Shown: piece after piece, positions 1 to 64,000 of the stretch
Numbering within the stretch: position 1 is the first letter of the stretch
How the letters are laid out: every line of letters starts with the position of its first letter
Origin: Halococcus salsus
Lineage (GTDB): Archaea > Halobacteriota > Halobacteria > Halobacteriales > Halococcaceae
Direction: 5' to 3'
Length of the DNA: 64,000 bases
Assembly (NCBI RefSeq): GCF_009900715.1
Contig: NZ_JAAAJC010000009.1
Span: 1-64,000, forward strand
Notes under the pieces: generated by a model
What the model was told of the DNA's origin: nothing
Seen by the model: only the letters and a program-made list of their open reading frames with translations
Databases searched by the model: none
Program-made: the position numbers and the translations under genes

Positions 1-95
1 AGAGAGCTCAATCGCTTTGTCGAGTTCCTCACTCAGCACGAAGTCGCTGCGAAGCGCCTGAGCGAGCCGGATGGCGTGGTCGAAATAGAGTTCAG
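1..95 (-). pseudogene. 5' part of a degenerate haloarchaeal hypothetical gene
   Basis: Read on minus, this stretch encodes a segment containing YFDHAIRLAQALRSD and then continues out of the window. The same segment, with upstream DNA to match, recurs in the pseudogene at 23378-23818, so the two are copies of one family. No initiator codon is in frame; the frame closes at a TGA just upstream, as it does in the other copy. I do not recognise the family. The copy is probably a relic like its partner. Confidence 0.4.
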
Positions 96-136
96 TATCT
101 CAATGAGTATTGACCTACTTATGTCGATTATTCTAC

Positions 137-159
137 TGTCGAAAAGGTGCTCCTTTCGA
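137..159. repeat. Dispersed AAAAGGTACTCCTTT-type palindromic motif, copy 1
   Basis: The motif is TGTC(C/G)AAAAGG-TACT-CCTTT-NGA, where AAAGG and CCTTT form an inverted repeat around a four-base centre. This copy has TGCT in the centre. It lies about 40-60 bases upstream of the minus-strand relic at 1-95, in the same position as the copy upstream of the related pseudogene at 23.8 kb. An operator or an end of a vanished small element are both possible. Confidence 0.5.
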
Positions 160-290
160 ACTGTCTCAGCGTCTTCAACTTGGCTTAGCTACTCTACAAC
201 TTATACTATTCTTGCTACCTAAACTTGGCAGAATACTCATGTAGTCTGAAGTATCGACTTGCGATTCCAAGAACTGGTCAGCGCTTTGTG

Positions 291-337
291 TCTTACCAAA
301 CAATAGAACACGAGTATCCGTGAAGTCTTAGGTAAGA
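291..337. repeat. TCTTACCAAACA inverted-repeat element, copy 1
   Basis: A 12-base arm TCTTACCAAACA at 291-302 faces a near-complementary arm at 326-337, with a 23-base spacer. Outside bases extend the pairing to GTGTCTTACC / GGTAAGACAC. Five more elements with the same arms and 21-23 base spacers occur in the window. Confidence 0.6.
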
Positions 338-402
338 CACCAGCTATAATTGCAGGGGTGCCACAGAAAAACATGTCCGTACTATCGGGTTGTTAAGCTG
401 AA

Positions 403-861
403 TCACTCATCTAACACATTGAGCGATTCCAGATAGTTACCAACCGTTTGGGCAAACTCTCGGTAGCGTTCGAGATCCTGGAGGGCGTTGTAGACCACAT
501 CCTGGTCGATAATCGACCCGTAGGTATGCGATAACACGTTGCGAAATCGTGCTCCTTAAGCCATTTCTTCCGCGAGGTTCGTTGAAAGGATTCCCTCCTC
601 ACCGAGCGCCCGCATCGCAGCCGGATTACTCTCAGGTGGCTGTCCGCGTTCGTGTTTCACGAGTTCCTCTGCAATGTCGATCGCAGCTTCGGTCATTTTC
701 ACGAACCGACGTTCAACGATATCCTGAGTATCTGAATGGCTTTTGTACTCATCACGGCTCACCCGCTGTTTGCGTGCGAGTACACCAAGGCTTTCTTCGA
801 TCGTTTCGATACCGGTTAGAATTCGGCTGAGGCGATCCGCTGGCAATTTCTCATTTGCCAT
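403..861 (-). pseudogene. hepT: HepT-like HEPN toxin gene broken by an in-frame TAA
   Basis: The start ATG at 859-861 (MANEKLPADR) opens a DUF86/HepT-like reading frame that runs in a single frame to a TGA at 403-405, 152 residues, but an in-frame TAA sits at 556-558. Upstream of it lie the helical first two thirds; downstream, in the same frame, is FRNVLSHTYGSIID, which contains the RX4HXY HEPN motif (RNVLSHTY). The stop therefore removes the RNase active site and the tyrosine that MntA modifies. The sense codon was probably CAA. The gene overlaps the mntA stop by 11 bases, the usual operon layout. The truncated product would be about 101 residues. Confidence 0.85.
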
Positions 862-1342
862 TACGATCTCCTTGTGCTGTCGTCCTCGATGCGGCAGGAT
901 CGGTATCGAGATGCTCGTCGATTCGTGCAAGTGCTGCGTTGAGTCGATCCTGAGGTGGGTGCTCAGTGTCGGTCAATTCAGTAAGTTCGCGATGCATCCT
1001 GATAGCTGTCTCCTCATCACCGACGAGAAGCACCCCGTTCTCAAAAACCGACCTGAGAAGTGACGAGGGCATCGAATGTAGGTCAGCAAGGTCAACATCA
1101 TCACTTCCGAGAATTTCGCTGAGATCCGCACTCAACCCGAAGAACAGTCTATTATAACCCGGATCACTTGAGCGCACATTCTCAAATGCAATCGCGATAT
1201 CGATATCACTCTGCGAGGTCGAGGTGTCTGTTGCGTGTGAGCCGAAGAGGATCGCTAGTTCAACTGGGTACTGCTGTAATGTATGCCTCATTCTCTCGAT
1301 CGGAAGAGAGGAAGCAGTAGCAGCCGATTCAACGATCCTCAT
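851..1342 (-). CDS. mntA: MntA-type nucleotidyltransferase antitoxin
   Basis: A 163-residue minimal nucleotidyltransferase with the signature GSH (near residue 34) followed by SDIDIA, which supplies the metal-binding aspartates. Family knowledge: MntA transfers AMP to a tyrosine next to the HepT HEPN motif and so silences the toxin. It is the first gene of an operon with hepT, whose start lies inside its last codons. Because the partner is truncated before its active site, this antitoxin may now have no target here. The coding sequence itself appears intact. Confidence 0.85.
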   Translation of the reverse strand: MRIVESAATASSLPIERMRHTLQQYPVELAILFGSHATDTSTSQSDIDIAIAFENVRSSDPGYNRLFFGLSADLSEILGSDDVDLADLHSMPSSLLRSVFENGVLLVGDEETAIRMHRELTELTDTEHPPQDRLNAALARIDEHLDTDPAASRTTAQGDRNGK

Positions 1343-1772
1343 AATAATGACTCAGGCCTTCAGGCATATAAAAACGAAGGGCTCGCTCCCTCATGCACAA
1401 GCTACAGCTCTTAGAGTAGACTAGCGGCTGCAATAGATGCCCCACTCCAAGAAAGGTGAGAAGAAGGCGGGCAGAGGTAGCCAGCAGAGACAGTTGAACA
1501 CGCAGCAAATAGGGTAATAGGATGTTCCGCTCTTATCGCCTAATAAACTGGAGTTCCTGATTGTTACTCATCCTTTGCTCTCTAATAGCGAGCAAACTAC
1601 CTCGGTTAGTCGTGGTCACCTCCTTCAAATTCAGTGAGCTGGGCCCGTTGCAAATTCCATGAACTCGATTTTAGCGCATTGCATCCAAGAGCCTGCTCAG
1701 TGAGAAAGCACTCCACGCGATCGGCGACTGATGAACCCACGTTACTTTGAGGTCTGCTCGCGTAGGTTGAGT
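1343..1772. other. Intergenic region, no gene seen
   Basis: About 430 bases between mntA (minus) and the small zinc-ribbon gene (plus). The first bases upstream of 1342 must carry the mntA promoter. I see no further supported feature. Confidence 0.4.
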
Positions 1773-1928
1773 GTGCTCAGCCTGCGGTACTTCGTGTGTG
1801 AGCAATGCGAGACGGTCTATGCGTCGCCGGATGAGCCACCCAACTGCAATAATTGTGGTGGGCAATCACTGAGAGAGATCACTCATGACCTCCATTCGGA
1901 CGCCTACTTCATAAAGCGAGGGTACTAA
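1773..1928 (+). CDS. Small zinc-ribbon protein
   Basis: Starting from the GTG at 1773 (an ATG at 1731 is the alternative), the product is about 51 residues: CEQC, then CNNC, the two CxxC knuckles of a zinc ribbon. Haloarchaea carry many such one-domain proteins of unknown role, possibly in protein-protein or nucleic-acid contacts. A related protein is encoded at 23062-23214. It stands alone, convergent with the Opp cassette. Confidence 0.5.
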   Translation: MLSLRYFVCEQCETVYASPDEPPNCNNCGGQSLREITHDLHSDAYFIKRGY

Positions 1929-1973
1929 CGCTGGTCTCACTACTACTGGAAAAAAGTCCCTCTTCCTATGCGC

Positions 1974-3260
1974 TCAGTGGATCGTGGGTTCAGTATGAAG
2001 ATGACACGCTGCTGAATGGCCGGCAGCCGTTTCCTGCATATTTGGAGATCTTTGTTCGCAGACCGTCGAGAAAGCGTTCGTGAAGCGGTTCTCGGCGGCT
2101 GAGATGTTCCCCCCAGCTAGATCTATAAGTGCTTCCGATAGCGCCTGTTCTGCAGTTGGATCCTCTAGTTCGCCCGGGATATCGTAGACCTCCCGGATCG
2201 CCATTTGGAGCTGAGAGTCCGAAATTTCTGCTGCGCTCGTCGCTTTGCCTTCAGTAACGAGTCTCTCTCGAGATGCTTCAATGTCGATCGTATGGTCGCG
2301 GACCGCGACCCGCAGATCAAAGAGATTTCGCCATACGGATTGATCGAGATCATACTCAGCAGGCTGGATTACGGCAGGACACCTCGTATGGAATCGACAC
2401 CCTGTGGGTGGATCGGCAGGATCTGGAACTTCGCTCCCAAGCCGCGCATGGTCTTTGCGCTTAGTGGGGTCGGGTGTCGGCACTGATGCTAGTAGCGCTT
2501 TCGTGTATGGGTGCTTGGGGTCAGCGAATACCTCGCCAGTCGACCCTATCTCCACGATCTCGCCAAGATACATTACCGCTACCCGATCACAGACGTCACG
2601 CACGACGTTCATATCATGGCTAATCAGAAGGATCGAGAGGTTGAACGCCGATTGGAGACTTGCTATCAAATCAAGTACCGCAGATTGCACGCTTACATCG
2701 AGCGCGCTCACAGGTTCATCGGCGACTAACAGGTCAGGGTTCAACGTTAATGCCCGTGCGAGCGCGGCGCGTTGTTTCTGCCCGCCTGAGAGTTCGTGTG
2801 GATAGTGGTCATAATCGTCGGCCGAGAGCCCGACCCGTTCGAGCAAGGCTTTGGATCGACTGCGGCGGCGTTCGCGGTCCCGAAGTCCATGGATCGCTGC
2901 GGGTTCAGCCACTGCCTCACCGATCGTCATTCGGGGATCAAAGCTTGATGTCGGATCTTGAAATGTCATGCTTGCCCGCCGTCGAAACCGCTTCCGTTCG
3001 TCATTCTGGAGGTCACCGATAGGTTCGCCATCGAAGACCACTCGACCGGAGGTTGGTTTCTCGAGACGAAGTAGCGCCCGTGCAGCGGTTGACTTTCCGC
3101 ATCCTGACTCACCAACGAGGCCAAGCGTTTCCCCCCGGTGAAGATCGAAATCGATGCCGTCGACCGCGCGTATCCGTCCTGTCTCGCGGTTGGGTAATCC
3201 CTCGGTTATTGGATAGTGTTTTTCGAGATCATGAACTGAGAGCAGTGAATCTTCACTCAT
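1974..3260 (-). CDS. OppF/DppF-like peptide ABC transporter ATPase (copy 1)
   Basis: A 428-residue ATPase subunit. Walker [10 protein letters not shown] (near residue 53), signature LSGGQKQR, Walker B LLVADEP and the oligopeptide-family cysteine motif [10 protein letters not shown] are all present. About 110 residues follow that motif, longer than the usual OppF tail; the same extension exists in copy 2, so it is a conserved part of this subfamily and not read-through. The start ATG overlaps the stop of the OppD-like gene by four bases. It is last in a minus-strand dppC-oppD-oppF operon. Homology with copy 2 begins inside the 3' end of the gene, at the GCTGAATGGCCGG shared by both copies. Confidence 0.85.
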
Positions 3261-4306
3261 CGTACGTTGTTGTTTGCCTGTCCATTGTCCAAGTCTTGTC
3301 CGTCATCAGTCCGGGCCGATTTCAAGCGGCCGTCCGTTTGTCTCTCTACAGGCCGGACCACCGAAGTATCGCGACCTTGCTCATAGAAGATGCACGCAGC
3401 TGTGTGGTCTTCAGTCTCCGTCGGTCGAAGCGGTGGTTGCTCGCCCTCGCGACATTCCGTGATTGCGTGGGGGCATCGAGAGTGGAAACGACACCCAGGG
3501 GGCGGTTCAGTTGCGCTTGGGAGCTCACCTTCGATAGTTTCGCGTTGCTCACCTCGTCCCGGGAGACAGCGAAAGAGAGCTTGAGTATAAGGATGAGCTG
3601 GCGACTCAAACACTTCGTGGACGCTCCCACGTTCCATTACCTTCCCAGCGTAGAGTACCACCACACGATCAGCTATCTCTGCCACGACTCCGAGATCGTG
3701 CGTCACGAAGAGGAGCGCCATCTCGTGCTCGGCCTGAAGATCGTTTAAAAGGTCGAGGATCCCCGCTTGTGTCGTGACATCAAGCGCCGTAGTGGGTTCA
3801 TCGGCAATCAACAGATCGGGTTCGGCGGCAAGCGCCATCGCGATAACGATCCGCTGTTTCATCCCACCCGAGAATTCGTGTGGATACTCGGAGATTCGGC
3901 TCGCAGCTTTGGGGATTCCTACTCTATCCAGCAGTTCGACGGCACGCTCACGAGCGACGGTCTTCGAAACGTCACGGTGGAGTTGAATAGATTCGAGAAG
4001 CTGTGCCTCGATCGAATAGACTGGATCGAGCGCACCCTGTGGATTCTGGAACACGTGGGCGATCCGCCCACCGCGGATGTCAGTGAGCTGCGTTGGCGAG
4101 CGCGCTGTGAGATCCGTTCCATCGAACTTGATCCGACCGTCAACGAGCTCCCCGGGTGGACTTGGGAATAGTTTAGTGAGTGACTCAAGACAGACTGTTT
4201 CTCCGCGATTTACGGCAAAGCTCACGCCATCAACCGCTCTGACCGTGCCCCCCGAAGTGTGAAAGTACGTTCTAAGGTCCTCGACTGAGAGAAGTGGGCC
4301 ACTCAT
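3257..4306 (-). CDS. OppD/DppD-like ATPase lacking the Walker A loop (copy 1)
   Basis: A 349-residue ATPase subunit whose signature (SGGMKQR), Walker B (LLIADEP) and CRFHSRCPHA motif are intact. After RGETVCL the protein jumps straight to ESLTKLF; the copy at 43 kb has VGESGSGKTIAC in between. A 36-base in-frame deletion at about 4186/4187 has therefore removed the whole phosphate-binding loop. The rest is well conserved with mostly synonymous differences, so the loss looks recent. The subunit should not bind ATP normally; the transporter may be dead or depend on OppF or on the copy-2 subunit. Confidence 0.85.
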   Translation of the reverse strand: MSGPLLSVEDLRTYFHTSGGTVRAVDGVSFAVNRGETVCLESLTKLFPSPPGELVDGRIKFDGTDLTARSPTQLTDIRGGRIAHVFQNPQGALDPVYSIEAQLLESIQLHRDVSKTVARERAVELLDRVGIPKAASRISEYPHEFSGGMKQRIVIAMALAAEPDLLIADEPTTALDVTTQAGILDLLNDLQAEHEMALLFVTHDLGVVAEIADRVVVLYAGKVMERGSVHEVFESPAHPYTQALFRCLPGRGEQRETIEGELPSATEPPPGCRFHSRCPHAITECREGEQPPLRPTETEDHTAACIFYEQGRDTSVVRPVERQTDGRLKSARTDDGQDLDNGQANNNVR

Positions 4307-5502
4307 GTACTCCCCCGCGGGTCAAGTGTGTCCCTGAGTGCATCACCTACGACGCTAAACGAAAACACCGTGATGACGAGGAAGACGAGCGGGAAAACCC
4401 AGACCCACCAGAGCTCTACGTTCACAGCACCTCCTTCAGTTGTAACGCTGTTGATGAACTGACCCCATGATGGAACGTTTTCGTCGCCCAGCACGACGAT
4501 GAAGGAGATCGCTGCCTCGGTGAGGATCAACAGTGGGATCTGCCGGGTCGTGGACGTGAATACCGTCGACGAGATGTTGGGAAGGATGTGTTTGCGGATG
4601 GCCGTCGTACGGTTCGCGCCCGCGCTCTCCGCGGCAGTGACGTAGAGTTCATCGCTCCGCTGGATCACTTCACTACGGACGAGACGGGCGACACCGCCCC
4701 AACTCAGTAGACCAAACGCGAGGATGATGAGAAAGAGGCTCTGGCCGAAGACGAATCCGAGGATGATGTACGCTACAAAAGCGGGGACTGTCTGCTGAAC
4801 ATCTACATACCTCATCAAGATTGTGTCGACCCATCCACCCGAATACCCCGCAACAACGCCCACGACCGTTGCGATAGGAATCATGATCATAGACGTTACG
4901 AGGGCAACGAGAAGGCTCACTCCGAACCCCGCGATCGTTAGACCGAGGACGCTCTGGCCGACACTATTGGTACCGAACGGGAATCGGAGGCTCCCGTGAC
5001 AGAATTGTTGGGTGGGAGGACCGGTCACGTCGCCAGCGCAGTTGAGCGCTACCGTTCCGGATTCGATAGTGGCGAATAGCGCAGGCTGGTTCGCGTACTC
5101 GATATTAGTACTCGGACGACCGAGAACGAGCAGGCTCGTGATCCCAAGGACGAAAAACAGGACGAGATAGGCCGCACAAACCACAGCGAGACGATTTTTC
5201 CGAAAACGTTGCCAGTACCGTCGGGTTCGTTCGTAGTCCGTGAGCAACGGAACGACGACGACGAAGACGAACACCACCAACGAGAGCAAGAAGAGCCAGT
5301 CAAGGCGCGCTGGCGTATACCACGCACCGACCGCGAGTCGATAGCTCGTGAAATAGTCGTAGCAAAACAGTGCACCGAGCGCGAAGAGCGCCAGCAGAAA
5401 TCCCCACGTCCTCCATTCAAGTTTGAATCGTCCATCACCGAGTTCGTCCCAGTCGATCGGTTCGAACGCGGAGTCAGAACCTGAACCGGTATCCGTTGAC
5501 AT
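4303..5502 (-). CDS. DppC/OppC-like permease (copy 1)
   Basis: A 399-residue inner membrane subunit with several N-terminal membrane segments, a large outside loop and the C-terminal binding-protein-dependent transport domain (EAA-type stretch near AAESAGANRTTAIRKHILPN). The outer loop has two cysteines (ALNCAGD and QQFCHGS), conserved in copy 2, possibly disulfide-bonded. At 399 residues it is longer than the typical DppC of about 300. First gene of the minus-strand operon, divergent from dppB. Confidence 0.85.
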   Translation of the reverse strand: MSTDTGSGSDSAFEPIDWDELGDGRFKLEWRTWGFLLALFALGALFCYDYFTSYRLAVGAWYTPARLDWLFLLSLVVFVFVVVVPLLTDYERTRRYWQRFRKNRLAVVCAAYLVLFFVLGITSLLVLGRPSTNIEYANQPALFATIESGTVALNCAGDVTGPPTQQFCHGSLRFPFGTNSVGQSVLGLTIAGFGVSLLVALVTSMIMIPIATVVGVVAGYSGGWVDTILMRYVDVQQTVPAFVAYIILGFVFGQSLFLIILAFGLLSWGGVARLVRSEVIQRSDELYVTAAESAGANRTTAIRKHILPNISSTVFTSTTRQIPLLILTEAAISFIVVLGDENVPSWGQFINSVTTEGGAVNVELWWVWVFPLVFLVITVFSFSVVGDALRDTLDPRGST

Positions 5503-5738
5503 CGATAACTATGATCGATGGATGAGGGTAGCAAATAAGTTTTTCCCGGCTATGGTTGAGTAGCGTAATCAAGAGACTCAACATTTATTATATTGTGCCC
5601 TCCACATAACCAACATATCCAGATGTTCAGTTCACGGCGATTTGTGCTCACCGATCTGGATACCGAACCCCATCTGAAAGGACTCAGACTCGACTCAGAG
5701 GGCAAGCACCAACTACGTGGTTTGCTGGGTGTCTCTCC
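5503..5738. promoter_or_regulatory. Divergent promoter region between dppC and dppB (copy 1)
   Basis: 236 bases between the two start codons. An AT-rich TTTATTATATTG block (around 5584-5595) is a likely TATA region; the corresponding TTTATTGTATCG is found in the copy-2 spacer. Conservation of the block in both copies supports a functional control region. Confidence 0.45.
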
Positions 5739-6767
5739 ATGAGTCGAGGATGGTGGTTCGCTCGGCGAGTAGTTTTTGCGGTGTTCGCGGCGTATCTCGT
5801 ACTGTCGACAGTGTTCATGTTCGTCGCACTCACCCCAGATCCTCGCGTTGGTGAGCTTACCTACGCCGCGACCTCCGAGGCAAATGACAAGCGGATTCCT
5901 GTTGAACAAACTGATTCTTGGGAGCGGTTACAGGATTACAAAGCTGAACGCAACCTTGACGATCCGTTCTTCGAACGTTATGAGAGCATACTTGTCTCAT
6001 ACACTATGTTCGATTGGGGTGAATCCTATGGAGCAGATGGACAGACGACGTTCGGAGGATCGTATGGTTCAGGATACGCGGCAAACATTCCGGTCATCGG
6101 GTTGGTTGGGAAAGCACTTGGTCATACTCTTCAGTACGTGCTGCCAGCAGTTCTCTTTGCGGTGGTCTGTGGCCTTGGAGCCGGTCTCTACTCAGCGACC
6201 CATCGGAGCAACTTGCTCGACAGGCTAGGAACAAGTATTGCTTACCTCAGTTTTAGTTTCCCCAATTTCTGGCTTGGGACCATCGCCCTTGCTCTTGTCG
6301 GCACCGGTAGCTGGCTAGGAGCTCAAAATGAAAGCGAGTTCCTCCGCACAACAGTACTTCCCGCTGCAGTGCTCGGTACCACACTATTTGCAGGCCAGCT
6401 CCGGTACACTCGGGCGCAGTCGCTCGAATATATTGATACAGAATTTATCAAACTCGTTAGGGCGAAAGGAGCAACAAATGGGCGCGTTGCGCGTCATCTC
6501 CTTCGCAATGCGGCAGTTCCTCTATTATCGTTATTCTTCGCCGACATGCTCGGACTCCTCGTGCTGAACGTATTCGTTATTGAGTACGTTTTCGGGATAT
6601 CTGGAATTGGGTCGCTGGCACTAGTCGCGATACAGGGTCGGGACTTGCCTGTGATCCTCGGTACGACAATGATAATTGTTCTCTTCGGTGTTGCAGGCAA
6701 CTTGTTGCAAGATGTTGCCTATCAAGTGTTTGACCCACGAATCGGTGAGCAAACAACGAGAGAGTAG
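5739..6767 (+). CDS. DppB/OppB-like permease (copy 1)
   Basis: A 342-residue permease: one N-terminal membrane helix, an extracytoplasmic stretch of roughly 90 residues (FDWGESYGADGQTTF), then five helices and the transport domain with VRAKGATNGRVARHLLRNA. It pairs with DppC to form the channel. Start ATG gives MSRGWWFARR, identical in context to copy 2. It is divergent from the ATPase operon and followed after 139 bases by a small secreted-peptide gene. No solute-binding protein is encoded near it. Confidence 0.85.
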   Translation: MSRGWWFARRVVFAVFAAYLVLSTVFMFVALTPDPRVGELTYAATSEANDKRIPVEQTDSWERLQDYKAERNLDDPFFERYESILVSYTMFDWGESYGADGQTTFGGSYGSGYAANIPVIGLVGKALGHTLQYVLPAVLFAVVCGLGAGLYSATHRSNLLDRLGTSIAYLSFSFPNFWLGTIALALVGTGSWLGAQNESEFLRTTVLPAAVLGTTLFAGQLRYTRAQSLEYIDTEFIKLVRAKGATNGRVARHLLRNAAVPLLSLFFADMLGLLVLNVFVIEYVFGISGIGSLALVAIQGRDLPVILGTTMIIVLFGVAGNLLQDVAYQVFDPRIGEQTTRE

Positions 6768-6840
6768 ATTTCAGACGTATCTCTTGTAGTCAGTAGATAA
6801 ATGCAACTTTATCTAGGAAATATTTATATTATTTGTATTC

Positions 6841-6853
6841 AAATATTGTATCG
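6841..6853 (+). promoter_or_regulatory. Probable TATA region of the small peptide gene
   Basis: AAATATTGTATCG lies about 55-65 bases before the start codon. The copy-2 gene has AAATATTATATTGG at the same place, and the following block (GCGAAAATRGCAATCGTCGT) is conserved too. The peptide may thus have its own promoter besides read-through from dppB. Confidence 0.45.
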
Positions 6854-6906
6854 GCGAGATTGCTTGGTAGCGAAAATAGCAATCGTCGTCCCGTAAAGTC
6901 AGTACC

Positions 6907-7128
6907 ATGAAAAAGCTAATTCGCGCTGTCCTTGTTGTAGTGGTCGTCCTCTCGGCCGTTGCAATGACAGGGGCGGCAAGTGCGTCGGCGACTAGTACCA
7001 CTACAAGTGGCTCCAACATAGGAGATATCAGCTCTTCCAGTGGATCAGGTACAACTGGTATCCCGGGGCTCCAGCCAGACTGTTACACCAACGCTGACGG
7101 AACGGTGTGCGTACCACCAGGAACGTAG
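6907..7128 (+). CDS. Small secreted two-cysteine peptide (copy 1)
   Basis: A 73-residue protein. Residues 1-26 form a Sec-type signal peptide (MKKLIRAVLVVVVVLSAVAM then GAASA). A Ser/Thr/Gly-rich linker follows, and the last 17 residues are PDCYTNADGTVCVPPGT. The copy-2 peptide has the same layout; its C-terminal block is identical apart from one inserted proline, while the linker differs. I recognise no family. Its place directly behind a DppB gene in both cassettes suggests that it, or a cleaved C-terminal fragment, is the partner or substrate of the transporter. A pheromone-like, bacteriocin-like or accessory role are all open. Confidence 0.7.
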   Translation: MKKLIRAVLVVVVVLSAVAMTGAASASATSTTTSGSNIGDISSSSGSGTTGIPGLQPDCYTNADGTVCVPPGT

Positions 7129-7143
7129 GAGAAACCGTGAAGC

Positions 7144-7163
7144 TACCTGTTTTTAGACAGGTA
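7144..7163 (+). terminator. Hairpin downstream of the small peptide gene
   Basis: TACCTGT (7144-7150) and ACAGGTA (7157-7163) form a perfect 7-bp stem with loop TTTTAG. Copy 2 has a stem of wholly different sequence (CTGCCCC/GGGGCAG) at the same place, so pairing is preserved while sequence is not. A terminator or mRNA-stabilising structure is likely. Confidence 0.6.
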
Positions 7164-7240
7164 CGACTGGCTGTTTACTAAGCTTGCGACCTTGACCCCT
7201 ATTATGATGTTAGAATGACATACGAAATGGGATCTGATGG

Positions 7241-7263
7241 TGTCCAAAAGGTACTCCTTTGGA
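7241..7263. repeat. Dispersed AAAAGGTACTCCTTT-type motif, copy 2
   Basis: TCCAAAAGG-TACT-CCTTTGGA, the most symmetric copy. It sits between the Opp cassette and the sugar permease gene, just after the point where the two Opp cassettes stop being alike; copy 2 of the cassette has the same motif at its right end. Confidence 0.55.
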
Positions 7264-7276
7264 GCCTTGTGAACGA

Positions 7277-8359
7277 CTATCCCTCCATACCACTGAAAGA
7301 GAGTCCACCCTCGATATACCGCTGTGCAAATAGATAAACGAGCATTATTGGAGTGGCAAAAGTGAGCGCGAATGCAGAAAACTGAGCCCACGGGATTGAG
7401 TACTCACTGACTAATGAGAATAGCCCGACAGGCAGTGTATAGTTCTCAGTGCTCAATAGGGTCTGCGCGACAACGAACTCTGTCCAGCCAGTGAGGAATG
7501 TGAAGATAAACACAGTTGCCAGTCCTGCTGCTGAGAGTGGAAGGATCACCTCTGTGATTACTCGCCAGGGTGGGGCGCCGTCGACAATAGCAGCCTCCTC
7601 GTAGGAGACTGGAATTCCGTCCATGTACGTTTTCAGGAGCCACGTGTTAAACGGGACAGCAGTCGCCGCGTAGTAGACCGCAAGTGCAAGCTTACTGTTG
7701 TTTATCCCAAACTGCACGTAGACTGTGTATAGTCCGATGAGGAGTGCGATACCGAGCCCCCCACCAACTTGCGTTAGCAATACATAGAGAAAGAGGATCT
7801 TACGACGCAGAATGAATTTGCGGCGCGAAAGTGCGTACGAGGCTGGGACAACGAGAGACATTGAGATAATTACGGTTGGGATAGCAACAGAGACACTGTT
7901 CCAAAGGAAGTGTTTGAAGCTAGATGGATTTTGGACGCCGTACTGTGAAACGTCAAGAAGACTTATGGTTGGTGTGTTGAAGACAACGGCGAGCTCACTG
8001 AAAGGGATATTTAGTGAGATCGTATACCCAGGGATAATGAGATCGCCGATAACCCACAAAAATGGCTGGAGAGAGGGGTCATTCGGGAAGAGTTGAAAAC
8101 CATTGGCTGAGTATATTGAGCCACCAGAGCTTGACAGCGCGGCCATGAGGATCCAGTAGATCGGGAACAATAGCGCTAGCACAACGATGAGCGCGCCAAC
8201 CGTAGAACCGAGCGTCCTCAATGGCCCTTTCGGAGAGAGGTCGCCTCGTTTGATCATCACCGCAGTGTATCGTATGTGGCGTGCTGTTTCAATCGGTGTG
8301 AAGGCGATATTTCGAATGTCAGTCGTCAGCTTCTGCATAATGCGGCCCAAGAGACTCAT
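7277..8359 (-). CDS. MalG-like sugar ABC transporter permease
   Basis: A 360-residue permease with six predicted helices and the EAA motif EEAAIVDGAPPWRVITEVILP, the contact for the ATPase. It is the third gene of a minus-strand binding protein-MalF-MalG operon; its start codon overlaps the MalF stop. Context (GH13, GH15, CGTase) points to maltodextrins or cyclodextrins as substrate. A large outside loop (residues about 75-150) precedes the transport domain. Confidence 0.85.
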   Translation of the reverse strand: MSLLGRIMQKLTTDIRNIAFTPIETARHIRYTAVMIKRGDLSPKGPLRTLGSTVGALIVVLALLFPIYWILMAALSSSGGSIYSANGFQLFPNDPSLQPFLWVIGDLIIPGYTISLNIPFSELAVVFNTPTISLLDVSQYGVQNPSSFKHFLWNSVSVAIPTVIISMSLVVPASYALSRRKFILRRKILFLYVLLTQVGGGLGIALLIGLYTVYVQFGINNSKLALAVYYAATAVPFNTWLLKTYMDGIPVSYEEAAIVDGAPPWRVITEVILPLSAAGLATVFIFTFLTGWTEFVVAQTLLSTENYTLPVGLFSLVSEYSIPWAQFSAFALTFATPIMLVYLFAQRYIEGGLSFSGMEG

Positions 8360-9321
8360 TATTCGGACACCCCGTCGGCAAGCCTACCACGTTTGACGTT
8401 CAGCCACATGAATGTACCAATGAAAACGACGGCGATGAGACTTATTGCCGCACCACGACCGTATTCGGAGAAGGATAGCGCTTCGCGGTAGCCATAGACG
8501 ACCAGCAGTTCGTTCGCTCGAGCAGGCCCACCTTGGTTGAACACGAATGGGATCAGGAACTGCTGAAACGATGCTGCAGCAGTCAAGATAGATGCGAACA
8601 GGACCGGACGCTTGATCGATGGAAGCGTGATGTGACCGAGCCGAGCAAAATAACCCGCACCATCGACTTTCGCCGCTTCATGGAGCTCTTCTGGCACGTC
8701 TTGGAGGGCACTAACTGTGATGATAACCATGAACGGATAGGAAAGCCATGCCTCAGTAATGTTGTAGGCGAAGAAGGCGGACCAGCGACCCGAAAGCCAA
8801 GCCACCGCTTCCAGACCGGCCGAGGTGAGCAGTTGGTTTGCGAGGCCGAAATCAGCTGTGCTGAAGATGCCACGCCACACGGTAACTGTAAAGATCGCGG
8901 GAAGCCCCATTGGGAGGATAATAAAAGAGCGCATGAGTCGTTTGCCACGTACGTAGTCGCTCGTCACGACGAGGGCGATACCGAGACTCAGACCGATCTT
9001 CAGACAGACGCTCGTCGCCACGAACAACCACGTCACGCCGAAAGAGTTCCAGAACTGCAGATCTGTGAGGACGCTAACGTAATTCTGGAATCCGATGAAA
9101 GTTGCTTCCCCAAAAGTGAGCACCGAAAACGTGCCCTCACCAGCGAAGAGGTTCGACGGTGCAGCGTTGGTAAACGAGATACCGAGTAAGTAGAGTATCG
9201 GGAACAGCATGAACGCCGAAAACACGAAAAGCCCAGGGAGAACGAAGAGCAGCGAGGCGTCGCGCTTTTCGAGAAACGGAATCGACTCGAGACGACGTGT
9301 AACGTGTGAAACCGTGCTCAT
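8359..9321 (-). CDS. MalF-like sugar ABC transporter permease
   Basis: Starting at MSTVSHV (9321; an ATG at 9333 is also possible) the protein has about 320 residues, six membrane segments, and EAA motif EAAKVDGAGYFARLGHITLP. It forms the heterodimeric channel with the MalG-like protein. Its upstream neighbour is the binding protein gene, whose stop overlaps the longer start; the order E-F-G matches bacterial and archaeal mal operons. Confidence 0.85.
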   Translation of the reverse strand: MSTVSHVTRRLESIPFLEKRDASLLFVLPGLFVFSAFMLFPILYLLGISFTNAAPSNLFAGEGTFSVLTFGEATFIGFQNYVSVLTDLQFWNSFGVTWLFVATSVCLKIGLSLGIALVVTSDYVRGKRLMRSFIILPMGLPAIFTVTVWRGIFSTADFGLANQLLTSAGLEAVAWLSGRWSAFFAYNITEAWLSYPFMVIITVSALQDVPEELHEAAKVDGAGYFARLGHITLPSIKRPVLFASILTAAASFQQFLIPFVFNQGGPARANELLVVYGYREALSFSEYGRGAAISLIAVVFIGTFMWLNVKRGRLADGVSE

Positions 9322-9329
9322 AGTCGACC

Positions 9330-10628
9330 TCAATTCCAGTTGCTTCGAGCCGTTTTCGCGGCTCCGTTGAGCGCAGCTTTGGCCGTCGCATCGCCGTTGA
9401 ACGCCTTGATGAGGGCGGTTTCCATTGCCGACCAGACCTTGTTCACCCGTGGGCGCGTCGGCATCGGCGTGCCACGTTCAACCATTTGTGAGAACGCCTG
9501 AACTTCAGCTGGGAGCTTGTTGCTTCCAACGAGCTCCTCTAGGATCGGAATAGATCCTTGTTTCTTCGCGAGGCTGAGGAGATGGTCCTCGTTCGTCACA
9601 TACCATTCGATAAATTCGCGAGCGGCCTTCGTGTCGGCGTTCTCCTCGGACATTCCTTTGGAAAAGTACCACATTGTAATACCGGTATATGGGTTCACCT
9701 CGCCACCTTCGGGTTTCGGAAGGGTCGTTACTTCGTAGTTTACATCCTTCTCGTTTAGCGTCGCAAGGTACCACGGTCCGTTAATTGCGAAGGCAGCGTT
9801 GCCCTCGGCAAAGACGGCTGCTTGTGGTTCGTACGTTGGATCACTTGGCATATACGGCTTGAACGAATCCAGCGCGAACTCAAGCCCTCTAATGCACTCA
9901 GGTGTGTTGATTCCGAGCGTTGGGTTCTTATTGACATCGAAATAGTACCCACCGAACGCTTGTAGCCATCCGCTGGTGAAATACGGGTCGAACGGGTAAC
10001 TCAGCCCGTACTGGCTCTTTCCTGGGTCGTGATAGTCCTTCATCACATCCACCATCTCTGAGACCGTTTTCGGAGCCTCATCAACGATATCCGTGTTATA
10101 GATCAATGCGACTGTCTCAGCCGAGTGTGGCAGTCCAACCACATTGCCCTTGAATTGGATGGCCTCTCTGGCGGCGCTCGTAAACGTGTCTAGGTTTACA
10201 CTGAGACTATCACTCTTGTCAACCACGAACCCACGCTGGAAATAGTCACCAACCCAATCGTGAGCCCACTCGAACGTCTGTGGACCTTGGCCGGCAGGGA
10301 TCGCACTCGTGGTTTTCTTCTCCATATCGGAGATGTCAGCCCCCGAAATCTGGTGATTCGATTGCTGATTGAAAGTCTTGATTGCCTGCTTGCGAGCGGG
10401 CATCTCCGGCTCAGGAAGCGAGTACCAGGCTGTCGCCGAACCTGATGGACCACTTGATCCGCTACTGCTATTGGATTGATTGCTCCCTCCCTGAGATCCG
10501 TTGCCGCTGGATTGGTTTGTCTGGTCCCCTCCAGATCCCTGTTGTTGGACACCAATACATCCTGCAAGGAGTGCAACAGTACTCGCTCCACCGAGGTGCT
10601 TCAGTGCCGTTCTGCGATCCAGTGACAT
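9330..10628 (-). CDS. MalE-like sugar-binding lipoprotein (maltodextrin/cyclodextrin)
   Basis: From MSLDRRTALKHLGG the product has 432 residues: a twin-arginine signal ending in lipobox LLAGC, a Gly/Ser/Asn-rich linker (residues 27-62), then a type-1 solute-binding fold with AFAINGPWYL and RPRVNKVWSAM, as in maltose/trehalose-binding proteins. It should be exported folded and lipid-anchored outside the membrane. Preferred substrate cannot be read from sequence; the adjacent CGTase and amylases argue for cyclodextrins or maltodextrins. Confidence 0.85.
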   Translation of the reverse strand: MSLDRRTALKHLGGASTVALLAGCIGVQQQGSGGDQTNQSSGNGSQGGSNQSNSSSGSSGPSGSATAWYSLPEPEMPARKQAIKTFNQQSNHQISGADISDMEKKTTSAIPAGQGPQTFEWAHDWVGDYFQRGFVVDKSDSLSVNLDTFTSAAREAIQFKGNVVGLPHSAETVALIYNTDIVDEAPKTVSEMVDVMKDYHDPGKSQYGLSYPFDPYFTSGWLQAFGGYYFDVNKNPTLGINTPECIRGLEFALDSFKPYMPSDPTYEPQAAVFAEGNAAFAINGPWYLATLNEKDVNYEVTTLPKPEGGEVNPYTGITMWYFSKGMSEENADTKAAREFIEWYVTNEDHLLSLAKKQGSIPILEELVGSNKLPAEVQAFSQMVERGTPMPTRPRVNKVWSAMETALIKAFNGDATAKAALNGAAKTARSNWN

Positions 10629-10885
10629 AGTGTGACTATAGAGGAAACAATGCTTCACGTATTAAACTCTTCGAAACGTACATGGATAATTACATACCTT
10701 AGGTCGCAGGTAAAGCCGAATATTTCATTCAGGATCGTCGTGAGGGGGCATTCATTCTGGTTCGGCGGCCACCTTCGCCCGATCTTCTAAATAGAGTGAA
10801 GCGCAAGTATCTATTACGAACAACTACTTCACAAATTCTACAACAAGGGGAAAAGCTATACCTCACCGCCTACAGGGGGCGGTGA
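10629..10885. promoter_or_regulatory. Divergent control region, sugar importer and its ATPase
   Basis: 257 bases between the binding-protein operon (minus) and malK-like gene (plus). It should hold both promoters and probably the TrmB operator; I cannot pick a confident operator by eye. Confidence 0.35.
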
Positions 10886-12016
10886 ATGGCAACTGTCACG
10901 CTCGATGGTCTCAGAAAAGAGTTCGGCAGTGGACGCATCGTCGCCGTCGACGACGTCTCACTCGAAATCGCGGACGGGGAGTTCGTTACCGTCGTCGGCC
11001 CATCTGGCTGTGGGAAGTCGACAACACTCCGGATGATCGCTGGGCTAGAGCAACCCACTTCAGGCCAGGTGCGTATTGGTGGAGAGGACGTGACGAACGT
11101 TCACGCGCGCCACCGAAACGTGGCGATGGTGTTCCAGAATTACGCCCTCTACCCACACAAGACCGTCCGCCAGAACATGGCCTTCGGACTACGGATGAGT
11201 ACGGACCTCACGAAGGACGAGCGGCACGACAGAGTCGCCGAGACGGCGTCGATGATGGGTATCGAGGAACTACTCGATGACCGGCCAGAGGAACTCTCTG
11301 GCGGACAGAAACAGCGGGTTGCGTTGGGGCGGGCGATCGTACGCGAACCGGACGTGTTTCTGTTCGACGAACCGTTGAGTAACCTCGATGCGAAGCTCCG
11401 AACAGGGATGCGAACCGAGATCCAGCGCCTCCAAGAGGAGTTAGGGATCACTTCGATATACGTGACACATGACCAAGAGGAGGCGATGACGATGGGCGAT
11501 CGTCTCGCTATCATGAACGACGGCTGTCTCCAACAGACTGGAGCCCCAACGGACGTTTACACGAACCCAGCAAACGAATTCGTTGGTAGCTTCGTCGGCT
11601 CGCCGTCAATGAACGTGCTCGACGTCGATGTCGAACACACGGACGATGAGGTGACACTCACAAACGGCAACCGATTCAAGTACACGCTCGGCGGCGAACG
11701 CGCGAACCGAGTTAGCTCAGCTAAGGTCTCAACGGCTCGACTTGGAATCCGGCCGGAGAACGTTGCCGTGGTCGAGGAGCGGTCGGGTATCGAAACGACC
11801 GTGGAAGTGGTCGAACCCGTCGGTAGCGACAACTATCTGCATCTTGATCTGGGGGACGAGTTCATCGCTCGGGTCGATTCACGTATCGAGCCGACAACAG
11901 GCGAGATCGTCGAGGTGCAGTTCGACGAGCGAGATATTCATCTGTTTGACTCTCGGACCGGGAACGCACTCCTTTTCGAAGGCTCGAGACGGGAACCGGC
12001 TACCGTGGCGCCGTAG
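10886..12016 (+). CDS. MalK/UgpC-like sugar ABC transporter ATPase
   Basis: A 376-residue ATPase with Walker A GPSGCGKST (residues 39-47), Q-loop QNYALYPH, signature LSGGQKQR, Walker B VFLFDEP, then a C-terminal TOBE/regulatory domain (about 235-376). It energises the MalF/MalG-like permease encoded divergently on the left. Its stop lies one base from the stop of the convergent GH15 gene. Confidence 0.88.
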   Translation: MATVTLDGLRKEFGSGRIVAVDDVSLEIADGEFVTVVGPSGCGKSTTLRMIAGLEQPTSGQVRIGGEDVTNVHARHRNVAMVFQNYALYPHKTVRQNMAFGLRMSTDLTKDERHDRVAETASMMGIEELLDDRPEELSGGQKQRVALGRAIVREPDVFLFDEPLSNLDAKLRTGMRTEIQRLQEELGITSIYVTHDQEEAMTMGDRLAIMNDGCLQQTGAPTDVYTNPANEFVGSFVGSPSMNVLDVDVEHTDDEVTLTNGNRFKYTLGGERANRVSSAKVSTARLGIRPENVAVVEERSGIETTVEVVEPVGSDNYLHLDLGDEFIARVDSRIEPTTGEIVEVQFDERDIHLFDSRTGNALLFEGSRREPATVAP

Positions 12017-12017
12017 T

Positions 12018-14051
12018 TCAATCGTCAGCCGCAACCGTTTGTTTGTCGAGAAGGTCGTGTTCGTGTAGTAAGACAATCGTCGCTAGACGAATCGCGTGTG
12101 GCCAGCCGAGCGGCGTTGCACTATCGGCGGTTCCATCGTCGAACACCTGTTCCGGCAGGTAACTACTAGCGAAACAGAGGGGGCCGTCCGGCAGGAGAAG
12201 TGCGAGCAGCCGTCGTGCGGTCGAAGCAACGTCGCTGGCACGGGCGTCGCCACGGTCAGTGAGCATCACCGCGAGGGCCCCAGCAGCGTGTGCCCCCCAC
12301 GCCGTCGAGACTGTCCAAATTTTCTCATCGGCCTGCTCGCGACGCCGCCAATTGTCACCCTCATATCGGATAAGACCGGCGACTGCTCCAGATGGGGGAT
12401 CGCGGTAGAGTGTTTCGACGACGGTTTCGACATGTGAAACGAGCCGGTCAAGCCGTTTCTCGTCGATCGTTTTGATTCGAGCGTACGCCTGATGTGCGCC
12501 TACGAGCGCAAGCGTCGCGGCGTCACAACGTTTATCGAGGCCTCCCTGGTCATCGTGATTCGGTCCGTATTCTCGGAGCGCGTAGATCCCACGCTCTTCA
12601 ATCCAGAGGTCGTCCATTGCGTCGTAGAGATCTGTGGCACGGGCAGCTGCTCGATCAGCAGCGTCACCGTCAAGCGTGGCTACCGTCGAGTAGGCTTCGA
12701 GGAAAGTCGCTGCGGTGTGAGTGAACCTGCCGGTCATGTCTTCCCACGCATTCTGGCATGTCGTCGGTCGAGCATCATCCGCGAGACTTGCGTTCAAACT
12801 ATCAATAGCGCGTTCAATGGCGTCCTCATGTCCATGTTCAGCACCGTAAGTCGCCAAGAATGTCGTTATACTGGCAGTTTGGTCGGCCTGATATTCGCTT
12901 TCATCTGTTCCGAGATGGCCGTTTGCCCAGCCGGGTGCAAGGGTTGTATCGAACGGCCAAACTCGGTGGGGCCACGTCCCGTCTTCGTGTTGTGTTTCGA
13001 TGTACGCTTCGGCGCTACGGCGATGCCAGTCACCAAGTTCTAGATCAGTTCCCTGATCCACCTCATAGAGGTATCGCGAAATCTCCGCGTCGTCGCGGAA
13101 CCACGAGTAGCCATAGCCACCGGAATGGGTGAAGTACGGGTCGAAGTCGGGACCAGCGATTCGGAGGCCCGATCGGCCAGTGAGTAGCGAAAGAACACGG
13201 AGATCCGCGGCAACCGCGCCTCCGTATGGGAGGTCGGATCTAAGTGAAGCCGGCGCCTGCCCATCGGCTGATTCAGCGAGTCTTTCGGTGTTCTGACCCT
13301 CGGCCATGGTTCGGACCATGTTTAGCGCCGCCTCACGTGACATCTCATCACGGGTCGTCAGTAGCGTCGTGAGCGTTGCTGACTCGTTCTCGATCGGAAG
13401 GGTACAGAAGACATCACCACTCAGTAGGTTCTCTTCCGTTGTGGACGGGGAGCGTCCGGGTGGATAGTCTGTTGGCGACTCCGCGAGCAGGTCTGGGATC
13501 CGCTCGGGGACGACACCGGCGACCGTCCCAAAACCGGTCGCGCTCGCAAGGTAGTCGGTTTCCTGAGCATGGTACACCTCGACCACACCATCGTGGTGGA
13601 TCTGTGCGATTCCCGTGTCCCGGCCATCCGGGGCGAATCCGAGAGCGACAACGAGATTTAGTGATCTATCGACATCGCCAAGGTTGAAGTGGGTGATGTG
13701 GCCGTCACCAAGCGTGAGATCGTACTGCCGAACCGTTCCCGACTCGATCTCGTGCTCCGTAACGACCAATCCAGTGTCGTTGTGGTAATGCTGAACGCTG
13801 CTTTCCGCATCGAACCAGTTGGCGTTAGCGTCCCGATCGCCCGTCTTTTGGACGCCGAATCGGGACCGGGCGATGCCGCTCAATCCCGATAGGGGATAAC
13901 TGAAATCCCGTAGAGAGCCACTCTCGTCGATGTGGACGAGTCGGTTATCGAAACCGGAAAAGCGGCCAGTTGTCGTCCGGCGTTCGCCAGGAAAGGCCGT
14001 CCTGCTGTTCCGTTGGGATTTGTAGTCGTTGAGTGCGTCCCGGAGTTGCAT
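12018..14051 (-). CDS. GH15 glucoamylase-like glycoside hydrolase
   Basis: From MQLRDALNDYKSQ (14051) the protein has 677 residues. An N-terminal beta-rich domain (about 1-270) is followed by an (alpha/alpha)6 catalytic domain with GGYGYSWFRDDAEISR, CQNAWEDMTGRFTHT and DEKIWTVSTAWGAHA, the GH15 pattern including the WE general-acid segment. It lacks a signal peptide, so it likely acts in the cytoplasm on imported oligosaccharides, releasing glucose. It is convergent with malK and divergent from the GH13 gene. Confidence 0.85.
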   Translation of the reverse strand: MQLRDALNDYKSQRNSRTAFPGERRTTTGRFSGFDNRLVHIDESGSLRDFSYPLSGLSGIARSRFGVQKTGDRDANANWFDAESSVQHYHNDTGLVVTEHEIESGTVRQYDLTLGDGHITHFNLGDVDRSLNLVVALGFAPDGRDTGIAQIHHDGVVEVYHAQETDYLASATGFGTVAGVVPERIPDLLAESPTDYPPGRSPSTTEENLLSGDVFCTLPIENESATLTTLLTTRDEMSREAALNMVRTMAEGQNTERLAESADGQAPASLRSDLPYGGAVAADLRVLSLLTGRSGLRIAGPDFDPYFTHSGGYGYSWFRDDAEISRYLYEVDQGTDLELGDWHRRSAEAYIETQHEDGTWPHRVWPFDTTLAPGWANGHLGTDESEYQADQTASITTFLATYGAEHGHEDAIERAIDSLNASLADDARPTTCQNAWEDMTGRFTHTAATFLEAYSTVATLDGDAADRAAARATDLYDAMDDLWIEERGIYALREYGPNHDDQGGLDKRCDAATLALVGAHQAYARIKTIDEKRLDRLVSHVETVVETLYRDPPSGAVAGLIRYEGDNWRRREQADEKIWTVSTAWGAHAAGALAVMLTDRGDARASDVASTARRLLALLLPDGPLCFASSYLPEQVFDDGTADSATPLGWPHAIRLATIVLLHEHDLLDKQTVAADD

Positions 14052-14156
14052 TGTCGGATATGTCTCTACCAGGGCGTAATAACATTGTTGCAATTGTACT
14101 TCATAGATTTCGCGCGAAGCGAAACGGTCAAACCACTACCCATCAATCGTGCGGAT

Positions 14157-16211
14157 ATGCACCACCCAGGACCTCCACGATTCGTTCAAGTCGGTGAGTC
14201 AGTCGAGCTGGCGCCACGATCACCCGACCCAGCAGCGACGTTCACTTGGAACATTCTGGATCGTCCAGACGGGAGTCAGGTGACGATTGAAGATAGTCCA
14301 GTTGTCCATCTCACGCCCGATACACCAGGAACGTATCGTGCTGAACTCAACGCCCCAGATGGTACACACGTCCAAACGGTGCGCGCTTTCCCGGACCCAC
14401 GCCGCGAGGCACGCTTTAGCGTCTCCACGGAGGACGTCGACGGGGATGTCGACCACGTCGAATCCGCGACCGTTATCGGGAAATTCAATGATTTCACGAT
14501 GGGCATACATCAGGCGGAACGCAATGGCGACGAGTGGAATATCGATGTCGAGCTTCCACCGGGCGACCACGAAGCCATCTTCACGTTTGGAGAAGAATTC
14601 GACCCGTTCGCCACTACAACAACCGTTGTCGAGGGACCCGGTCGCCCTCGTCTCCACCTTGACGGCCGTGAAGAGGACGACAAGGTCGTTGTCACTGCGA
14701 CAACCGAATCCGCCCCCGATAGTGATAATCCAGCTGTCGAGTTTTACTTCGATGACCGAGATGCGCTCGGAAACGACGACGTGACCATCGATGGGAAAGA
14801 GCTACGCGTGCCTACAGGTTCACTTCCAGAATCTGCGCGCGTTCACGCTGTTCCAGTTGCCGAACGCCACGGTATCGCCGACACCCTTCTGATCCAATCT
14901 GAGGAGACCGGTGCCGTCTCGTTCGACCGGCCAGCCGACGCCCCCGAGTGGCTCCGCAACGCGACCCTCTACGAAATTTTCGTTCGCGAGTTCGCTGGTG
15001 AAACCGTTGATACGACCTTCGAAGAGATAGAACGCCGAGTTCCGTATCTCGAATCGCTCGGCGTTGACGCCGTCTGGTTGACACCCGTTTTAGAGAGTCC
15101 AACCCGCCACGGCTACCATATAACCGATTTCTTCGACACTGCCACCGATCTTGGAAGCCGTCGAGAGTTCGAGTCCCTCGTCGAGCGCCTCCACGCGGCA
15201 GGCATCAAGGTACTCTTTGATCTCGTTATCAATCATACTTCGCGTGACCATCCGAACTTTCAGCTGCACCGGGCAGGCGTCACAGAGTATGCCGATCACT
15301 ACGAGCGGATTCCAGCCGAACAGGACATGACAGGTGTAGACTGGGCAGGGGATGACGCACCAGGTCACTACTTCAGCTGGAAGATGATTCCGAACGTCAA
15401 CTACGATTCACTCGCAGTTCGTGCCTGGATGCTCGACGTTCTTGATGAGTGGGCACCGCTGGTCGACGGATTCCGCTGTGATGTCGCGTGGGGCGTTTCG
15501 CACGGCTTCTGGAAAGAAGCGCGTGAGCGATTGAAATCCGAGGATAGCGACTTTCTACTGCTGGATGAAACAGTCCCACGGGATGCAGACTTTCGCGAAA
15601 ACGAGTTCGACTTCCACTACGATACAGACCTCTACTACACACTTCGGGAAATCGGTAACAACGAGGCACCGGCAACGGCTATCTTCGATGCGCTGGCAGC
15701 CTCGCAACGACACGGGTATCCGGACGACGCCATCCATATGCGCTACGTCGAGAACCACGACGAGGACCGCTACGCCACGGAGTGCGAGGAGGGTACTCTC
15801 CGGCCCGCCGCCGCGGCGACATTTACCCTTCCCGGCGTCCCGATGATCTACTACGGCCAAGAGCGTGGTGTTCCGGAAGACCGCGGAACAATGCGGTGGC
15901 ACGACGGCGACGCCAAACTGACGACGTTCCATCGTCGGCTCGTTGAGCTTCGTAACGAGCTATCGGCACTCAGGTCGCCGACTGTCGATCCTATTGCGTA
16001 TGAGACGTCGGAGACCGACGGGGAGCGAGTCGTGGCGTACGAACGCACGGATGGAGACACACGACTGGCCGTCGTCTTGAACTTTGGTGCCGACCCAACG
16101 ACTGTCACGCTCGACCCGGCTGTGGATTCCGAGGATCTTCTTAGTGGCACCGATATAGGCAATGGAAATGGGATCCAAGTCCACGATGCAGCTATCCTGA
16201 AGCTGAGGTGA
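14157..16211 (+). CDS. Cytoplasmic GH13 alpha-amylase/cyclomaltodextrinase-like enzyme
   Basis: Translation from ATG 14157 (MHHPGPPRF) gives 684 residues without signal peptide. About 265 residues of beta-sandwich modules precede the barrel, including a GKFNDFTMG segment that resembles a starch-binding/CBM48-like fold. The GH13 barrel shows DLVINHTS, GFRCDVAWG (nucleophile Asp), LLDETV (acid Glu) and VENHDEDR (His-Asp). N-terminal modules and lack of a signal fit cyclomaltodextrinase or neopullulanase-type hydrolysis of imported cyclodextrins; alpha-amylase is the broader call. Longer upstream frame is ignored because it overlaps the divergent GH15 start. Confidence 0.82.
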   Translation: MHHPGPPRFVQVGESVELAPRSPDPAATFTWNILDRPDGSQVTIEDSPVVHLTPDTPGTYRAELNAPDGTHVQTVRAFPDPRREARFSVSTEDVDGDVDHVESATVIGKFNDFTMGIHQAERNGDEWNIDVELPPGDHEAIFTFGEEFDPFATTTTVVEGPGRPRLHLDGREEDDKVVVTATTESAPDSDNPAVEFYFDDRDALGNDDVTIDGKELRVPTGSLPESARVHAVPVAERHGIADTLLIQSEETGAVSFDRPADAPEWLRNATLYEIFVREFAGETVDTTFEEIERRVPYLESLGVDAVWLTPVLESPTRHGYHITDFFDTATDLGSRREFESLVERLHAAGIKVLFDLVINHTSRDHPNFQLHRAGVTEYADHYERIPAEQDMTGVDWAGDDAPGHYFSWKMIPNVNYDSLAVRAWMLDVLDEWAPLVDGFRCDVAWGVSHGFWKEARERLKSEDSDFLLLDETVPRDADFRENEFDFHYDTDLYYTLREIGNNEAPATAIFDALAASQRHGYPDDAIHMRYVENHDEDRYATECEEGTLRPAAAATFTLPGVPMIYYGQERGVPEDRGTMRWHDGDAKLTTFHRRLVELRNELSALRSPTVDPIAYETSETDGERVVAYERTDGDTRLAVVLNFGADPTTVTLDPAVDSEDLLSGTDIGNGNGIQVHDAAILKLR

Positions 16212-16285
16212 ACCGGTAAAGCGGACGTCGAGTACCGGTGCTCTTCACCGAGCAACGTAAGTATCGTTCTCTTTCATGGTTCGAC

Positions 16286-17344
16286 ATGGACGATGCCTCG
16301 CTGGCGGACCTTCTCCGGCGCTTCGGGTTCTCTGAAAAAGAGATCGACACCTATCTTACGATCCTGAAACTTGGTGAGGCGAAAGCCAAAAACGTCGCTG
16401 ACGAAGCAGATGTCTCGAAGCGTCACGTCTACAGCGTTGCTGAGACCCTCGAAGACAGAGGATTCGTCGAGGTCAACGACCATGTCGTGCCGACGACCAT
16501 TAAAGCCAATCCTGTCAAGGAGGTTGTCGGCAAGCTCTCCAGCGATCTCGACCGGATGCAGCCCGCTCTCGAATCCCGTTTTTCGCAGGCTACTCCCCAC
16601 GCGGAGCCGTTCAGGGTCATCAAATCTCGTGTGACGATACTCAAGCGGATATCGGAACTCATCGATCAAGCTGAGATGGAAATAATGCTCGCCCTCCCGT
16701 ACCGGTTGCTTCACGAAGTGGCCGACGAGCTCCAGGACGCGATCGAGCGTGACATCCTTATTTTGCTTCTTGCAACGGATGTTGACCCCAGCAACGACTT
16801 GGACTTTAACGGTCTCGCATCCGTCGCCCGCGCGTGGAACCAGCCGATGCCAGCGATGCTTACCGTGGACCGGAAAGCAGGCTTAGTATCTCCTCCCGAG
16901 CTGCTTTCGCAAGCCAACAGCACGACGCAAGCTATCGAGTTCGCCCAAGAACAGATCGGGCCGATCATCATCGGATCGTTCCTAGGAAACTACTTCCAGA
17001 TGGCGACCGAGATGTACGTTGCCGAGCCGGCGGGGCTCCCGGTTACCTATACAAACTTTCGCCACGCCGTGTTTCAGGTCGTCCTCCATTCACGTGTTGG
17101 AACCGAGGTTCGTGCGAACATCGTAGGCCGCTCACTCCATGACGAAGACGAGCAAACCAAACTCAGTGGAACCGTCGTTGATTTCCGGCAGTCACTACTT
17201 GAGCCGTCAACAAGTTCGTTCCCCGTCGAGAATACGCTGACTGTCGAGACGGCCGAAGGGGTCTACAGTGTCGGTGGACGAGGTGCGTTTGTGGAGGATT
17301 TCGAAGCGTCGAGCGTCGAACTTCAACAAACCGACGACGAGTAG
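16286..17344 (+). CDS. TrmB-family sugar-responsive regulator
   Basis: Starting at MDDASLADLLRRFGFSEKEI, 352 residues. The winged helix-turn-helix lies at residues 5-75 (KLGEAKAKNVADEADVSKRHVY). A coiled segment and a C-terminal sugar-binding domain (about 110-350, TrmB_C type) follow. Family knowledge: TrmB proteins repress or activate maltose/trehalose and central sugar genes, releasing DNA on sugar binding. It lies downstream of GH13 and upstream of CGTase, so it is the likely controller of the cluster. Confidence 0.85.
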   Translation: MDDASLADLLRRFGFSEKEIDTYLTILKLGEAKAKNVADEADVSKRHVYSVAETLEDRGFVEVNDHVVPTTIKANPVKEVVGKLSSDLDRMQPALESRFSQATPHAEPFRVIKSRVTILKRISELIDQAEMEIMLALPYRLLHEVADELQDAIERDILILLLATDVDPSNDLDFNGLASVARAWNQPMPAMLTVDRKAGLVSPPELLSQANSTTQAIEFAQEQIGPIIIGSFLGNYFQMATEMYVAEPAGLPVTYTNFRHAVFQVVLHSRVGTEVRANIVGRSLHDEDEQTKLSGTVVDFRQSLLEPSTSSFPVENTLTVETAEGVYSVGGRGAFVEDFEASSVELQQTDDE

Positions 17345-17574
17345 CAGCTGACTTGGCCCCCAAAAAAGGACTCAAATCGGAAGCTAGTACTTAGAGAAAT
17401 ACTCCTCAATTTCGTGCGGATTTGCGGCCGTGGCTACTGCGGTGCTTCCCAGCAATGGATTGGGCCACCCATCATCTGATAGCTTAAAAACACGCCTTTT
17501 GCCGCGCAACAAAGTAGTCAACGATCTTGAAATAAAGTTATGTATTTGTGAGGTAGTAGTACTTCACGGTTCAT

Positions 17575-19725
17575 ATGAACTCGAACAGACGGCGGCTGCT
17601 CAAGATGCTCGGCCTCAGTCCTATCGCGCTCGCCGGAAGCGGGGGCGTGAACAGTGAACTCTCGTTCGTTACGCAGGCATCGGGTGCCTCAACGGGAAGC
17701 GCCAGTGCGATCAACTACGCAGACGACGTGATTTATCAGATAGTCACCGACCGGTTCAGAAACGGAGACACTTCCAACGACCCGAGTGGGGATATCTACA
17801 GCAGCGATGGGTCGGACTTGCAGAAATATCACGGTGGGGATTGGCAGGGCATCATCGAGAAGATACAGGACGGATATCTCACGGGCTTGGGTGTCACCGC
17901 CCTCTGGATATCGCCGCCGATGGAGAACATCTTTGAACCTCATCCGAACAACGGGGCGTCGTACCACGGCTTCTGGCCTCGCGACTTCAAGAAGACAAAC
18001 CCGTTCTTCGGGAGTATGTCCACGTTTGAGCGACTCGTAGATGTGGCTCATAACAACGATATCAAGATCATCATTGACTTCGTTCCAAACCATACCTCTC
18101 CAGCGAGTTCGAGCGACGCGAGCTACGTGGAGGATGGAAATCTCTACGACAATGGTTCTTATGTCGCAGCGTACAACGACGATCCGAACAGCTACTTTCA
18201 CCATAATGGTGGAACCGACTTCTCGACCTATGAAGACGGGATCTACCGGAACCTCTACGACCTCGCGGATCTCGACCACCATGAGACGTTCATCGACCAA
18301 TACCTGAAGGATGCCATCGAGCTCTGGCTTGACAAGGGGATCGACGGCATTCGTGTCGATGCAGTCAAACACATGCCCCCAAAGTGGCAGAAAACGCTGA
18401 TGGACACTATCTACGACCACGAACCAGTGTTCACCTTCGGTGAGTGGTTCCTCGGTACCGGTCAGACGAGTCAGCGATATTACGACTTTTCCAATGAGAG
18501 CGGAATGAGCTTACTGGACTTCCGCTATGGGCAGAAGATCAGGGAAGTCCTCCGTGATTGGACGGACGGCTGGGAAGGGTTCCATGATGTCATCACTGAG
18601 ACGGCCGCCTCACACGACCAAGTGAGCGATCAAGTAACTTTCGTGGACAACCACGACATGGATCGGTTCACCCTGCCTGATGGTGACCCTCGAAACACAG
18701 AGATGGCGATGGCGGTGCTGCTGACGTCTAGGGGTGTCCCAACTGTCTACTACGGTACTGAACAGTATATGACTGGAAACAGAGATCCACAAAATCGGAA
18801 GCCGATGTCGTCGTTCGACACCACTACAACGGCATACACCGTGATAGAGAAGCTAGCCACTCTTCGGCACTCTAATTCCAGTCTCGCCTACGGCGATACA
18901 CAAGAGCGGTGGATAAACAGCGATATATATATTTTTGAACGCGAGTTCGGAGACAATGTCGTCCTCGTGGCGGTCAACAGAAGCCAAGAGCAATACAACG
19001 TTAGCGGGCTCTATACGTCTCTCCCACAAGGGACGTACTCTGATGTTCTCGAGGGCACGCTTGATGGATTCAGCACGACGGTACGCAGTGACGGGTCAAT
19101 TCCCGAATTTTCATTTGGGCCACAGACTGTTTGCGTCTGGGCACACGCTGGAAACACGGCTGAGCCCACTATCGGCCATGTGGGGCCAACAATGGGGCAG
19201 GTTGGTCATCATGTGACGATAAGCGGTGAAGGATTCGGAAGCACAGGTGGTTCGGTTCAATTCGATTCGACGAACGCAACCGTCGTTTCTTGGTCTGATA
19301 CCCAAATTGTCGTAGAGGTCCCCGCCATAGCAGCCGGCAACTACAACATCACGGTCACCGATACAAACGGTACCCAAAGCTCGCCATCTGCTGATTTTGA
19401 GGTTCTTAGTGGCGACCAAGTCTCTGCCAGATTCGTGGTCAACGATGCGAACACGAACTCCGGTGAGAACGTCTACATCGTAGGGAACGTCTACGAACTA
19501 GGTAACTGGAACCCGGACTTGGCTGTTGGACCGTTTTTCAACCAAGTTGTGCACGACTATCCAACCTGGTATTACGATGTCAATCTCCCAGCTGGGACGA
19601 CCATTGAGTTCAAGTTCATCAAAAAAGACGGCAGCGGGAACGTGATTTATGAGTCAGGTACGAACCGACAATACACATCTCCAAGCGGATCGACTGCCAA
19701 CTATTCTGGAGATTGGCAAGAATGA
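17575..19725 (+). CDS. Secreted CGTase-like alpha-amylase (GH13 + IPT/TIG + CBM20)
   Basis: A 716-residue protein with Tat signal MNSNRRRLLKMLGLS. The mature part has GH13 A/B domains (DFVPNHTS, GIRVDAVKHM with nucleophile Asp, FTFGEWF with acid Glu, FVDNHDMDRF), a C domain, an IPT/TIG domain (about residues 525-610, GPTMGQVGHHVTISGEGFG) and a CBM20 starch-binding domain at the end (NVYIVGNVYELGNWN). This A-B-C-D-E order and the length are those of cyclodextrin glycosyltransferases. It would act outside the cell on starch, supplying cyclodextrins and maltodextrins to the importer. A maltogenic amylase with the same five domains is the alternative. Confidence 0.82.
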   Translation: MNSNRRRLLKMLGLSPIALAGSGGVNSELSFVTQASGASTGSASAINYADDVIYQIVTDRFRNGDTSNDPSGDIYSSDGSDLQKYHGGDWQGIIEKIQDGYLTGLGVTALWISPPMENIFEPHPNNGASYHGFWPRDFKKTNPFFGSMSTFERLVDVAHNNDIKIIIDFVPNHTSPASSSDASYVEDGNLYDNGSYVAAYNDDPNSYFHHNGGTDFSTYEDGIYRNLYDLADLDHHETFIDQYLKDAIELWLDKGIDGIRVDAVKHMPPKWQKTLMDTIYDHEPVFTFGEWFLGTGQTSQRYYDFSNESGMSLLDFRYGQKIREVLRDWTDGWEGFHDVITETAASHDQVSDQVTFVDNHDMDRFTLPDGDPRNTEMAMAVLLTSRGVPTVYYGTEQYMTGNRDPQNRKPMSSFDTTTTAYTVIEKLATLRHSNSSLAYGDTQERWINSDIYIFEREFGDNVVLVAVNRSQEQYNVSGLYTSLPQGTYSDVLEGTLDGFSTTVRSDGSIPEFSFGPQTVCVWAHAGNTAEPTIGHVGPTMGQVGHHVTISGEGFGSTGGSVQFDSTNATVVSWSDTQIVVEVPAIAAGNYNITVTDTNGTQSSPSADFEVLSGDQVSARFVVNDANTNSGENVYIVGNVYELGNWNPDLAVGPFFNQVVHDYPTWYYDVNLPAGTTIEFKFIKKDGSGNVIYESGTNRQYTSPSGSTANYSGDWQE

Positions 19726-20113
19726 AAAGATGAAACCAGCGGGCATTCCGTGCTCAATGCGTCCGTGAATTTTACTCGTCCTTTGCTCTCTAACCCCGAG
19801 TACACTTATCTCGCAGTTGCAATGAGGAAGAACATCGCCGAAAGACATTCGTTCGTCAATCAGTGGAGGATGATTACATTGAAACACACCCAAACGAGGA
19901 GAGGGCGGCTCAGCAGAACAAGCTCATCGACTCTTAGATCAGACGCTAACAAAGTAATTCCTCGCTACCTAGTCAAAGACCGAGATACGTTGCAAAGACA
20001 CGCTTAGTTGGTCGCGCCGTGTCTACTCCCGAGGTGTAGGATGTTCATGCGTCACATGAAAACCTGCTATAGCAGGTTCCGGGTTTACTCCCGTTCTGCC
20101 ATTCCCATAGGAT
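19726..20113. other. Intergenic region with an 18-bp perfect palindrome
   Basis: 388 bases between the CGTase-like gene and the acyl-CoA dehydrogenase. The perfect palindrome AACCTGCTATAGCAGGTT lies at 20061-20078, about 35 bases before the dehydrogenase start, a good place for an operator. No gene is seen. Confidence 0.5.
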
Positions 20114-21247
20114 ATGCAGTTCGAACTGACGAAGAGCCAGCAAGCACTTCGAAACGATGTCCGGGAGTTTGTCGAGCGCGAAATCAAACCTCAAGCGATC
20201 GAACTCGACCGACAGGAAACATATCCCACTGAGATCTTAGACGAACTCGGTGAGCGCCGTCTCACCGGGATCACTCTCCCGGAAGAATATGGCGGTCGTG
20301 GAGAGGGGCTCCTCGAACTCGCCTTGATGACTGAAGAGCTCTCGGCGGGGCTCATGTCCGTCGCGAGTAGCATCGGGCTTCACATCGGCGTTGCAACTGT
20401 CGTCGAGCGATTCGGAACCGACGAACAATGCGAGATGTTTCTACCGGAGATGGCGAGCTTCGATACCGTGGGGGCGCTCGGCTTCAGCGAAGCCAATGCC
20501 GGGAGCAACAAACTTGAAATGGAAACCACTGCGGAACGAAGCGGTGACGAGTGGATTCTCAACGGCCACAAACAGTGGGTGACGAACTTCCTCGACGCCG
20601 ATTATGTGCTCACATACGCGAAGACTGGGTCTGAGGAGGACGCACCACACAATATCAGTGCGTTTCTCGTTCCAACCACTGAATTCGAAGTCGAAGAAGT
20701 CTGGGAGACGCTTGGTGCGAACAGTGTCAAATCGCCGCGTGTCACGCTCACTGATGTCCGTGTTCCTGACGATCAGCTCATCGGCGATGAAGGCGAGGGC
20801 TACGTGCAGCGTCAAGAGACCCACACCGGTGTCAATGTCCCTGCTCGCGGTGTCGGCATCGCTCGTGCCGCGCTGGAGGACACTGTTTCGTACACTAGCG
20901 ACCGCGAACAGTACGGGCAGCATATCAGCGATTTCCAAGGCGTGAGGTGGGAGATCGGCGAGATGGCCGAACGTGTCGATACAGCTCGACTCCTCACACT
21001 TCGGGCCGCTGACCGCGCCGACCGAGGCTATGATGTAACTCGAGAGTTTGCCATGGCGAAAATCAATGCCACCCAAGCAGCGGTCGATAACGCGAACAAA
21101 GCGGTTCAACTCCACGGGGGTCTTGGATACACGACTAACCAGCACGTCGAACGCTATCTCCGGGATGCAAAGCTCCTGACCATCGCAGGCGGCCCCAACG
21201 AAGGGCACAAAGATACGCTCGCGAATGCGGTCTTCGAGGAGGCGTGA
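20114..21247 (+). CDS. Acyl-CoA dehydrogenase family protein
   Basis: A 377-residue flavoprotein: alpha-helical N domain, beta middle domain (GALGFSEANAGSN, WILNGHKQWVTN for FAD binding) and C-terminal helical domain (DREQYGQHISDFQGV, HGGLGYTTNQHVERYLRDAK). It would oxidise an acyl-CoA at the alpha-beta bond, passing electrons to ETF. The usual catalytic glutamate in the IYEGT motif near the C terminus is replaced (IAGGPNEG), as in family members that use a glutamate elsewhere. A four-residue-spaced tautomerase gene follows, suggesting one small catabolic operon. Confidence 0.85.
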   Translation: MQFELTKSQQALRNDVREFVEREIKPQAIELDRQETYPTEILDELGERRLTGITLPEEYGGRGEGLLELALMTEELSAGLMSVASSIGLHIGVATVVERFGTDEQCEMFLPEMASFDTVGALGFSEANAGSNKLEMETTAERSGDEWILNGHKQWVTNFLDADYVLTYAKTGSEEDAPHNISAFLVPTTEFEVEEVWETLGANSVKSPRVTLTDVRVPDDQLIGDEGEGYVQRQETHTGVNVPARGVGIARAALEDTVSYTSDREQYGQHISDFQGVRWEIGEMAERVDTARLLTLRAADRADRGYDVTREFAMAKINATQAAVDNANKAVQLHGGLGYTTNQHVERYLRDAKLLTIAGGPNEGHKDTLANAVFEEA

Positions 21248-21252
21248 GTTTC

Positions 21253-21624
21253 ATGCCGTTAGTGAGGATCTCAGTCCTTCAGAATAAGTCCGATGCCTAT
21301 CGCGAAGCGGTCGCAGATAGTGTCAACGAGGCAGTTATTGACACGCTCGATTTCCCTCCGAACGACCGCTATCAACTCGTGCAGGGAATCGCTTCACGGG
21401 ACTTCGAGCTACAGGAGAGAGAGGGTGATCGGGCCGTACTCGAGTTGACGATGCGTGCTGGCCAAGCCCAAGAGGACAAAGAAGCATTTTACGCGCGTGC
21501 AGCAGAACTACTGAAACAAGATCCGGGCATCCCGTCGGAGAATCTAATGATAGTCATTACTGAGAACGGCGAAGAGGACTGGTCGTTTCGAGATGGGATT
21601 GCTCAGTTCATCGCCAGCCGCTGA
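21253..21624 (+). CDS. Tautomerase family protein (MIF/4-oxalocrotonate type)
   Basis: Starting at ATG 21253 the protein (123 residues) begins MPLVRISVL, placing proline directly after the initiator Met; this Pro-1 is the catalytic base of the superfamily. An upstream ATG at 21244 would hide the proline, so the internal start is preferred. About twice the length of 4-OT, it matches the fused, single-chain tautomerase type. It is five bases from the acyl-CoA dehydrogenase stop. Confidence 0.75.
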   Translation: MPLVRISVLQNKSDAYREAVADSVNEAVIDTLDFPPNDRYQLVQGIASRDFELQEREGDRAVLELTMRAGQAQEDKEAFYARAAELLKQDPGIPSENLMIVITENGEEDWSFRDGIAQFIASR

Positions 21625-21642
21625 GCGAGGGTCGTACTATCA

Positions 21643-22359
21643 ATGACGAGTTCCGACCGATTCGACGATGGACTCTTCGTATCGATCGACCTGTGGTATC
21701 CCGATTGCTGGGAGATAGCGGTCACGGAGCGAATTGACGTCGGGTTGCTCGGGTACGGCATCTACATGACGGGTGAGGAAGTTGCCACGCTCTTCTCGAT
21801 GTATGCGAACGACCAAGCAACGATTGCAGACGGTGTCGAGGCTGTTGCGGAGTCTAAGCACGTTCACTCGGTCTCAGAGATTGCATCGGGGTTTCGGCGA
21901 ACGACTGTTCCGAAACCGGGGAACGCAATACGAGAGTTGCTCGTCATTCACGATGGAAACAAACAGATCAGCCAACCACTGACGTCCAAGGGATTCGTCT
22001 GTACCGGTCCGATCGACATTCGAGATGGACGCGAGTACTGGAAGCTTGTTACTAACCACAGTCGAAACGAGGTTCGAGAGCAGTTCGAAATTCTCCGTGA
22101 AGAGATGAACGCGGAGATCAACATTCGGAGCATGACGCAAGCGAGTGGTCAAAATGCGGTGACGACACTGCCGATAGATCGGCTGACGAAACGACAATTA
22201 GAGGTGTTTCAACTAGCTCGCGAGAACGGTTACTATGGATACCCGAAAGAAACGTCGGCTGGCGAGTTAGCCGCTGAATTGTCTATCACTACATCGACGT
22301 TGCACGAACACTTGCACAAAATTGAGGCGATTCTTCTCGGTGACACAAAAATCGGGTGA
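21643..22359 (+). CDS. Bat-like HTH-10 transcriptional regulator
   Basis: A 238-residue protein. The C terminus (about 175-238) has the haloarchaeal HTH_10 domain: LTKRQLEVFQLARENGYYGYPKE written in two parts as LTKRQLEVFQLARENGYY then GYPKETSAGELAAEL. The N-terminal 160 residues form a GAF/BAT-like sensing region of unknown ligand. It lies 18 bases after the tautomerase gene and may regulate that small operon. Confidence 0.78.
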   Translation: MTSSDRFDDGLFVSIDLWYPDCWEIAVTERIDVGLLGYGIYMTGEEVATLFSMYANDQATIADGVEAVAESKHVHSVSEIASGFRRTTVPKPGNAIRELLVIHDGNKQISQPLTSKGFVCTGPIDIRDGREYWKLVTNHSRNEVREQFEILREEMNAEINIRSMTQASGQNAVTTLPIDRLTKRQLEVFQLARENGYYGYPKETSAGELAAELSITTSTLHEHLHKIEAILLGDTKIG

Positions 22360-22415
22360 GGCAAAGTAATCAAGCTGTATCACCACCCCATCCTATAGCC
22401 TGACGCCAAACAACG

Positions 22416-22453
22416 ACCTCCTGTCAGTAACATAGTGGTAGCTGACAGGAGGT
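22416..22453 (+). terminator. Perfect 12-bp hairpin downstream of the Bat-like regulator
   Basis: ACCTCCTGTCAG at 22416-22427 and CTGACAGGAGGT at 22442-22453 pair perfectly around a 14-base loop. It starts 57 bases after the regulator stop. It could end transcription or shape the mRNA 3' end; no T-run follows, so an intrinsic terminator is not certain. Confidence 0.45.
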
Positions 22454-22574
22454 GGCCGAACTTCTAAATCTGCAGTTCATGGATTCTTTCTGCTGAGCAT
22501 GGACAAAGTGTCTCATTCTTAGAATGCGACTGTCGCTATCGATGTTGGAATCGAACGAGGTGTTCCAACGGAAA

Positions 22575-22597
22575 TGTCAAAATGGTACCCCTTTCTG
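22575..22597. repeat. Dispersed AAAAGGTACTCCTTT-type motif, copy 3 (variant)
   Basis: TGTCAAAATGGTACCCCTTT is a diverged copy with one base lost in the TGTCC part and changes in the centre. Confidence 0.35.
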
Positions 22598-23061
22598 AAG
22601 CTGGTGGTTGAGAGCATCTTTGATCAATCCCTTAATCGACACTCCTCCTCACCTCAATTTAGTTCTCAACTGGGGAGGACCACACATCATAGTCTAGAAA
22701 CTAACCGACATCTGCAAACATCTCCAGTGCTATGCCCGAACATCGTGACTGTCTACCACCGCTGTCTCTTCTGTCAACAAACTTTGAGATCGGCACTAAG
22801 GGCTACAAACCCCTAAAAAAGCATATCAGACGCGAGCATGCCGAAGAAAAGCAGAGAATTCCTCTTGCATAATGCACCCATGCTCTACATTCACGTCGAA
22901 CAACGTGAGGATCACTAAACTATTTGGGAAGTTGAATAACGCTCCGAATTCTACTGCTTGATATCGGATCCATGCAAATCAGCCGGAATCAACTCCGAAA
23001 ACGAGATTCTCTTCCCCTTAGTCTACATACTCTTTCGGTAACTTCTATCGATTCAGCCTGC

Positions 23062-23214
23062 TCACTCAGTGCTTAGGTCGTACTTGGCGATTTCGGCCGA
23101 CCCGCACGCTGGACACGGTTCATCCAGTGCCTCAACCATCGTACCGCAGTGGCGACACTCAAACACGGGCTGATCGCTTGACTGATTCAGGAGTTCGGTC
23201 ACTGTCTTGAGCAT
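23062..23214 (-). CDS. Small rubrerythrin-like zinc-ribbon protein
   Basis: Starting at MLKTVTELLNQ the protein has 50 residues: an N-terminal helix then CRHCG and CPACG, two CxxC knuckles typical of the C-terminal ribbon of rubrerythrins. Such one-domain proteins are frequent in haloarchaea and of unknown function. A longer frame from 23268 is possible but the shorter start gives the usual family length. Confidence 0.65.
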   Translation of the reverse strand: MLKTVTELLNQSSDQPVFECRHCGTMVEALDEPCPACGSAEIAKYDLSTE

Positions 23215-23377
23215 AGGAAGGGTGAAAGAGCGTGTGACGCGCTCTGAGTTCAGGACCAGTGTCAACACTGGCCTTTATCGAATCGTATCCGGTTAGACTC
23301 GTATAGTCGTTTCCAAACCAGTCTAAACGAGAACTCAATCACGATGCTCGCGGGATCGGTGCCCAACTGAACAGCAC

Positions 23378-23818
23378 TCAGTCGTCGGCCGGGGTGATGT
23401 GGACATCGTCGTCGACATAGTAGATATATTCTCGCTGGAAGAGCACCTCCAGTGCGTATTTTGCGTCCCCCTCTGTGAAATCCTCGTCCTCCAGGAGGGT
23501 GGCTGTAGCCTCATCCTTCGTGTAATCCGCCCTCGAACCCCACCTTCGTCGCCACCATCCTCGTCGTTAGATTTGGTCTCGTCTTCAACCGCTGCAGCAA
23601 GGATATCGTCGACAATGGCGAGCGCATCGAGCATCCGAGCCATGAGGTCGAGATAGTGGTCGGTCTGTGCGACCAACACGATTGTGTCGATGGCGTTGCC
23701 ACGAAGCCACGCCCGGACCTACTCGTCGCTCCAGAGGCCCTCCTCGAAGAGGGCCTGGCGGCCCTCGATATCGCTGCGAAGTGCCTGGGCGAGCCAGGTG
23801 GCGTGGTCGAGATAGAGA
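23378..23818 (-). pseudogene. Degenerate haloarchaeal hypothetical gene
   Basis: Coding traces switch frame: HATWLAQALRSDI, then after a TAG AIDTIVLVAQTDHYLDLMAR and LDALAIVDDILAAA, and in another frame FTEGDAKYALEVLFQREYIY ending VHITPADD. This is a frameshifted and nonsense-mutated relic of a protein I cannot name. Its first part matches the relic at 1-95, and the DNA upstream of both is alike, including the repeat motif. Copies thus stand at both ends of the first 24 kb. Confidence 0.65.
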
Positions 23819-23863
23819 CCAATATTTCAATACTCATAGAGATGCTTATGTCGATTACTCTAC

Positions 23864-23886
23864 TGTCCAAAAGGTACTCCTTTCAG
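23864..23886. repeat. Dispersed AAAAGGTACTCCTTT-type motif, copy 4
   Basis: TGTCCAAAAGGTACTCCTTT followed by CAGA. It lies about 45-70 bases upstream of the minus-strand relic, as in the copy at 137-159. Confidence 0.55.
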
Positions 23887-24047
23887 ACATCACAGTTCTC
23901 TGATTACAGAACGATAACGGCCTATGCAAGGTCAGCGCGAGATTCTATCCCATATTTAACAAAATACTTGATATCAAAAGTTAAACCTATGCCTGTCAAT
24001 TGACAGTTGTCAGAAATCTCAAATTCCTGCTAGGACAATTTGACTCG

Positions 24048-25025
24048 TTACTCGTGTCCTGCAACCGGGAGCGGTTCGTAGGGTTCTTCCAAGTATTCGA
24101 GATCCGAATCGGACAGATCGATTTCTAAGGCTTCGACGGCATCCTCCAAATGCTCAACACTGGTTATCCCAACGATAGGCGCATCGACAGCATCCTGATG
24201 AAGCATCCACGCTAACGAAACCTGCGCTATCGTGATCCCTTTTTCTTTAGCGATTTCATTGACGTGATCGTTAACACCCGGGCCACCGCCCATACGGTAC
24301 TCCTCATGCCAGTCAGTCAGTCAGTCCCTCACCACGGGTGGTCGTTGTCATCTCCTCGTGTGGCCGGGTGAGATACCCCTGAACGAGTGGACTCCAGGGA
24401 ATTACACCGATTCGCTCTCGCTCACAGAACGGCAGCATTTCGCGTTCCTCCTCGCGATAGACCAAGTTGTAGTGGTCTTGCATCGTCGCGAATCGTTCGA
24501 GATTTAATCGATCACTCGTATGCAGCGCCTCAGCGAACTGATGGGCCCACATCGAAGACGCCCCGAGATATCGAATCTGGTTGCGCCGCACTGCGTCGTC
24601 AAGCGCGCGCAGCGTCTGTTCGATCGGCGTGTCGTAGTCCCAGCGGTGGATCTGGTAGAGGTCAATCGTTTCCATTCCAAGCCGATCCAAGGAATTCGCC
24701 AGTTCCTGCTCAATAGTCTTGCGTGACAAGCCGGTGGCATTTGGATGGGACTCTTCCTCTGGAGGGAAGAAGACCTTCGTCGCAACGACTTGCTAGTCAC
24801 GATTGTAGTCCGCAAGCACGTCCTCAAAGATCTCTTCCGATTCGCCGTGTGAATAGGTGTTTGCGGTATCGAAGAATTTGATCTCAAGGTCGAGCATTTG
24901 TTCAATTATTCTCTGCTTTTGTCCACATCAAGTGTCCAGTCACTCTATCCTGTCCCAAAGCTCATACAGCCAAGGCAGATACGACTGACCTCCATCCCGG
25001 TTGGGCCGAGCGTTGTGTATTCCAT
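24048..25025 (-). pseudogene. Aldo/keto reductase pseudogene
   Basis: Pieces of one aldo/keto reductase run on minus from MEYTTLGPTGMEVSRICLGC (start 25025) through FFDTANTYSHGESEE, SLDRLGMETIDLYQIHRWD and IPWSPLVQGYLTRP to GITSVEHLEDAVEALEIDLS. They are separated by in-frame stops (GTG-stop-SDW; NRD-stop-QVVATKV), a missing base early on and a frameshift near 24300. The active-site region is present but the gene cannot make a full enzyme. Several independent lesions show long neglect. Confidence 0.88.
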
Positions 25026-25319
25026 GATCGCAACCACTGAGAGAAACGGTACTGCTTCACTTGGCTCTGATGCTATACAGAAAGCAATACTAAACCACTC
25101 CAATGAATTGAACGTAGCAGTAAGGAGGTAATAGTCAAATTGAGATGCTGTCGGTCAGAAGTACGTGAACAACCGCCATCAAAAACTCTTAGACGGCCAT
25201 GCATGAATTCGGTTCCCGTTGACGAACTCGCTCTGACTCATACGGTTTACCCGCGAGCGCGTCTACTCTGACCGACATCGCTTGTCGAGGATTTGATCCC
25301 AGCAGGTAAACGTCATCTA
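25026..25319. other. Intergenic region, nothing seen
   Basis: Between the reductase pseudogene and the GH4 gene stop; no gene, repeat or RNA is supported. Confidence 0.35.
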
Positions 25320-26627
25320 TCAGTGTAGGTCCGGCAGGTACGCCTCGTTGGCCGCAAGCAAGTCCTCGGTCATGCTATCGATCTCATCCAGTGAAAGGCA
25401 AGCGGCGGTCAGTGGGTCGTGTTTGACAGCTTGTTTGATCATCTCCCGGTCGTTCTTGAGCACGCCATCGATAACAAGGCGATGTACCGTAGTGTGCTGT
25501 TGACAGAACCCTTCGACTTGCGGTGGAAGCGCTCCGACCGAACACGGTCTGAGACCCGTCCCATCGACGAGCGTCGGGACTTCCACACAGGCCTCGATCG
25601 GGAGGCTCATAATAGATTCATGCTCGTTCGAGACGTTCAGGTTGAGTCGCCTCGGTGTATCGGTTTCGATGGAATGGATGAGTCGGGCGGCGTACTCCTC
25701 CGAGCGTTCAGCGCCAACGCTCGCAAGGTCGACGTCGATGTCGGGGTCATCCCGTTCGTCTGAGCGTTCCGTCCATCCATCGAGGTACGTCCCGGTCGCC
25801 ATTCGTTCGGCGTAGTCAGTCCCTTCCATGGCATCGATTGTCTCTTGATCCGTCCGGAAGTAGGGGACGTATTCCGACATGTGATGGGAGGATTCGGTCG
25901 GGAAGTAGCCGAAATGTTTCATCATCTCGAAGCGAACCGTGTCGCGTTCGTAGACCTCGGTATCGGTCATTGCCTCGCGGAGCGCCGGGTAGACTGATTC
26001 CCCGTCGTGAGTGGCTTCGAGAAACCATGCGACGTGATTGATACCGGCGACCCAGTAGCGTAACTCCTCCTCCGGAACGTCGATATAGGAGGCGATTGCT
26101 TCAGCAGTGTGAGGAACACTGTGACACAGCCCGACAGTTTCGATATCGGCTGCCTCAAAGAGTGTTCCACAAAGGATCGACATCGGGTTGGTGTAGTTCA
26201 TGAACAGCGCGTCTGGACAGTAGGCTTCAATGTCAGCAGCGATATCAAGGAGGGGTTCGACGGTCCGGAGTCCACGGAAGATTCCACCAGGTCCGATCGT
26301 ATCACCAATGGCCTGTGGAACACCATACGACCGTGGTATTTCGATCTCGTTCTCGAACGGTTCGGTTCCGCCTACGTTGATCATGTTGAGGACGTAAGAC
26401 GCGCCTTCGAGGGCTTCAGCACGGTCGGTCGTTGATTCAATCTTCGCATCGAGGCCCTCGTTATCGACAATCGCCTCTGCGACCTTTGTCGTCTGCTCGA
26501 GACGGTGTTTGTCGATATCCATCAGCGAGATCGTGCTCCCGGCCAGCTCATCAAACGAAAGGATGTCGCCGATGAGATTCGTCGAGAACACCATGCTCCC
26601 AGCTCCGATGAACGTGATCTTCGTCAT
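25320..26627 (-). CDS. GH4 glycosidase (alpha-glucosidase/alpha-galactosidase type)
   Basis: A 435-residue family 4 glycosidase. The N-terminal Rossmann fold starts GAGSMVF for NAD binding; NYTNPMSILC, GLCHSVPHTAEA and GINHVAWFLE supply substrate and Mn2+ ligands (Asn, Cys, His). Family knowledge: GH4 enzymes oxidise C3 of the sugar transiently with NAD+, then eliminate the glycoside bond. Whether the substrate is glucoside or galactoside cannot be told. It opens a locus with an ABC importer and keto-sugar enzymes, so a 3-keto mechanism theme runs through the cluster. Confidence 0.85.
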   Translation of the reverse strand: MTKITFIGAGSMVFSTNLIGDILSFDELAGSTISLMDIDKHRLEQTTKVAEAIVDNEGLDAKIESTTDRAEALEGASYVLNMINVGGTEPFENEIEIPRSYGVPQAIGDTIGPGGIFRGLRTVEPLLDIAADIEAYCPDALFMNYTNPMSILCGTLFEAADIETVGLCHSVPHTAEAIASYIDVPEEELRYWVAGINHVAWFLEATHDGESVYPALREAMTDTEVYERDTVRFEMMKHFGYFPTESSHHMSEYVPYFRTDQETIDAMEGTDYAERMATGTYLDGWTERSDERDDPDIDVDLASVGAERSEEYAARLIHSIETDTPRRLNLNVSNEHESIMSLPIEACVEVPTLVDGTGLRPCSVGALPPQVEGFCQQHTTVHRLVIDGVLKNDREMIKQAVKHDPLTAACLSLDEIDSMTEDLLAANEAYLPDLH

Positions 26628-26765
26628 TCTTCAAAGCGTCATCCCGAACTGGTATAACTATTTTGCATTATCAACCGAAGCTAGCGATTAGTGTGATGAG
26701 CGGGTCGTATCAGGCCGCCGTGCCGACCACGTCATTTATCAGCTATCTCATTAATCCACCACGTG

Positions 26766-27440
26766 ATGGCTGATAGCCAACCCAGTCTCGGCACCGTATT
26801 CCGAGCCGTTGGTCGGGTCTGCTATACCGACGCACTCACGCTGGCTTGGTCAAGTGCATTGTGTATCATCGGGTCGGTGCCGTTGGTTACCACTGGTGCA
26901 TCGGTGCTCGCCCTCACCGAAATGTGGCTGACCGTCATCGACACCGAGACGGACGGCCGGACCCTCACCGAACGTCGTCGACTAAAACTGTTCATCGAAA
27001 CCTGGCAAGCGAATATACGTTCCGGTATCCCCTATGGGACCGTTCTCGTCGTCGTTCTTGGTGGAAGCTACACCTATCTTGTGCTCAGTTCGATCAGTGG
27101 GTCAGGACTCTACCTCGTCTGGACGCTTCTCAGCCTCTATCTTGTCGTCATCGTCATCGGCTGGGAATTTCGAGCCGCAAGTATCCGGATGCGCTCTCCC
27201 GATTCGGATCGTCCAGGATTCCGTGAGGCGATGGAACGAGGAGCGTATAGCCTCATCGAACGGCCCGGTTACACTGTTCTCCAATTCGTAGGGTTTGGGG
27301 GGGTCTTACTCCTCGCCAGCCTGTTTCCACCGGCTTTTGTTGCGCTCGGTCCGGGGGTGATCGCAGTGTCGGAATCAGTCGGATTTGAAGAACTGTTCGG
27401 TAATGGTGCAGAGCGAATTCGAGCGGCGTACGCCCGGTGA
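26766..27440 (+). CDS. YesL-like DUF624 membrane protein
   Basis: About 224 residues with five predicted membrane segments and the pattern of the YesL/DUF624 family, which is often encoded beside sugar ABC transporters and glycoside hydrolases. A GTG directly before the ATG is an alternative start. It is divergent from the GH4 gene and convergent with the MalG-like permease. Function in the family is not established; an accessory role in carbohydrate uptake is inferred from context. Confidence 0.6.
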   Translation: MADSQPSLGTVFRAVGRVCYTDALTLAWSSALCIIGSVPLVTTGASVLALTEMWLTVIDTETDGRTLTERRRLKLFIETWQANIRSGIPYGTVLVVVLGGSYTYLVLSSISGSGLYLVWTLLSLYLVVIVIGWEFRAASIRMRSPDSDRPGFREAMERGAYSLIERPGYTVLQFVGFGGVLLLASLFPPAFVALGPGVIAVSESVGFEELFGNGAERIRAAYAR

Positions 27441-27462
27441 CTGGGACAGAAAATTGTGCCGC

Positions 27463-28323
27463 TTAGCCTTTCATCCCCGAAAGCGTCATTCCCTCGATGA
27501 AGTAGCGCTGCGCGGAGAGGAAGACGATGATGATGGGTACGACGATTACCGCTGCGGCCGCCATGACGAGTCCCCATTCGGTGAAGTACTCGTTTCGCAC
27601 CGAGAACAACGCCACAGGGAGAGTGTACATCGAACTATCGCTCGCGATGATGAGGGGCCACTCGAAGTTATTCCAAGTCGTGATGAACGTGTAGATGCCG
27701 AGCGTCGCGAGTGCCGGTTTTGCGAGCGGCAAATAGACTTTGTAGAACGTCTGGAACTGGTTGCAGCCGTCGATCTGAGCAGCCTCACCAAGCGCCGAAG
27801 GCATGCTCTTGAAGTGCTGACGTAGTAGGAAGATACCGATCGGCTGGGCGATGAGCGGTGCAATGATCCCCTGATAGGTGTTTACCCAACCGAGCTCCGA
27901 GAGCAGAACGTAGACGGGAATGAGCGTTACCATCCCAGGGATCATCATCGTTGAGACGAACAGCAAGAAGAGTTTGTCTCGACCGGCGAAGTCAAGCCTC
28001 GCCAGCGCGTAGCCGGCCAAGCTATCGAACACGAGATTGAACGCTGTCACCGACCCAGCGAAGATAATAGTGTTCGCGAACCACCGCCCGACTGGCTGAG
28101 TTTCAAAAAGCGTCTGGAAGTTGCCAAGCGTCAAGTCACTTGGAGCCAATGCGACCGATGTCGTCGCTGGTGCCGCACTTATTGAGGTCGCAATCGTCCA
28201 CCAGAAGGGAAGCGACCAGAGGATCGCTCCGCCGACCACGACTGCGTAGAGGAGAGTCGTCTTCGTCCAATACGTCGGTCCTGACCGGTCGTAACCAGGG
28301 TAATCGTAGTTCGAACGGGCCAT
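27463..28323 (-). CDS. MalG/UgpE-like sugar ABC transporter permease
   Basis: A 286-residue permease with six helices and EAA motif GEAAQIDGCNQFQTFYKVYLP. The last gene of a minus-strand binding protein-ATPase-permease-permease operon; its start abuts the stop of the other permease. In the thu-like reading of this locus it corresponds to ThuG. Confidence 0.85.
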   Translation of the reverse strand: MARSNYDYPGYDRSGPTYWTKTTLLYAVVVGGAILWSLPFWWTIATSISAAPATTSVALAPSDLTLGNFQTLFETQPVGRWFANTIIFAGSVTAFNLVFDSLAGYALARLDFAGRDKLFLLFVSTMMIPGMVTLIPVYVLLSELGWVNTYQGIIAPLIAQPIGIFLLRQHFKSMPSALGEAAQIDGCNQFQTFYKVYLPLAKPALATLGIYTFITTWNNFEWPLIIASDSSMYTLPVALFSVRNEYFTEWGLVMAAAAVIVVPIIIVFLSAQRYFIEGMTLSGMKG

Positions 28324-29322
28324 CAGTATTCGACCTCCTCTTGTTGGCGGTAGCGATACTGATAGTAGCTAAAGATGAACAGAATACAGAAGAGAATGAA
28401 CGCCATCGCCGCACCCTCGCCGTAGTCAGCGTAGACAAACGCCGTATTGTAGATATGAACCACAGCGGTAGTGGTCGAGTAGTATGGCCCACCCTCCGCG
28501 AAGACGAGCGCGATACCGAAGATCTGGAAGGTGCCGATAATCGAGAGCACGATCACGAAGAAGTTCGTGTTTCTGAGGTTCGGCCACGTTACCTCCCGAA
28601 TCCGATCCCAGCCGCTCGCGCCGTCAATCCGCGCGGCTTCGTACAACTCCTCGGGAATGTTCTGTAAGCCGGCGAGATAGAATATCATGTTGAATCCGAT
28701 ACCACCCCAGATGCCGATGATCGTCAGTGCCCACAGCGCAGTATTCGGGTCGCTCGCCCAGCCGTGCGCAAGACCCAGTGGACGAAGGATCTCGTTGACG
28801 ACACCGTTCGACGCGAGCAACCAACGCCAGATGACACCGCTCGCCGCCGAGGTCAGCATGACGGGCATGAAGTACGCTGCCCGGAGCGCTTTCTTACCCC
28901 GGATACGCGAGTCGAGCGCGAGCGCAAGGAAGAACGCACCGATGATCTGAGCCGGGACGACGACGATCACGTAGATGAACGTGTTTCGGAGCGCGAACCA
29001 CCAGAGGTTGTAGGATGGACTCCGCAACGAGGCCCAATTGTTTTCCCAAGGCCACGGGGTGAGTATACTCACGACCGAAAATAGTCGTCCACGCCCACTC
29101 ACCCCTCCCGAGGAAGATGTTCCAATCGAGAAACGCGAGGTAGAACGCAAACAACACCGGGCCAAGCAGGAAGATCGAAAACACGATGATGTTCGGAAGA
29201 ACGAACAGATAGCCCGCAAGGTCGCTGTCCCCCGACGAATCGATTGTCGGTAACGCGTCTTGGATTGAACCAAGCGTCCCCCCGAATCCACTCTGATTCG
29301 TGCTCCCGTCCTCAGTCGCCAT
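28323..29322 (-). pseudogene. MalF/UgpA-like permease gene with two single-base frameshifts
   Basis: The N-terminal part (MATEDGSTNQSG to NIFLGRGEW) reads in one frame from ATG 29322; the rest (SILTPWPWENN to EEVEY, with EAARIDGASGWDRIREVTWP) reads in another. Between them, at about 29070-29095, restoring one G in TGGGCG and one in TCGTGAG rejoins the whole protein as EWGVDDYFRSVSILTPWPW. The gene therefore seems to have lost two single bases within about 25 bp, or the sequence has errors there. If real, the importer lacks one channel half. All other operon members are intact. Confidence 0.75.
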
Positions 29323-30472
29323 GGTGTTCACCACCATCAGCGAGGAGACCCGGCGGGCGTTGTTCGGTCCGTTCGCGGTTGAACAGTGCCGCGCCGGTCT
29401 TACCATCGAAGGCGTGGACCCGCTTTTCCGGGAAGCGGACGCGAACTGTGTCTCCACCCGAAACGATCTGGTCACCCGATACCGAGGCGGTCATCTCGAC
29501 ATCGTCTTTCTGGAGATGAAGTAGGTTGTCGCTTCCCATCGGTTCGACGACGTTCACGCGCAACTCAACCGTTCGTTCGTCCGGCGTATCAGTGAGTACC
29601 ACGTCCTCTGGACGGATACCAAGAGTGATGCTATCGCCGGTGATCGCGTCCTCTGTCGCGGCGCGCTGTTCGTCACTCAATGGATACGCGAACGCACCAG
29701 TATCAATCCCCTCGCTAGTCAAGAGGCCCTCAATTTGGTTCATCGACGGCGATCCAATGAACCCGGCGACGAAGGCGTTCGACGGTTCGTAATAGCACTC
29801 CAGTGGGGTGCCGATCTGCTGGAGCGTCCCGCCATCAAGGACGGCAATACGGTCACCCATCGTCATTGCTTCGGTCTGGTCGTGTGTAACGTACACCGTT
29901 GCCGTCCCCAGTTGCTGATGGAGTTCTTGGAGCTCCGTCCGCATCTGCGTGCGGAGCTTCGCATCGAGATTCGAGAGTGGTTCATCCATCAAGAATAGCG
30001 CTGGGTCGCGAACGATCGCCCGCCCCAATGCGACGCGTTGTTGTTGGCCACCCGAGAGCGCCGCAGGTTTTCGATCAAGAAGGTCGGAGATCGAAAGCAT
30101 CGAAGCGGTCTGCTCAACTCGTTCGTCTATCTTGGAATCTGAGAGGTCCGACGTCATCCGAAGACCGAACGCCATGTTGCCGTGAACCGTTCGCTGTGGA
30201 TAAAGCGCGTAATTCTGGAAGACCATCGCGATGTCACGGTTCTTCGGTTTCACGTCATTGACAACGCGCTGGTCGATTGCGACCTCGCCGTCGGAAATGG
30301 TTTCGAGACCGGCGATGAGACGAAGCGTCGTCGACTTGCCGCACCCAGATGGACCAACGAGGACGATGAACTCCCCATCTTCGATCTCGATTGAGACATC
30401 ATCAACGGCGACAACTGCGTCGCCGCCGTCGCCGAAGCGCTTGGTTACGTTCGTTAGTGTTGCGTTTGCCAT
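29312..30472 (-). CDS. MalK/UgpC-like sugar ABC transporter ATPase
   Basis: A 386-residue ATPase: Walker A GPSGCGKST, Q-loop QNYALYPQ, signature LSGGQQQR, Walker B LFLMDEP, and C-terminal TOBE domain. Its stop overlaps the permease start by 11 bases, and its start overlaps the binding-protein stop, so the operon is tightly coupled. Counterpart of ThuK in a thu-like system. Confidence 0.87.
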   Translation of the reverse strand: MANATLTNVTKRFGDGGDAVVAVDDVSIEIEDGEFIVLVGPSGCGKSTTLRLIAGLETISDGEVAIDQRVVNDVKPKNRDIAMVFQNYALYPQRTVHGNMAFGLRMTSDLSDSKIDERVEQTASMLSISDLLDRKPAALSGGQQQRVALGRAIVRDPALFLMDEPLSNLDAKLRTQMRTELQELHQQLGTATVYVTHDQTEAMTMGDRIAVLDGGTLQQIGTPLECYYEPSNAFVAGFIGSPSMNQIEGLLTSEGIDTGAFAYPLSDEQRAATEDAITGDSITLGIRPEDVVLTDTPDERTVELRVNVVEPMGSDNLLHLQKDDVEMTASVSGDQIVSGGDTVRVRFPEKRVHAFDGKTGAALFNRERTEQRPPGLLADGGEHHGD

Positions 30473-31752
30473 TATGAGAGGATGTTGTTGTTGATTAGCC
30501 GTTCGGCCGATTTCATCGCGCTGTCCGCGGAGTTGTCTCCACTGACCGCCCCCTCAACCTCCGAGAGAACGGTATCGATGATGCGTCCGGTGTTGAGACC
30601 GAACTGGAGCGGGTATCCGCCCTCGGTCAAGTTCGCAATATTCCCGAGCAGCGGTTGTTTGTTGTAGAAGTTGCGCTCCAACAGTGATTGCCGGGAAGGG
30701 AGTGCAGTCCCAGTCTTTGCCCATGCCCACATGCCCTGCTGGTTCGTCAACGCCTTCACGAGACCAGCGGCTCCTTTTTTGTCGGTTGGCGTCGCGGATG
30801 GGGCCCACGCCGTTGTCAACAGCAATGTGGCTCGCTCGCCACCGGGCGGTTTCGGCATTCGCTTCACCATTTGGAGTGACTTCGTTGTTTCGGGGTATTC
30901 CTCTTGAAGTGCCGAAACGAACCACGCACCACCCATCGCCGCTGTAGTGTGGTTTTCGCCCAGTGCTGGAGCGCCCCAGTCGACAGGAATCTCGGCACTG
31001 TACATCCCCGCGAGGCCATCATCGTAGAGGTCCATGAGGAACTGGAGGGCCTCAATGGCCTCTGTAGAACCGATCACACATTCTGTTCCATCTTCGTTGA
31101 GAACGGCGCCGCCGTTCTGCCAGACAAGAGGGAGGAACGTCTCGCGTGGTTCGCTGTTGAATGCCAGTGGGTACTCAATCTCCGTCTTCCGTTTGACATC
31201 CTCAAGTGCTGTCCGAAAGTCGTCCCATGTATCGAAAGTTGTCTTCGTGCCCGCTTTCTGGAGATGGGCCTCGTTGTAGTAGATCCCAACTGGTGTATAG
31301 TCCTTCGGAATACCGTATGTTTTCCCCTGGTGCTGAAAGGCTGAAATTAGGTTGTCAATGAGGCCGTCTACATTGTACGCCGCGTTCTGGATATACGGAG
31401 TCATATCCAGTAGTGCCTCATTCTCCATGTACTGGGGCGCTTCCTCAGCACTGAGGTAGAATACATCCGGTTCAGTGCCACCGGCGTACTCCGTTTTCAA
31501 TTGCTGGTCGAAACCGCTTGGGATATTTTGATAGACGACGTTGACTTCCGGATGAGCCTGATCGTACTCACTGAGGATCCGAGTAACGATCTCATCCTCG
31601 GTCCCTGTTGCCCAGCTCGACGCAGAGATGGTGGGGGTGGTTGATGCCGATTGGCTCAGTACATTCGTTGAACAGCCAGTGAGGGCCGTTGCCATCCCAA
31701 TACCACCTGTCGCAACGAACTTTCGCCGAGTGAGCGAGTGATTCTGATTCAT
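30472..31752 (-). CDS. Sugar-binding lipoprotein of ABC importer
   Basis: A 426-residue binding protein with a twin-arginine signal (LTRRKFVATGG) and lipobox ALTGC, then a type-1 solute-binding fold (YGIPKDYTPVGIYYN, GGAWFVSALQEEYP). First gene of the operon, preceded by the TrmB-like regulator on the same strand. Substrate inferred from neighbours (ThuA, Gfo/Idh, GH4): a disaccharide or glycoside such as trehalose. Confidence 0.85.
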   Translation of the reverse strand: MNQNHSLTRRKFVATGGIGMATALTGCSTNVLSQSASTTPTISASSWATGTEDEIVTRILSEYDQAHPEVNVVYQNIPSGFDQQLKTEYAGGTEPDVFYLSAEEAPQYMENEALLDMTPYIQNAAYNVDGLIDNLISAFQHQGKTYGIPKDYTPVGIYYNEAHLQKAGTKTTFDTWDDFRTALEDVKRKTEIEYPLAFNSEPRETFLPLVWQNGGAVLNEDGTECVIGSTEAIEALQFLMDLYDDGLAGMYSAEIPVDWGAPALGENHTTAAMGGAWFVSALQEEYPETTKSLQMVKRMPKPPGGERATLLLTTAWAPSATPTDKKGAAGLVKALTNQQGMWAWAKTGTALPSRQSLLERNFYNKQPLLGNIANLTEGGYPLQFGLNTGRIIDTVLSEVEGAVSGDNSADSAMKSAERLINNNILS

Positions 31753-31938
31753 GGGCCTAGTGCCACGTTCTCCCCGATAGCTGTCCGTGCCAGCCAGCGA
31801 GGGACCGGTCGGCGGGAAGGGTACACCGAGTTCTGTCTTTCATCACGGTCTGTTCCGTTTTAACATGTTACACAATAAATCTTCTGGAAGAATGGCCTCT
31901 TCAAGATTTGAATATTCAGAGCAGGTGGATGGGATTAT

Positions 31939-32991
31939 TTACTCCAGTGGACGAAGTGTCACCGAGTCGGCCTCGTAATCTTCGGCGAAAGATCCGGGGC
32001 CACCGATGGTCAGCGAGCCAGCATCGCTTTCGACGACGAAAACCTGTTCGAGAGCGAACTCATTGTTGAAGGGCTCAACCAGAGCTTGTCGAAGGTCGAT
32101 TATCAGCCCGGATATCGTATCGTCAGTCGTCGTTTCGATGGTTGCATGGAGATTTTGCCCAGCGTGGTAATGGAGTGTCGCGTAAAGTAATGCTCGCCTG
32201 AACCATCCGAACGTTCGTGGAAGCTCCTCCGGGTCGACGACGAATACCTCGGTGCTCGCGGGCCAGTAGCCACTGAGATAGAGGCCAGCGACCGATCCCG
32301 CCAAATGTCGCTGTGAGAGAGATACGTACTCTTCTGTCGTATTTGTATCCGACAGGAGAGCCGGGTCGCCGATCATCGCAGTCTCGTTGTCGACGACAGA
32401 GACGACGGTAAGGTCTTGTTTCCAGCGGCGAACAGCAGTGGCGACACTGTCAAACGACTCCGGAGTTTCGTCCAGTTCGTTCGGTCCGCTGAGGATGAGC
32501 AAAATGAAGATGCCGCGCTCGCTTGCTATTTTGAGGGTTGGTTCCAGCTCCGGATAGAGGAAGGCCGGGATAGAGAGGAGAACTTCGTTGCTTGCGGTTT
32601 CAACCGCCTCATGGAGTTGTTTGAGAACCGTCTCACGACTCTTGATCATTTGGATGTCTGTTGTCTGAGGCGCTGTCTCAACGAATCGCTCCTCAAGTTC
32701 GGGTCGTATCGAATCGAGCTGGCTCGTCAAGCCTGAAATTGCTTCGTCAGGGGAAACAGCACGCACTGTTGTCGGAGATGCGTGGTCGTTGACGTGGACT
32801 AGTCCACGGTCGGCAAGTCTTTCGACAATGTCGTAGACTGCACGTTGGGTGATTCCGGCGTCCTCGGCAAGTGGTCGGGTTGTCGACTCACCACGGGATA
32901 GCAACGCGAGGTACGTCCGTATCGATGCTTCCGAGAGCCCAATACTGCTCAACACAGCAACGATCGAGTCATCGGTATCAGCGGAATTCAT
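31939..32991 (-). CDS. TrmB-like transcriptional regulator
   Basis: A 350-residue relative of the regulator at 16286. The winged helix (ALLSRGESTTRPLAEDAGIT, residues about 27-46, then QRAVYDIVERLADRGLV) and a C-terminal effector domain are clear. It lies upstream of the importer operon on the same strand and likely controls it, and possibly also the dehydrogenase genes on its right. Confidence 0.8.
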   Translation of the reverse strand: MNSADTDDSIVAVLSSIGLSEASIRTYLALLSRGESTTRPLAEDAGITQRAVYDIVERLADRGLVHVNDHASPTTVRAVSPDEAISGLTSQLDSIRPELEERFVETAPQTTDIQMIKSRETVLKQLHEAVETASNEVLLSIPAFLYPELEPTLKIASERGIFILLILSGPNELDETPESFDSVATAVRRWKQDLTVVSVVDNETAMIGDPALLSDTNTTEEYVSLSQRHLAGSVAGLYLSGYWPASTEVFVVDPEELPRTFGWFRRALLYATLHYHAGQNLHATIETTTDDTISGLIIDLRQALVEPFNNEFALEQVFVVESDAGSLTIGGPGSFAEDYEADSVTLRPLE

Positions 32992-33096
32992 CGTATTGGC
33001 CTACTTCGATCCTCACCATTAGTATGATTGTTCCCGAAGACGTTGGCGGAGAACTGTTGAAAATCGCTTTCTTGACAAGCGCTGAAGGAAAGTGGG

Positions 33097-33891
33097 TCAG
33101 CAGTTATCGGCTATCTCGATAACTGAGCTGACTGCGTCGGCGGGGTCGCTCTCCGGAACAAATTCGGCACTGACGTTCCCCTCGTATGTGGTCTCAGCGA
33201 GGGCTCGAAGAACATTTCCGTAGTTGAGTTCACCTGTGCCCGGTTCGTGACGGCCTGGAACGTCCGCGATGTGTATGTGTCCAACTGAATCGATATGTTC
33301 CCTGAGCGTCTGTATGATGTTTCCCTCAGTTATCTGTTGGTGGTAGATATCAAACAGGAGTTTCACATTTGGGCTATCAACTGCTTCAATGATTTCGGCG
33401 CCTTCTGACGATGTGGTGAGGAAATATCCTGGGTGGTCAACTACGACGTTCAGTGGTTCGACGACAATGGTGACTTCCAGCCGTTCGGCCGTCGGTGCAA
33501 CCGCCTGAAGTACGTCGATGATCGCTTCGCGCTGTGTCTGGCGATCGAGCTCGGGTTGTTCAGGGCCGACAGTGACGATAAGCGTCGAACAGCTGAGAGT
33601 GGCGGCGGTCTCAAGCGAGCGTTCGATATCATTAACTGCGACATCGTGGTTTGCCGGCCGTACCAGTGCCGCACTCTCGTGGTCATCGATGTTCGACCCC
33701 GCGCCAGCGGCGAGGGTTCCGAATAACTCAATGTTGGAATCCTCTGCCGCACGCGTAAGGGCGTCTATGTCCTCACTTTCCCAGTCGAAGAATTCGACAC
33801 CATCCGCCCCCGCCTCTGCTGCTCGTTCGATACCCTCTACTGTCGTACAGTTCTCGAAGACCATCGGGACCGTCACACCAACGCGAACCAT
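33097..33891 (-). CDS. Sugar phosphate isomerase/epimerase-like TIM barrel
   Basis: A 264-residue AP-endonuclease-2/xylose isomerase-like barrel. Conserved metal-site segments include VEPLN (Glu), LLFDIYHQQ (Asp, His) and HIHIADVPGRHEPG (His), with a final Glu in SAEFVPES. Closest in pattern to hydroxypyruvate isomerase-like and keto-sugar epimerase/isomerase proteins that accompany Gfo/Idh dehydrogenases. It overlaps the next dehydrogenase by one base, so the two are co-translated. Confidence 0.75.
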   Translation of the reverse strand: MVRVGVTVPMVFENCTTVEGIERAAEAGADGVEFFDWESEDIDALTRAAEDSNIELFGTLAAGAGSNIDDHESAALVRPANHDVAVNDIERSLETAATLSCSTLIVTVGPEQPELDRQTQREAIIDVLQAVAPTAERLEVTIVVEPLNVVVDHPGYFLTTSSEGAEIIEAVDSPNVKLLFDIYHQQITEGNIIQTLREHIDSVGHIHIADVPGRHEPGTGELNYGNVLRALAETTYEGNVSAEFVPESDPADAVSSVIEIADNC

Positions 33892-34868
33892 CAGCGCTCC
33901 CCGAGAGATACTGGAGCGTCGGTCGCTATCGACTCGTTGACCGCGAGAGTAAGGCCGAATGTCCGCTCGGCGTCGGCATACGGTGAGCGCGGACGGTTGG
34001 CATCATCCAAGCTGACCGCCTCAAAGAAGTCACTTACTTCGGAACGAAAGGCCTCGTCGAGAGATTTTCCATCATAGCTAACATCTTCACCATCGACGGT
34101 ACCCCTGAGGCGTCTCTCGGTCAGATCAACATCAAGCAGGAAGTCATCGCCAGCAAGTTCGAGTCCGACGCTCTCCTCGGAGGCAACTGATGACGAGAGA
34201 ACTTGGCTAACCGCCCCATTCGTGTGATACATCGATGCTGTCGTCGTGTCTGGAAAATCGAGTTCGTCAGTGTTGACTTCCTGGCCCCCATAGGCGGTGA
34301 CTCGTTCGACTTCGCCGGCGAAATACCGCACAAGGTCGAAGATATGTGTCGATTGTTCGACGACCTGTCCACCAGACTGTTCGGCAACGCTCCACCACCC
34401 CGTACTGGGAACTCCACCGATCCAGTGGCCGGAAACAAATGAGACGGTTCGATCTTCGATGAGGTCCTTCGCCTGCTCAATCACGTCGGCGTAGCGGTTC
34501 ATGTACCCGACTTGGGTTACAAGACCAGCGTTGTCGGCAGCATCACCGATCGCTCGGGCAGTGTCGATATCGAGGCCAAGCGGTTTCTCAACAAAGAGGT
34601 TGATATCATGGTCAATGACAGTGTGTTCCGGTGGTCCGTGTGCGAACGGCGGAACAGCCACGAGCACCGCATCGAGGTCGTGGCTCTCGCATAATGCCTC
34701 AGGGTCAGTGTAAGCCGCGGCGTCGAAACGCTCAGCTGCGTTCAACCGTGTCGATTCATCGATGTCGCAGATGCCGACGACCTCGGCATCATCCATGTGT
34801 TCGATATTCGGAAAGTGCTGCCAGGCAGTGACGCCCCCAGCTCCGATAAAGCCGATAGTCGTGGCCAT
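33891..34868 (-). CDS. Gfo/Idh/MocA family sugar dehydrogenase (a)
   Basis: From MATTIGFIGAGG (34868) the protein has 325 residues: an NAD(P)-binding Rossmann fold (GAGGVTAWQHFPN) and the EKPLGLD motif with the catalytic-region lysine, then a beta-sheet domain. Members oxidise sugar hydroxyls, including to 3-keto glycosides. It is divergent from dehydrogenase (b), sharing a 113-bp control region. Confidence 0.82.
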   Translation of the reverse strand: MATTIGFIGAGGVTAWQHFPNIEHMDDAEVVGICDIDESTRLNAAERFDAAAYTDPEALCESHDLDAVLVAVPPFAHGPPEHTVIDHDINLFVEKPLGLDIDTARAIGDAADNAGLVTQVGYMNRYADVIEQAKDLIEDRTVSFVSGHWIGGVPSTGWWSVAEQSGGQVVEQSTHIFDLVRYFAGEVERVTAYGGQEVNTDELDFPDTTTASMYHTNGAVSQVLSSSVASEESVGLELAGDDFLLDVDLTERRLRGTVDGEDVSYDGKSLDEAFRSEVSDFFEAVSLDDANRPRSPYADAERTFGLTLAVNESIATDAPVSLGER

Positions 34869-34981
34869 GCAGTACAAACAACAGATGGTGTTTGGCTTAA
34901 TACGACCGGTGCTATTATATCATTATATTAACAGCACATCGAGCAAAGCAATCATATGTGGCTGACTCACGATCTTTTTTG

Positions 34982-36049
34982 ATGGACTCGATGGAGCCGG
35001 TTCGAATCGGTGTTGTTGGGCTTGGTAACTGGGGGTCATTTCACGCGACCCGCCTCGGTGAAACTGAGGCAGATCTCGTTGGCGGCGTCGATATTGACCC
35101 TGAGGCGCGCGAACGCTTTACAGAAACGTTTGATGTCCCAACCTATGCAAGCCTCAACGGTCTCGCCGAGGCAGGTGCCGATGGGGTTGTGATCACAACG
35201 CCAAACCAATATCACGAAGAGCAAGCGACGTCAGCGTTCGATTTGGGTCTAAGCGTATTAATCGAAAAACCCCTTGCCCATACTCTCGAAAGCGCTGAAC
35301 GAATCGCTGCCGCCGCCGAGGATGCATCAGGGACGTGCATGGTGGGATTCAAAAACCGATTCTTGCCCGCCGTCGAGGTGGTCGATGGTTACAAAAACGA
35401 AGGCCGATTGGGTGAAATTACCCACGTCGAGGCCAACTACGTCCGACGACGCGGGATCCCGGGTCGTGGGTCATGGTTCACGCAGAAGGATGCAGCGGGT
35501 GGTGGAGCGCTAATCGATATCGGCGTCCACGCAATCGACCTCGCACTCTACTTTCTGGATTTCCCTGAGATTAACGAGGTGCTTGGTCAGACTCGAAGTC
35601 AATTCGGTACTCGTGATGAGTATACTTATCTCGATATGTTTGGCGAAGATTCGGGACCAGGACAGTTTGATGTCGACGATTCGACGACGGCGTTTCTGAG
35701 CTGTGCGGACGGCCAGACGATCTCGCTCGAATGTGCGTGGGCGGCCGACCGTGAACCCACCGACGAATTCGTGGTTCAAGGAACGGAGGCAGGCGCGACG
35801 CTCGATCGAGGAACCGAAGATCTCACGATTCACCGAGCGGAGACGATCGGGACCCCTCATTTCGTTAATGCCTCAATCGAAACTCGAGATGTGGACCCCA
35901 TTGCAGCCGAACAACGGGCGTTCGCTACGAGCATTCGTACTGGGAGGCCACCCGAACGTAACACCCCTGAACAAGCCCTCCGGGTCCAGGAAGTCCTTGA
36001 TGCTATCCAACGCTCCGCAGAATTGGGACGCGCAGTCGAGATCGAGTAA
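34982..36049 (+). CDS. Gfo/Idh/MocA family sugar dehydrogenase (b)
   Basis: From MDSMEPVRIGVVGLGNWG (34982) about 355 residues. Rossmann motif GLGNWGSFH, EKPLAH motif, and an internal GGGALIDIGVHAIDLALYF segment that holds the conserved DxGxHxxD active-site pattern. In thu-type systems a Gfo/Idh protein (ThuB) works with ThuA in 3-keto-trehalose formation; ThuA follows here after about 210 bases on the same strand. Confidence 0.82.
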   Translation: MDSMEPVRIGVVGLGNWGSFHATRLGETEADLVGGVDIDPEARERFTETFDVPTYASLNGLAEAGADGVVITTPNQYHEEQATSAFDLGLSVLIEKPLAHTLESAERIAAAAEDASGTCMVGFKNRFLPAVEVVDGYKNEGRLGEITHVEANYVRRRGIPGRGSWFTQKDAAGGGALIDIGVHAIDLALYFLDFPEINEVLGQTRSQFGTRDEYTYLDMFGEDSGPGQFDVDDSTTAFLSCADGQTISLECAWAADREPTDEFVVQGTEAGATLDRGTEDLTIHRAETIGTPHFVNASIETRDVDPIAAEQRAFATSIRTGRPPERNTPEQALRVQEVLDAIQRSAELGRAVEIE

Positions 36050-36262
36050 CCAAACTTCCGTGTAGCGTGTATTTGGACGGTATTTCCATATTTGTCACTT
36101 CTCGGTACTGAAAGAGTGTTGAGACCTCTATAGAGGGAGCTGTTGGTCAATGAATTTGGCTTTTCGACTGGTTTGATCCTGGAAAGATCGTCTGTACCAG
36201 TATATCTATCATGAGGCTCCAAAACGAACAATGCTTTACGAGCAACCGTTAAACGCGCAGTT

Positions 36263-37003
36263 ATGACATCGGTTACAGTCTGGAACGAATATCGTCATGA
36301 GAAGGAGAACGATACTGTTGGGGAAATATATCCTAAGGGGATTCACACAGTTATTGCTGGTGCGCTCGAATCCGAAGGATTCGAAACGAGAACTGCAACC
36401 CTCGACGAACCCGAGCATGGGCTCACTGAGAGCGTGCTCAACGACACTGATGTACTGACATGGTGGGGGCACGCAGCGCACGAGGAGGTTGAAGATAAGA
36501 TCGTGAACCGTGTTTATCAACGGGTCCTCGATGGAATGGGTCTCATCGTTCTGCATTCAGGCCACTATTCGAAAATTTTCCGACAGTTGATGGGGACGAC
36601 GTGTTCACTAAAGTGGCGCGAAGCAGCAGAGAAAGAACGTCTTTGGGTTATCGAACCAAGCCATCCGATCGCGGATGAGATAGACGAATACATTGAGGTA
36701 CCCGAGGCGGAAATGTATGGCGAGCGGTTCGATATCCCAGCACCCGATACCTTAGTCTTCAATTCATGGTTTGAGGGCGGGGAAGTATTCCGATCCGGAT
36801 GTTGTTACCATCGTGGAAATGGCCGTGTGTTCTATTTTCGTCCCGGCCACGAAACCTATCCCATCTATCACGATGAAGCCATCCAACAAGTATTGGCAAA
36901 CGCTGCCTCGTGGGTGGCCCCCAGTGATGGACCAACACCGGATTTCGGCAACACTGAACCAGTAGAGGACATTGAAATGACTGACGACCGATCTGTTCAC
37001 TAA
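36263..37003 (+). CDS. ThuA-like trehalose utilization domain protein
   Basis: A 246-residue class-I glutamine-amidotransferase-like (ThuA) protein: [16 protein letters not shown] at the N terminus, [26 protein letters not shown] and [13 protein letters not shown]. Family knowledge: rhizobial ThuA and ThuB act in conversion of trehalose-type disaccharides through 3-keto forms. Coupled with dehydrogenases, isomerase and a binding-protein importer, it completes a thuEFGKAB-like set. Confidence 0.83.
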
Positions 37004-37526
37004 AGCTGTGCTGGCGTAGCTCGCGAGATCCCGACGATGAGTTTTGAGACAGTACGCTCTAGGTGGCCTTAGCTATCTCCAGTTTGTACGGATACCGAGG
37101 AGCCGCCACGGTCAAAGCTAGAGCTGACTTGGTTCGGACCAGAGGTATCCTCGCTAGCCCCACCCAGTTGACGGGTGTTCTGAAATCAGGTCACACCGGA
37201 ACGGTACGCGTCTATCTGCAGATATTCAGTTATTAGACATCATGAACTTTGAGAACCCCCTGCCAGTAGCCAGTTATTTTCCGACAATCATAGTGATTTT
37301 AGAACTATGGTTCGCGGGTTCTTCTTACCGAGCGAGGACAAGAATTCTTCATCATTGAGAATGCCAAAGACATCATTAGTTGGAATATAGATAGTAATGT
37401 TGAACAAAGGTATCCAAGATTTAACCCTTTAGTCAACAGACCTTGTCCGATACGGAGGCCTCATGCAGTGAGAGGGGATAACGACGGACTTTATTGGCTT
37501 AGCGCTGGTTCAACTATGGGGAGCGG
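37004..37526. other. Intergenic region upstream of the left tRNA-Thr
   Basis: About 520 bases with no gene. The last 45 bases resemble the corresponding stretch before the right tRNA-Thr and carry its presumed promoter. Nothing else is supported. Confidence 0.35.
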
Positions 37527-37601
37527 GCCGAAGTAGCTCAGCTTGGCCAGAGCAGCTCCCTTGTAAAGAGCTTGCCGGGGGTTCGAATTCCCCCTTCGGC
37601 T
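37527..37601 (+). tRNA. tRNA-Thr(UGU), left copy, degenerate
   Basis: Acceptor GCCGAAG/CTTCGGC pairs fully; D arm GCTC/GAGC; anticodon loop CTTGTAA gives UGU. Compared with the right copy it has an A in the anticodon stem (C31-A39 mismatch) and a T in the T stem (G53-U61 in place of the near-universal G-C). It is probably a decaying duplicate. The two copies are direct repeats 11.3 kb apart. Confidence 0.85.
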
Positions 37602-37705
37602 TAGAAGTAGTCGGTGTCAGCACCAAGCAAAGAGAGCAAGAGCAGGCCATCGATCAGGTTCACTCATCCCTTCCTCTCTGATTGAGGAGTGGGCTGTTTT
37701 CCCGA

Positions 37706-38482
37706 TCAACTACGATCAGTCCGCTCGAATTCTGAGAGTTGAGTCGGCTGGGAGTCCGGTGAACTCGGCTCTAGCGCGGTGAATTCGAGGCCCTGTTCAG
37801 CGAGGAGTCGCTCCGCGCGGTCAGTAACTGATGGCGCGACCAAAATGCCACGAACCGACCTCTCAACTGGGAGTTCCCGACGGAGCGCGTTCACATATCG
37901 GTTCAATTGGCCTGCCGCATCTGGCCCCACACGACGTCGCTTGAGTTCAACGACTGTCGGTATCACATTGGCGTCCTTTCCATAGATATCGATCGCTCCA
38001 GCAGCGGTTTCACGCTCGGTCATCTGAGCGACGAACCCCTCTTCTAAGACATCAGGGTTAGTGAGAATTCGTTGGCGAAGATCCTCTTCGCTTCCCTCTA
38101 AAGCGAGAGTAGGTGAATCCTCTAACTCCAAGAGCGAGAGCTGAAGTACCGTGTGGAACGCAACCGTGATTTCTTCGTGAGGATTCGAGCGAACACTTTC
38201 GACAACAAGCTTCTCCTGGTCATCGTCGAGCCGAGCAGTGTGTGGGCACCCAGGTGGTTGTCAGTTCACAGGTTCATGCTGTTCAGTTCGATGGACAAGG
38301 AGTGTTCCATCTGGTTTCAGAATTACCAATCGCTCACCGAGAGGAAGATGGCTTGTGGCTCGACCATCGTAGTCGACTGTACAACCTCCAACAACCGTAA
38401 CCATCGCGTTTTGCTCGAAGCCCGTTTGAAGATACTCAAAAGCTTCTGGAGACGATGGGTTGGAAAGTGACGAGACAGGCAT
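37706..38482 (-). pseudogene. nucS: NucS mismatch endonuclease gene with an in-frame TGA
   Basis: Reading starts at MPVSSLSNPSSPEAFEYL (38482) and runs in one frame through the whole family length of 258 residues, ending LSEFERTDRS. A single TGA at 38261-38263 interrupts it after HEPVN; the flanking residues (QPPGC) suggest a former TGG. The N-terminal DNA-binding/dimer domain lies before the stop and the RecB-like nuclease domain (GAIDIYGKD, VVELKRRR, with the catalytic Asp, Glu and Lys) after it. Family knowledge: NucS/EndoMS cuts DNA at G-T and related mismatches. A second copy elsewhere may exist. Internal restart at 38131 could still make the nuclease half. Confidence 0.85.
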
Positions 38483-38532
38483 GCACTTCCTTAGAGCGAA
38501 ATCCAGTAGTGTTTGTCGCCGGAAAGAGCCCG

Positions 38533-38556
38533 TGTCAAAAAGGCGCTCCTCTCAGA
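38533..38556. repeat. Dispersed AAAAGGTACTCCTTT-type motif, copy 5 (variant)
   Basis: TGTCAAAAAGGCGCTCCTCT, a weaker match, lies about 50-75 bases upstream of the minus-strand nucS start and overlaps the stop of the TauE gene. Confidence 0.35.
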
Positions 38557-39544
38557 GGACCTGACTGAAAAGAATTGCAACTAATACCAGCGCGTAGCCC
38601 GGAACAAGGTACTGTAGCGCGCGGTTTGGAAGGGCTCGGACCGTATACGGGGAGAAGATCGATGCGAGGAACCCGCCGGCGAACACCGACGGAAGCAATA
38701 CTAAGTTGAGCTCAACACCTGCGGCTGTGATCCCGAAGAACGTCGCGATCCCCGCTATCGAAACGATCCCTTCCGACATTGATGTAATCGCGGTCGCGCT
38801 CTTCTCATAGACACCTGAGAGGATCTCACCCAGTGTGAGCACTGGCCCGTAGCCGCTTCCAGCGATACCCTTGTTCAGCCCGGCGAATATCGCGAATCCC
38901 ACCAACAATCGAGGTCGATATTCTGTCGTTTCACCAGCGTACTTCTGAACCAGCGTTGTCGAGGCGATCAACAGTACGACTACCCCAACGTAACTCTTAA
39001 TGTACGCATCCGGAATCGAAAACTGCAGATACGTGAGAATAACCGAAACCACTACCGCGAGTACACCCAGTAGTACGATGATACCAAGAACTCGGGTCGA
39101 TTCGACCGCTGAATCCGAGCTGGTGCCGAATTCGACATTCTTGAATTCGTTATGGAACAGCCCAGAGACGATACCAGTCGCCCCCTCTGAGAGCAACAGA
39201 ACGGGTGTGACTGCAAGCGGGTCATAACCGAGAACGAACAGCAAGGCACCTATCGTTGCACCGAATCCCATTCCTGACGCCGAATCCAGCGTCTCAAAGA
39301 CGAATGCCGAGACGATTACCACCGGCAAGATGAGTGCCGTCCCTTCTGCCGAAGTCGGCGTAAATGGGGGCACGACATATGTCACGAGTACCCAGAGTAA
39401 GACTACGTACAGCACCAGCGCACCACCGATACGAATCCATGTGCGTCGATCGAGTTTGAGACGTTCGGAGAGCGACAATGCATCCAGCTCGCGGGCTAAT
39501 TCACCGATTTGGCCTCGACTTTCGGATGAAGAATCCTCTGACAT
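38552..39544 (-). CDS. TauE/SafE family membrane permease
   Basis: A 330-residue membrane protein with a charged N-terminal tail (residues 1-38) followed by eight or more helices and the repeated glycine-rich TauE/SafE pattern (SASGMGFGATIGALLFVLG; GLNKGIAGSGYGPVLTLG). Family members export sulfite, sulfoacetate or other small anions; the substrate is not visible from context. Confidence 0.8.
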   Translation of the reverse strand: MSEDSSSESRGQIGELARELDALSLSERLKLDRRTWIRIGGALVLYVVLLWVLVTYVVPPFTPTSAEGTALILPVVIVSAFVFETLDSASGMGFGATIGALLFVLGYDPLAVTPVLLLSEGATGIVSGLFHNEFKNVEFGTSSDSAVESTRVLGIIVLLGVLAVVVSVILTYLQFSIPDAYIKSYVGVVVLLIASTTLVQKYAGETTEYRPRLLVGFAIFAGLNKGIAGSGYGPVLTLGEILSGVYEKSATAITSMSEGIVSIAGIATFFGITAAGVELNLVLLPSVFAGGFLASIFSPYTVRALPNRALQYLVPGYALVLVAILFSQVL

Positions 39545-39994
39545 TGGGTGGTAATCGTACTTGAAGACAGGTGTACAAAACCAGTCCTGAATACCGTGTT
39601 GTTGCCGTGACCTATGACAGATCCATGTACTGTCTTCTGACTCGGTGTTGGCGTCGTAATTCCCGAGGGTTGATTGGTCAATATGCTGTTCACACCTCTA
39701 TAAGCTACTTACAACTACAGTAAATGACTGCGGTGACCAGCAGCTCGTCGACAGCGAGTCAGTACTGAGCCACTCCACATTTCACTGTGGCTCAGGAAAA
39801 GTGCTGCTAGGCTTCGTTATACCAACCGAGAGAACTATGCCGCCTCTGAGAGCAATCGCTGAGGATACCCGGGAATTCGTCGGTATCAGCGTCCTGCAGT
39901 TCATTCTCACCGAAGAGAGTTCTGATAGTTCGATTAGTCAATATCCTCGATTTCAGAATCTGTGCCCGGTATTAATGTCGAAATCGTCCGGTAA

Positions 39995-40041
39995 TCTTAC
40001 CTAACATTGGAGCGATGTGCTCGATTAAATGTTTGGTAAGA
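39995..40041. repeat. TCTTACC inverted-repeat element, copy 2
   Basis: TCTTACCTAACA (39995-40006) and TGTTTGGTAAGA (40030-40041), 23-base spacer. Orientation is opposite to most copies: the TTAGG-type arm comes first. Confidence 0.6.
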
Positions 40042-40123
40042 AGGGCACTGTGGTCCACACTGTCTAAACCAGTAGCTGAGGTTAGCGCGCCAATCGCACA
40101 CCGTAAGAACGGCATCTGAGAGG

Positions 40124-40146
40124 TGTCGAAAAGGTACTCCTTCGCG
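40124..40146. repeat. Dispersed AAAAGGTACTCCTTT-type motif, copy 6
   Basis: TGTCGAAAAGGTACTCCTTC, 72-94 bases upstream of the wHTH gene at 40218. Confidence 0.5.
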
Positions 40147-40217
40147 TCATGAATTAAGAATGGTAACTATAGCATAGTCAGGAACAGCTATATTTTCTTC
40201 GAGGAGCAAGATAGAGC

Positions 40218-40817
40218 ATGGTAGATAGAGATCACCTCTGGGACGGCGACATCAACGAGACCGTCGTCGAGGAGTGGAAAGACGAGACGACACCATTCGA
40301 GCGGATTCGTGAGGTGCTTCGCTCGACCACTCACCCGCAATATGCGAGCCAACTCGCCGAGCGGGCCCGTGTAAGCGAACCCACCGCCCGGAAGCACCTC
40401 GAGATCCTCACTGAAGCGGGCATCGCTGAGACAGTCACGACGGGACACGGGAAGCAGTACAAGCGCTCACCTCAGACAGTCGCAATGCAGCGTATCAGAG
40501 ACCTGCATGCACAGCTATCGCGTGAAGAGCTGACGAATGGAATCCGAAACCTCCGAGAGCGTATTCACACTTATCAGGAGGAGTACGACGCAACCGATCC
40601 CGACGACTTGGCACTCCAATTCGCCTCAGTTGACGATGCCGAGTGGGATATCCTCGCGGAGTGGCGCGCGCTCGAAAGAGATCTCGATGTCGCTCAAGCC
40701 GCTCTCGCGCTCTATGATTTCACCCCTGATACCGATAGTCGAAGTGGCGTTTCTCATAGCGACCGGGGAAATCACGGGGCCTTCGCCCGCGAGTCCGAGT
40801 TCGGAGCATCAGTCTGA
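40218..40817 (+). CDS. ArsR-like winged-helix protein, putative antitoxin/regulator
   Basis: A 199-residue protein whose residues about 25-80 form a winged helix (TTHPQYASQLAERARVSEPT then ARKHLEILTEAGIAE), followed by a helical C-terminal part. It lies three bases upstream of a TumE-like gene. The gene pair and sizes suggest a DNA-binding antitoxin and a small toxin; this is inferred. An upstream dispersed motif could be its operator. Confidence 0.65.
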   Translation: MVDRDHLWDGDINETVVEEWKDETTPFERIREVLRSTTHPQYASQLAERARVSEPTARKHLEILTEAGIAETVTTGHGKQYKRSPQTVAMQRIRDLHAQLSREELTNGIRNLRERIHTYQEEYDATDPDDLALQFASVDDAEWDILAEWRALERDLDVAQAALALYDFTPDTDSRSGVSHSDRGNHGAFARESEFGASV

Positions 40818-40820
40818 GGG

Positions 40821-41297
40821 ATGAGCGGTTCACCTTCCTACGGGATCCCTTTAGAGGAGCTAACTGGTGATGTCGGCGCTCCCGATGTGGCGGATATGCA
40901 AGCAATACGGGACCTATTTCTTCGTGATGACCCCCTCATCGAGGAAGCTGTCTTCGACTCAGTTCTTGCTCCCCGCGAGCTTCATATCCGGTTCGCCGAT
41001 GGTATCGGAGAGGCAAGCTGGTCCCGATTAGACGTCACTTGGTACACGACCGATGCGTACCGATTTCATTACGTGGACGAAGCCGATGTCAACTGGCGTT
41101 TCGACCGACATCCGAACGACCATTCGCCCGAAAAGCACTTTCACGAGCCCCCAGCGGCAGCGTCCAAAACAGCCCGCCAGTCGTGCATCACGGTCGAAGA
41201 ACCCCGACTCGTCGCTCGGGCAGTGCTGAACCTCTGGCGTCGTGCATACGAGACCGATTCGGTAGCTGAGCTGAACAACGCACGAAATCCACCATAA
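40821..41297 (+). CDS. TumE/DUF6516-like putative toxin
   Basis: A 158-residue protein. The core WYTTDAYRFHYVDEADVNWR and FDRHPNDHSPEKHFHEPP resembles TumE-type (DUF6516) proteins, which have a YxxHY...D...HH-rich core and pair with HTH antitoxins (TumA). The match is by pattern only. It directly follows the wHTH gene and the spacing implies one operon. Confidence 0.5.
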   Translation: MSGSPSYGIPLEELTGDVGAPDVADMQAIRDLFLRDDPLIEEAVFDSVLAPRELHIRFADGIGEASWSRLDVTWYTTDAYRFHYVDEADVNWRFDRHPNDHSPEKHFHEPPAAASKTARQSCITVEEPRLVARAVLNLWRRAYETDSVAELNNARNPP

Positions 41298-41397
41298 GCA
41301 ATGTTTCGCTCGTATCTCGGCCCAACACTCTCAAGCTTCGCCGTTACAGAAACCTGGATTAAGCGTCAGTCGACCGACTTCTGGGTGCAATAGTGCG

Positions 41398-42666
41398 TCA
41401 CAAGAGATGGCAGGTTGCTGAATGGCCGGTCGTCATCTCCTGGTTCTCAGGCGACTCCCGTTCACAGACCGTCGAGAACTCCTCTGTGAATCGTTCTTCG
41501 GCGGTCGCGATGTTCTGCTCAGCGACGTCCGTAAGTACCGCAGCGACCGCTCGTTCCGCATCCGCGTCGTCCAGTTCGCTCGGGATATCGTAGCCCTCTC
41601 GAATCGCCGCTCGGAGCTTGGGGTCTGAGACTGCTGTGGTACTCGTTGCGCTCCCCTCGGAAACGAGTCGCTTCCGAATCGCCTTAGCGTCGAGCGTCCG
41701 GTCGCGGATCGCGACTCCGAAGTCGAGGAGATTCCGCCAGACTGATTGGTCGAGATCGTACTCGGCAGGCTGGATCACCGCAGGACACCTCGTGTGGAAC
41801 CGACATCCGGTAGGTGGATCGGCAGGATCCGGAACTTCGCCCGCCAAGTGCGCATGGTCCCCACGGGTGGTGAGGTCGGGTGTCGGAACCGATGCGAGGA
41901 GCGCTTTCGTGTAGGGATGCATAGGCTCGGCGAATACCTCGGCGGTGGGGCCGTTCTCTACGATCTCGCCTAGGTACATCACTGCTACTCGATCGCAGAC
42001 GTCGCGCACGACGTTCATATCGTGAGTTATAAGAAGAATCGAGAGGCCGAGCGTCGATTGGAGGTCGGCTATCAACTCCAGTACCGCGGATTGCACGCTC
42101 ACATCAAGCGCACTCACAGGCTCGTCCGCGACCAGCAGGTCGGGATTCAGGATCAGCGCCCGTGCGAGCGCAGCGCGTTGTTTCTCTCCACCCGAGAGTT
42201 CGTAGGGATAGCGGTCGTAATCGTCGACCGAGAGTCCAACCCGTTCGAGCAAAGCCTTCGATCGGTTGCGGCGGCGGTCGTGGTCCCGCAGTCCATGGAT
42301 CGCTGCGGGTTCGGCCACCGCTTCGCCGATCGTCATTCGAGGATCGAGGCTCGACGTCGGATCTTGAAAGATCATGCCCGCCCGTTGTCGAAACCGCTTC
42401 CGTGCTGCATCCCCCTGATCACCGATGGGGTCGCCATCGAAGACTACCCGACCGGAGGTCGGTTCCTCGAGGTGAAGCAGCGTCCGTGCAGCGGTGGATT
42501 TTCCACATCCTGACTCTCCAACGAGACCGAGTGTTTCCCCTCGTCGAAGGTCGAAATCGACGCCGTCGACCGCACGGACTCGTCCCGTCTCGCGGTCGAG
42601 CAGTCCCTCGGTTATCGGATAGTGTTTTTCGAGGCCACGGACCGAAAGCAGTGGATCGTCACTCAT
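41398..42666 (-). CDS. OppF/DppF-like ATPase (copy 2)
   Basis: A 422-residue homologue of the protein at 1974-3260, with Walker [10 protein letters not shown], signature LSGGEKQR, Walker [18 protein letters not shown] and the same roughly 110-residue C-terminal extension (QSVWRNLLDFGVAIRD to GHSATCHLL). Conservation of the extension in both copies shows it is part of the protein. Overlaps oppD by four bases. Confidence 0.87.
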   Translation of the reverse strand: MSDDPLLSVRGLEKHYPITEGLLDRETGRVRAVDGVDFDLRRGETLGLVGESGCGKSTAARTLLHLEEPTSGRVVFDGDPIGDQGDAARKRFRQRAGMIFQDPTSSLDPRMTIGEAVAEPAAIHGLRDHDRRRNRSKALLERVGLSVDDYDRYPYELSGGEKQRAALARALILNPDLLVADEPVSALDVSVQSAVLELIADLQSTLGLSILLITHDMNVVRDVCDRVAVMYLGEIVENGPTAEVFAEPMHPYTKALLASVPTPDLTTRGDHAHLAGEVPDPADPPTGCRFHTRCPAVIQPAEYDLDQSVWRNLLDFGVAIRDRTLDAKAIRKRLVSEGSATSTTAVSDPKLRAAIREGYDIPSELDDADAERAVAAVLTDVAEQNIATAEERFTEEFSTVCERESPENQEMTTGHSATCHLL

Positions 42667-43763
42667 CGTGCGCCACCGCCTTTCTGCCTATCGTTCGAAT
42701 TTCGTCCGTCATCAGTCCGAGTCGGCCCCGAGCGGTTACCGGTTCGTCCGTCGCCCGCTCGTTCGTCGTCGGTTCGGATCGCCGAGGCGTCACGACCCTC
42801 TTCGTAGAAGACACACGCAGCGGTGTGGGATTCGGTCTCCGTCGGCCGAAGTCGGGGGTGAGTTCCCTCACGACACTCCGTGATCGCGTGAGGGCATCGA
42901 GCGTGGAACCGACAGCCAGCCGGCGGTTCGGTTGGGCTCGGGAGGTCGCCCTCGATGGTTTCGCGTCGCTCACCGCGGCCCGGAAGACACCGAAAGAGAG
43001 CTCGAGTGTATGGATGGGCTGGCGACTCGAACACGTCTTCGACGCTCCCGCGTTCCATCACCTTTCCAGCGTAGAGTACCACGACACGGTCGGCCATCTC
43101 CGCAACGACTCCGAGATCGTGTGTCACGAAGAGGACCGCCATGTCGTGTTCGGCCTGAAGATCGTTCAAGAGATCGAGGATCCCTGCCTGTGTCGTCACG
43201 TCGAGTGCCGTGGTCGGTTCGTCGGCGACCAATAGGTCGGGTTCGGCGGCGAGCGCCATCGCGATGACGATCCGTTGTTTCATTCCACCAGAAAACTCGT
43301 GCGGATATTCCGCGATTCGGGTCGCAGCGTTCGGGATCCCGACTCTATCGAGCAGTTCGACGGCACGCTCGCGAGCAACCCCTTTTGAAACATCACGGTG
43401 GAGCCGAATGGACTCTCTGAGCTGTGCCTCGATCGAATAGACCGGATCGAGCGCTCCCTGAGGATTCTGAAACACATGTGCGATCCGTCCACCACGGATA
43501 TCGGTGAGCCGCGCTGGTGAGCGCGCCGTGAGGTCCATCCCATCGAACTCGATCCGACCGTCGACGAGCTCTCCCGGTGGACTCGAGAACAGTTTGGTGA
43601 GCGACTCGCAGGCGATGGTCTTTCCCGACCCAGATTCTCCGACGAGACAAACTGTTTCACCACGATGAACGGCAAAACTCACGCCATCGACCGCTCTGAC
43701 CGTGCCGGCCGAAGTGTGAAAGTGTGTTCTAAGATCCTCGACCGAGAGCAGTGGGTCACTCAT
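42663..43763 (-). CDS. OppD/DppD-like ATPase (copy 2, intact)
   Basis: A 366-residue ATPase with Walker A GESGSGKTIA (residues about 42-51), signature SGGMKQR, Walker B LLVADEP and CRFHARCPHA. It has the loop that copy 1 lacks, so this cassette should be ATP-competent. The C-terminal 40 residues are a low-complexity Arg/Asp/Gly tail. Four-base overlaps with both neighbours indicate translational coupling. Confidence 0.87.
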   Translation of the reverse strand: MSDPLLSVEDLRTHFHTSAGTVRAVDGVSFAVHRGETVCLVGESGSGKTIACESLTKLFSSPPGELVDGRIEFDGMDLTARSPARLTDIRGGRIAHVFQNPQGALDPVYSIEAQLRESIRLHRDVSKGVARERAVELLDRVGIPNAATRIAEYPHEFSGGMKQRIVIAMALAAEPDLLVADEPTTALDVTTQAGILDLLNDLQAEHDMAVLFVTHDLGVVAEMADRVVVLYAGKVMERGSVEDVFESPAHPYTRALFRCLPGRGERRETIEGDLPSPTEPPAGCRFHARCPHAITECREGTHPRLRPTETESHTAACVFYEEGRDASAIRTDDERAGDGRTGNRSGPTRTDDGRNSNDRQKGGGAR

Positions 43764-44959
43764 GCGCTCGACCTCGGATCAAGCGTGTCCCGGAGTGCAT
43801 CACCCACGACGCTGAACGAGAACACCGTGACGACGAGGAAGACAAGTGGGAAAACCCAAACCCACCACAGCTCCACGTTCACGCCACCCGTTTCGGTCGT
43901 AACGCTGTTGATGAACTGACCCCACGATGGGACGTTCTCGTCGCCTAGTACGACGATAAAGGAGATCGCTGCCTCAGTGAGAATTAACAGTGGGATTTGT
44001 CGGGTCGTGGCCGTGAACACGGTCGACGAGACGTTGGGAAGGATGTGTTTGCGGATGACCGTCGTACGGTTCGCGCCCGCGCTCTCAGCGGCGGTGACGT
44101 AGAGTTCACCGCGCCGCTGGATCACTTCACTACGGACGAGGCGGGCGACACCGCCCCAACTCAGTAGACCGAAGGCGAGGATGATGAGAAAGAGGCTTTG
44201 CCCAAAGACGAATCCAAGGATGATGTACGCTACAAAAGCGGGGACTGTCTGCTGAACATCCACATACCCCATCAAGACTGTGTCGACCCATCCACCCGAG
44301 TACCCCGCAACAACGCCCACGACCGTTGCAATAGGAACCATTATCATAGACGTTACGAGAGCGACGAGGAGGCTCACTCCGAACCCCGCGATCGTTAGAC
44401 TGAGGACACTCTGGCCGACGTCATTGGTACCGAACGGAAATCGGAGGCTGCCGTGGCAGAGCTGTTGGACGGCAGGGCCAGTTACGTGACCAGCGCAGTT
44501 GAGCGCGACCGTTCCGGACTCGATAGTGGCGAATAGCGCAGGCTGATTCGCGTACTCGATATTGGTACTCGGACGACCGAGAACGAGCAGGCTCAGGATT
44601 CCAAGAATGAAGAACAGAACGAGATAGGCGGCACAAACCACAGCAAGGCGATTTTTTCGGAAGCGTTGCCAGTACCGCCGGGTTCGTTCGTAGTCCGTGA
44701 ACAACGGAACGACGACGACGAAGACGAATACCACCAACGAGAGTAAGAAAAGCCAGTCAAGGCGCGCTGGCGTATACCATGCACCGACCGCAAGTCGATA
44801 GCTCGTGAAATAGTCGTAGCAAAACAGTGCGCCGATCGCGAAGAGTGCCAGCAGAAGTCCCCACGTCCTCCATTCGAGGCTGAGTCGACCATCATCGAGT
44901 TCCGCCCAGTCGATCGGTTCGAGCGCAGGGTCGGAACCCAGACCGGTATCCGTTGACAT
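43760..44959 (-). CDS. DppC/OppC-like permease (copy 2)
   Basis: A 399-residue protein almost identical in protein sequence to copy 1, including the two outer-loop cysteines (ALNCAGH and QQLCHGS). Nucleotide differences are mainly at third positions, evidence of selection on both copies after separation. First gene of the minus-strand operon. Confidence 0.87.
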   Translation of the reverse strand: MSTDTGLGSDPALEPIDWAELDDGRLSLEWRTWGLLLALFAIGALFCYDYFTSYRLAVGAWYTPARLDWLFLLSLVVFVFVVVVPLFTDYERTRRYWQRFRKNRLAVVCAAYLVLFFILGILSLLVLGRPSTNIEYANQPALFATIESGTVALNCAGHVTGPAVQQLCHGSLRFPFGTNDVGQSVLSLTIAGFGVSLLVALVTSMIMVPIATVVGVVAGYSGGWVDTVLMGYVDVQQTVPAFVAYIILGFVFGQSLFLIILAFGLLSWGGVARLVRSEVIQRRGELYVTAAESAGANRTTVIRKHILPNVSSTVFTATTRQIPLLILTEAAISFIVVLGDENVPSWGQFINSVTTETGGVNVELWWVWVFPLVFLVVTVFSFSVVGDALRDTLDPRSSA

Positions 44960-45194
44960 CGATGACTGTGATCGATGGACGAGGATGGAAAATAAGTGTT
45001 TCCCGCCCGGGAGTTGAGCGAGAAATCAAGCGGGTCAACGTTTATTGTATCGTGGTTTCACATGGGTACTATACCCGGATGTTCAGCTCACGGCGATCTG
45101 TGACCATCGATATAGAGATCGAATCCCGTCCAATGAGCCTCAGTTCCGACTTGAAGAGCGAGCATCGACGACATGATTTGTTGGGTATCTCTGT
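44960..45194. promoter_or_regulatory. Divergent promoter region between dppC and dppB (copy 2)
   Basis: 235 bases, alignable with 5503-5738. TTTATTGTATCG around 45040-45051 matches the proposed TATA block of copy 1. Confidence 0.45.
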
Positions 45195-46220
45195 ATGAGT
45201 CGAGGATGGTGGGTCGCTCGGCGAGTGGTCTTTGCAGTATTCGCGGCGTATCTCGTGCTGTCGACGGTGTTCGTGTTCGTCGCTCTTACCCCAGACCCTC
45301 GTGTCGGTGAGCTTACCTACGCCGCGACCTCTCAGGCAAACAACCAGCGTATTCCCGTCGAACAGACGGATGCGTGGGAGCAGCTACAGACGTACAAAGC
45401 CGAACGCGGCCTCAACGAACCGTTCCTCGAACGCTACGAGAACGTGCTGGTCTCGTATACGACGTTCGACTGGGGAGAGTCATACGGAGCGGACGGACAG
45501 ACGACGTTCGGCGGATCGTATGGGTCGGGATACGCGGCAAACGTTCCAGTCATCGGGCTGGTTGGAAACGCACTCGGTCATACTCTTCGGTACGTGCTAC
45601 CGGCAGTTCTCTTTGCAGTGGTCTGTGGTCTCGGAGCGGGTCTCTACTCGGCGACCCACCAAGGAAGCTTGCTCGACAGGCTGGGAACGAGTGTCGCTTA
45701 CCTTGGCTTCAGCTTCCCGAATTTCTGGCTTGGAACCATTGCTCTCGTCCTCGTCGGTACCGGTGGTTGGTTGGGAATTCGGAATGGGAGTGAGTTCCTC
45801 CGTACGACGGCACTTCCCGCTGCAGTGCTCGGCACCACGCTATTCGCGGGCCAGCTTCGATACACTCGGGCGCAATCACTCGAATATATCGATGCCGAAT
45901 TCATCAAACTCGTACGGGCGAAAGGAGCAACGAACGGGCGTGTTGGACGTCATCTCCTCCGTAACGCAGCGATCCCACTCTTGTCGTTGTTTTTCGCCGA
46001 TATGCTCGGACTCCTCGTGCTGAACATATTCGTCATTGAGTACGTCTTCGGAATTCCAGGGATAGGGTCACTAGGACTTGTTGCGGTTCAGGGTCGTGAC
46101 CTGCCTGTGGTCCTTGGCACAACGATGGTGATCGTTCTTTTCGGGGTTGCAGGCAATCTGCTACAGGACGTTGCCCATCGGGTGTTCGACCCACGGATCG
46201 AAGCGGCGAGCAGCGAGTGA
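45195..46220 (+). CDS. DppB/OppB-like permease (copy 2)
   Basis: A 341-residue permease, homologue of 5739-6767, with the same outside segment (FDWGESYGADGQTTF) and transport domain. Compared with copy 1 it uses more G/C at third positions. Followed after 142 bases by the second small peptide gene. Confidence 0.87.
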   Translation: MSRGWWVARRVVFAVFAAYLVLSTVFVFVALTPDPRVGELTYAATSQANNQRIPVEQTDAWEQLQTYKAERGLNEPFLERYENVLVSYTTFDWGESYGADGQTTFGGSYGSGYAANVPVIGLVGNALGHTLRYVLPAVLFAVVCGLGAGLYSATHQGSLLDRLGTSVAYLGFSFPNFWLGTIALVLVGTGGWLGIRNGSEFLRTTALPAAVLGTTLFAGQLRYTRAQSLEYIDAEFIKLVRAKGATNGRVGRHLLRNAAIPLLSLFFADMLGLLVLNIFVIEYVFGIPGIGSLGLVAVQGRDLPVVLGTTMVIVLFGVAGNLLQDVAHRVFDPRIEAASSE

Positions 46221-46296
46221 GTCGCTCGCAAAGGTGTCTCTTCCTGTCAGGTTCTTATATACTCCAAAATTTGGAAATATTTACTAGAGTGTGTCG

Positions 46297-46310
46297 AAAT
46301 ATTATATTGG
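46297..46310 (+). promoter_or_regulatory. Probable TATA region of the second small peptide gene
   Basis: AAATATTATATTGG about 55-65 bases before the start codon, matching the copy-1 position; the downstream GCGAAAATGGCAATCGTCGT block is shared too. Confidence 0.45.
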
Positions 46311-46362
46311 CGAGATTGCTTGACAGCGAAAATGGCAATCGTCGTCTCGCAGAGTCAGTCCC

Positions 46363-46587
46363 ATGAGAAAGCTAACTCGCGCTGTCCTCGTTGTAATGGT
46401 CGTTTTCTCGGCCGTCGCAATGATGGGGGCAGCAAGTGCGTCAGCGACTAGTACCACTACGAGTGGACCCAGCGTAGGAGATCCCAGTTCCTCCAGTGGA
46501 TCAGGTACGACTGGTCTTCCAAGACCCCAACCAGACTGTTACACCAACGCTGACGGAACAGTGTGCGTACCGCCACCGGGAACGTAG
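46363..46587 (+). CDS. Small secreted two-cysteine peptide (copy 2)
   Basis: A 74-residue homologue of the protein at 6907. Signal peptide MRKLTRAVLVVMVVFSAVAM then GAASA, a Ser/Thr/Gly/Pro linker, and C-terminal PDCYTNADGTVCVPPPGT. The C-terminal block is the most conserved part after the signal, which argues that it is the active portion. Ten residues separate the two cysteines, enough for a disulfide loop. No lipobox or anchor is seen, so it should be released. Function unknown. Confidence 0.7.
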   Translation: MRKLTRAVLVVMVVFSAVAMMGAASASATSTTTSGPSVGDPSSSSGSGTTGLPRPQPDCYTNADGTVCVPPPGT

Positions 46588-46601
46588 AACAAACCCTCAA
46601 A

Positions 46602-46620
46602 CTGCCCCGCTTTGGGGCAG
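46602..46620 (+). terminator. Hairpin downstream of the second small peptide gene
   Basis: CTGCCCC (46602-46608) pairs with GGGGCAG (46614-46620) around loop GCTTT, 15 bases after the stop. It replaces the unrelated TACCTGT/ACAGGTA stem of copy 1 at the same site. Confidence 0.6.
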
Positions 46621-46702
46621 ATACGACGGACCATTTACTGAGTTTGCGGCCTTGACGTTGAGTTACGATAAAAATTTTAACACGGGAAGCGACGCTTGGT
46701 GG

Positions 46703-46725
46703 TGTCCAAAAGGTACTCCTTTAGA
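46703..46725. repeat. Dispersed AAAAGGTACTCCTTT-type motif, copy 7
   Basis: TGTCCAAAAGGTACTCCTTT then AGA, at the right end of Opp cassette copy 2, equivalent to 7241-7263 at copy 1. Confidence 0.55.
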
Positions 46726-46774
46726 CCATCTTCCTGCTTGACTTCCCACTATCTCAGCTTCCGGGGCGTGTTCT

Positions 46775-47005
46775 TCATTCGTCAGCTACAGACCACAGTC
46801 GGGCGTTCGCGACCTTTCTACTCTGTACCTTGTCGGTGTCTTCGAGCTGGCGGAGCTTCTTGTAGGCCGTATCGTAGATGCATCCCACCTCATCTGCGAT
46901 CTCCTGAGTTCCACCTGCGCCACCAAGACTCTGGATGGCTTCAAGAAACTCGGCCGTAGAGTACTCCGCAGTATAGCGGCCGGTATCTTGGTCGCGGTCA
47001 GGCAT
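46775..47005 (-). CDS. Small winged-helix DNA-binding protein
   Basis: From MPDRDQDTGRYTAEYS, 76 residues. Most of the protein is a helix-turn-helix (GGAGGTQEIADEVGCIYDTA then YKKLRQLEDTDKVQSRKV) of a small haloarchaeal family often found in mobile regions. An upstream ATG at 47026 is less likely because the typical family start is MPDRD. Divergent from the zinc-finger operon, so it may control it. Confidence 0.65.
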   Translation of the reverse strand: MPDRDQDTGRYTAEYSTAEFLEAIQSLGGAGGTQEIADEVGCIYDTAYKKLRQLEDTDKVQSRKVANARLWSVADE

Positions 47006-47210
47006 TGATAGGGTTTGAGGTGGCATTACAGGTAGATATAACGGTTTATGAGCAAAAGCATTCCCGTTACAGCTAACTGGAAAGGAAGACTTTTACCCAT
47101 ACATGTGGTTGTAAAGGGCGTGAAGGCGGTGCTCCTTGGGGCGTTGCAATGAGAGAACGCCCGGATGCGCCAACATCCGAGCATAGGCCTTCACGGCGGA
47201 TCGAAAGCCC

Positions 47211-47387
47211 ATGCAAGCCAACAATTCCGGCAGCCTTGAAACTGCCGAACGTTCTAGCGGACAGTCAATCGAACGATGCGAGCACTGCGACCAACCCACA
47301 ATTCTGGGTGACGGTTGGACCGAGTCGCTCCTCACCGACGATGTATTCTGCTCGCCGAAGTGTGCGACGCGGGGTGCACGCGAATGA
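47211..47387 (+). CDS. Small four-cysteine zinc-finger protein
   Basis: A 58-residue protein with CEHC and CSPKC knuckles, a treble-clef-like zinc site. Its TGA overlaps the ATG of the next gene (ATGA), the first of two such couplings in this three-gene operon. No named family is recognised. It is too short for most gene callers. Confidence 0.65.
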   Translation: MQANNSGSLETAERSSGQSIERCEHCDQPTILGDGWTESLLTDDVFCSPKCATRGARE

Positions 47388-47728
47388 GCGTCGATTCCGC
47401 TCCAGCGGCCGAACAGTCCATCACGGGCTGGAGTCTTGGCATCCGCGGCACCGCTCTCTGCCAGTACTGCACGAAAGAACTCGGCGAGGGCGACGAAGTG
47501 ACTGCCTACGCTTATCGCCCCGTCGAAGACCAACTGGTCTCGGTCGCGCGACTGTACTGCAGTGAGTGCAATCACCGAGAGATCGAGCACCCCGCCTTAG
47601 GATGCTATGAGTGGCTCGCCAAAGCCCGCCTCGCAACCACATCCGACGTCGCTTACCAATCACACGAGACGACCCTCACTGGAATCGAGATCATCGACCA
47701 ATCCGGCCCACAAGGGGATACGCTATGA
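47384..47728 (+). CDS. Haloarchaeal zinc-binding hypothetical protein
   Basis: From MSVDSAPAAEQSITGW, 114 residues with CQYCTKELGEGDEV and YCSECNHREI, a four-cysteine site separated by about 30 residues. The first part of the longer frame is rejected because the ATGA overlap marks the start. Found in mobile haloarchaeal regions in my memory of the family, but unnamed. Middle gene of the operon. Confidence 0.65.
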   Translation: MSVDSAPAAEQSITGWSLGIRGTALCQYCTKELGEGDEVTAYAYRPVEDQLVSVARLYCSECNHREIEHPALGCYEWLAKARLATTSDVAYQSHETTLTGIEIIDQSGPQGDTL

Positions 47729-48378
47729 GCGAGAGCACCCCACGGAAAGACCCTCACACACAAACCACCGAACACGCAGAGAGCGACAAACAACGAACAG
47801 ACTCGACCAGCGACACGAGTGTCTCAGTTCCAAGCGAGAGCGAGGACGACCCCTGGTTCATGGAAGAAGAAGTCAGGGACATCGTCAGAGAGGAAGTGAG
47901 CAAGCTCATCGAGGTTCGCGGCGTCGACCCGGAAGACGCCACTCTCGATGACGTCTGGATCGCCGGCCAGCCCCTCGGCAAGATCATCGAAGGCCTCACG
48001 AAGAAAGTCAAAGACACCAACTCCGCCAACGAACCGGCGGAGAGCGAATCCGATTCCAAGCGCACCCCCTTGGAGCGGATCGCCGACGAAGACGACACCA
48101 ATCCTGTCGGCGTCCAAATCACCTCCTCGGTGGACCGTGCCGCAGCCATCATGCGCAACTGGACGCAGTGGTCGAAGAAAGGTCCGAAAGGCCGGAACAT
48201 TCGCGATGGACTGAAGCCACTCATCGAAACCGAACTCGACGAAGACGACCTCGCTTGGAACCAGGTCTACCGAGCCTGCAAGAAGGTCGAGCACCTCACT
48301 AACGGAAAGATCGTCTTCACCAAACACACCAGACATGGCTGGATGCTCTTACAGCCGTCGTCAGCAGAGGGGGCGTAA
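47725..48378 (+). CDS. Haloarchaeal mobile-region hypothetical protein
   Basis: From MSESTPRKDPHTQTTEHAES, 217 residues. An acidic, Ser/Thr-rich N terminus leads to a helical region (EEEVRDIVREEVSKLIEVRG) and a C-terminal domain (WSKKGPKGRNIRDGLKPLIE to KHTRHGWMLLQPSS) resembling a small winged-helix unit. Third gene of the ATGA-coupled operon. A decayed copy of its 3' end lies at about 51225-51290, so the gene was once duplicated nearby. Confidence 0.6.
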   Translation: MSESTPRKDPHTQTTEHAESDKQRTDSTSDTSVSVPSESEDDPWFMEEEVRDIVREEVSKLIEVRGVDPEDATLDDVWIAGQPLGKIIEGLTKKVKDTNSANEPAESESDSKRTPLERIADEDDTNPVGVQITSSVDRAAAIMRNWTQWSKKGPKGRNIRDGLKPLIETELDEDDLAWNQVYRACKKVEHLTNGKIVFTKHTRHGWMLLQPSSAEGA

Positions 48379-48690
48379 GTCCTCCTCCAAATAGCGAGTC
48401 GAACCACCACAAACTAACGACGGTCCAACACGACCCTCTCGTTCCACGCCCGCACCACACCGCAAGCAACCCACCGCTACCGTGTGGTGCGTCAAGTGCT
48501 GCGTCGGTGCTGCTAGTATGAGGAGACAGGGTGGGAGAATCGCCGTCCGACAACGAGTGTAAGTGACCCTCTCTGCTCCGAAGTATCGATTCTTCTCTTG
48601 GAACCACTCGCTAGTCAGTAGTAATCCCCGAACCGTCTTACCAAACATCGAATCGGCATCGCCATTCCAATGTTAGGTAAGAATTGTACC
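48365..48690. repeat. Noncoding repeat family, copy A
   Basis: From the 3' end of the preceding gene through a CACACCGCAAGCAACCCACC block, an ACAACGAGTGTAAGTGACCC block and the TCTTACC inverted repeat. Similar stretches occur at about 49858-50100, 50960-51090 and 51225-51480. The family seems to have spread as a unit and then decayed. Confidence 0.6.
48637..48683. repeat. TCTTACC inverted-repeat element, copy 3
   Basis: TCTTACCAAACA (48637-48648) and TGTTAGGTAAGA (48672-48683), 23-base spacer. It ends copy A of the noncoding repeat. Confidence 0.6.
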
Positions 48691-48827
48691 GTCGGCAGAC
48701 GATTCGAGCCAGCGAGTAATTGACGAGTATCGATTGCTCTCTGGAAGAAAACTGAATCGTATTACGGAAGATACCGAGTGATCCGTAGTCTTTACTCACT
48801 TGGCGACGGTCTGATTACAGAGAGCGG

Positions 48828-48902
48828 GCCGAAGTAGCTCAGCTTGGCCAGAGCAGCTCCCTTGTAAGGAGCTTGCCGGGGGTTCGAATCCCCCCTTCGG
48901 CT
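48828..48902 (+). tRNA. tRNA-Thr(UGU), right copy, intact
   Basis: All arms pair: acceptor GCCGAAG/CTTCGGC, D GCTC/GAGC, anticodon GCTCC/GGAGC with loop CTTGTAA (anticodon UGU), T GGGGG/CCCCC with TTCGAAT. No encoded CCA. The left copy at 37527 is the degenerate partner. Confidence 0.92.
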
Positions 48903-48940
48903 TTTCTAACTCCGAGTGGCAAAGGAATACGCAGTATCGC

Positions 48941-49324
48941 CTAAGAACGACCTTGACCGTGGTTAGAAGTCGAACGATTCCAAAGACGAGTCCAGAGATC
49001 GAGTTGCAATGCCGTCGCTTGTAAACCAGCAGAGGCGGCTAATTGCGGAAACGTAGTTCCCGACACCGCCGGAATAGGGACGTCTTGTCCAAAGTTGGCG
49101 TTAGATGGGGAATTCCCTCGAACCGCGAGGTGAGTCCCACAGATGGGACAAGCAAGGGCAATTCGATCCTCTCTGTCTGTTTGCTTCCTTACCCAGTCAT
49201 CTTCCGCAGGCGCTTCGCGCCCGCACTCGGGACAGATGAGAACCGACTTTCGGTGCTGCGAGGGGCCCCCTTCGGCCTCAGCGCAGCCAGAACCGCTATC
49301 GGGGTGCGGGTTGGTCTGGTTCAC
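48941..49324 (-). CDS. Zinc-ribbon hypothetical protein
   Basis: A 127-residue protein. Its middle (VLICPECGREAPAEDDWVRK, then ALACPICGTHLAVRG) holds two CxxC knuckles separated by about 28 residues, a pattern common in small haloarchaeal proteins. The C-terminal part lacks recognisable motifs. It ends close to the right tRNA-Thr on the opposite strand. Confidence 0.6.
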   Translation of the reverse strand: MNQTNPHPDSGSGCAEAEGGPSQHRKSVLICPECGREAPAEDDWVRKQTDREDRIALACPICGTHLAVRGNSPSNANFGQDVPIPAVSGTTFPQLAASAGLQATALQLDLWTRLWNRSTSNHGQGRS

Positions 49325-49498
49325 AACGCGCGCTAGTACCTGTCTTCTTGTAAGCTTGGTGGCAATTCGTGTGGTTGATGATGTGAGTGTTCCTCTCCGG
49401 TGTTGTTCGGCTGTTTTTAACGCTTGAGATTGGTATTCGCGACTAATTCGCTAAGCGAGCGGAACTTGCATGTGTTTCCCCAGCGGTCTCGTCCCAAA

Positions 49499-49850
49499 AT
49501 GGATGATGCTGCCGACCCGTTCGCCGCACTCAACCCCGAGAACTACTACAATGAATACGGTAATGAAGAGCGGAAACGATTGCAAGCAACGCGAAAAGCG
49601 CAATTCGAATTCGAGAACACTATAGAATACCTTAGAGAGCATCTTCCAGATCGAGGTCACGTACTCGATGCTGGAGGCGGGGCAGGTCGGTACACAGTCT
49701 GGCTCGCAGAACAGGACTATGAGGTAACACTGGTTGATCTAAGCGACGAGCAGTGCCGAATTGCCCGAGAGAAGGTTGAAGAACGAGGTCTTACGGAGCA
49801 GGCCACCAGTGAAGCGCCCGATTCAGCGGACATGTTTGATAAGACCCACT
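49499..49850 (+). pseudogene. Truncated SAM-dependent methyltransferase
   Basis: From MDDAADPFAALNPENYY the first 103 residues are a clear class-I methyltransferase N-terminal half: motif I VLDAGGGAGRYTVWLA and post-I VTLVDLSDEQ. At about 49805-49860 the family ends and the frame enters copy B of the noncoding repeat. The normal protein is about 250 residues, so the catalytic core is cut. A deletion or repeat insertion is the likely cause. Confidence 0.75.
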
Positions 49851-49857
49851 CGTTCCT

Positions 49858-50100
49858 TGCCCCCACCGCACCGCAAACAACCCGCCGCTTCCGTGTGGTG
49901 GGTCGAGTACTGTGTCGGTGCTGCTAGTGAGCAGGGATAAGGAGGGAGAATCGCCCTCCTACAACGAGTATAGGCGATTTCCTCCGGAGTTCGCCTCTTC
50001 TCTCAGAACCAATCACTGGTCGACGGTGACTCCCAAACGGTCTTACCAAACAACGAACTAAGATTCATTTCTGTGTTAGGTAAGAACCCCCCAGCGTCGG
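49858..50100. repeat. Noncoding repeat family, copy B
   Basis: CACCGCACCGCAAACAACCC through ACAACGAGTATAG to the TCTTACC inverted repeat, colinear with copy A. It replaces the 3' half of the methyltransferase gene. Confidence 0.6.
50041..50085. repeat. TCTTACC inverted-repeat element, copy 4
   Basis: TCTTACCAAACA (50041-50052) and TGTTAGGTAAGA (50074-50085), 21-base spacer. Confidence 0.6.
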
Positions 50101-50537
50101 CAGGCGATTCAAGCTACTGAGCAACCAACGAGTACCGCCTCTTCATCTGAGTTTGCGCTCAGTTCCAGTGGTTATCGCTGGATCACATGCCTAACGACCT
50201 GCACAAATCAGCCAAACAAAACTCGGATTTGACGCGAGTAACCACGGGGTTGCGCGGCGGACAAACGGTTTCGGGATCATACCCTCAAACAGCCGCTGTT
50301 CCCGTAATCTCCTTTGTCTCGCAGTCGGATGGCCGTAGTCTTGTCTGCATCCAGCGTAGAGGTCTCGTTGAGCCGAAGAATGGAGTTCTCGCCGAGTCAG
50401 CTTGCTCGGGATAGAGCAATCACCTGCAGCCTACTAGCTACTACCGTGGAGTGCGGCCTGCCCAGTCGTTCTACGAGGATACAATTGCTTGAACACTACT
50501 GACGAAATGGCAGTTTGGATAACGTCCCAGCGCTTCT
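50101..50537. other. Non-genic region
   Basis: Short frames here show no family pattern or consistent codon use. Nothing is supported. Confidence 0.3.
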
Positions 50538-50771
50538 TTAGAGCTCTCGGACTTTGATTTGGGTATCGTCAATCGAGTCTACGTGCTTGCTTTCTAGTTC
50601 CTGGATTGCGCTGTCATCCCATCCGAGACTGGAAGTGATCGCATCAATGACCTTCTCTTCGCCGCTCTTTTTGACGTACGCATTGCCGTCTCTGATATCA
50701 TCAACCGCACCAATCGTGTTCCCTTGCTGGTCAACTACTCGCTTTCCCTTGTCGCTTTCACTGAAATCCAT
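50538..50771 (-). CDS. PRC-barrel-like small protein
   Basis: From MDFSESDKGKRVVDQQGNTI the product has 77 residues and the PRC-barrel pattern (VVDQQGNTIGAVDDI, DGNAYVKKS) found in many small haloarchaeal proteins, followed by an acidic tail with ITSSLGWDD. The longer frame upstream is rejected as it runs through a noncoding repeat. Role unknown; PRC domains often mediate RNA or protein contacts. Confidence 0.65.
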   Translation of the reverse strand: MDFSESDKGKRVVDQQGNTIGAVDDIRDGNAYVKKSGEEKVIDAITSSLGWDDSAIQELESKHVDSIDDTQIKVREL

Positions 50772-50959
50772 CGCAACGAATATGCAGAGCCCAATCAAGT
50801 AGCTGCGCCTTGCGGAAGCCAGCGTACCACTGTTTGAAGAGTCCTCTATTGCAATATGGTCGAGTATAATATAGCCACCCAGTTCGTGAACCGATCGGTG
50901 TATATCGAGTGTTGTATTGATGCCATTAGTAGGCAAAGGCGCAGAAGAAAGAATCGCTA

Positions 50960-51090
50960 CTTTACAACGAATGGCAGTGGCCTTTCCCTTAGATTCGAAC
51001 TCTTCTTTCAAGCCTATAGCCAGTAGTGACTTCCGGGGTGTCTTACCAAACATTGAATCAGTAGCTCGTTCTAGTGTTAGGTAAGAATAG
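50960..51090. repeat. Noncoding repeat family, copy C (partial, diverged)
   Basis: GAATCGCTACTTTACAACGA to the inverted repeat aligns with copy B over its right-hand part only. Confidence 0.5.
51041..51086. repeat. TCTTACC inverted-repeat element, copy 5
   Basis: TCTTACCAAACA (51041-51052) and TGTTAGGTAAGA (51075-51086), 22-base spacer. Confidence 0.6.
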
Positions 51091-51224
51091 CTGCGCTCGT
51101 CGGGCGGTGGTATGAGTCGATGAGCATGCAGCGAGGATCTGTCGCGCTCTCTCAGAAAGGGGTCAATCACGTGGACAGCTGGGCTTCGTCGGATTGGCTG
51201 TCGGCTGAAACCGCAAGTCCGAGC

Positions 51225-51480
51225 GCCGACATTCCAAACACGGCTAGATGCTTTTGCAACCGTCGTTAGCACAGGGGGCGTAAGCCATCCTCGAAATAGC
51301 GAGACGAACCACCCAGACTAACGGCGGCCTAACGCGTCCAATTCGTTCCACATACCACCACACCGCAAGCAACCCACCGCTACCGTGTGGTACGTCCAGT
51401 GTCGCGAGTAAGTAGAGACGGGGAGGAAGAATCATTTTCCCACAACGAGTGTAAGTAACCCCCCTCTTCTCCGGAGTGCC
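51225..51480. repeat. Noncoding repeat family, copy D, with a gene 3'-end relic
   Basis: Starts with a frame-shifted likeness of the last 15 codons of the gene at 47725-48378, then follows copy A through CACACCGCAAGCAACCCACC and ACAACGAGTGTAAGTAACCC. It stops before the inverted repeat. Confidence 0.6.
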
Positions 51481-51794
51481 AGTTCTTTTTTGTACCTAAT
51501 TGAAATGCTTAGCAGCACGTTCAGTTTCATTATGACACATTTACAAGCAGGGTGTCAGTATCAATCATGTCCTTGAATTCTATAGGCAATGACTCAGGTT
51601 TGAATGGATAGCGTACTGAAGGCGGAGATCTCACCTCTCATCCGTATTTCCAGGCGTTGAGCGTAGTGATATCCGGTCAAGTGGATTTTGAACGGCAGTC
51701 GGTAGAAAAGATGGACCAATACCTCCTTGATAATCGGAGGAATTCGGCCATTCTCACCGGATTTGGCGAAGCCTTAACTGAGCAAACCGATGTC

Positions 51795-52232
51795 ATGTAT
51801 ATGACTACCCGAGTTGAGCGTACGTTCGATCTGGATGCTTCACCGGACCAGGTTTGGGAATTTATTACTGACCCAGAGAATCGCGCAGAACCGATTAGTG
51901 TCGTCGAATCCTTCGAAGTTCACGACGAAACTCACGCCACTTGGCATCTCTCGATACCAATTTCAGTGATTGATAGTACCATCACTGTAGAAACCGAGGA
52001 CACCAAACGTGATCCACCCTCTCATGTAGAGTTTGTTGGTCGGTCAGACGTCATGAGAATCATTGGTGAACACGACCTCGAAGAGCTTGAAGAAGGGACG
52101 CGGTTGAAGAATCGGTTCACTGTTGAAGGACAAATACCGGGCGTCGAGCAGTTTTTTGAAGCTAATTTTGACAGTGAGCTTGAGAACTTAGAAAGCGCTA
52201 TTCGTAGGAAGACTGAAATTTCCCCGAAGTGA
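51795..52232 (+). CDS. SRPBCC/polyketide cyclase-like protein
   Basis: From ATG 51795 or 51801 about 145 residues: TTRVERTFDLDASPDQVWEF begins a START-like helix-grip fold, with WHLSIPISVID in the sheet and a long C-terminal helix (EQFFEANFDSELENLESAIR). Such proteins bind hydrophobic ligands; the ligand is unknown. The longer frame from 51657 has no family support. It stands alone. Confidence 0.7.
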   Translation: MYMTTRVERTFDLDASPDQVWEFITDPENRAEPISVVESFEVHDETHATWHLSIPISVIDSTITVETEDTKRDPPSHVEFVGRSDVMRIIGEHDLEELEEGTRLKNRFTVEGQIPGVEQFFEANFDSELENLESAIRRKTEISPK

Positions 52233-52547
52233 TGTTTTTTAGTAAGTAATCGGGGCTGAATAGTCCCAAATATTATCTTCTCAATAATAGTTATAGTAAA
52301 TATTAACCTCGGTACAGACTAGGTTGAGGACCTGGAAGCGAGTCCACGGAATGTTTGCTCGCTCACTCGCCTCGGCAGCAATTCTCCTCTGGGTTGGCCC
52401 CATCCTCAGAGTTTTTCATCAATTGGCATCCATCCTTGAAGCTGGTAATTTGAATTCATCAAAGGAATGGTCGTACTCCACTCATTTATTCCGAGATAGA
52501 GAAGCAGTTGAGAAGATTAATTATCCTCTTCGATTCTCGGATTATAT
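52233..52547. other. AT-rich intergenic region
   Basis: 315 bases, clearly lower in GC than neighbours around 52260-52310; probable promoter of the following gene. A frame from 52324 is a shadow. Confidence 0.4.
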
Positions 52548-53213
52548 GTGTCCCATCCCCGTGAGAACGTCGAGATACCTTCGGAGGCTGTTACTGTCGT
52601 GCAGCGGTATCGCCGTGTTGAGCGACCAGTTAGTTGGGGAGTGTCTCTTCTCCTCGCTGCTGTCGTCACGATCGCTCTTTTCTCACTTTCTCTGATCCCA
52701 GTACTGCTTGTAGCGAGTGCAGTTCTCGCTCTCGCTCGATTTCCACTATTGAGGAGCCACGGAAGTATGAAACTAGAAACTGACGTGAGCGCTGAGACGG
52801 CACGAGCAAGATTCGGAGGTGCGGCCCCACGAGTGCTTGCCTTCCAGTGGGGACTCGCTAACGACATCCGTCCGACTTCGGAGGGGTGGGCCTACGATAT
52901 ATCGTATCTCTTCGGATTGGTCTCGATAACTATGGAAGTAAAAACGAGCTCGCCCCAGTCGGATGGTGAGAATGAAGCCCACGACGGCTTCGAGCTGACT
53001 GTCACAGCCAACGGGAAGGCATGGGGAACATACCTGGTGTCGATCGATGAACAGGGTCGAAAAACAGCGATAGAGATCAAGTACGAATCAGCCCGCAAGT
53101 TCGGTCTTCGCCGACTTCCACAGTGGTTGGTAGCTGAACGTTATCGACACGAAGCGTTAGCTGTGCAAGGATACACCATTGCCGAGCGGGACTTCAATCT
53201 GAGTATCAGATAA
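52548..53213 (+). CDS. Haloarchaeal membrane hypothetical protein
   Basis: GTG start gives MSHPRENVEIPSEAVTVVQR; 221 residues. Two adjacent hydrophobic helices (about residues 28-68) anchor the protein, followed by a soluble domain of about 150 residues (FQWGLANDIRPTSEGWAYDI) with no motif I can name. Convergent with the HNH gene. Confidence 0.6.
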   Translation: MSHPRENVEIPSEAVTVVQRYRRVERPVSWGVSLLLAAVVTIALFSLSLIPVLLVASAVLALARFPLLRSHGSMKLETDVSAETARARFGGAAPRVLAFQWGLANDIRPTSEGWAYDISYLFGLVSITMEVKTSSPQSDGENEAHDGFELTVTANGKAWGTYLVSIDEQGRKTAIEIKYESARKFGLRRLPQWLVAERYRHEALAVQGYTIAERDFNLSIR

Positions 53214-53237
53214 TGGCCCAGCTGTCGGGCATAGTCC

Positions 53238-53921
53238 TCAAAAGAGCCGTTTCAATCCGTACACAAGGAGTGCCCCGACTGCAGGAACGGCTGTGAAGAT
53301 CTCGATGAGAACGATGACTCGGGAAAATCCAATCTGGGGCATCACCATGGTGGCGAACAACGCGACACCGCCCATTGAAAGCACGGAGCCCAGAAGTACC
53401 TGTAGCGGCCGCCAGAGCATTGCTCCGAGAACAACTAAAAGAATCACCGCTGCAAGTCCTGCCCACCACGTTGGTGGAAACGGGAGCGCACTCCAGAGAG
53501 GCGCATCGGTCGGACTCACGAAGTTGAGAGCAACCAACACAGCGAAAAGATAGCTGAAGAGCCCAACAACTGTCGCGCCAACGAACTTGAGTGCCCGAAT
53601 CAAGCGACCACCAAGGCCGGTTCCACGGCCCGTATCACCAACCCAGCCGTCGCTCGCGAAGATATCGTGGTCGTGCACCTCATTGTGACAGGATTCACAG
53701 AGTGTAGTGAGATTCGAGAGCTGGTTCGACCCACCTTCGGAGCGCGGAACAACGTGATGGGCGTGGAGACGTGTCCCATCACCCCCCGCATATGGACCAC
53801 TCTGATGCCCACATCGGGTACACGTCCAGTCATCCCGCCTGTAGACCCTCTTTCGACGAATATCCCAATCGGGCGGAAGACCACCGCCATAGGAACTCGG
53901 GTCGTTCCATTGTGGGTCAAT
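53238..53921 (-). CDS. HNH endonuclease domain fused to a membrane region
   Basis: The frame holds an HNH nuclease domain (WTCTRCGHQSG, RLHAHHVVPRSEGGSNQLSN, LTTLCESCHNEVHDHD) with two zinc CxxC pairs, then at least four membrane helices (LFAVLVALNFV to LLVYGLKRLF). The fusion of HNH and membrane segments is unusual. The frame opens after a TAG at 53922-53924 with ATT as first codon and no ATG or GTG before the domain, so the N terminus may be truncated or start at a rare codon. A GTG at 53676-53678 would give only the membrane part. Confidence 0.65.
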   Translation of the reverse strand: MDPQWNDPSSYGGGLPPDWDIRRKRVYRRDDWTCTRCGHQSGPYAGGDGTRLHAHHVVPRSEGGSNQLSNLTTLCESCHNEVHDHDIFASDGWVGDTGRGTGLGGRLIRALKFVGATVVGLFSYLFAVLVALNFVSPTDAPLWSALPFPPTWWAGLAAVILLVVLGAMLWRPLQVLLGSVLSMGGVALFATMVMPQIGFSRVIVLIEIFTAVPAVGALLVYGLKRLF

Positions 53922-54094
53922 CTACTCTCCCCGCGACATGAATTGGCTCAGACAGCCTCTTGTGATGAATCTAACTGCTATCGGGAAGGAGCTCAATAGC
54001 CGTCATGAGTAAAGAGAGTTCACTTCTCAAGTCGGAACTTTCTCGGTAGGCGACCGCTCACCGCTTGGGCGAGTGCTCACCCGGTGGGTAGATA

Positions 54095-54339
54095 TGCGGC
54101 AACAATCGCACGTCGCAAGCGGACTTTTCGTGTGCGAAGTGCGGGTACGAGGTTCACGCCGATTACAATGCGGCGAAGAACATCGGTTTCAAACACGTCC
54201 ACGCGGGGCAAAGTCTCCGCGTGGACGGGCCACACATCAACTGGCCCTGAAGTCGGGGACGCTGAACGCGAGTGGTTCCTTTGAACCCGCCGAGAGTATT
54301 GGCCAGAGCGGGAGTCCACCGACAAGCGCCGGCCTTTAG
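54095..54339 (+). pseudogene. TnpB (IS200/IS605) C-terminal remnant
   Basis: TSQADFSCAKCGYEVHADYN then AAKNIGF is the zinc-finger and final RuvC part of TnpB, which includes the last catalytic Asp (HADYN). A frameshift near 54237 moves the tail (QLALKSGTLNASGSFEPAES) into another frame ending at a TAG. The N-terminal four fifths and any TnpA are missing. Confidence 0.8.
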
Positions 54340-54344
54340 GCCGG
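54329..54344 (+). repeat. IS200/IS605 right-end hairpin
   Basis: CCGGCCTTTAGGCCGG, followed by GGAAGTTGAC, is the subterminal hairpin typical of right ends of haloarchaeal IS200/IS605 elements and the 3' part of the TnpB guide RNA. It directly overlaps the end of the remnant. Confidence 0.65.
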
Positions 54345-54464
54345 GGAAGTTGACAGGTTTTCTTCGAGGTTTAACCCTTTTTGGGAGCCATTCCCACATT
54401 CGAGAGCGACTGGTTCGACCGTTCAGGCTGGTTTTCAGTGAGTAGGTTCACGACGGTTGGATTC

Positions 54465-54510
54465 TCTTACCAAACACCAGAACGTAATTCGGATCTAATG
54501 TTTGGTAAGA
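54465..54510. repeat. TCTTACC inverted-repeat element, copy 6
   Basis: TCTTACCAAACA (54465-54476) and TGTTTGGTAAGA (54499-54510), perfectly complementary here, 22-base spacer. Confidence 0.65.
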
Positions 54511-54914
54511 GTCGGCCCGGTCTCTGGTCCTACTGCCGTCTCGTCCGTCTAAATGGCTACTTACGAACGGACGTTTACGAGGACGACACCCCTGTTCGCG
54601 TGTCGGTTCGCCGGACAGAGGATACAGCGTATCCATCCGGTTGGCGGTACACACTCCACTACGAGGCACTAACCTCGCCCTACACTGAAAACGGTTAATT
54701 TCCTAACAAAGCGCCGACATTGATTTGCTGATTCCCTTGTTGAGCGGCAATGCTGAACGATTCCACCCATGAATTTTCACTGTCACCGATATTGAGCTCG
54801 GAAAGAGGGTGAAATATCTCGTTGAAAGCCTCTCTCGCTCCATTAGCATCCGGAACTTGGAGAGAAACGTCTTCAAGATGTGCTTCACCAGAATTACCCA
54901 GCTCTCTGACGACG

Positions 54915-55154
54915 TCACTTGATGGCTTTGTACGCTTGTCGTGTAGGGTTTTCACCAGTTGCCTCAGCGAGATGGTTCTGGAGTTGACGAGCATCTAATG
55001 GATACGAGAACACGGGGCCTGCCCACTGAAGAAGATCCCTCGGGGAATCTATCCATTCTATCAGTCGTTCATAATCGGTCTCGGAAAACGCACAGAGATC
55101 GATAGATACCGGCACATGGCATCCATCTGCACCAAAACAAAAGTACATACCCAT
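54915..55154 (-). pseudogene. GNAT acetyltransferase N-terminal fragment
   Basis: FSETDYERLIEWIDSPRDLL then QWAGPVFSYPLDARQLQNHL resembles the N-terminal part of a haloarchaeal GNAT protein; the acetyl-CoA motif is missing. The minus frame continues, shifted, at 54695-54994 with SSDVVRELGNSGEAHLEDVS, of unclear origin. I read the pair as a decayed gene. Confidence 0.45.
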
Positions 55155-55314
55155 TTTACATCATGGAGTCTTCACCGGGAGGCAATCTAAATATGGGGTA
55201 AAATCTGTCAGCAACGGAGCTATTACGAAAAATTGCTGAGCGCTAATATGAGGAAAACAATGACCCACCTCAGTCCGTTGAGCGAAATTCCGTATACTGT
55301 AATCAGTCATAACA

Positions 55315-55623
55315 GTGTTCTTGTCGTACTATGTAGTAGAATCTGATATAGCAAGGGAATATAGAGGAGAAGAAGTTGAACCCATAGGTGTTATCGAAGC
55401 TTGTGCGGCAATGGTTACCTCAGTGACACTCTATTTCGGTTTCATCTCTCCAGTGCTTACAGGTGCTTTCTCTATACTGAGTACAAAGCTATTCGATCTT
55501 GAGGGATACCCAAGTACGTTGAATGGGTATCTCGGAGCAGGGTTTGTTTTGGTTTGTATCGTAGCGTGGCTTGTATTCCGAGGGTATGGCAACCTCGCTG
55601 AAGAGATGTCTGAGAGCGTGTGA
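55315..55623 (+). CDS. Hypothetical small membrane protein
   Basis: A 102-residue frame with three hydrophobic segments (VTLYFGFISPVLTGAFSIL and YLGAGFVLVCIVAWLVFRG) and an N-terminal VIEACAAMV. It has lower GC than its neighbours and no family I recognise. Start is uncertain. Could be part of a longer broken gene. Confidence 0.45.
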   Translation: MFLSYYVVESDIAREYRGEEVEPIGVIEACAAMVTSVTLYFGFISPVLTGAFSILSTKLFDLEGYPSTLNGYLGAGFVLVCIVAWLVFRGYGNLAEEMSESV

Positions 55624-55638
55624 GGCGATATTCGACAG

Positions 55639-55986
55639 TCAGAGAAAATTCGGGGCTAATGGATACTGCCACGCTTCGCTTCTGAGCGCCTTGATTGTCG
55701 CCCAGAGTGGCAAAACGAAGTTCAAGAAAAGAAGACAAAGCAAGAGTCCTCCAGTAAGCAATCCGACGACATCATGCGTCACAACAAAGAATACAACGAT
55801 GAGTATTAGCGACGCTGCTAGAACGAAGAGTTGCCAGTTCAGGGCATTTCGTGCATTTGCCTTTGTGAAGTTATTGCTAGCGACAAGGTACACAATGAGC
55901 GGGCCAAAGAGTCCAAGAACAAACCCAAGAAGATGAACTGACATCCCGAGGGTTGTCCGACCATCGATAGGCGTGTTGCTACTCAT
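55639..55986 (-). CDS. DUF4870 membrane protein
   Basis: From MSSNTPIDGRTTLGMSVHLL, 115 residues with three helices and the DUF4870 pattern (HLLGFVLGLFGPLIVYLVAS; NARNALNWQLFV). Widespread small membrane family of unknown role. The longer frame from 56043 is not needed. Confidence 0.78.
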   Translation of the reverse strand: MSSNTPIDGRTTLGMSVHLLGFVLGLFGPLIVYLVASNNFTKANARNALNWQLFVLAASLILIVVFFVVTHDVVGLLTGGLLLCLLFLNFVLPLWATIKALRSEAWQYPLAPNFL

Positions 55987-56335
55987 ATTATTCGTTAAAC
56001 CAGACCACATATAATTCTCACGTTGTCCACATGTACTAAACACAATATGATTGCAAAGAGCCCGAAGTAGGTCTACAAATGAGTCCGATCGCCCCAGATA
56101 GGCGAAATCAAATACAGGTGAAGTCTACCCCGCTTACTCACTGAATAGTCATTGTAGTAGTACCAACAAGAACTCGTATCCAGTCTTATTCGACATTGAT
56201 ACTGTTGCAGTTGCGGGTTCGTGTCCTAGTATCGCTCTCGTTTGCCATCTCTACATCACCCAATGCTGAATGAGATTTGTTCACTATGTATTTTACGTAA
56301 GATATTCTCATAACCACCGTCTTCGGGGGAAGGGT

Positions 56336-58258
56336 GTGAAAGACAGTCTGGACCACCCTCTCGATGAGGAGCGTCGTAATTTCCTTCGTAAGGCAGTCAC
56401 TACCGCGACGGTAGTCGGCATCGGTACATCCGGTGTAGGTGCCGCTACCGCCAAAGAGAAAGGAAACAATGGTCGGGGACCACTGAAAGGGGATCCATTC
56501 ACCCTTGGCGTCGCTTCCGGTGACCCACTTCCCGACTCCGTCGTTCTCTGGACCCGCCTCGCACCCGAACCACTCTCAGAAGACGGTGGAATGCCCGACC
56601 GACAGGTGCCCGTACAGTGGGAGATCGCTACTGACGAGGACATGAAGAATACTGTTGGCAAGGGCAATGCAAAGGCACGCCCCGAGTACGCCCACTCCGT
56701 CCACATCGACGTCAAAGGATTGGACGCTGGAACCGAATACTACTATCAGTTCAAGATTGGTCCCGATCGGAGTCCAGTTGGTAGAACGAAGACGGCACCC
56801 GCAGAAGACACTAACATCGATGAATTCCGGTTCGCGTTCGCTTCGTGCCAAAATTACCCGGCCGGCTACTACACCGCTCACGACCATCTCGCCGACGAGG
56901 ATCTCGACCTCGCTGTCCACCTCGGTGATTACATCTACGAAGGTGGCGGTCAGGGCTCGCTCGGGCGTGGTCATGAACCACCGCGCGAAATCGAGAGCCT
57001 GAGTGAGTACCGAATCCGCGAGGCACAGCACAAAACTGACTCGAATCTCCAGGATGCTCATGCTGCATTCCCGTGGCTCGTGACATGGGACGACCACGAG
57101 GTCGAGAACAACTACGCCGACGAGGTTTCCCAGGCTGACGACCCCACGGAGGAATTCCTCGAACGCCGGGCCGATGCCTACCAGGCCTATTTCGAACACC
57201 AACCACTGCGTCCCTCACGGATGCCCGATGGCCCGAACCTGCCGCTTTACCGACGGTTCACGTTCGGTGACTTAGCTGAATTCAACGTGCTCGACACTCG
57301 CCAGTACCGCGACGATCAGGTCTACTCCTCCGAGGAAGCGAGTGACCCGGAACGAACGATCCTCGGCGATGAACAGGAAGACTGGCTCGTAGCGGGACTG
57401 AACAGTTCGACATCACAGTGGAACGTCCTTGCCAATCAAGTTCCGGTCGCTGCAACCGACGAAAACCCCAATCCAGACGTTCAGGACTTTGGCGGCGGCG
57501 ATAAGTGGGACGGATACCGGGCCGACCGACAGACGCTCCTTGATACCATGGCTGCGGATGAGGACCTGAATCCCGTCGTGATCACCGGCGATGTCCATCG
57601 GAACTACGCCTACAACCTCAAAGCCGACTTCTCGGACCCTAATTCCGAAACAGTTGGTACGGAGTACGTCGGCACGTCGATCACTTCCTTCGGCGACGGA
57701 AGCGGGATCACTCAGTACGGACCGTCTCTGGGCGAACCGTGGCAACGATTCTACAACGACGAGCGGGGGTACGTCCGCTGTACACTTACTCCTGACCAGT
57801 GGCAGACGGACTACCGCGTCGTCTCGACTGTCGAAGAACCCGAAGCATCGGTTAGTACGATTGCGACATTCACTACTGATGCTGGTGATCCGGGTGCAGA
57901 ACTCACCTCCGAACCCCCAGAAAGGGAGCCCATCGAAATCATAGAAGTCGAACCAGATCAGAACGGTGATCTCAACAACGAGTTCGCGAAACTGCAGAAC
58001 ACTGGCGATAGTGAAATCGACCTATCCGGCTTCATCGTGAGTTTCGAAGGCGGGCGGGGACAGAACTATACGTTCGATGATGTCTCTGTCGGACCGGATG
58101 AGGTGATTACCGTTCGAAACGGTGACGGGGATGATACCCAATCGACGGTCTATACCGGGTTCTCCGGTGCAGTCCTCAATAATAGTAATCCAGATATTGT
58201 CGTTGTCGCCAACGATGACGGTGTGGTTCTTGACGAGCAGTCTTATACGCCGGCCTGA
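56336..58258 (+). CDS. phoD: PhoD-like alkaline phosphatase with lamin-tail domain
   Basis: GTG at 56336 (VKDSLDHPLDEERR) places the Tat motif RRNFLRKA near the N terminus; an ATG at 56270 is the alternative. 640 residues. PhoD motifs: GDYIYEGGG, TWDDHEVENNYADE, DTRQYRDDQ and GDVHRNYA, metal ligands for Ca/Fe phosphodiesterase/phosphatase chemistry. The last 100 residues are a lamin-tail domain (EIIEVEPDQNGDLNNEFAKL; GDGDDTQSTVYTG). Secreted and presumably scavenges phosphate from organic phosphates. The LTD fusion is a haloarchaeal-type extra module that may bind DNA or the envelope. Confidence 0.87.
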   Translation: MKDSLDHPLDEERRNFLRKAVTTATVVGIGTSGVGAATAKEKGNNGRGPLKGDPFTLGVASGDPLPDSVVLWTRLAPEPLSEDGGMPDRQVPVQWEIATDEDMKNTVGKGNAKARPEYAHSVHIDVKGLDAGTEYYYQFKIGPDRSPVGRTKTAPAEDTNIDEFRFAFASCQNYPAGYYTAHDHLADEDLDLAVHLGDYIYEGGGQGSLGRGHEPPREIESLSEYRIREAQHKTDSNLQDAHAAFPWLVTWDDHEVENNYADEVSQADDPTEEFLERRADAYQAYFEHQPLRPSRMPDGPNLPLYRRFTFGDLAEFNVLDTRQYRDDQVYSSEEASDPERTILGDEQEDWLVAGLNSSTSQWNVLANQVPVAATDENPNPDVQDFGGGDKWDGYRADRQTLLDTMAADEDLNPVVITGDVHRNYAYNLKADFSDPNSETVGTEYVGTSITSFGDGSGITQYGPSLGEPWQRFYNDERGYVRCTLTPDQWQTDYRVVSTVEEPEASVSTIATFTTDAGDPGAELTSEPPEREPIEIIEVEPDQNGDLNNEFAKLQNTGDSEIDLSGFIVSFEGGRGQNYTFDDVSVGPDEVITVRNGDGDDTQSTVYTGFSGAVLNNSNPDIVVVANDDGVVLDEQSYTPA

Positions 58259-58399
58259 GCATACAAAGATACTGTTCACTCGTTATTTTTGCTCGCCGTT
58301 CACCGTGGGGAGGATATCAATGGAGCACTACCTCCTGCAGTCACAGGACACGGGTGTTTTCGGACCGCAATTGAAGAGCGGCGGACGTTCGGACCCGAG

Positions 58400-59200
58400 T
58401 GCTGTTTGGTTCAGAAGGCTACTCAGTACATCGGTTAGGATGTTTCGAAGATATTCGGTAAGAGTAGGTGGGCAGTTACTCAATGTCTTGGTCTGCCGGA
58501 GGTCCGCTAAGAGAGCAACAGGAAGTAGTGGTCCTCCGAGCACAGTGGCAAGTGCGATACCGATGGCAAGAGGATGACCAGACGGGAGAAGAACGAATCC
58601 GAGTAGTATCGCTATCCAGATCGCGAGTCCTTCTCCAATGATTGGCCGCCAGTTCGTGGCTGGTAGAGAGGTATTTGAGTGGTTAATGGTGTGTACTGTG
58701 TTTAGTTGGTTTCTGAATTCGGTAGCAATCTGTGCCTTGGATTAAATTTGTCATGCGTATGGGAACGTGCGCCATCGTTCACCTCATTCTCATCTGGATC
58801 ACAGTGCTCATCCAGCGAGAATGGTCCTGCTGCCGTCGGTTCACTACCAATCGATTTTCTCCGCAATCCAGATAGCCTTCGTAATCATCCACTACCTGAT
58901 AGTCTTCGATAGCACCGTCCGGACCGACGGTTTCCCATGAGGACCGACAGTGGACTGAGCCTCCCTGACTGGGTGCTCTCCATTAGGTCGTTTGCGTAGT
59001 TGTGGATGACTGCAGGATCACCGATGAGTCGGGCGCTGTTAAAGAACAATGGCTTGGGGGACTTGGGGGTTTCGCCGTGTGAGAACGACGTCGTGATCCG
59101 CGAAGTACAAACGTCAACACTCAGGTGATACGAATCGCAGTCGTTGAGTTTGCTCTGTGTATCGAGCGGGTAGCTTCGGGAGTGGTGAATCATTTCGATC
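58400..59200 (-). pseudogene. Degraded membrane/hypothetical sequence
   Basis: Several coding-like fragments in different frames: on minus SWETVGPDGAIEDYQVVDDY around 58870-58940, and a hydrophobic pair (IAILLGFVLLPSGHPLAIGI; ATVLGGPLLPVALL) around 58490-58650. No intact gene joins them. The parts may come from one or two lost genes. Confidence 0.4.
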
Positions 59201-59515
59201 TATGTCCAGGTAGGTCGAACTCGGGATATTCCCCGCGCTTGGCAGCGAGGAGTCGGTTGATGAGCATCGAGAATCGCCCGACCGGAACATCCGTTATGAA
59301 GACACGAATCAGGATCTGCAACTTCTGCTCCTATGCGAAACGCTGGAGGCAATCGTTGGCTTTTCTAATGTCTCTACAATCGACTCAAAGGAACACCCGA
59401 GTGGACGGTCTGGACCGGCGATCGGGTGCTCGCGTTCGATCTTTCCGAAAGACGTTCAGTAACCGTCGACCGTAGTCAGGGCAGTGACGTCGACGACCAG
59501 GAGGCGAGTTAGCCC
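59201..59515. other. Non-genic region
   Basis: Contains short frames without family support; one fragment around 59290-59340 has a CNFCSY motif that could be transposase or zinc-finger debris. Nothing firm. Confidence 0.3.
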
Positions 59516-59698
59516 ATGAGCGCGGACCAATCAGACTTCACAGCGTTCGGCGGGAGCGAGGCAGCACCAGACGGCGCGTGCATCCGTTATGAACGGTGTG
59601 AGAACATCGTTCCCGAGAACGGCCGTATCTGTGGGCCGTGTCCCGACGAGCTCCGTACAGCCGACCGAGAGCGGCGCGAGGAGACGAGCAGACTATGA
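59516..59698 (+). CDS. Small zinc-binding hypothetical protein
   Basis: A 60-residue protein with CIRYERC and CGPCP cysteines. Its stop overlaps the next ATG (ATGA). First of three coupled small genes of the plasmid/virus type. Confidence 0.55.
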   Translation: MSADQSDFTAFGGSEAAPDGACIRYERCENIVPENGRICGPCPDELRTADRERREETSRL

Positions 59699-59964
59699 GC
59701 CCGGAGCAAACCGAGAGCAACCGTGAGCGTGTCGAGAGCGCGCTCAGGCGCTTCATGAGCGACGACCCACACGGCAACGCCTATCGGTACCTTCACGCCT
59801 CCGATCTAACGGACGAAGACGGCGACCTTTCGGTGGCAGTCGTTGGGTCGTATCTTCCGAAGTTGAGGGATGATTCCCCGCTCGATGGCGGGCTCGTCGT
59901 CGAGGAATACACCCGACGCCGATGTGGGCCCTCTCTCTGGCTCGCTCGGAGGGAAGACGAATGA
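59695..59964 (+). CDS. Small haloarchaeal hypothetical protein, winged-helix-like
   Basis: From MSPEQTESNRERVESALRRF, 89 residues. Pattern ALRRFMSDDPHGNAYRYLHA then VVGSYLPKLRDD fits a small winged helix. ATGA overlaps on both sides. No name recognised. Confidence 0.55.
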   Translation: MSPEQTESNRERVESALRRFMSDDPHGNAYRYLHASDLTDEDGDLSVAVVGSYLPKLRDDSPLDGGLVVEEYTRRRCGPSLWLARREDE

Positions 59965-60071
59965 CCGAGTGTTGCCGGTGTGGTGGCGAAACGGAGCGAC
60001 AGTCGAGCGCCGAGCAACCGCTCTGTTGGGGTTGTGCTGATCTGGCGCCGCCTGTAAACACGGTCATGTGA
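59961..60071 (+). CDS. Tiny four-cysteine zinc protein
   Basis: A 36-residue peptide with CCRCG and CWGCA, a minimal zinc knuckle. Start overlaps the previous stop (ATGA). Its 3' end overlaps the stop of the convergent regulator by eight bases. Confidence 0.5.
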   Translation: MTECCRCGGETERQSSAEQPLCWGCADLAPPVNTVM

Positions 60072-61014
60072 CTCCGTACTGGTCTTTGAGCGCCATGAAT
60101 TCTGTTTCACTCGGGATGGCGACAGGGGATTCCTCCGAGGGCTCGAACTCACCATGGAGGGGCCGATACATCGCAGCTACTGTGGAGTCCAACTCGTACC
60201 ACTGCGCAGTCTCTGTGAGCGTCTCCTGGTCGATGTCCAACTCCTCGGTCAGGAGCATCGCATAACTGACGCGGCGGGACCCACTATCGAGGACGAGCGT
60301 GTGGCACACTACGTCGGCAGGTGTGAGTTCCGTGTCGGGGGCATACCAGAACGCAGGTTCGCCCGCGAGGAAAAACTATAGACCGTACTCTGCAAATCGG
60401 GCGAGCCCGGACAGGTGCCAGTCGGGAGCGGCTTCGAGTGCCTCCGTATCCGCAGCTGTCTGCACGCGGACGAGTGCTCGCTTTGGATCACACCACTCGA
60501 CGGTCGCACTCGGCGCGAGTGCCCGGACTCGCGACCGGTGCTCGTGTTGCATAACGGCACGGGCGAACGCCAGCAGCGGCGCGAGATCCCCACTTAACGC
60601 GTACTCCGGGCCGGATGGGGACAGCATTGCACGATGCTTGAGCGGTGAAAGAGCCTTATGGACGCCCTGCCGGGTAATATCGAATCGCTCGGCGATCTCA
60701 GCCACCCGGCGCGGCTCGTCGAGATACCAGCACGCCCGGAGTGTGGCTGCTGAGAGGAGGGCGGGCCACTCGACGTGACTGAGTTCCGACTGCAGGGTCC
60801 GGTACGCTTCAACGACTGGGTGGTCAGCGAGGTAGACCCGCCGCTGGTTGTTGGGCCCACGGTGTTCGTTGAGCAGGCCGGCTTCGACCAATTCATCAAG
60901 GACGTCGTAGAGATGTGCCTTCGAATACTCGGTGTCCGTCGCGAGGTCGGTTGCCGTCGCTTCCCGGCCGGTACTCAACGCATCGAGGATAGCGAGTCCG
61001 GCCTTAGTAAGCAT
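60064..61014 (-). pseudogene. Winged-helix regulator broken by an in-frame TAG
   Basis: MLTKAGLAILDALSTGREAT opens a 316-residue frame that continues in phase to GDLAPLLAFARAVMQHEHRS and EYGL, where a TAG (60376-60378) stands, and then FFLAGEPAFWYAPDTELTPA to the end at 60064. One nucleotide change (probably CAG to TAG) splits it into 212 and about 80 residues. Two winged helices are visible (ATDLATDTEYSKAHLYDVLD; RVAEIAERFDITRQGVHKAL). It is the only large gene between the small-gene operon and the par locus. Confidence 0.8.
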
Positions 61015-61336
61015 TTGTGTCTACTATAAGCCTTATTTGTATAAATACGTTTTTGGATTAGAGTTGACGCCATCTCTATTCTATGGCCGACCTTGACGAG
61101 CGTGGAGGTGCCTAATGTCCTCGCTTAATGGTGATTTCTCCTCTCAACATTTAGTTCGCTGAGTTAGTTTAGTCGCGTGTGCCAGTAGACGAGATGTGGC
61201 TGTATCTTTCGAAATATCATTTGGAGCCTGAGTGAGAGTCTACCACCAGTTGTGCTGGAACTCAACTGTTGGAGCTAGGCAAATTTCTATCCCCTCTATA
61301 TACCCCCTTGCTGTGTCCTTCTCGGACGTTCCTACT

Positions 61337-61435
61337 GGTATAACTAATAGGACTAACTAGTAAGTTTGATTGGTTGGTATAACCGATCGGACTAACAAAG
61401 GAGACTAGCTAGAGTGTCTGACTAACCTTTATAAC
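61337..61435. repeat. Iterons upstream of parA (putative centromere/operator)
   Basis: GGTATAACTAATAGGACTAAC (first 20 bases shown as GGTATAACTAATAGGACTAA) at 61337-61357 and GGTATAACCGATCGGACTAA at 61376-61395 are direct repeats 39 bases apart. A third GACTAAC half-site with TATAAC follows at 61420-61435. An inverted set lies behind the operon at 62795-62839. The layout fits a partition site or autorepression operator. Confidence 0.65.
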
Positions 61436-61457
61436 AAAGCGAAGGGATTGGTTCGAT

Positions 61458-62348
61458 ATGTTGGGATACTCCGTATACTCGGAAGCGGGGGGAGTGGCAA
61501 AGACAACAACAGCCGCGAACTGCGCGGTCGCTCATGCTCGGCACGGGCTTGACGTTTTGATGATTGATCTGGATCCACAGAACGCCAGTCTCTCCTACCT
61601 ATTCGATGTAGATCAGGACCGGGCTGAAGGGGATGCAGACAATTTGGTTCGTCACCTTATTGGCCGACCCCGAGGAAAGCTGACCGACCTTATTCGTGAG
61701 ACTGACGAAGGGGTGGATGTCCTACCGACCCATAACATGCATGAGAAGCTAACAGAGCTTCTCTTGAAAACCGCTGAAATCGAAGAGCAAACCCATGGAG
61801 ACACGAACTACGAATTTCAGAAACACTCACAGCTTCTCACAGTGCTACAGGAGGCGGGAATCAACGAACAGTACGATGTACTCGTAATTGATCCCCCAGC
61901 AAATGGAGAGCAAGCACAGAACAATGCTCTATTCGCAACTCGAAACGTCGTCATTCCTGTAGAACTATCCGGGAAAGGGGAGCAATCTGTTCGTGGACTA
62001 GAGGAAGTTGTTGAAGGGCTTGAGGCAACGCTCGAAGTGAATATCGGCGTTCTAGCTCTTCTACCGTTCAAATACGAAGGGACGAACGACCAGAAGCATT
62101 ATCTCGATGAACTAGAAGAAACTGGATTCGACATGCCAGTTATAGTCGGTAAGCGTTCATCGCTGATGGAGGGGTGCTGGCGGGAGCAATGTAGCGCATT
62201 TCGCTATATCGACGAATACCGCGATCGGCGACGAGACCACGAAGTGAAGACGCTTGAACAGTACGACGAGTTAGCTCGTCATATCGAGCGTGAAGGCGGT
62301 ATTCAGCTCGAAGACACCAGCCAGAACGAAATTGAGGTGGAATTATGA
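61458..62348 (+). CDS. parA: ParA/Soj-family partition ATPase
   Basis: A 296-residue ParA with deviant Walker A GGVAKTTTAAN (residues about 11-21), switch DLDPQNASLSYLF, and Walker B VLVIDPPANGEQA. Its small size without an N-terminal HTH suggests plasmid type Ib or chromosomal-like Soj. The next gene starts four bases before its stop. It should move plasmid copies apart together with its partner on the iterons. Confidence 0.88.
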   Translation: MLGYSVYSEAGGVAKTTTAANCAVAHARHGLDVLMIDLDPQNASLSYLFDVDQDRAEGDADNLVRHLIGRPRGKLTDLIRETDEGVDVLPTHNMHEKLTELLLKTAEIEEQTHGDTNYEFQKHSQLLTVLQEAGINEQYDVLVIDPPANGEQAQNNALFATRNVVIPVELSGKGEQSVRGLEEVVEGLEATLEVNIGVLALLPFKYEGTNDQKHYLDELEETGFDMPVIVGKRSSLMEGCWREQCSAFRYIDEYRDRRRDHEVKTLEQYDELARHIEREGGIQLEDTSQNEIEVEL

Positions 62349-62764
62349 AAAAAGGCAGCGGTGATGACCCGTTTGCAAACGAGGGTAGCGAAGTAGAACT
62401 GCAGTCATCTGAAAGCGAGACACGCGATGAAATAGGTGAAAGTACGCCCGAGATACTAAGCGAAGCAACCTCTACAGGCACGGAAACGACGTCGTCCGTC
62501 TCACAACCTGCCGACGATCTCCCGTACTTAGCCCGTAGGCAGCTACGAAACAAGTCAGTGAAAACGGATCGAGACCAAATTCCCTTCTTTCTTCGATCTT
62601 CTATTCAGGAGGGTGAACGCGACCTTCGGCGTGAGGTGGAAGATTCGCTCAGCCAAGAAGTAAACAAAACGGATCTTCGGGAGGCTGCTTACGTCTATGC
62701 TCAAAGGCATCCAGGGGGGGTAGTCGAGGTGCTTCGAGAGTGGGGAATAGAGTACTTGGAGTAG
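62345..62764 (+). CDS. ParA partner protein, putative centromere-binding
   Basis: A 139-residue protein: acidic, Ser/Thr-rich N terminus (about 1-58), then helices (LPYLARRQLRNKSVKTDRDQ; LRREVEDSLSQEVNKTDLRE). It is not a classical ParB (no CTPase domain). Overlap with parA and position before an iteron cluster argue for a DNA-binding adaptor, the role inferred. Confidence 0.7.
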   Translation: MKKGSGDDPFANEGSEVELQSSESETRDEIGESTPEILSEATSTGTETTSSVSQPADDLPYLARRQLRNKSVKTDRDQIPFFLRSSIQEGERDLRREVEDSLSQEVNKTDLREAAYVYAQRHPGGVVEVLREWGIEYLE

Positions 62765-62794
62765 CGTCTTTCACGCATATACTACTCCTTGGAT

Positions 62795-62839
62795 GGTTAT
62801 ATTAGTTAGTCCGACAGGTATAACCATCTAGTATAACCG
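62795..62839. repeat. Inverted iterons downstream of the par operon
   Basis: GGTTATATTAGTTAGTCCGA (62795-62814) and GTTAGTCCGACAGGTATAAC (62805-62824) overlap, reverse complements of the upstream iteron core, with a further GTATAACCG behind. The par genes are thus bracketed by the same motif in opposite orientation. Confidence 0.6.
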
Positions 62840-62899
62840 CTACGTGTCCAAGCAGAGGTAGGATACAATTTTACGTGGAATAGAGAGCTGAGGCGGACC

Positions 62900-63193
62900 C
62901 TAACCGGAGCTCAGGTCTACATGTTGGCGTTCCCATTCGCGGCGAGCCTCAAGTTCGCGGTGACCACGCTGGGTGACTGAGTAGGCGTTGGTACGCTTAT
63001 CAATCGCAGTGACCTCAATTAGTCCCATCTCAGCGAGCGTGTCGAGGTTCGGATAGAGTCGACCGTGGTGGATTTCGCCTTCGTAGTCCTCTTCGAGAGA
63101 GTCTTTGATCGCAAGGCCGTGCGGTGGGGTGCCGTTTTCTAACCCAACAATCACGTACAGGAGATCGCGCTGGAAGCCAGTCAGATCATCCAT
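62900..63193 (-). CDS. PadR-family transcriptional regulator
   Basis: A 97-residue PadR protein (start at the second of two Met codons or the first). Winged helix LTGFQRDLLYVIVGLENGTP and GRLYPNLDTLAEMGLIEVTA, the typical PadR core. Stands alone, convergent with par. Target unknown. Confidence 0.85.
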   Translation of the reverse strand: MDDLTGFQRDLLYVIVGLENGTPPHGLAIKDSLEEDYEGEIHHGRLYPNLDTLAEMGLIEVTAIDKRTNAYSVTQRGHRELEARREWERQHVDLSSG

Positions 63194-63380
63194 CATAGCA
63201 ACCTGATAAGTCGGGTTACTGGCTCATAAAAGATGTGTCGTAGAGTCTCAGAATTACTCGATAAAGGATAGTTCGTGAGTTACCGTACGCATTAACGTCC
63301 ACCCTCGTCTTTTATCAACCAGTCATTGTGTATCAGCAGTTTCGGATGGGTATAAATACCTGGCAGCAGTTGTTTCGGCG

Positions 63381-63548
63381 ATGGCAGACTACATTGTTCA
63401 ATCAGCTGTGAAGGAAGAACTGAGCGACATGAACGTCTCGGCGGATTTCTACGATGCTCTCGATGAGGAAGTGGCCGAGCTCCTCAATAGGGCTGCTCAG
63501 CGAGCAGAAGACAACGACCGAAAGACGGTCCAGGCACGCGACCTCTAA
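63381..63548 (+). CDS. DUF1931 histone-fold protein
   Basis: A 55-residue protein (MADYIVQSAVKEELSDMNVS to DNDRKTVQARDL). The ALDEEVAELLNRAAQRAEDN helix and the KTVQARDL tail are the histone-fold pattern of the DUF1931 family, related to archaeal histones. It is likely a DNA-binding dimer. Promoter lies in the 180 bases upstream. Confidence 0.75.
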   Translation: MADYIVQSAVKEELSDMNVSADFYDALDEEVAELLNRAAQRAEDNDRKTVQARDL

Positions 63549-64000
63549 CGCCGGCGAGCCATTGCGAGCACTATTGCGACCAGGGCGAGCACCGCCGGGA
63601 GGATACCGAAGCCGGTACCGAACCCGCTCGATCCCTCGCTACTCCCATTTTCGGACTCAGCTACCGTTTGAGCATCGGTGATCGTCCCGACCGGTGTTCG
63701 GTTTATCGATGAATCCTCGAGAATGGTCGAGACCGTCACTGTGGTCGTTGCACTCGCCGAGCTCGTCGACGTCGACGTGGGTGTTGCGGTTGGAGTGGTC
63801 GTGCTCGTTGAGGTCCTGATCGGGATTGATGTAGCGGTCGCGGTCGCGAACGAATCCGGGTCGACCTGCTCGCCGTTCACGAGGATTTTCGCCGGCCCAC
63901 CACGGAGATCGAGCGCGGTGAGTTCCCCCTCGAAAGTGTAGTTGTCGACGCCACGCTCCGCCGTCGAACCCGAGGCCGTGCTGTCAGTTACGACGTCCGG
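63545..64000 (-). CDS. Surface protein C terminus with PGF-CTERM-like tail (cut by window)
   Basis: The minus frame runs from beyond the window edge (PDVVTDSTASGSTAERGVDN) through a Thr/Ser-rich stalk to SSGFGTGFGILPAVLALVAI with final arginines MARRR. This tripartite end (GFG-like motif, helix, basic cluster) marks archaeosortase substrates in haloarchaea, which are cleaved and lipid-linked. The stalk is probably O-glycosylated. Domain type cannot be told. Overlaps the DUF1931 stop by four bases. Confidence 0.7.
   Translation of the reverse strand, partial: PDVVTDSTASGSTAERGVDNYTFEGELTALDLRGGPAKILVNGEQVDPDSFATATATSIPIRTSTSTTTPTATPTSTSTSSASATTTVTVSTILEDSSINRTPVGTITDAQTVAESENGSSEGSSGFGTGFGILPAVLALVAIVLAMARRR

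Follow-up and report, generated by a model that had tools for sequence, protein, structure and literature searches.

The window, a stretch of 64,000 nucleotides, belongs to contig C9 (64,574 bp) of a Halococcus genome (label G000) that was assembled into 30 contigs totalling 3.52 Mb and is 95.14% complete. It contains a nucS/endoMS gene whose frame is open in a single phase except for a TGA at codon 74 (Table 1). Read through this codon, the frame matches both Pfam domains of the family, NucS_N (1.3e-26; 92.8 bits, cut-off 23.9) and NucS_C (4.1e-27; 95.1 bits, cut-off 24), and scores 309 bits against the NCBIfam equivalog NF003270 'endonuclease NucS' (cut-off 216). The presence of both domains in one frame, each above its curated cut-off, identifies the gene as NucS/EndoMS. 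Single-base shuffles of the region gave a mean of 10.6 stops in this frame, and one stop or fewer occurred in a fraction of 0.00015 of 20,000 shuffles. We were unable to find a second stop or a frameshift in the window nucS, and the TGA at codon 74 is its only lesion. The sequence-only reading had described a full 258-residue NucS frame in one phase, broken by a single TGA at a Trp position. The minus-strand translation from 38482 to 37706 and the Pfam and NF003270 results agree with that description, which was silent on the strand and on the plasmid-like nature of the contig.

Table 1. Features of the window discussed in the text (positions are those of the window).
Feature	Position	Strand	Remarks
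Peptide-type ABC transporter block, one copy	1974..7260		
tRNA-Thr(TGT), extra copy beside nucS	37526..37602	+	75/77 bases shared with the 48827 copy
nucS/endoMS frame, 258 codons	37706..38482	-	One phase; sole internal stop plus terminal TGA
Largest downstream in-frame ORF, 141 aa	37706..38131	-	Starts at codon 118 (TTG), within the interdomain linker; whole NucS_C nuclease domain
In-frame TGA, codon 74	38261..38263	-	Between ...HEPVN and QPPGC...; Trp in 96/96 other aligned NucS (biased sample, see text)
Still-translatable N-terminal 73 codons	38264..38482	-	Incomplete NucS_N mismatch-binding domain
TauE/SafE-family permease gene	38552..39544	-	Same strand as nucS; 69 bp upstream of nucS
Peptide-type ABC transporter block, other copy	41398..46718		
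tRNA-Thr(TGT), other copy	48827..48903		
ParA/Soj-type partition ATPase	61458..62348	+	Ten best plasmid matches all on haloarchaeal plasmids, 54-63% identity

The position of codon 74 is occupied by Trp in 97 of 97 alignment rows, with the window counted as read through, in a sample biased by the fact that most of the aligned NucS came from a pattern scan in which one of two patterns includes this Trp; the second pattern and the genus searches are independent of it. Residues 38, 73 and 74 of the window protein align without gaps to positions 41, 76 and 77 of the EndoMS from Thermococcus kodakarensis (TkEndoMS; PDB: 5gke). According to the account of that structure, the flipped mismatched base is stacked between Tyr41 and Trp77 and is hydrogen-bonded by Asn76 and Trp77 (PMC6829318). 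Because codon 74 aligns to Trp77, the TGA falls on the residue that reads the mismatch, and the rest of the frame, nuclease domain included, would not be reached by translation. The aromatic pair that reads the mismatch is incomplete in the window, where Tyr38 is kept and position 74 is a stop. The residues D165, E179, K181 and Q192, which we take to be the nuclease residues, are invariant in 97/97 rows and are encoded 3' of the stop. Translation would end at codon 74 and yield a 73-residue piece. Since this piece would lack the nuclease domain altogether and contain only part of the mismatch-binding domain, we infer from the stop that the product is null.

Synonymous sites were saturated in six of ten comparisons between the window nucS and intact Halococcus copies. 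The remaining four gave dN/dS values of 0.09-0.14, about the same as those among the intact copies themselves (0.09-0.16, five pairs); these codon comparisons show a frame formerly under strong purifying selection. The neutral divergence accumulated since the stop arose is below about 0.11-0.145 at 95%, when nonsense changes only are counted. The other ten Halococcus rows share 129 invariant columns, and the window NucS deviates at 12 of them, one being the stop; its sister from G006 deviates at 8 of 125. The corresponding tree branches are 0.35 for the window and 0.13 for the sister. The longer branch could mean that constraint had been relaxed already before the stop arose, as opposed to a loss that was clean and recent. 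No other strains of the host species with which the TGA base might be compared were present in the collections searched.

A lone lesion in an otherwise well-conserved frame, known from the assembly only, might also be a sequencing or assembly error in a gene that is intact in the organism. We regard such an error as unlikely, since the genome contains a second, heavily degraded nucS remnant, which makes the loss of nucS in this strain not odd, and a lone base substitution is a rarer error in assembled contigs than an indel. Alternatively, the UGA could be read through as Trp and give a low level of full-length NucS. Trp insertion would supply exactly the required residue, and the frame, free of other lesions on either side of the stop, has been under purifying selection over a long history, a good condition that would also be expected of a gene still expressed in this way. 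A suppressor form of tRNA-Trp is conceivable, as the tRNA-Trp gene is absent from the tRNAs identified. Against this, TGA terminates 20 of the 28 window genes checked, for which reason a reassignment of TGA was rejected, and the stop is shared by none of the 96 other alignment rows. The genome has 45 tRNA matches (RF00005); among the 42 called by ARAGORN there is none with the anticodon TCA, and the other three, of which two have intron-like inserts, seem unlike TCA tRNAs when folded and judged by eye. Taken together, readthrough appears very improbable. The same low probability is assigned to the production of a separate C-terminal nuclease domain that still acts, by initiation at the internal TTG in the linker. 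The 141-aa ORF does start between the two domains and spans the entire nuclease domain. However, the start codon is TTG, no Shine-Dalgarno-like stretch was seen by eye before it, and the upstream reading frame is lost; furthermore, because the mismatch-reading part is missing, the product could not be a mismatch nuclease.

The G+C content of contig C9 is 54%, compared with 69% around both mutS genes of the genome. On the basis of this composition, of the ParA-type ATPase and of the parallels described below, contig C9 is likely to be a plasmid. An integrated element is possible instead, because the contig ends, compared for circularity, do not overlap. A megablast comparison of window positions 36000-48000 with plasmids returned three short bacterial matches only and no near relative. 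The two tRNA-Thr(TGT) genes of the window are of plasmid type and unlike the chromosomal tRNA-Thr(TGT) at C1:922150, and no near match to them was found elsewhere in the genome. The two base differences in the copy beside nucS weaken its predicted fold (-29.4 vs -34.9 kcal/mol). The idea that contig C9 bears an essential tRNA was rejected, given the tRNA-Thr(TGT) of different sequence at C1:922150. The window also contains a peptide-type ABC transporter block in two copies, which have the same layout, have diverged and are joined by many exact matches of 16-44 bases.

The sequence-only reading had proposed that a second intact nucS on the chromosome would make the interrupted copy merely redundant. 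Searches with the protein and with both Pfam domains found no intact second nucS in the 95%-complete assembly, although one may be present in the remainder of the genome. The only other stretch of the same family in this genome is on contig C18, a degraded nucS remnant with a stop and a frame break. It is close to an orc1/cdc6 gene that matches, at the DNA level, replication genes found on haloarchaeal plasmids, and a contig of G007 with an intact nucS carries an Orc 86% identical to that of C18. It thus seems that loss of nucS in this strain has affected each of two plasmid-like contigs. Two further matches were rejected as a second NucS. The product of the first, on contig C2 (L009:1018-1755), is a protein of 245 aa with a NucS_N-like domain and zinc ribbons but no nuclease domain; the second, on contig C7, encodes 345 aa and has a weak NucS_C match (23 bits, cut-off 24). 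Several other Halococcus genomes also have weak matches to the part of NucS that is present in the 245-aa protein.

An intact nucS was found in four of ten Halococcus genomes (G003, G006, G007 with three copies and G009 with two). The host has the nonsense copy, G002 a fragment, and G001, G004, G005 and G008 none, although the completeness of G008 is 72% and the one contig that makes up G004 may leave out its plasmids. The 'stops' tabulated in the other Halococcus copies are ordinary ends of frames of 235-255 residues. Within the order, NucS scores above the cut-off in 339 of 392 genomes, and a strong match is missing, by eye count, in about 29 of 345 genomes of good quality. At 58 of 80 other haloarchaeal loci, mutS is convergent downstream of nucS, within 400 bp at 16 loci and farther away, up to about 3.5 kb, at 42; the 22 loci without a convergent mutS include the three from Halococcus and some that are cut by contig ends. 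The ends of the two genes are within 30 bp of each other in all three genomes (G015-G017) of the sister genus in the same family, which we guess to be Halalkalicoccus. In none of the ten Halococcus genomes do a nucS match and a mutS match coincide in position. There is no mutS beside the window nucS, and the genome's four MutS_V matches are all on contigs other than C9. For this draft genome, the absence of a chromosomal nucS is shown by search and synteny together.

In a tree of 59 NucS proteins (200 bootstrap trees), the 11 Halococcus rows, the window included, form one clade (100/98; 100% of the bootstrap trees), which includes three nucS from H. dombrowskii, one on each of three complete plasmids. 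The chromosomal nucS of the sister genus are placed with other chromosomal copies in a separate group of 42 rows (99/99), and the plasmid nucS of Halomarina and Halalkalicoccus are outside both clades, with unsure placement. The G+C content of all seven non-window nucS loci of Halococcus whose genomic surroundings were retrieved (L132-L138, one of which is the C18 remnant) is 53.5-58.6%, and that of ten mutS loci of the genus (L119-L128) is 63-70%. Because it forms a separate clade together with plasmid copies and is found at loci of low G+C content, the nucS of Halococcus is, by phylogeny and composition, a plasmid-type gene and not the inherited chromosomal one. Within the literature searched, which mostly did not extend to subscription journals, we found no description of nucS in plasmid-like DNA of Halococcus.

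Several additional features of nucS copies were observed. On two of the H. dombrowskii plasmids a gene for a TATA-box-binding protein is directly upstream of nucS (L114:7160-8762, L115:7058-8762), and on the same two a tRNA-Ala is present at a distance of about 4 kb. In H. morrhuae, and in one of the two copies of H. thailandensis (L034:4173-4895, L033:364-1086), nucS ends about 11 residues earlier than in most others, and the shortened proteins do not have the C-terminal LSEY/LTDF-like tail, which we assume could be the PCNA-binding end. Plasmid-borne nucS extends beyond the haloarchaea, since Deinococcus accounts for 8 of the 20 plasmid records that match NucS.

With respect to the other mismatch-repair route, the host has two mutS-mutL pairs, each with the genes side by side on a GC-rich contig (C1:749-753 kb and C2:276-281 kb), and all four genes are open. 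The FxE mismatch motif and the Walker A motif are present in both MutS, and the DQHA..E motif in both MutL. The mutS on C1 (mutS-A) has 62% identity with its orthologue from the sister genus, with mutL directly next to it and no nucS. It overlaps a short mutL by 17 bases (L120:4307-8717), and the sister genus has nucS in the place of this mutL. An intact nucS is present in one of five Halococcus genomes with mutS-A (G000, G001, G002, G005 and G006) and in three of five without it (G003, G004, G007, G008 and G009, of which G008 is 72% complete). A trade of NucS for a second mutS-mutL pair was considered and dropped, as so small a sample carries no meaning.

The sequence-only reading had gone on to propose that the strain would be a mutator if this were its only nucS. 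We found no second intact copy, and in mycobacteria, which are without MutS-MutL, nucS is described as needed for mutation avoidance (PMC5290159). Several observations nevertheless argue against a host in which nucS was the only mismatch-repair gene of its kind. Besides the two intact mutS-mutL pairs, four of the ten Halococcus genomes are without nucS and one more has a fragment only, and a MutS1 match was found in 345/345 good-quality genomes of the order, those without a strong NucS match included. In addition, H. volcanii without nucS is reported to have no phenotype (review PMC7776575, section 2.6.3), and the gene lost here is of a plasmid lineage. With intact mutSL pairs and the report from H. 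volcanii, a mutator phenotype is possible but not expected, and the mutator reading as such is, in our judgement, decidedly unlikely. In the same review, deletion of mutSL in H. volcanii is said, from unpublished data, to raise the mutation rate (PMC7776575, section 2.6.3), while inactivation of mutS or mutL in Halobacterium is reported to cause no hypermutability (PMC9997560). How the work is divided between NucS and MutS-MutL in haloarchaea is called open by all three sources (PMC5290159, PMC7776575, PMC9997560).

We therefore propose, with good though not full confidence, that the window nucS was inactivated recently and belongs to a plasmid-borne lineage, which in Halococcus takes the place of the chromosomal nucS. 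Most likely the gene is of plasmid type and dispensable, and the allele a fresh null. Its loss would be tolerated because MutS-MutL would supply mismatch repair and plasmid copies of nucS come and go. Given two complete MutS-MutL sets and many relatives without nucS, the loss is probably of little effect. A further suggestion, which we consider rather doubtful, is that NucS in Halococcus is now a plasmid gene with a role at the level of the plasmid, outside chromosomal mismatch repair. It might, for example, cut mismatched heteroduplexes and so stop related replicons or incoming DNA from recombining; if so, the window would represent a plasmid freshly without this function and not a host without mismatch repair.

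Under the reading we prefer, a recent loss in a plasmid-borne lineage, the window supplies a natural and apparently recent null allele of nucS in an archaeon that has two MutS-MutL pairs. Such an allele could be of use in testing how the two mismatch-repair routes share their work in haloarchaea. It also points to a genus in which nucS is absent beside mutS and is found instead, patchily and sometimes in several copies, in plasmid-like DNA. Genomes such as those of Halococcus would be misread in presence/absence tables built on the assumption that nucS in haloarchaea is a single chromosomal repair gene, and the confinement of nucS to plasmid-like DNA in this genus is worth following.

Among the known systems, the NucS/EndoMS from T. 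kodakarensis (5gke) and Pyrococcus abyssi (2vld) have the same two-domain architecture as the window protein and are in register with it at Y38, at N73, at position 74 and in the nuclease region; unlike these, the window has a stop at the mismatch-reading Trp, and the Halococcus gene is in plasmid-like DNA. The nucS of the H. dombrowskii plasmids unnamed2, unnamed3 and unnamed4 belong to the clade of the window gene and are plasmid-borne, but their frames are intact, they are 61-70% identical to it, and their neighbours are different. In Haloferax volcanii (HVO_0486) and Halobacterium salinarum, nucS is described as coexisting with MutS-MutL (PMC9997560; PMC7776575, section 2.6.3). Both species, unlike the host, keep nucS, and the Haloferax copies are in the other NucS clade. 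In Mycobacterium tuberculosis, too, altered nucS alleles occur naturally, but they are missense changes in a genus without MutS-MutL, and some of them are reported to raise the mutation rate in a surrogate host (PMC5290159).

Follow-up and report, generated by a model that had tools for sequence, protein, structure and literature searches.

The window, i.e., the whole 64-kb stretch of Halococcus salsus DNA analysed here, lies on contig C9 (64.6 kb) of its genome (G000) and carries six copies of an inverted repeat with a total length of 45–47 bp and spacers of 21–23 bp (Table 1). All six copies of the original prediction were found, with the start of the third corrected by one base from 48637 to 48636. 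Five of the six matched the pattern TCTTACCWAACA-N21-23-TGTTWGGTAAGA perfectly and the copy at 291 was degenerate, with two mismatches in its right arm. Single arms with at most two mismatches occurred 17 times in the window relative to the 3.0 expected, and this number was reached in none of 100 shuffles. A two-half-site scan scored the six copies at 42–51 bits and gave no match of at least 14 bits in six Markov shuffles of the 64 kb.

Table 1. Palindromic sites and genes of the window, and the DUF6788 gene of the same genome.
Feature	Position	Strand	Remarks
Palindromic site, degenerate right arm, TCTTACCAAACA-N23-TCTTAGGTAAGA	291..337	.	Scored at 42 bits; no evident gene start at up to 200 bp
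Palindromic site, 23-bp spacer	39995..40041	.	51 bits; DUF7342 winged-helix gene 177 bp downstream
DUF7342 winged-helix regulator, 199 aa	40218..40817	+	Pfam PF24033, E 4e-39
Gene of a 158-aa protein, behind the DUF7342 gene	40821-41297
Gene of a 217-aa protein	47725..48378	+	No Pfam family in the Pfam search
Palindromic site, 23-bp spacer	48636..48682	.	The 47725-48378 gene ends about 258 bp before the site; tRNA-Thr 145 bp after it
Palindromic site, 21-bp spacer	50041..50085	.	Within the diverged duplicate of the 48432-48740 unit
Palindromic site, 22-bp spacer	51041..51086	.	Minus-strand ORF 50538-51272 has an in-frame ATG (50771) 270 bp downstream of the site
Palindromic site, fully symmetrical, 22-bp spacer	54465..54510	.	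No clear gene start at hand
ParA-type ATPase, plasmid-like feature	61458..62348	+	Pfam AAA_31/CbiA; no site beside it
DUF6788 gene	G000:C22:2734-3114		Site about 32 bp upstream

Some of the neighbouring genes recurred beside sites elsewhere. Homologues of the DUF7342 gene and of the 158-aa gene behind it (clusters 12 and 31) were also detected near sites in loci L057 and L076, and a homologue of the 217-aa protein on contig C27 (65% over 113 aa) likewise had a site behind its stop codon, at a distance of 184 bp. The duplicate around 50041 was 74% identical over 303 bp to its partner unit, and the pair lay near a tRNA-Thr gene. The distance to a plausible start was 90–300 bp for some sites of the window, and others lay at no recognisable promoter, so not every one of these copies need be an operator.

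The two arms of the repeat were compared in 53 non-redundant sites. The mismatch that the original prediction had seen kept between the arms corresponded to W (A or T) at position 8 of the half-site, with the pairs AA, AT and TT found 26, 24 and 3 times, and about 27, 21.5 and 4 expected if the halves were independent. A weak additional preference inside the arm was noticed for T at positions 13–14, followed by A/G. The independent variation of position 8 in both halves indicates a protein site and not an RNA stem.

The genome-wide two-arm search that had been proposed as a check revealed about 20 copies, also outside the window. The strict pattern gave nine, only on contigs C9, C18 and C22, and a relaxed pattern gave 19, distributed over C3, C7, C8, C9, C11, C18, C22 and C27, with 0 in the reversed control; the addition of the degenerate copy at 291 brought the total to 20. 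All of them were located in DNA of about 50–56% GC, on plasmid-like contigs or in islands, including the low-GC islands of C3 and C7, and chromosomal DNA sampled from C1–C5 and C7 had 66–68% GC. The sites thus mark plasmid-like or acquired DNA.

Among 392 genomes sampled from the order, the palindrome was present in 32, and a scan of genome contigs detected it in named relatives belonging to many haloarchaeal genera. The clustering of proteins encoded next to the sites revealed two recurrent families, a DUF6788-like family (24 loci) and Orc1/Cdc6 (18 loci). The DUF6788 gene was usually located directly behind the palindrome, with the right arm TGTTTGGTAAG followed by the ATG within a few bases. 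In the top-scoring DUF6788 loci (at least 139 bits, from 392 genomes), a TCTTACC-type palindrome was detected at the start codon in 24 out of 24 cases, including the C22 gene of G000, and some of these palindromes carried changes that the original pattern had missed. In a set of 58 DUF6788 genes, 54 had a palindrome upstream vs 28 of 1160 shuffled upstream regions (2.4%). The right arm ended 0–7 bp before the ATG in 50 of these 54 genes and 31–33 bp before it in two genes of the window's own genus. The palindrome was missing from four genes, of which L108 and L109 lie within ORFs that are about 400 aa long.

Of the 392 haloarchaeal genomes in the sample, 287 contained DUF6788-like genes. The window itself carried no DUF6788 gene, and the only such genes found in its genome were those on C22, where the other copies of the palindrome sit among three orc1-like genes, and on C8. 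Away from DUF6788, eight loci had a site 120–196 bp behind the stop codon of orc1 and four had one about 98 bp before a plasmid TBP gene; in H. aerogenes, a site preceded a histone-fold gene. Contigs assigned to Archaeoglobaceae, Bathyarchaeota, WOR-3 and other bacteria by their labels also gave palindrome matches; among these, only L028 had a DUF6788-like protein nearby, which was not encoded directly behind the site.

In lower-scoring loci, a palindrome of equal size and place was composed of other letters (CCTTATGTAACA, CCTTGTGCAACA, GACCTTATCAAAC, CTTAACCAAGG and TCTTACCAACA). Protein distance and operator distance were correlated for 40 non-redundant proteins (<90% identity; Mantel r 0.549, 0 of 10,000 permutations), which shows co-inheritance and is not proof of recognition, because shared ancestry was not removed. 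In sitting where its cognate gene begins and in co-varying with the protein, the site behaves as expected of an autoregulated operator. Of the 16 genomes tested, 4 had the exact clade B palindrome, which was absent from all six clade A genomes, and this absence speaks against a host factor as the binding protein. A shared host factor was rejected on account of the two paralogues in G000, on C22 and C8, each having its own palindrome in one genome. The C8 palindrome (GTTACCCCACA) was a single occurrence in that genome, and several clade B and other plasmids or genomes had additional scattered copies of their own palindrome. The copies of the window were assigned to the C22 protein because their arm letters agree with its palindrome and differ from those of C8. 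The position of the cognate gene outside the window, the change of arm letters between DUF6788 clades and the spread of copies over several low-GC contigs lay beyond the view of the original prediction.

DUF6788 homologues are also encoded by two viruses, as PhiH1_250 in phiH1 and as Nmag_4297 in phiCh1 (plasmid form pNMAG03). In each virus, ACCTTATCAAAC-N26-GTTTGATAAGGT-type palindromes numbered exactly four and occupied corresponding positions: one where the DUF6788 gene or its operon begins, one 50–70 bp before parA, one immediately after repH (38–62 bp in both viruses) and one in an intergenic gap. The arms were conserved between the two viruses and the spacers had diverged. The first palindrome of phiH1 (31630-31679) encloses a promoter, since both the annotated T8 transcript start (31672) and a TTTAATA sequence 21–27 bp upstream of it (31645-31651) lie within the repeat, which ends where the ATG of the first gene of the operon begins (31680). 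T8 is annotated as constitutive, which counts against a reading of autorepression. Viral-contig searches with the clade B and phiCh1 proteins gave no additional relatives.

The DUF6788 protein has about 110 residues with a conserved N-terminal P-x-Y and G-x3-Q, followed by CG-x-x-C...HGPY-x-Y and a Y-x-G end; its Cys/His set suggests a zinc site. The predicted fold consisted of two helices and four strands (pLDDT 83) and gave no match with E <0.001 in PDB and BFVD, and the case for DNA binding consequently rests on comparative sequence evidence and not on the fold. The H. aerogenes protein scored 34.8 bits against the PF20586 profile (cut-off 27.2), and a search of G000 with this profile found nothing. 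The C22 protein, which had no Pfam match at all, was missed because it is divergent, and was recovered with the purpose-built alignment A1 (E 1.5e-44). A centromere-binding protein of the ParB or ribbon-helix-helix type was not recognised, as Pfam gave no such match and the model resembled no solved structure. The plasmid homologues are annotated as DUF6788 family in their records, PhiH1_250 and Nmag_4297 are annotated as uncharacterised or hypothetical, and the name DUF6788 was not mentioned in the literature searched.

Proteins probably dock at the six repeats, as part of a control system of archaeal plasmids and viruses. With a probability of about 0.72, we propose that the DUF6788 proteins of haloarchaeal plasmids and viruses bind DNA and regulate their own genes, and that the repeats of the window are scattered sites of the protein encoded on C22 (Table 1). 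A dimer or higher oligomer of the small plasmid- or virus-encoded protein would bind each palindrome. Because the site is located at the start of the gene or operon, and encloses the promoter in phiH1, autorepression is the most likely action of the protein and may occur by the exclusion of TBP/TFB. Through the scattered sites, behind orc1 or repH, ahead of parA, plasmid TBP, histone-fold and winged-helix genes, or in intergenic regions, the same protein would tune maintenance genes according to its concentration.

A serious rival is a centromere-like (parS-type) use of the palindromes, bound for segregation by DUF6788 or by a small ParA-adjacent partner, with regulation being secondary, as several copies lie off promoters and parA is often near. 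Although considered unlikely, such a function would fit the presence of several sites per replicon, many of them away from promoters, the site ahead of parA in both viruses and the ParA genes near DUF6788 in L027, L029, L037, L054, L069 and L070. However, the palindrome accompanied DUF6788 and was not in every case linked to parA, the site nearest to DUF6788 was almost always at its start codon, and sites were also present in the low-GC islands of the largely chromosomal contigs C3 and C7.

It is much less probable that the palindromes act as origin-recognition boxes (ORBs) or titration sites of the adjacent Orc1/Cdc6 initiators. Sites flank orc1 in many plasmids, and an ORB-rich region behind cdc6E exerts negative control of oriC2 in Haloarcula hispanica (PMC3936714), but one palindrome was common to different orc1 types and several sites had no orc1 nearby. 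Moreover, phiH1 and phiCh1, which carry no orc1 (PMC6471424), replicate with RepH and yet share the site architecture. The ORB assignment was rejected in view of sites next to the repH, TBP and parA genes, and of others a long way from orc1.

Of the candidates named in the original prediction, the operator of a mobile-element regulator was supported, whereas a tyrosine-recombinase core site and the ends of a small non-autonomous element were not. The last two are highly improbable, even though every copy in G000 lay in low-GC, apparently acquired DNA and the copies at 48636 and 50041 belonged to a duplicated unit near tRNA-Thr. The flanks of 13 copies were compared and, with the exception of this diverged unit, were unrelated, showing neither target duplications nor a common element; ends of a MITE or insertion element were rejected on the lack of target duplications and shared internal sequence. 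No consistent linkage to integrase genes was found, the positions relative to DUF6788, TBP and orc1 genes were conserved across genera, and in phiH1 a mapped promoter lies within one of the copies. An RNA hairpin, terminator or riboregulator, for which an inverted repeat with a near-constant spacer could speak, is hardly credible and was rejected, as the two halves varied independently with no depletion of mismatched A/T combinations at position 8, the arm letters were identical in all contexts and the phiH1 palindrome lies mostly upstream of the transcription start. The original view of two protein half-sites was thereby strengthened, also by the palindrome being tied to, and changing with, the DUF6788 gene of plasmids and viruses.

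The proposed role of DUF6788 as an autoregulator with scattered sites points to an unrecognised layer of control for haloarchaeal plasmids, megaplasmids and lysogeny, and gives an orphan family a testable role. The palindrome at nearly every DUF6788 gene examined, with letters following the protein, offers a specific and cheap test of function, and the natural changes of letters from clade to clade would make a recognition code readable by comparison.

The kind of system is already known, as plasmid autoregulators with dispersed operators have been described; the new part is an uncharacterised protein family. KorB, which has KorA as co-regulator, uses multiple dispersed palindromic operators (OB). 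The predicted DUF6788 binding resembles KorB/OB of RK2 in that a plasmid-encoded, repression-type regulator would act on dispersed palindromes, but KorB belongs to the ParB family, whereas DUF6788 has about 110 aa and no ParB match, and its sites are 45–52 bp long with spacers of about 20–26 bp. KorB is presented as a plasmid-encoded protein that binds DNA and functions both in partitioning and in the repression of transcription (PMC5577506). A tentative and on balance rather doubtful extension is that DUF6788 has a novel DNA-binding fold and is the archaeal equivalent of KorB. One small protein would then read replicon-specific long palindromes, regulate itself, control replication and parA genes and act in a centromere-like manner, and the clade-specific letters would set the compatibility of plasmids and viruses.

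The proposed function is also akin to that of the Omega repressor of pSM19035, a small autoregulator with sites at its own, parA-like and copy-control promoters. Omega is a ribbon-helix-helix protein and binds arrays of heptad repeats, whereas one long palindrome was present per location for DUF6788, which had no ribbon-helix-helix match. In the viruses, RepR (T6) of phiH1 and ORF48 of phiCh1 are described as repressor genes of the L-region (PMC6210493), to which PhiH1_250 and Nmag_4297 also belong; RepR (34161-34430) is a gene separate from PhiH1_250, and the searched part of the phiH1 and phiCh1 literature made no mention of the four DUF6788 sites. Finally, the ORBs behind cdc6E (oriC2D) of Haloarcula hispanica are likewise regulatory repeats placed directly behind an orc1/cdc6 gene (PMC3936714), but ORBs are clustered and bind Cdc6, whereas the palindromes co-vary with DUF6788 and are also located behind repH.

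In the Halococcus salsus genome, two pairs of palindromic sites on different contigs (C8/C11 and C7/C18) accompanied homologous genes (86% and 95% identical), and within each pair the distance between gene and site was equal or similar; therefore, gene and site travel together in these pairs. Perfect TCTTACCTAACA palindromes were also identified at loci L028, L030, L034 and L041, on contigs labelled as Archaeoglobaceae, WOR-3 and Bathyarchaeota. L028 additionally encodes a protein similar to DUF6788, a family of putative palindrome-binding proteins, with its gene not placed directly behind the palindrome. A DUF6788-like domain was likewise contained in ORFs of about 400 aa at L108 and L109, with no palindrome upstream of either.

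Coordinates of paired and repeated features
Feature	Location	Locus
Site pair	C8:31293 / C11:47290	L178 / L180
Site pair	C7:112476 / C18:4573	L176 / L074
Non-coding unit	48432-48740
Non-coding unit	49843-50110
Non-coding unit	51229-51480
ABC peptide-type transporter operon	in 1999-7119
ABC peptide-type transporter operon	in 41405-46575
tRNA-Thr(TGT)	37526-37602
tRNA-Thr(TGT)	48827-48903

Within the window, a non-coding unit occurred in three diverged copies, two of which contained a palindrome. One copy encompassed the end of a methyltransferase-like ORF (49424-49927), which looks truncated. A stretch of about 5 kb carrying the transporter operon also occurred twice, in blocks 68-86% identical.

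Both tRNA-Thr(TGT) genes, 97% identical to each other, were located on this low-GC contig, and a search of the assembly revealed no further close copy, so that an essential tRNA may reside on mobile DNA.
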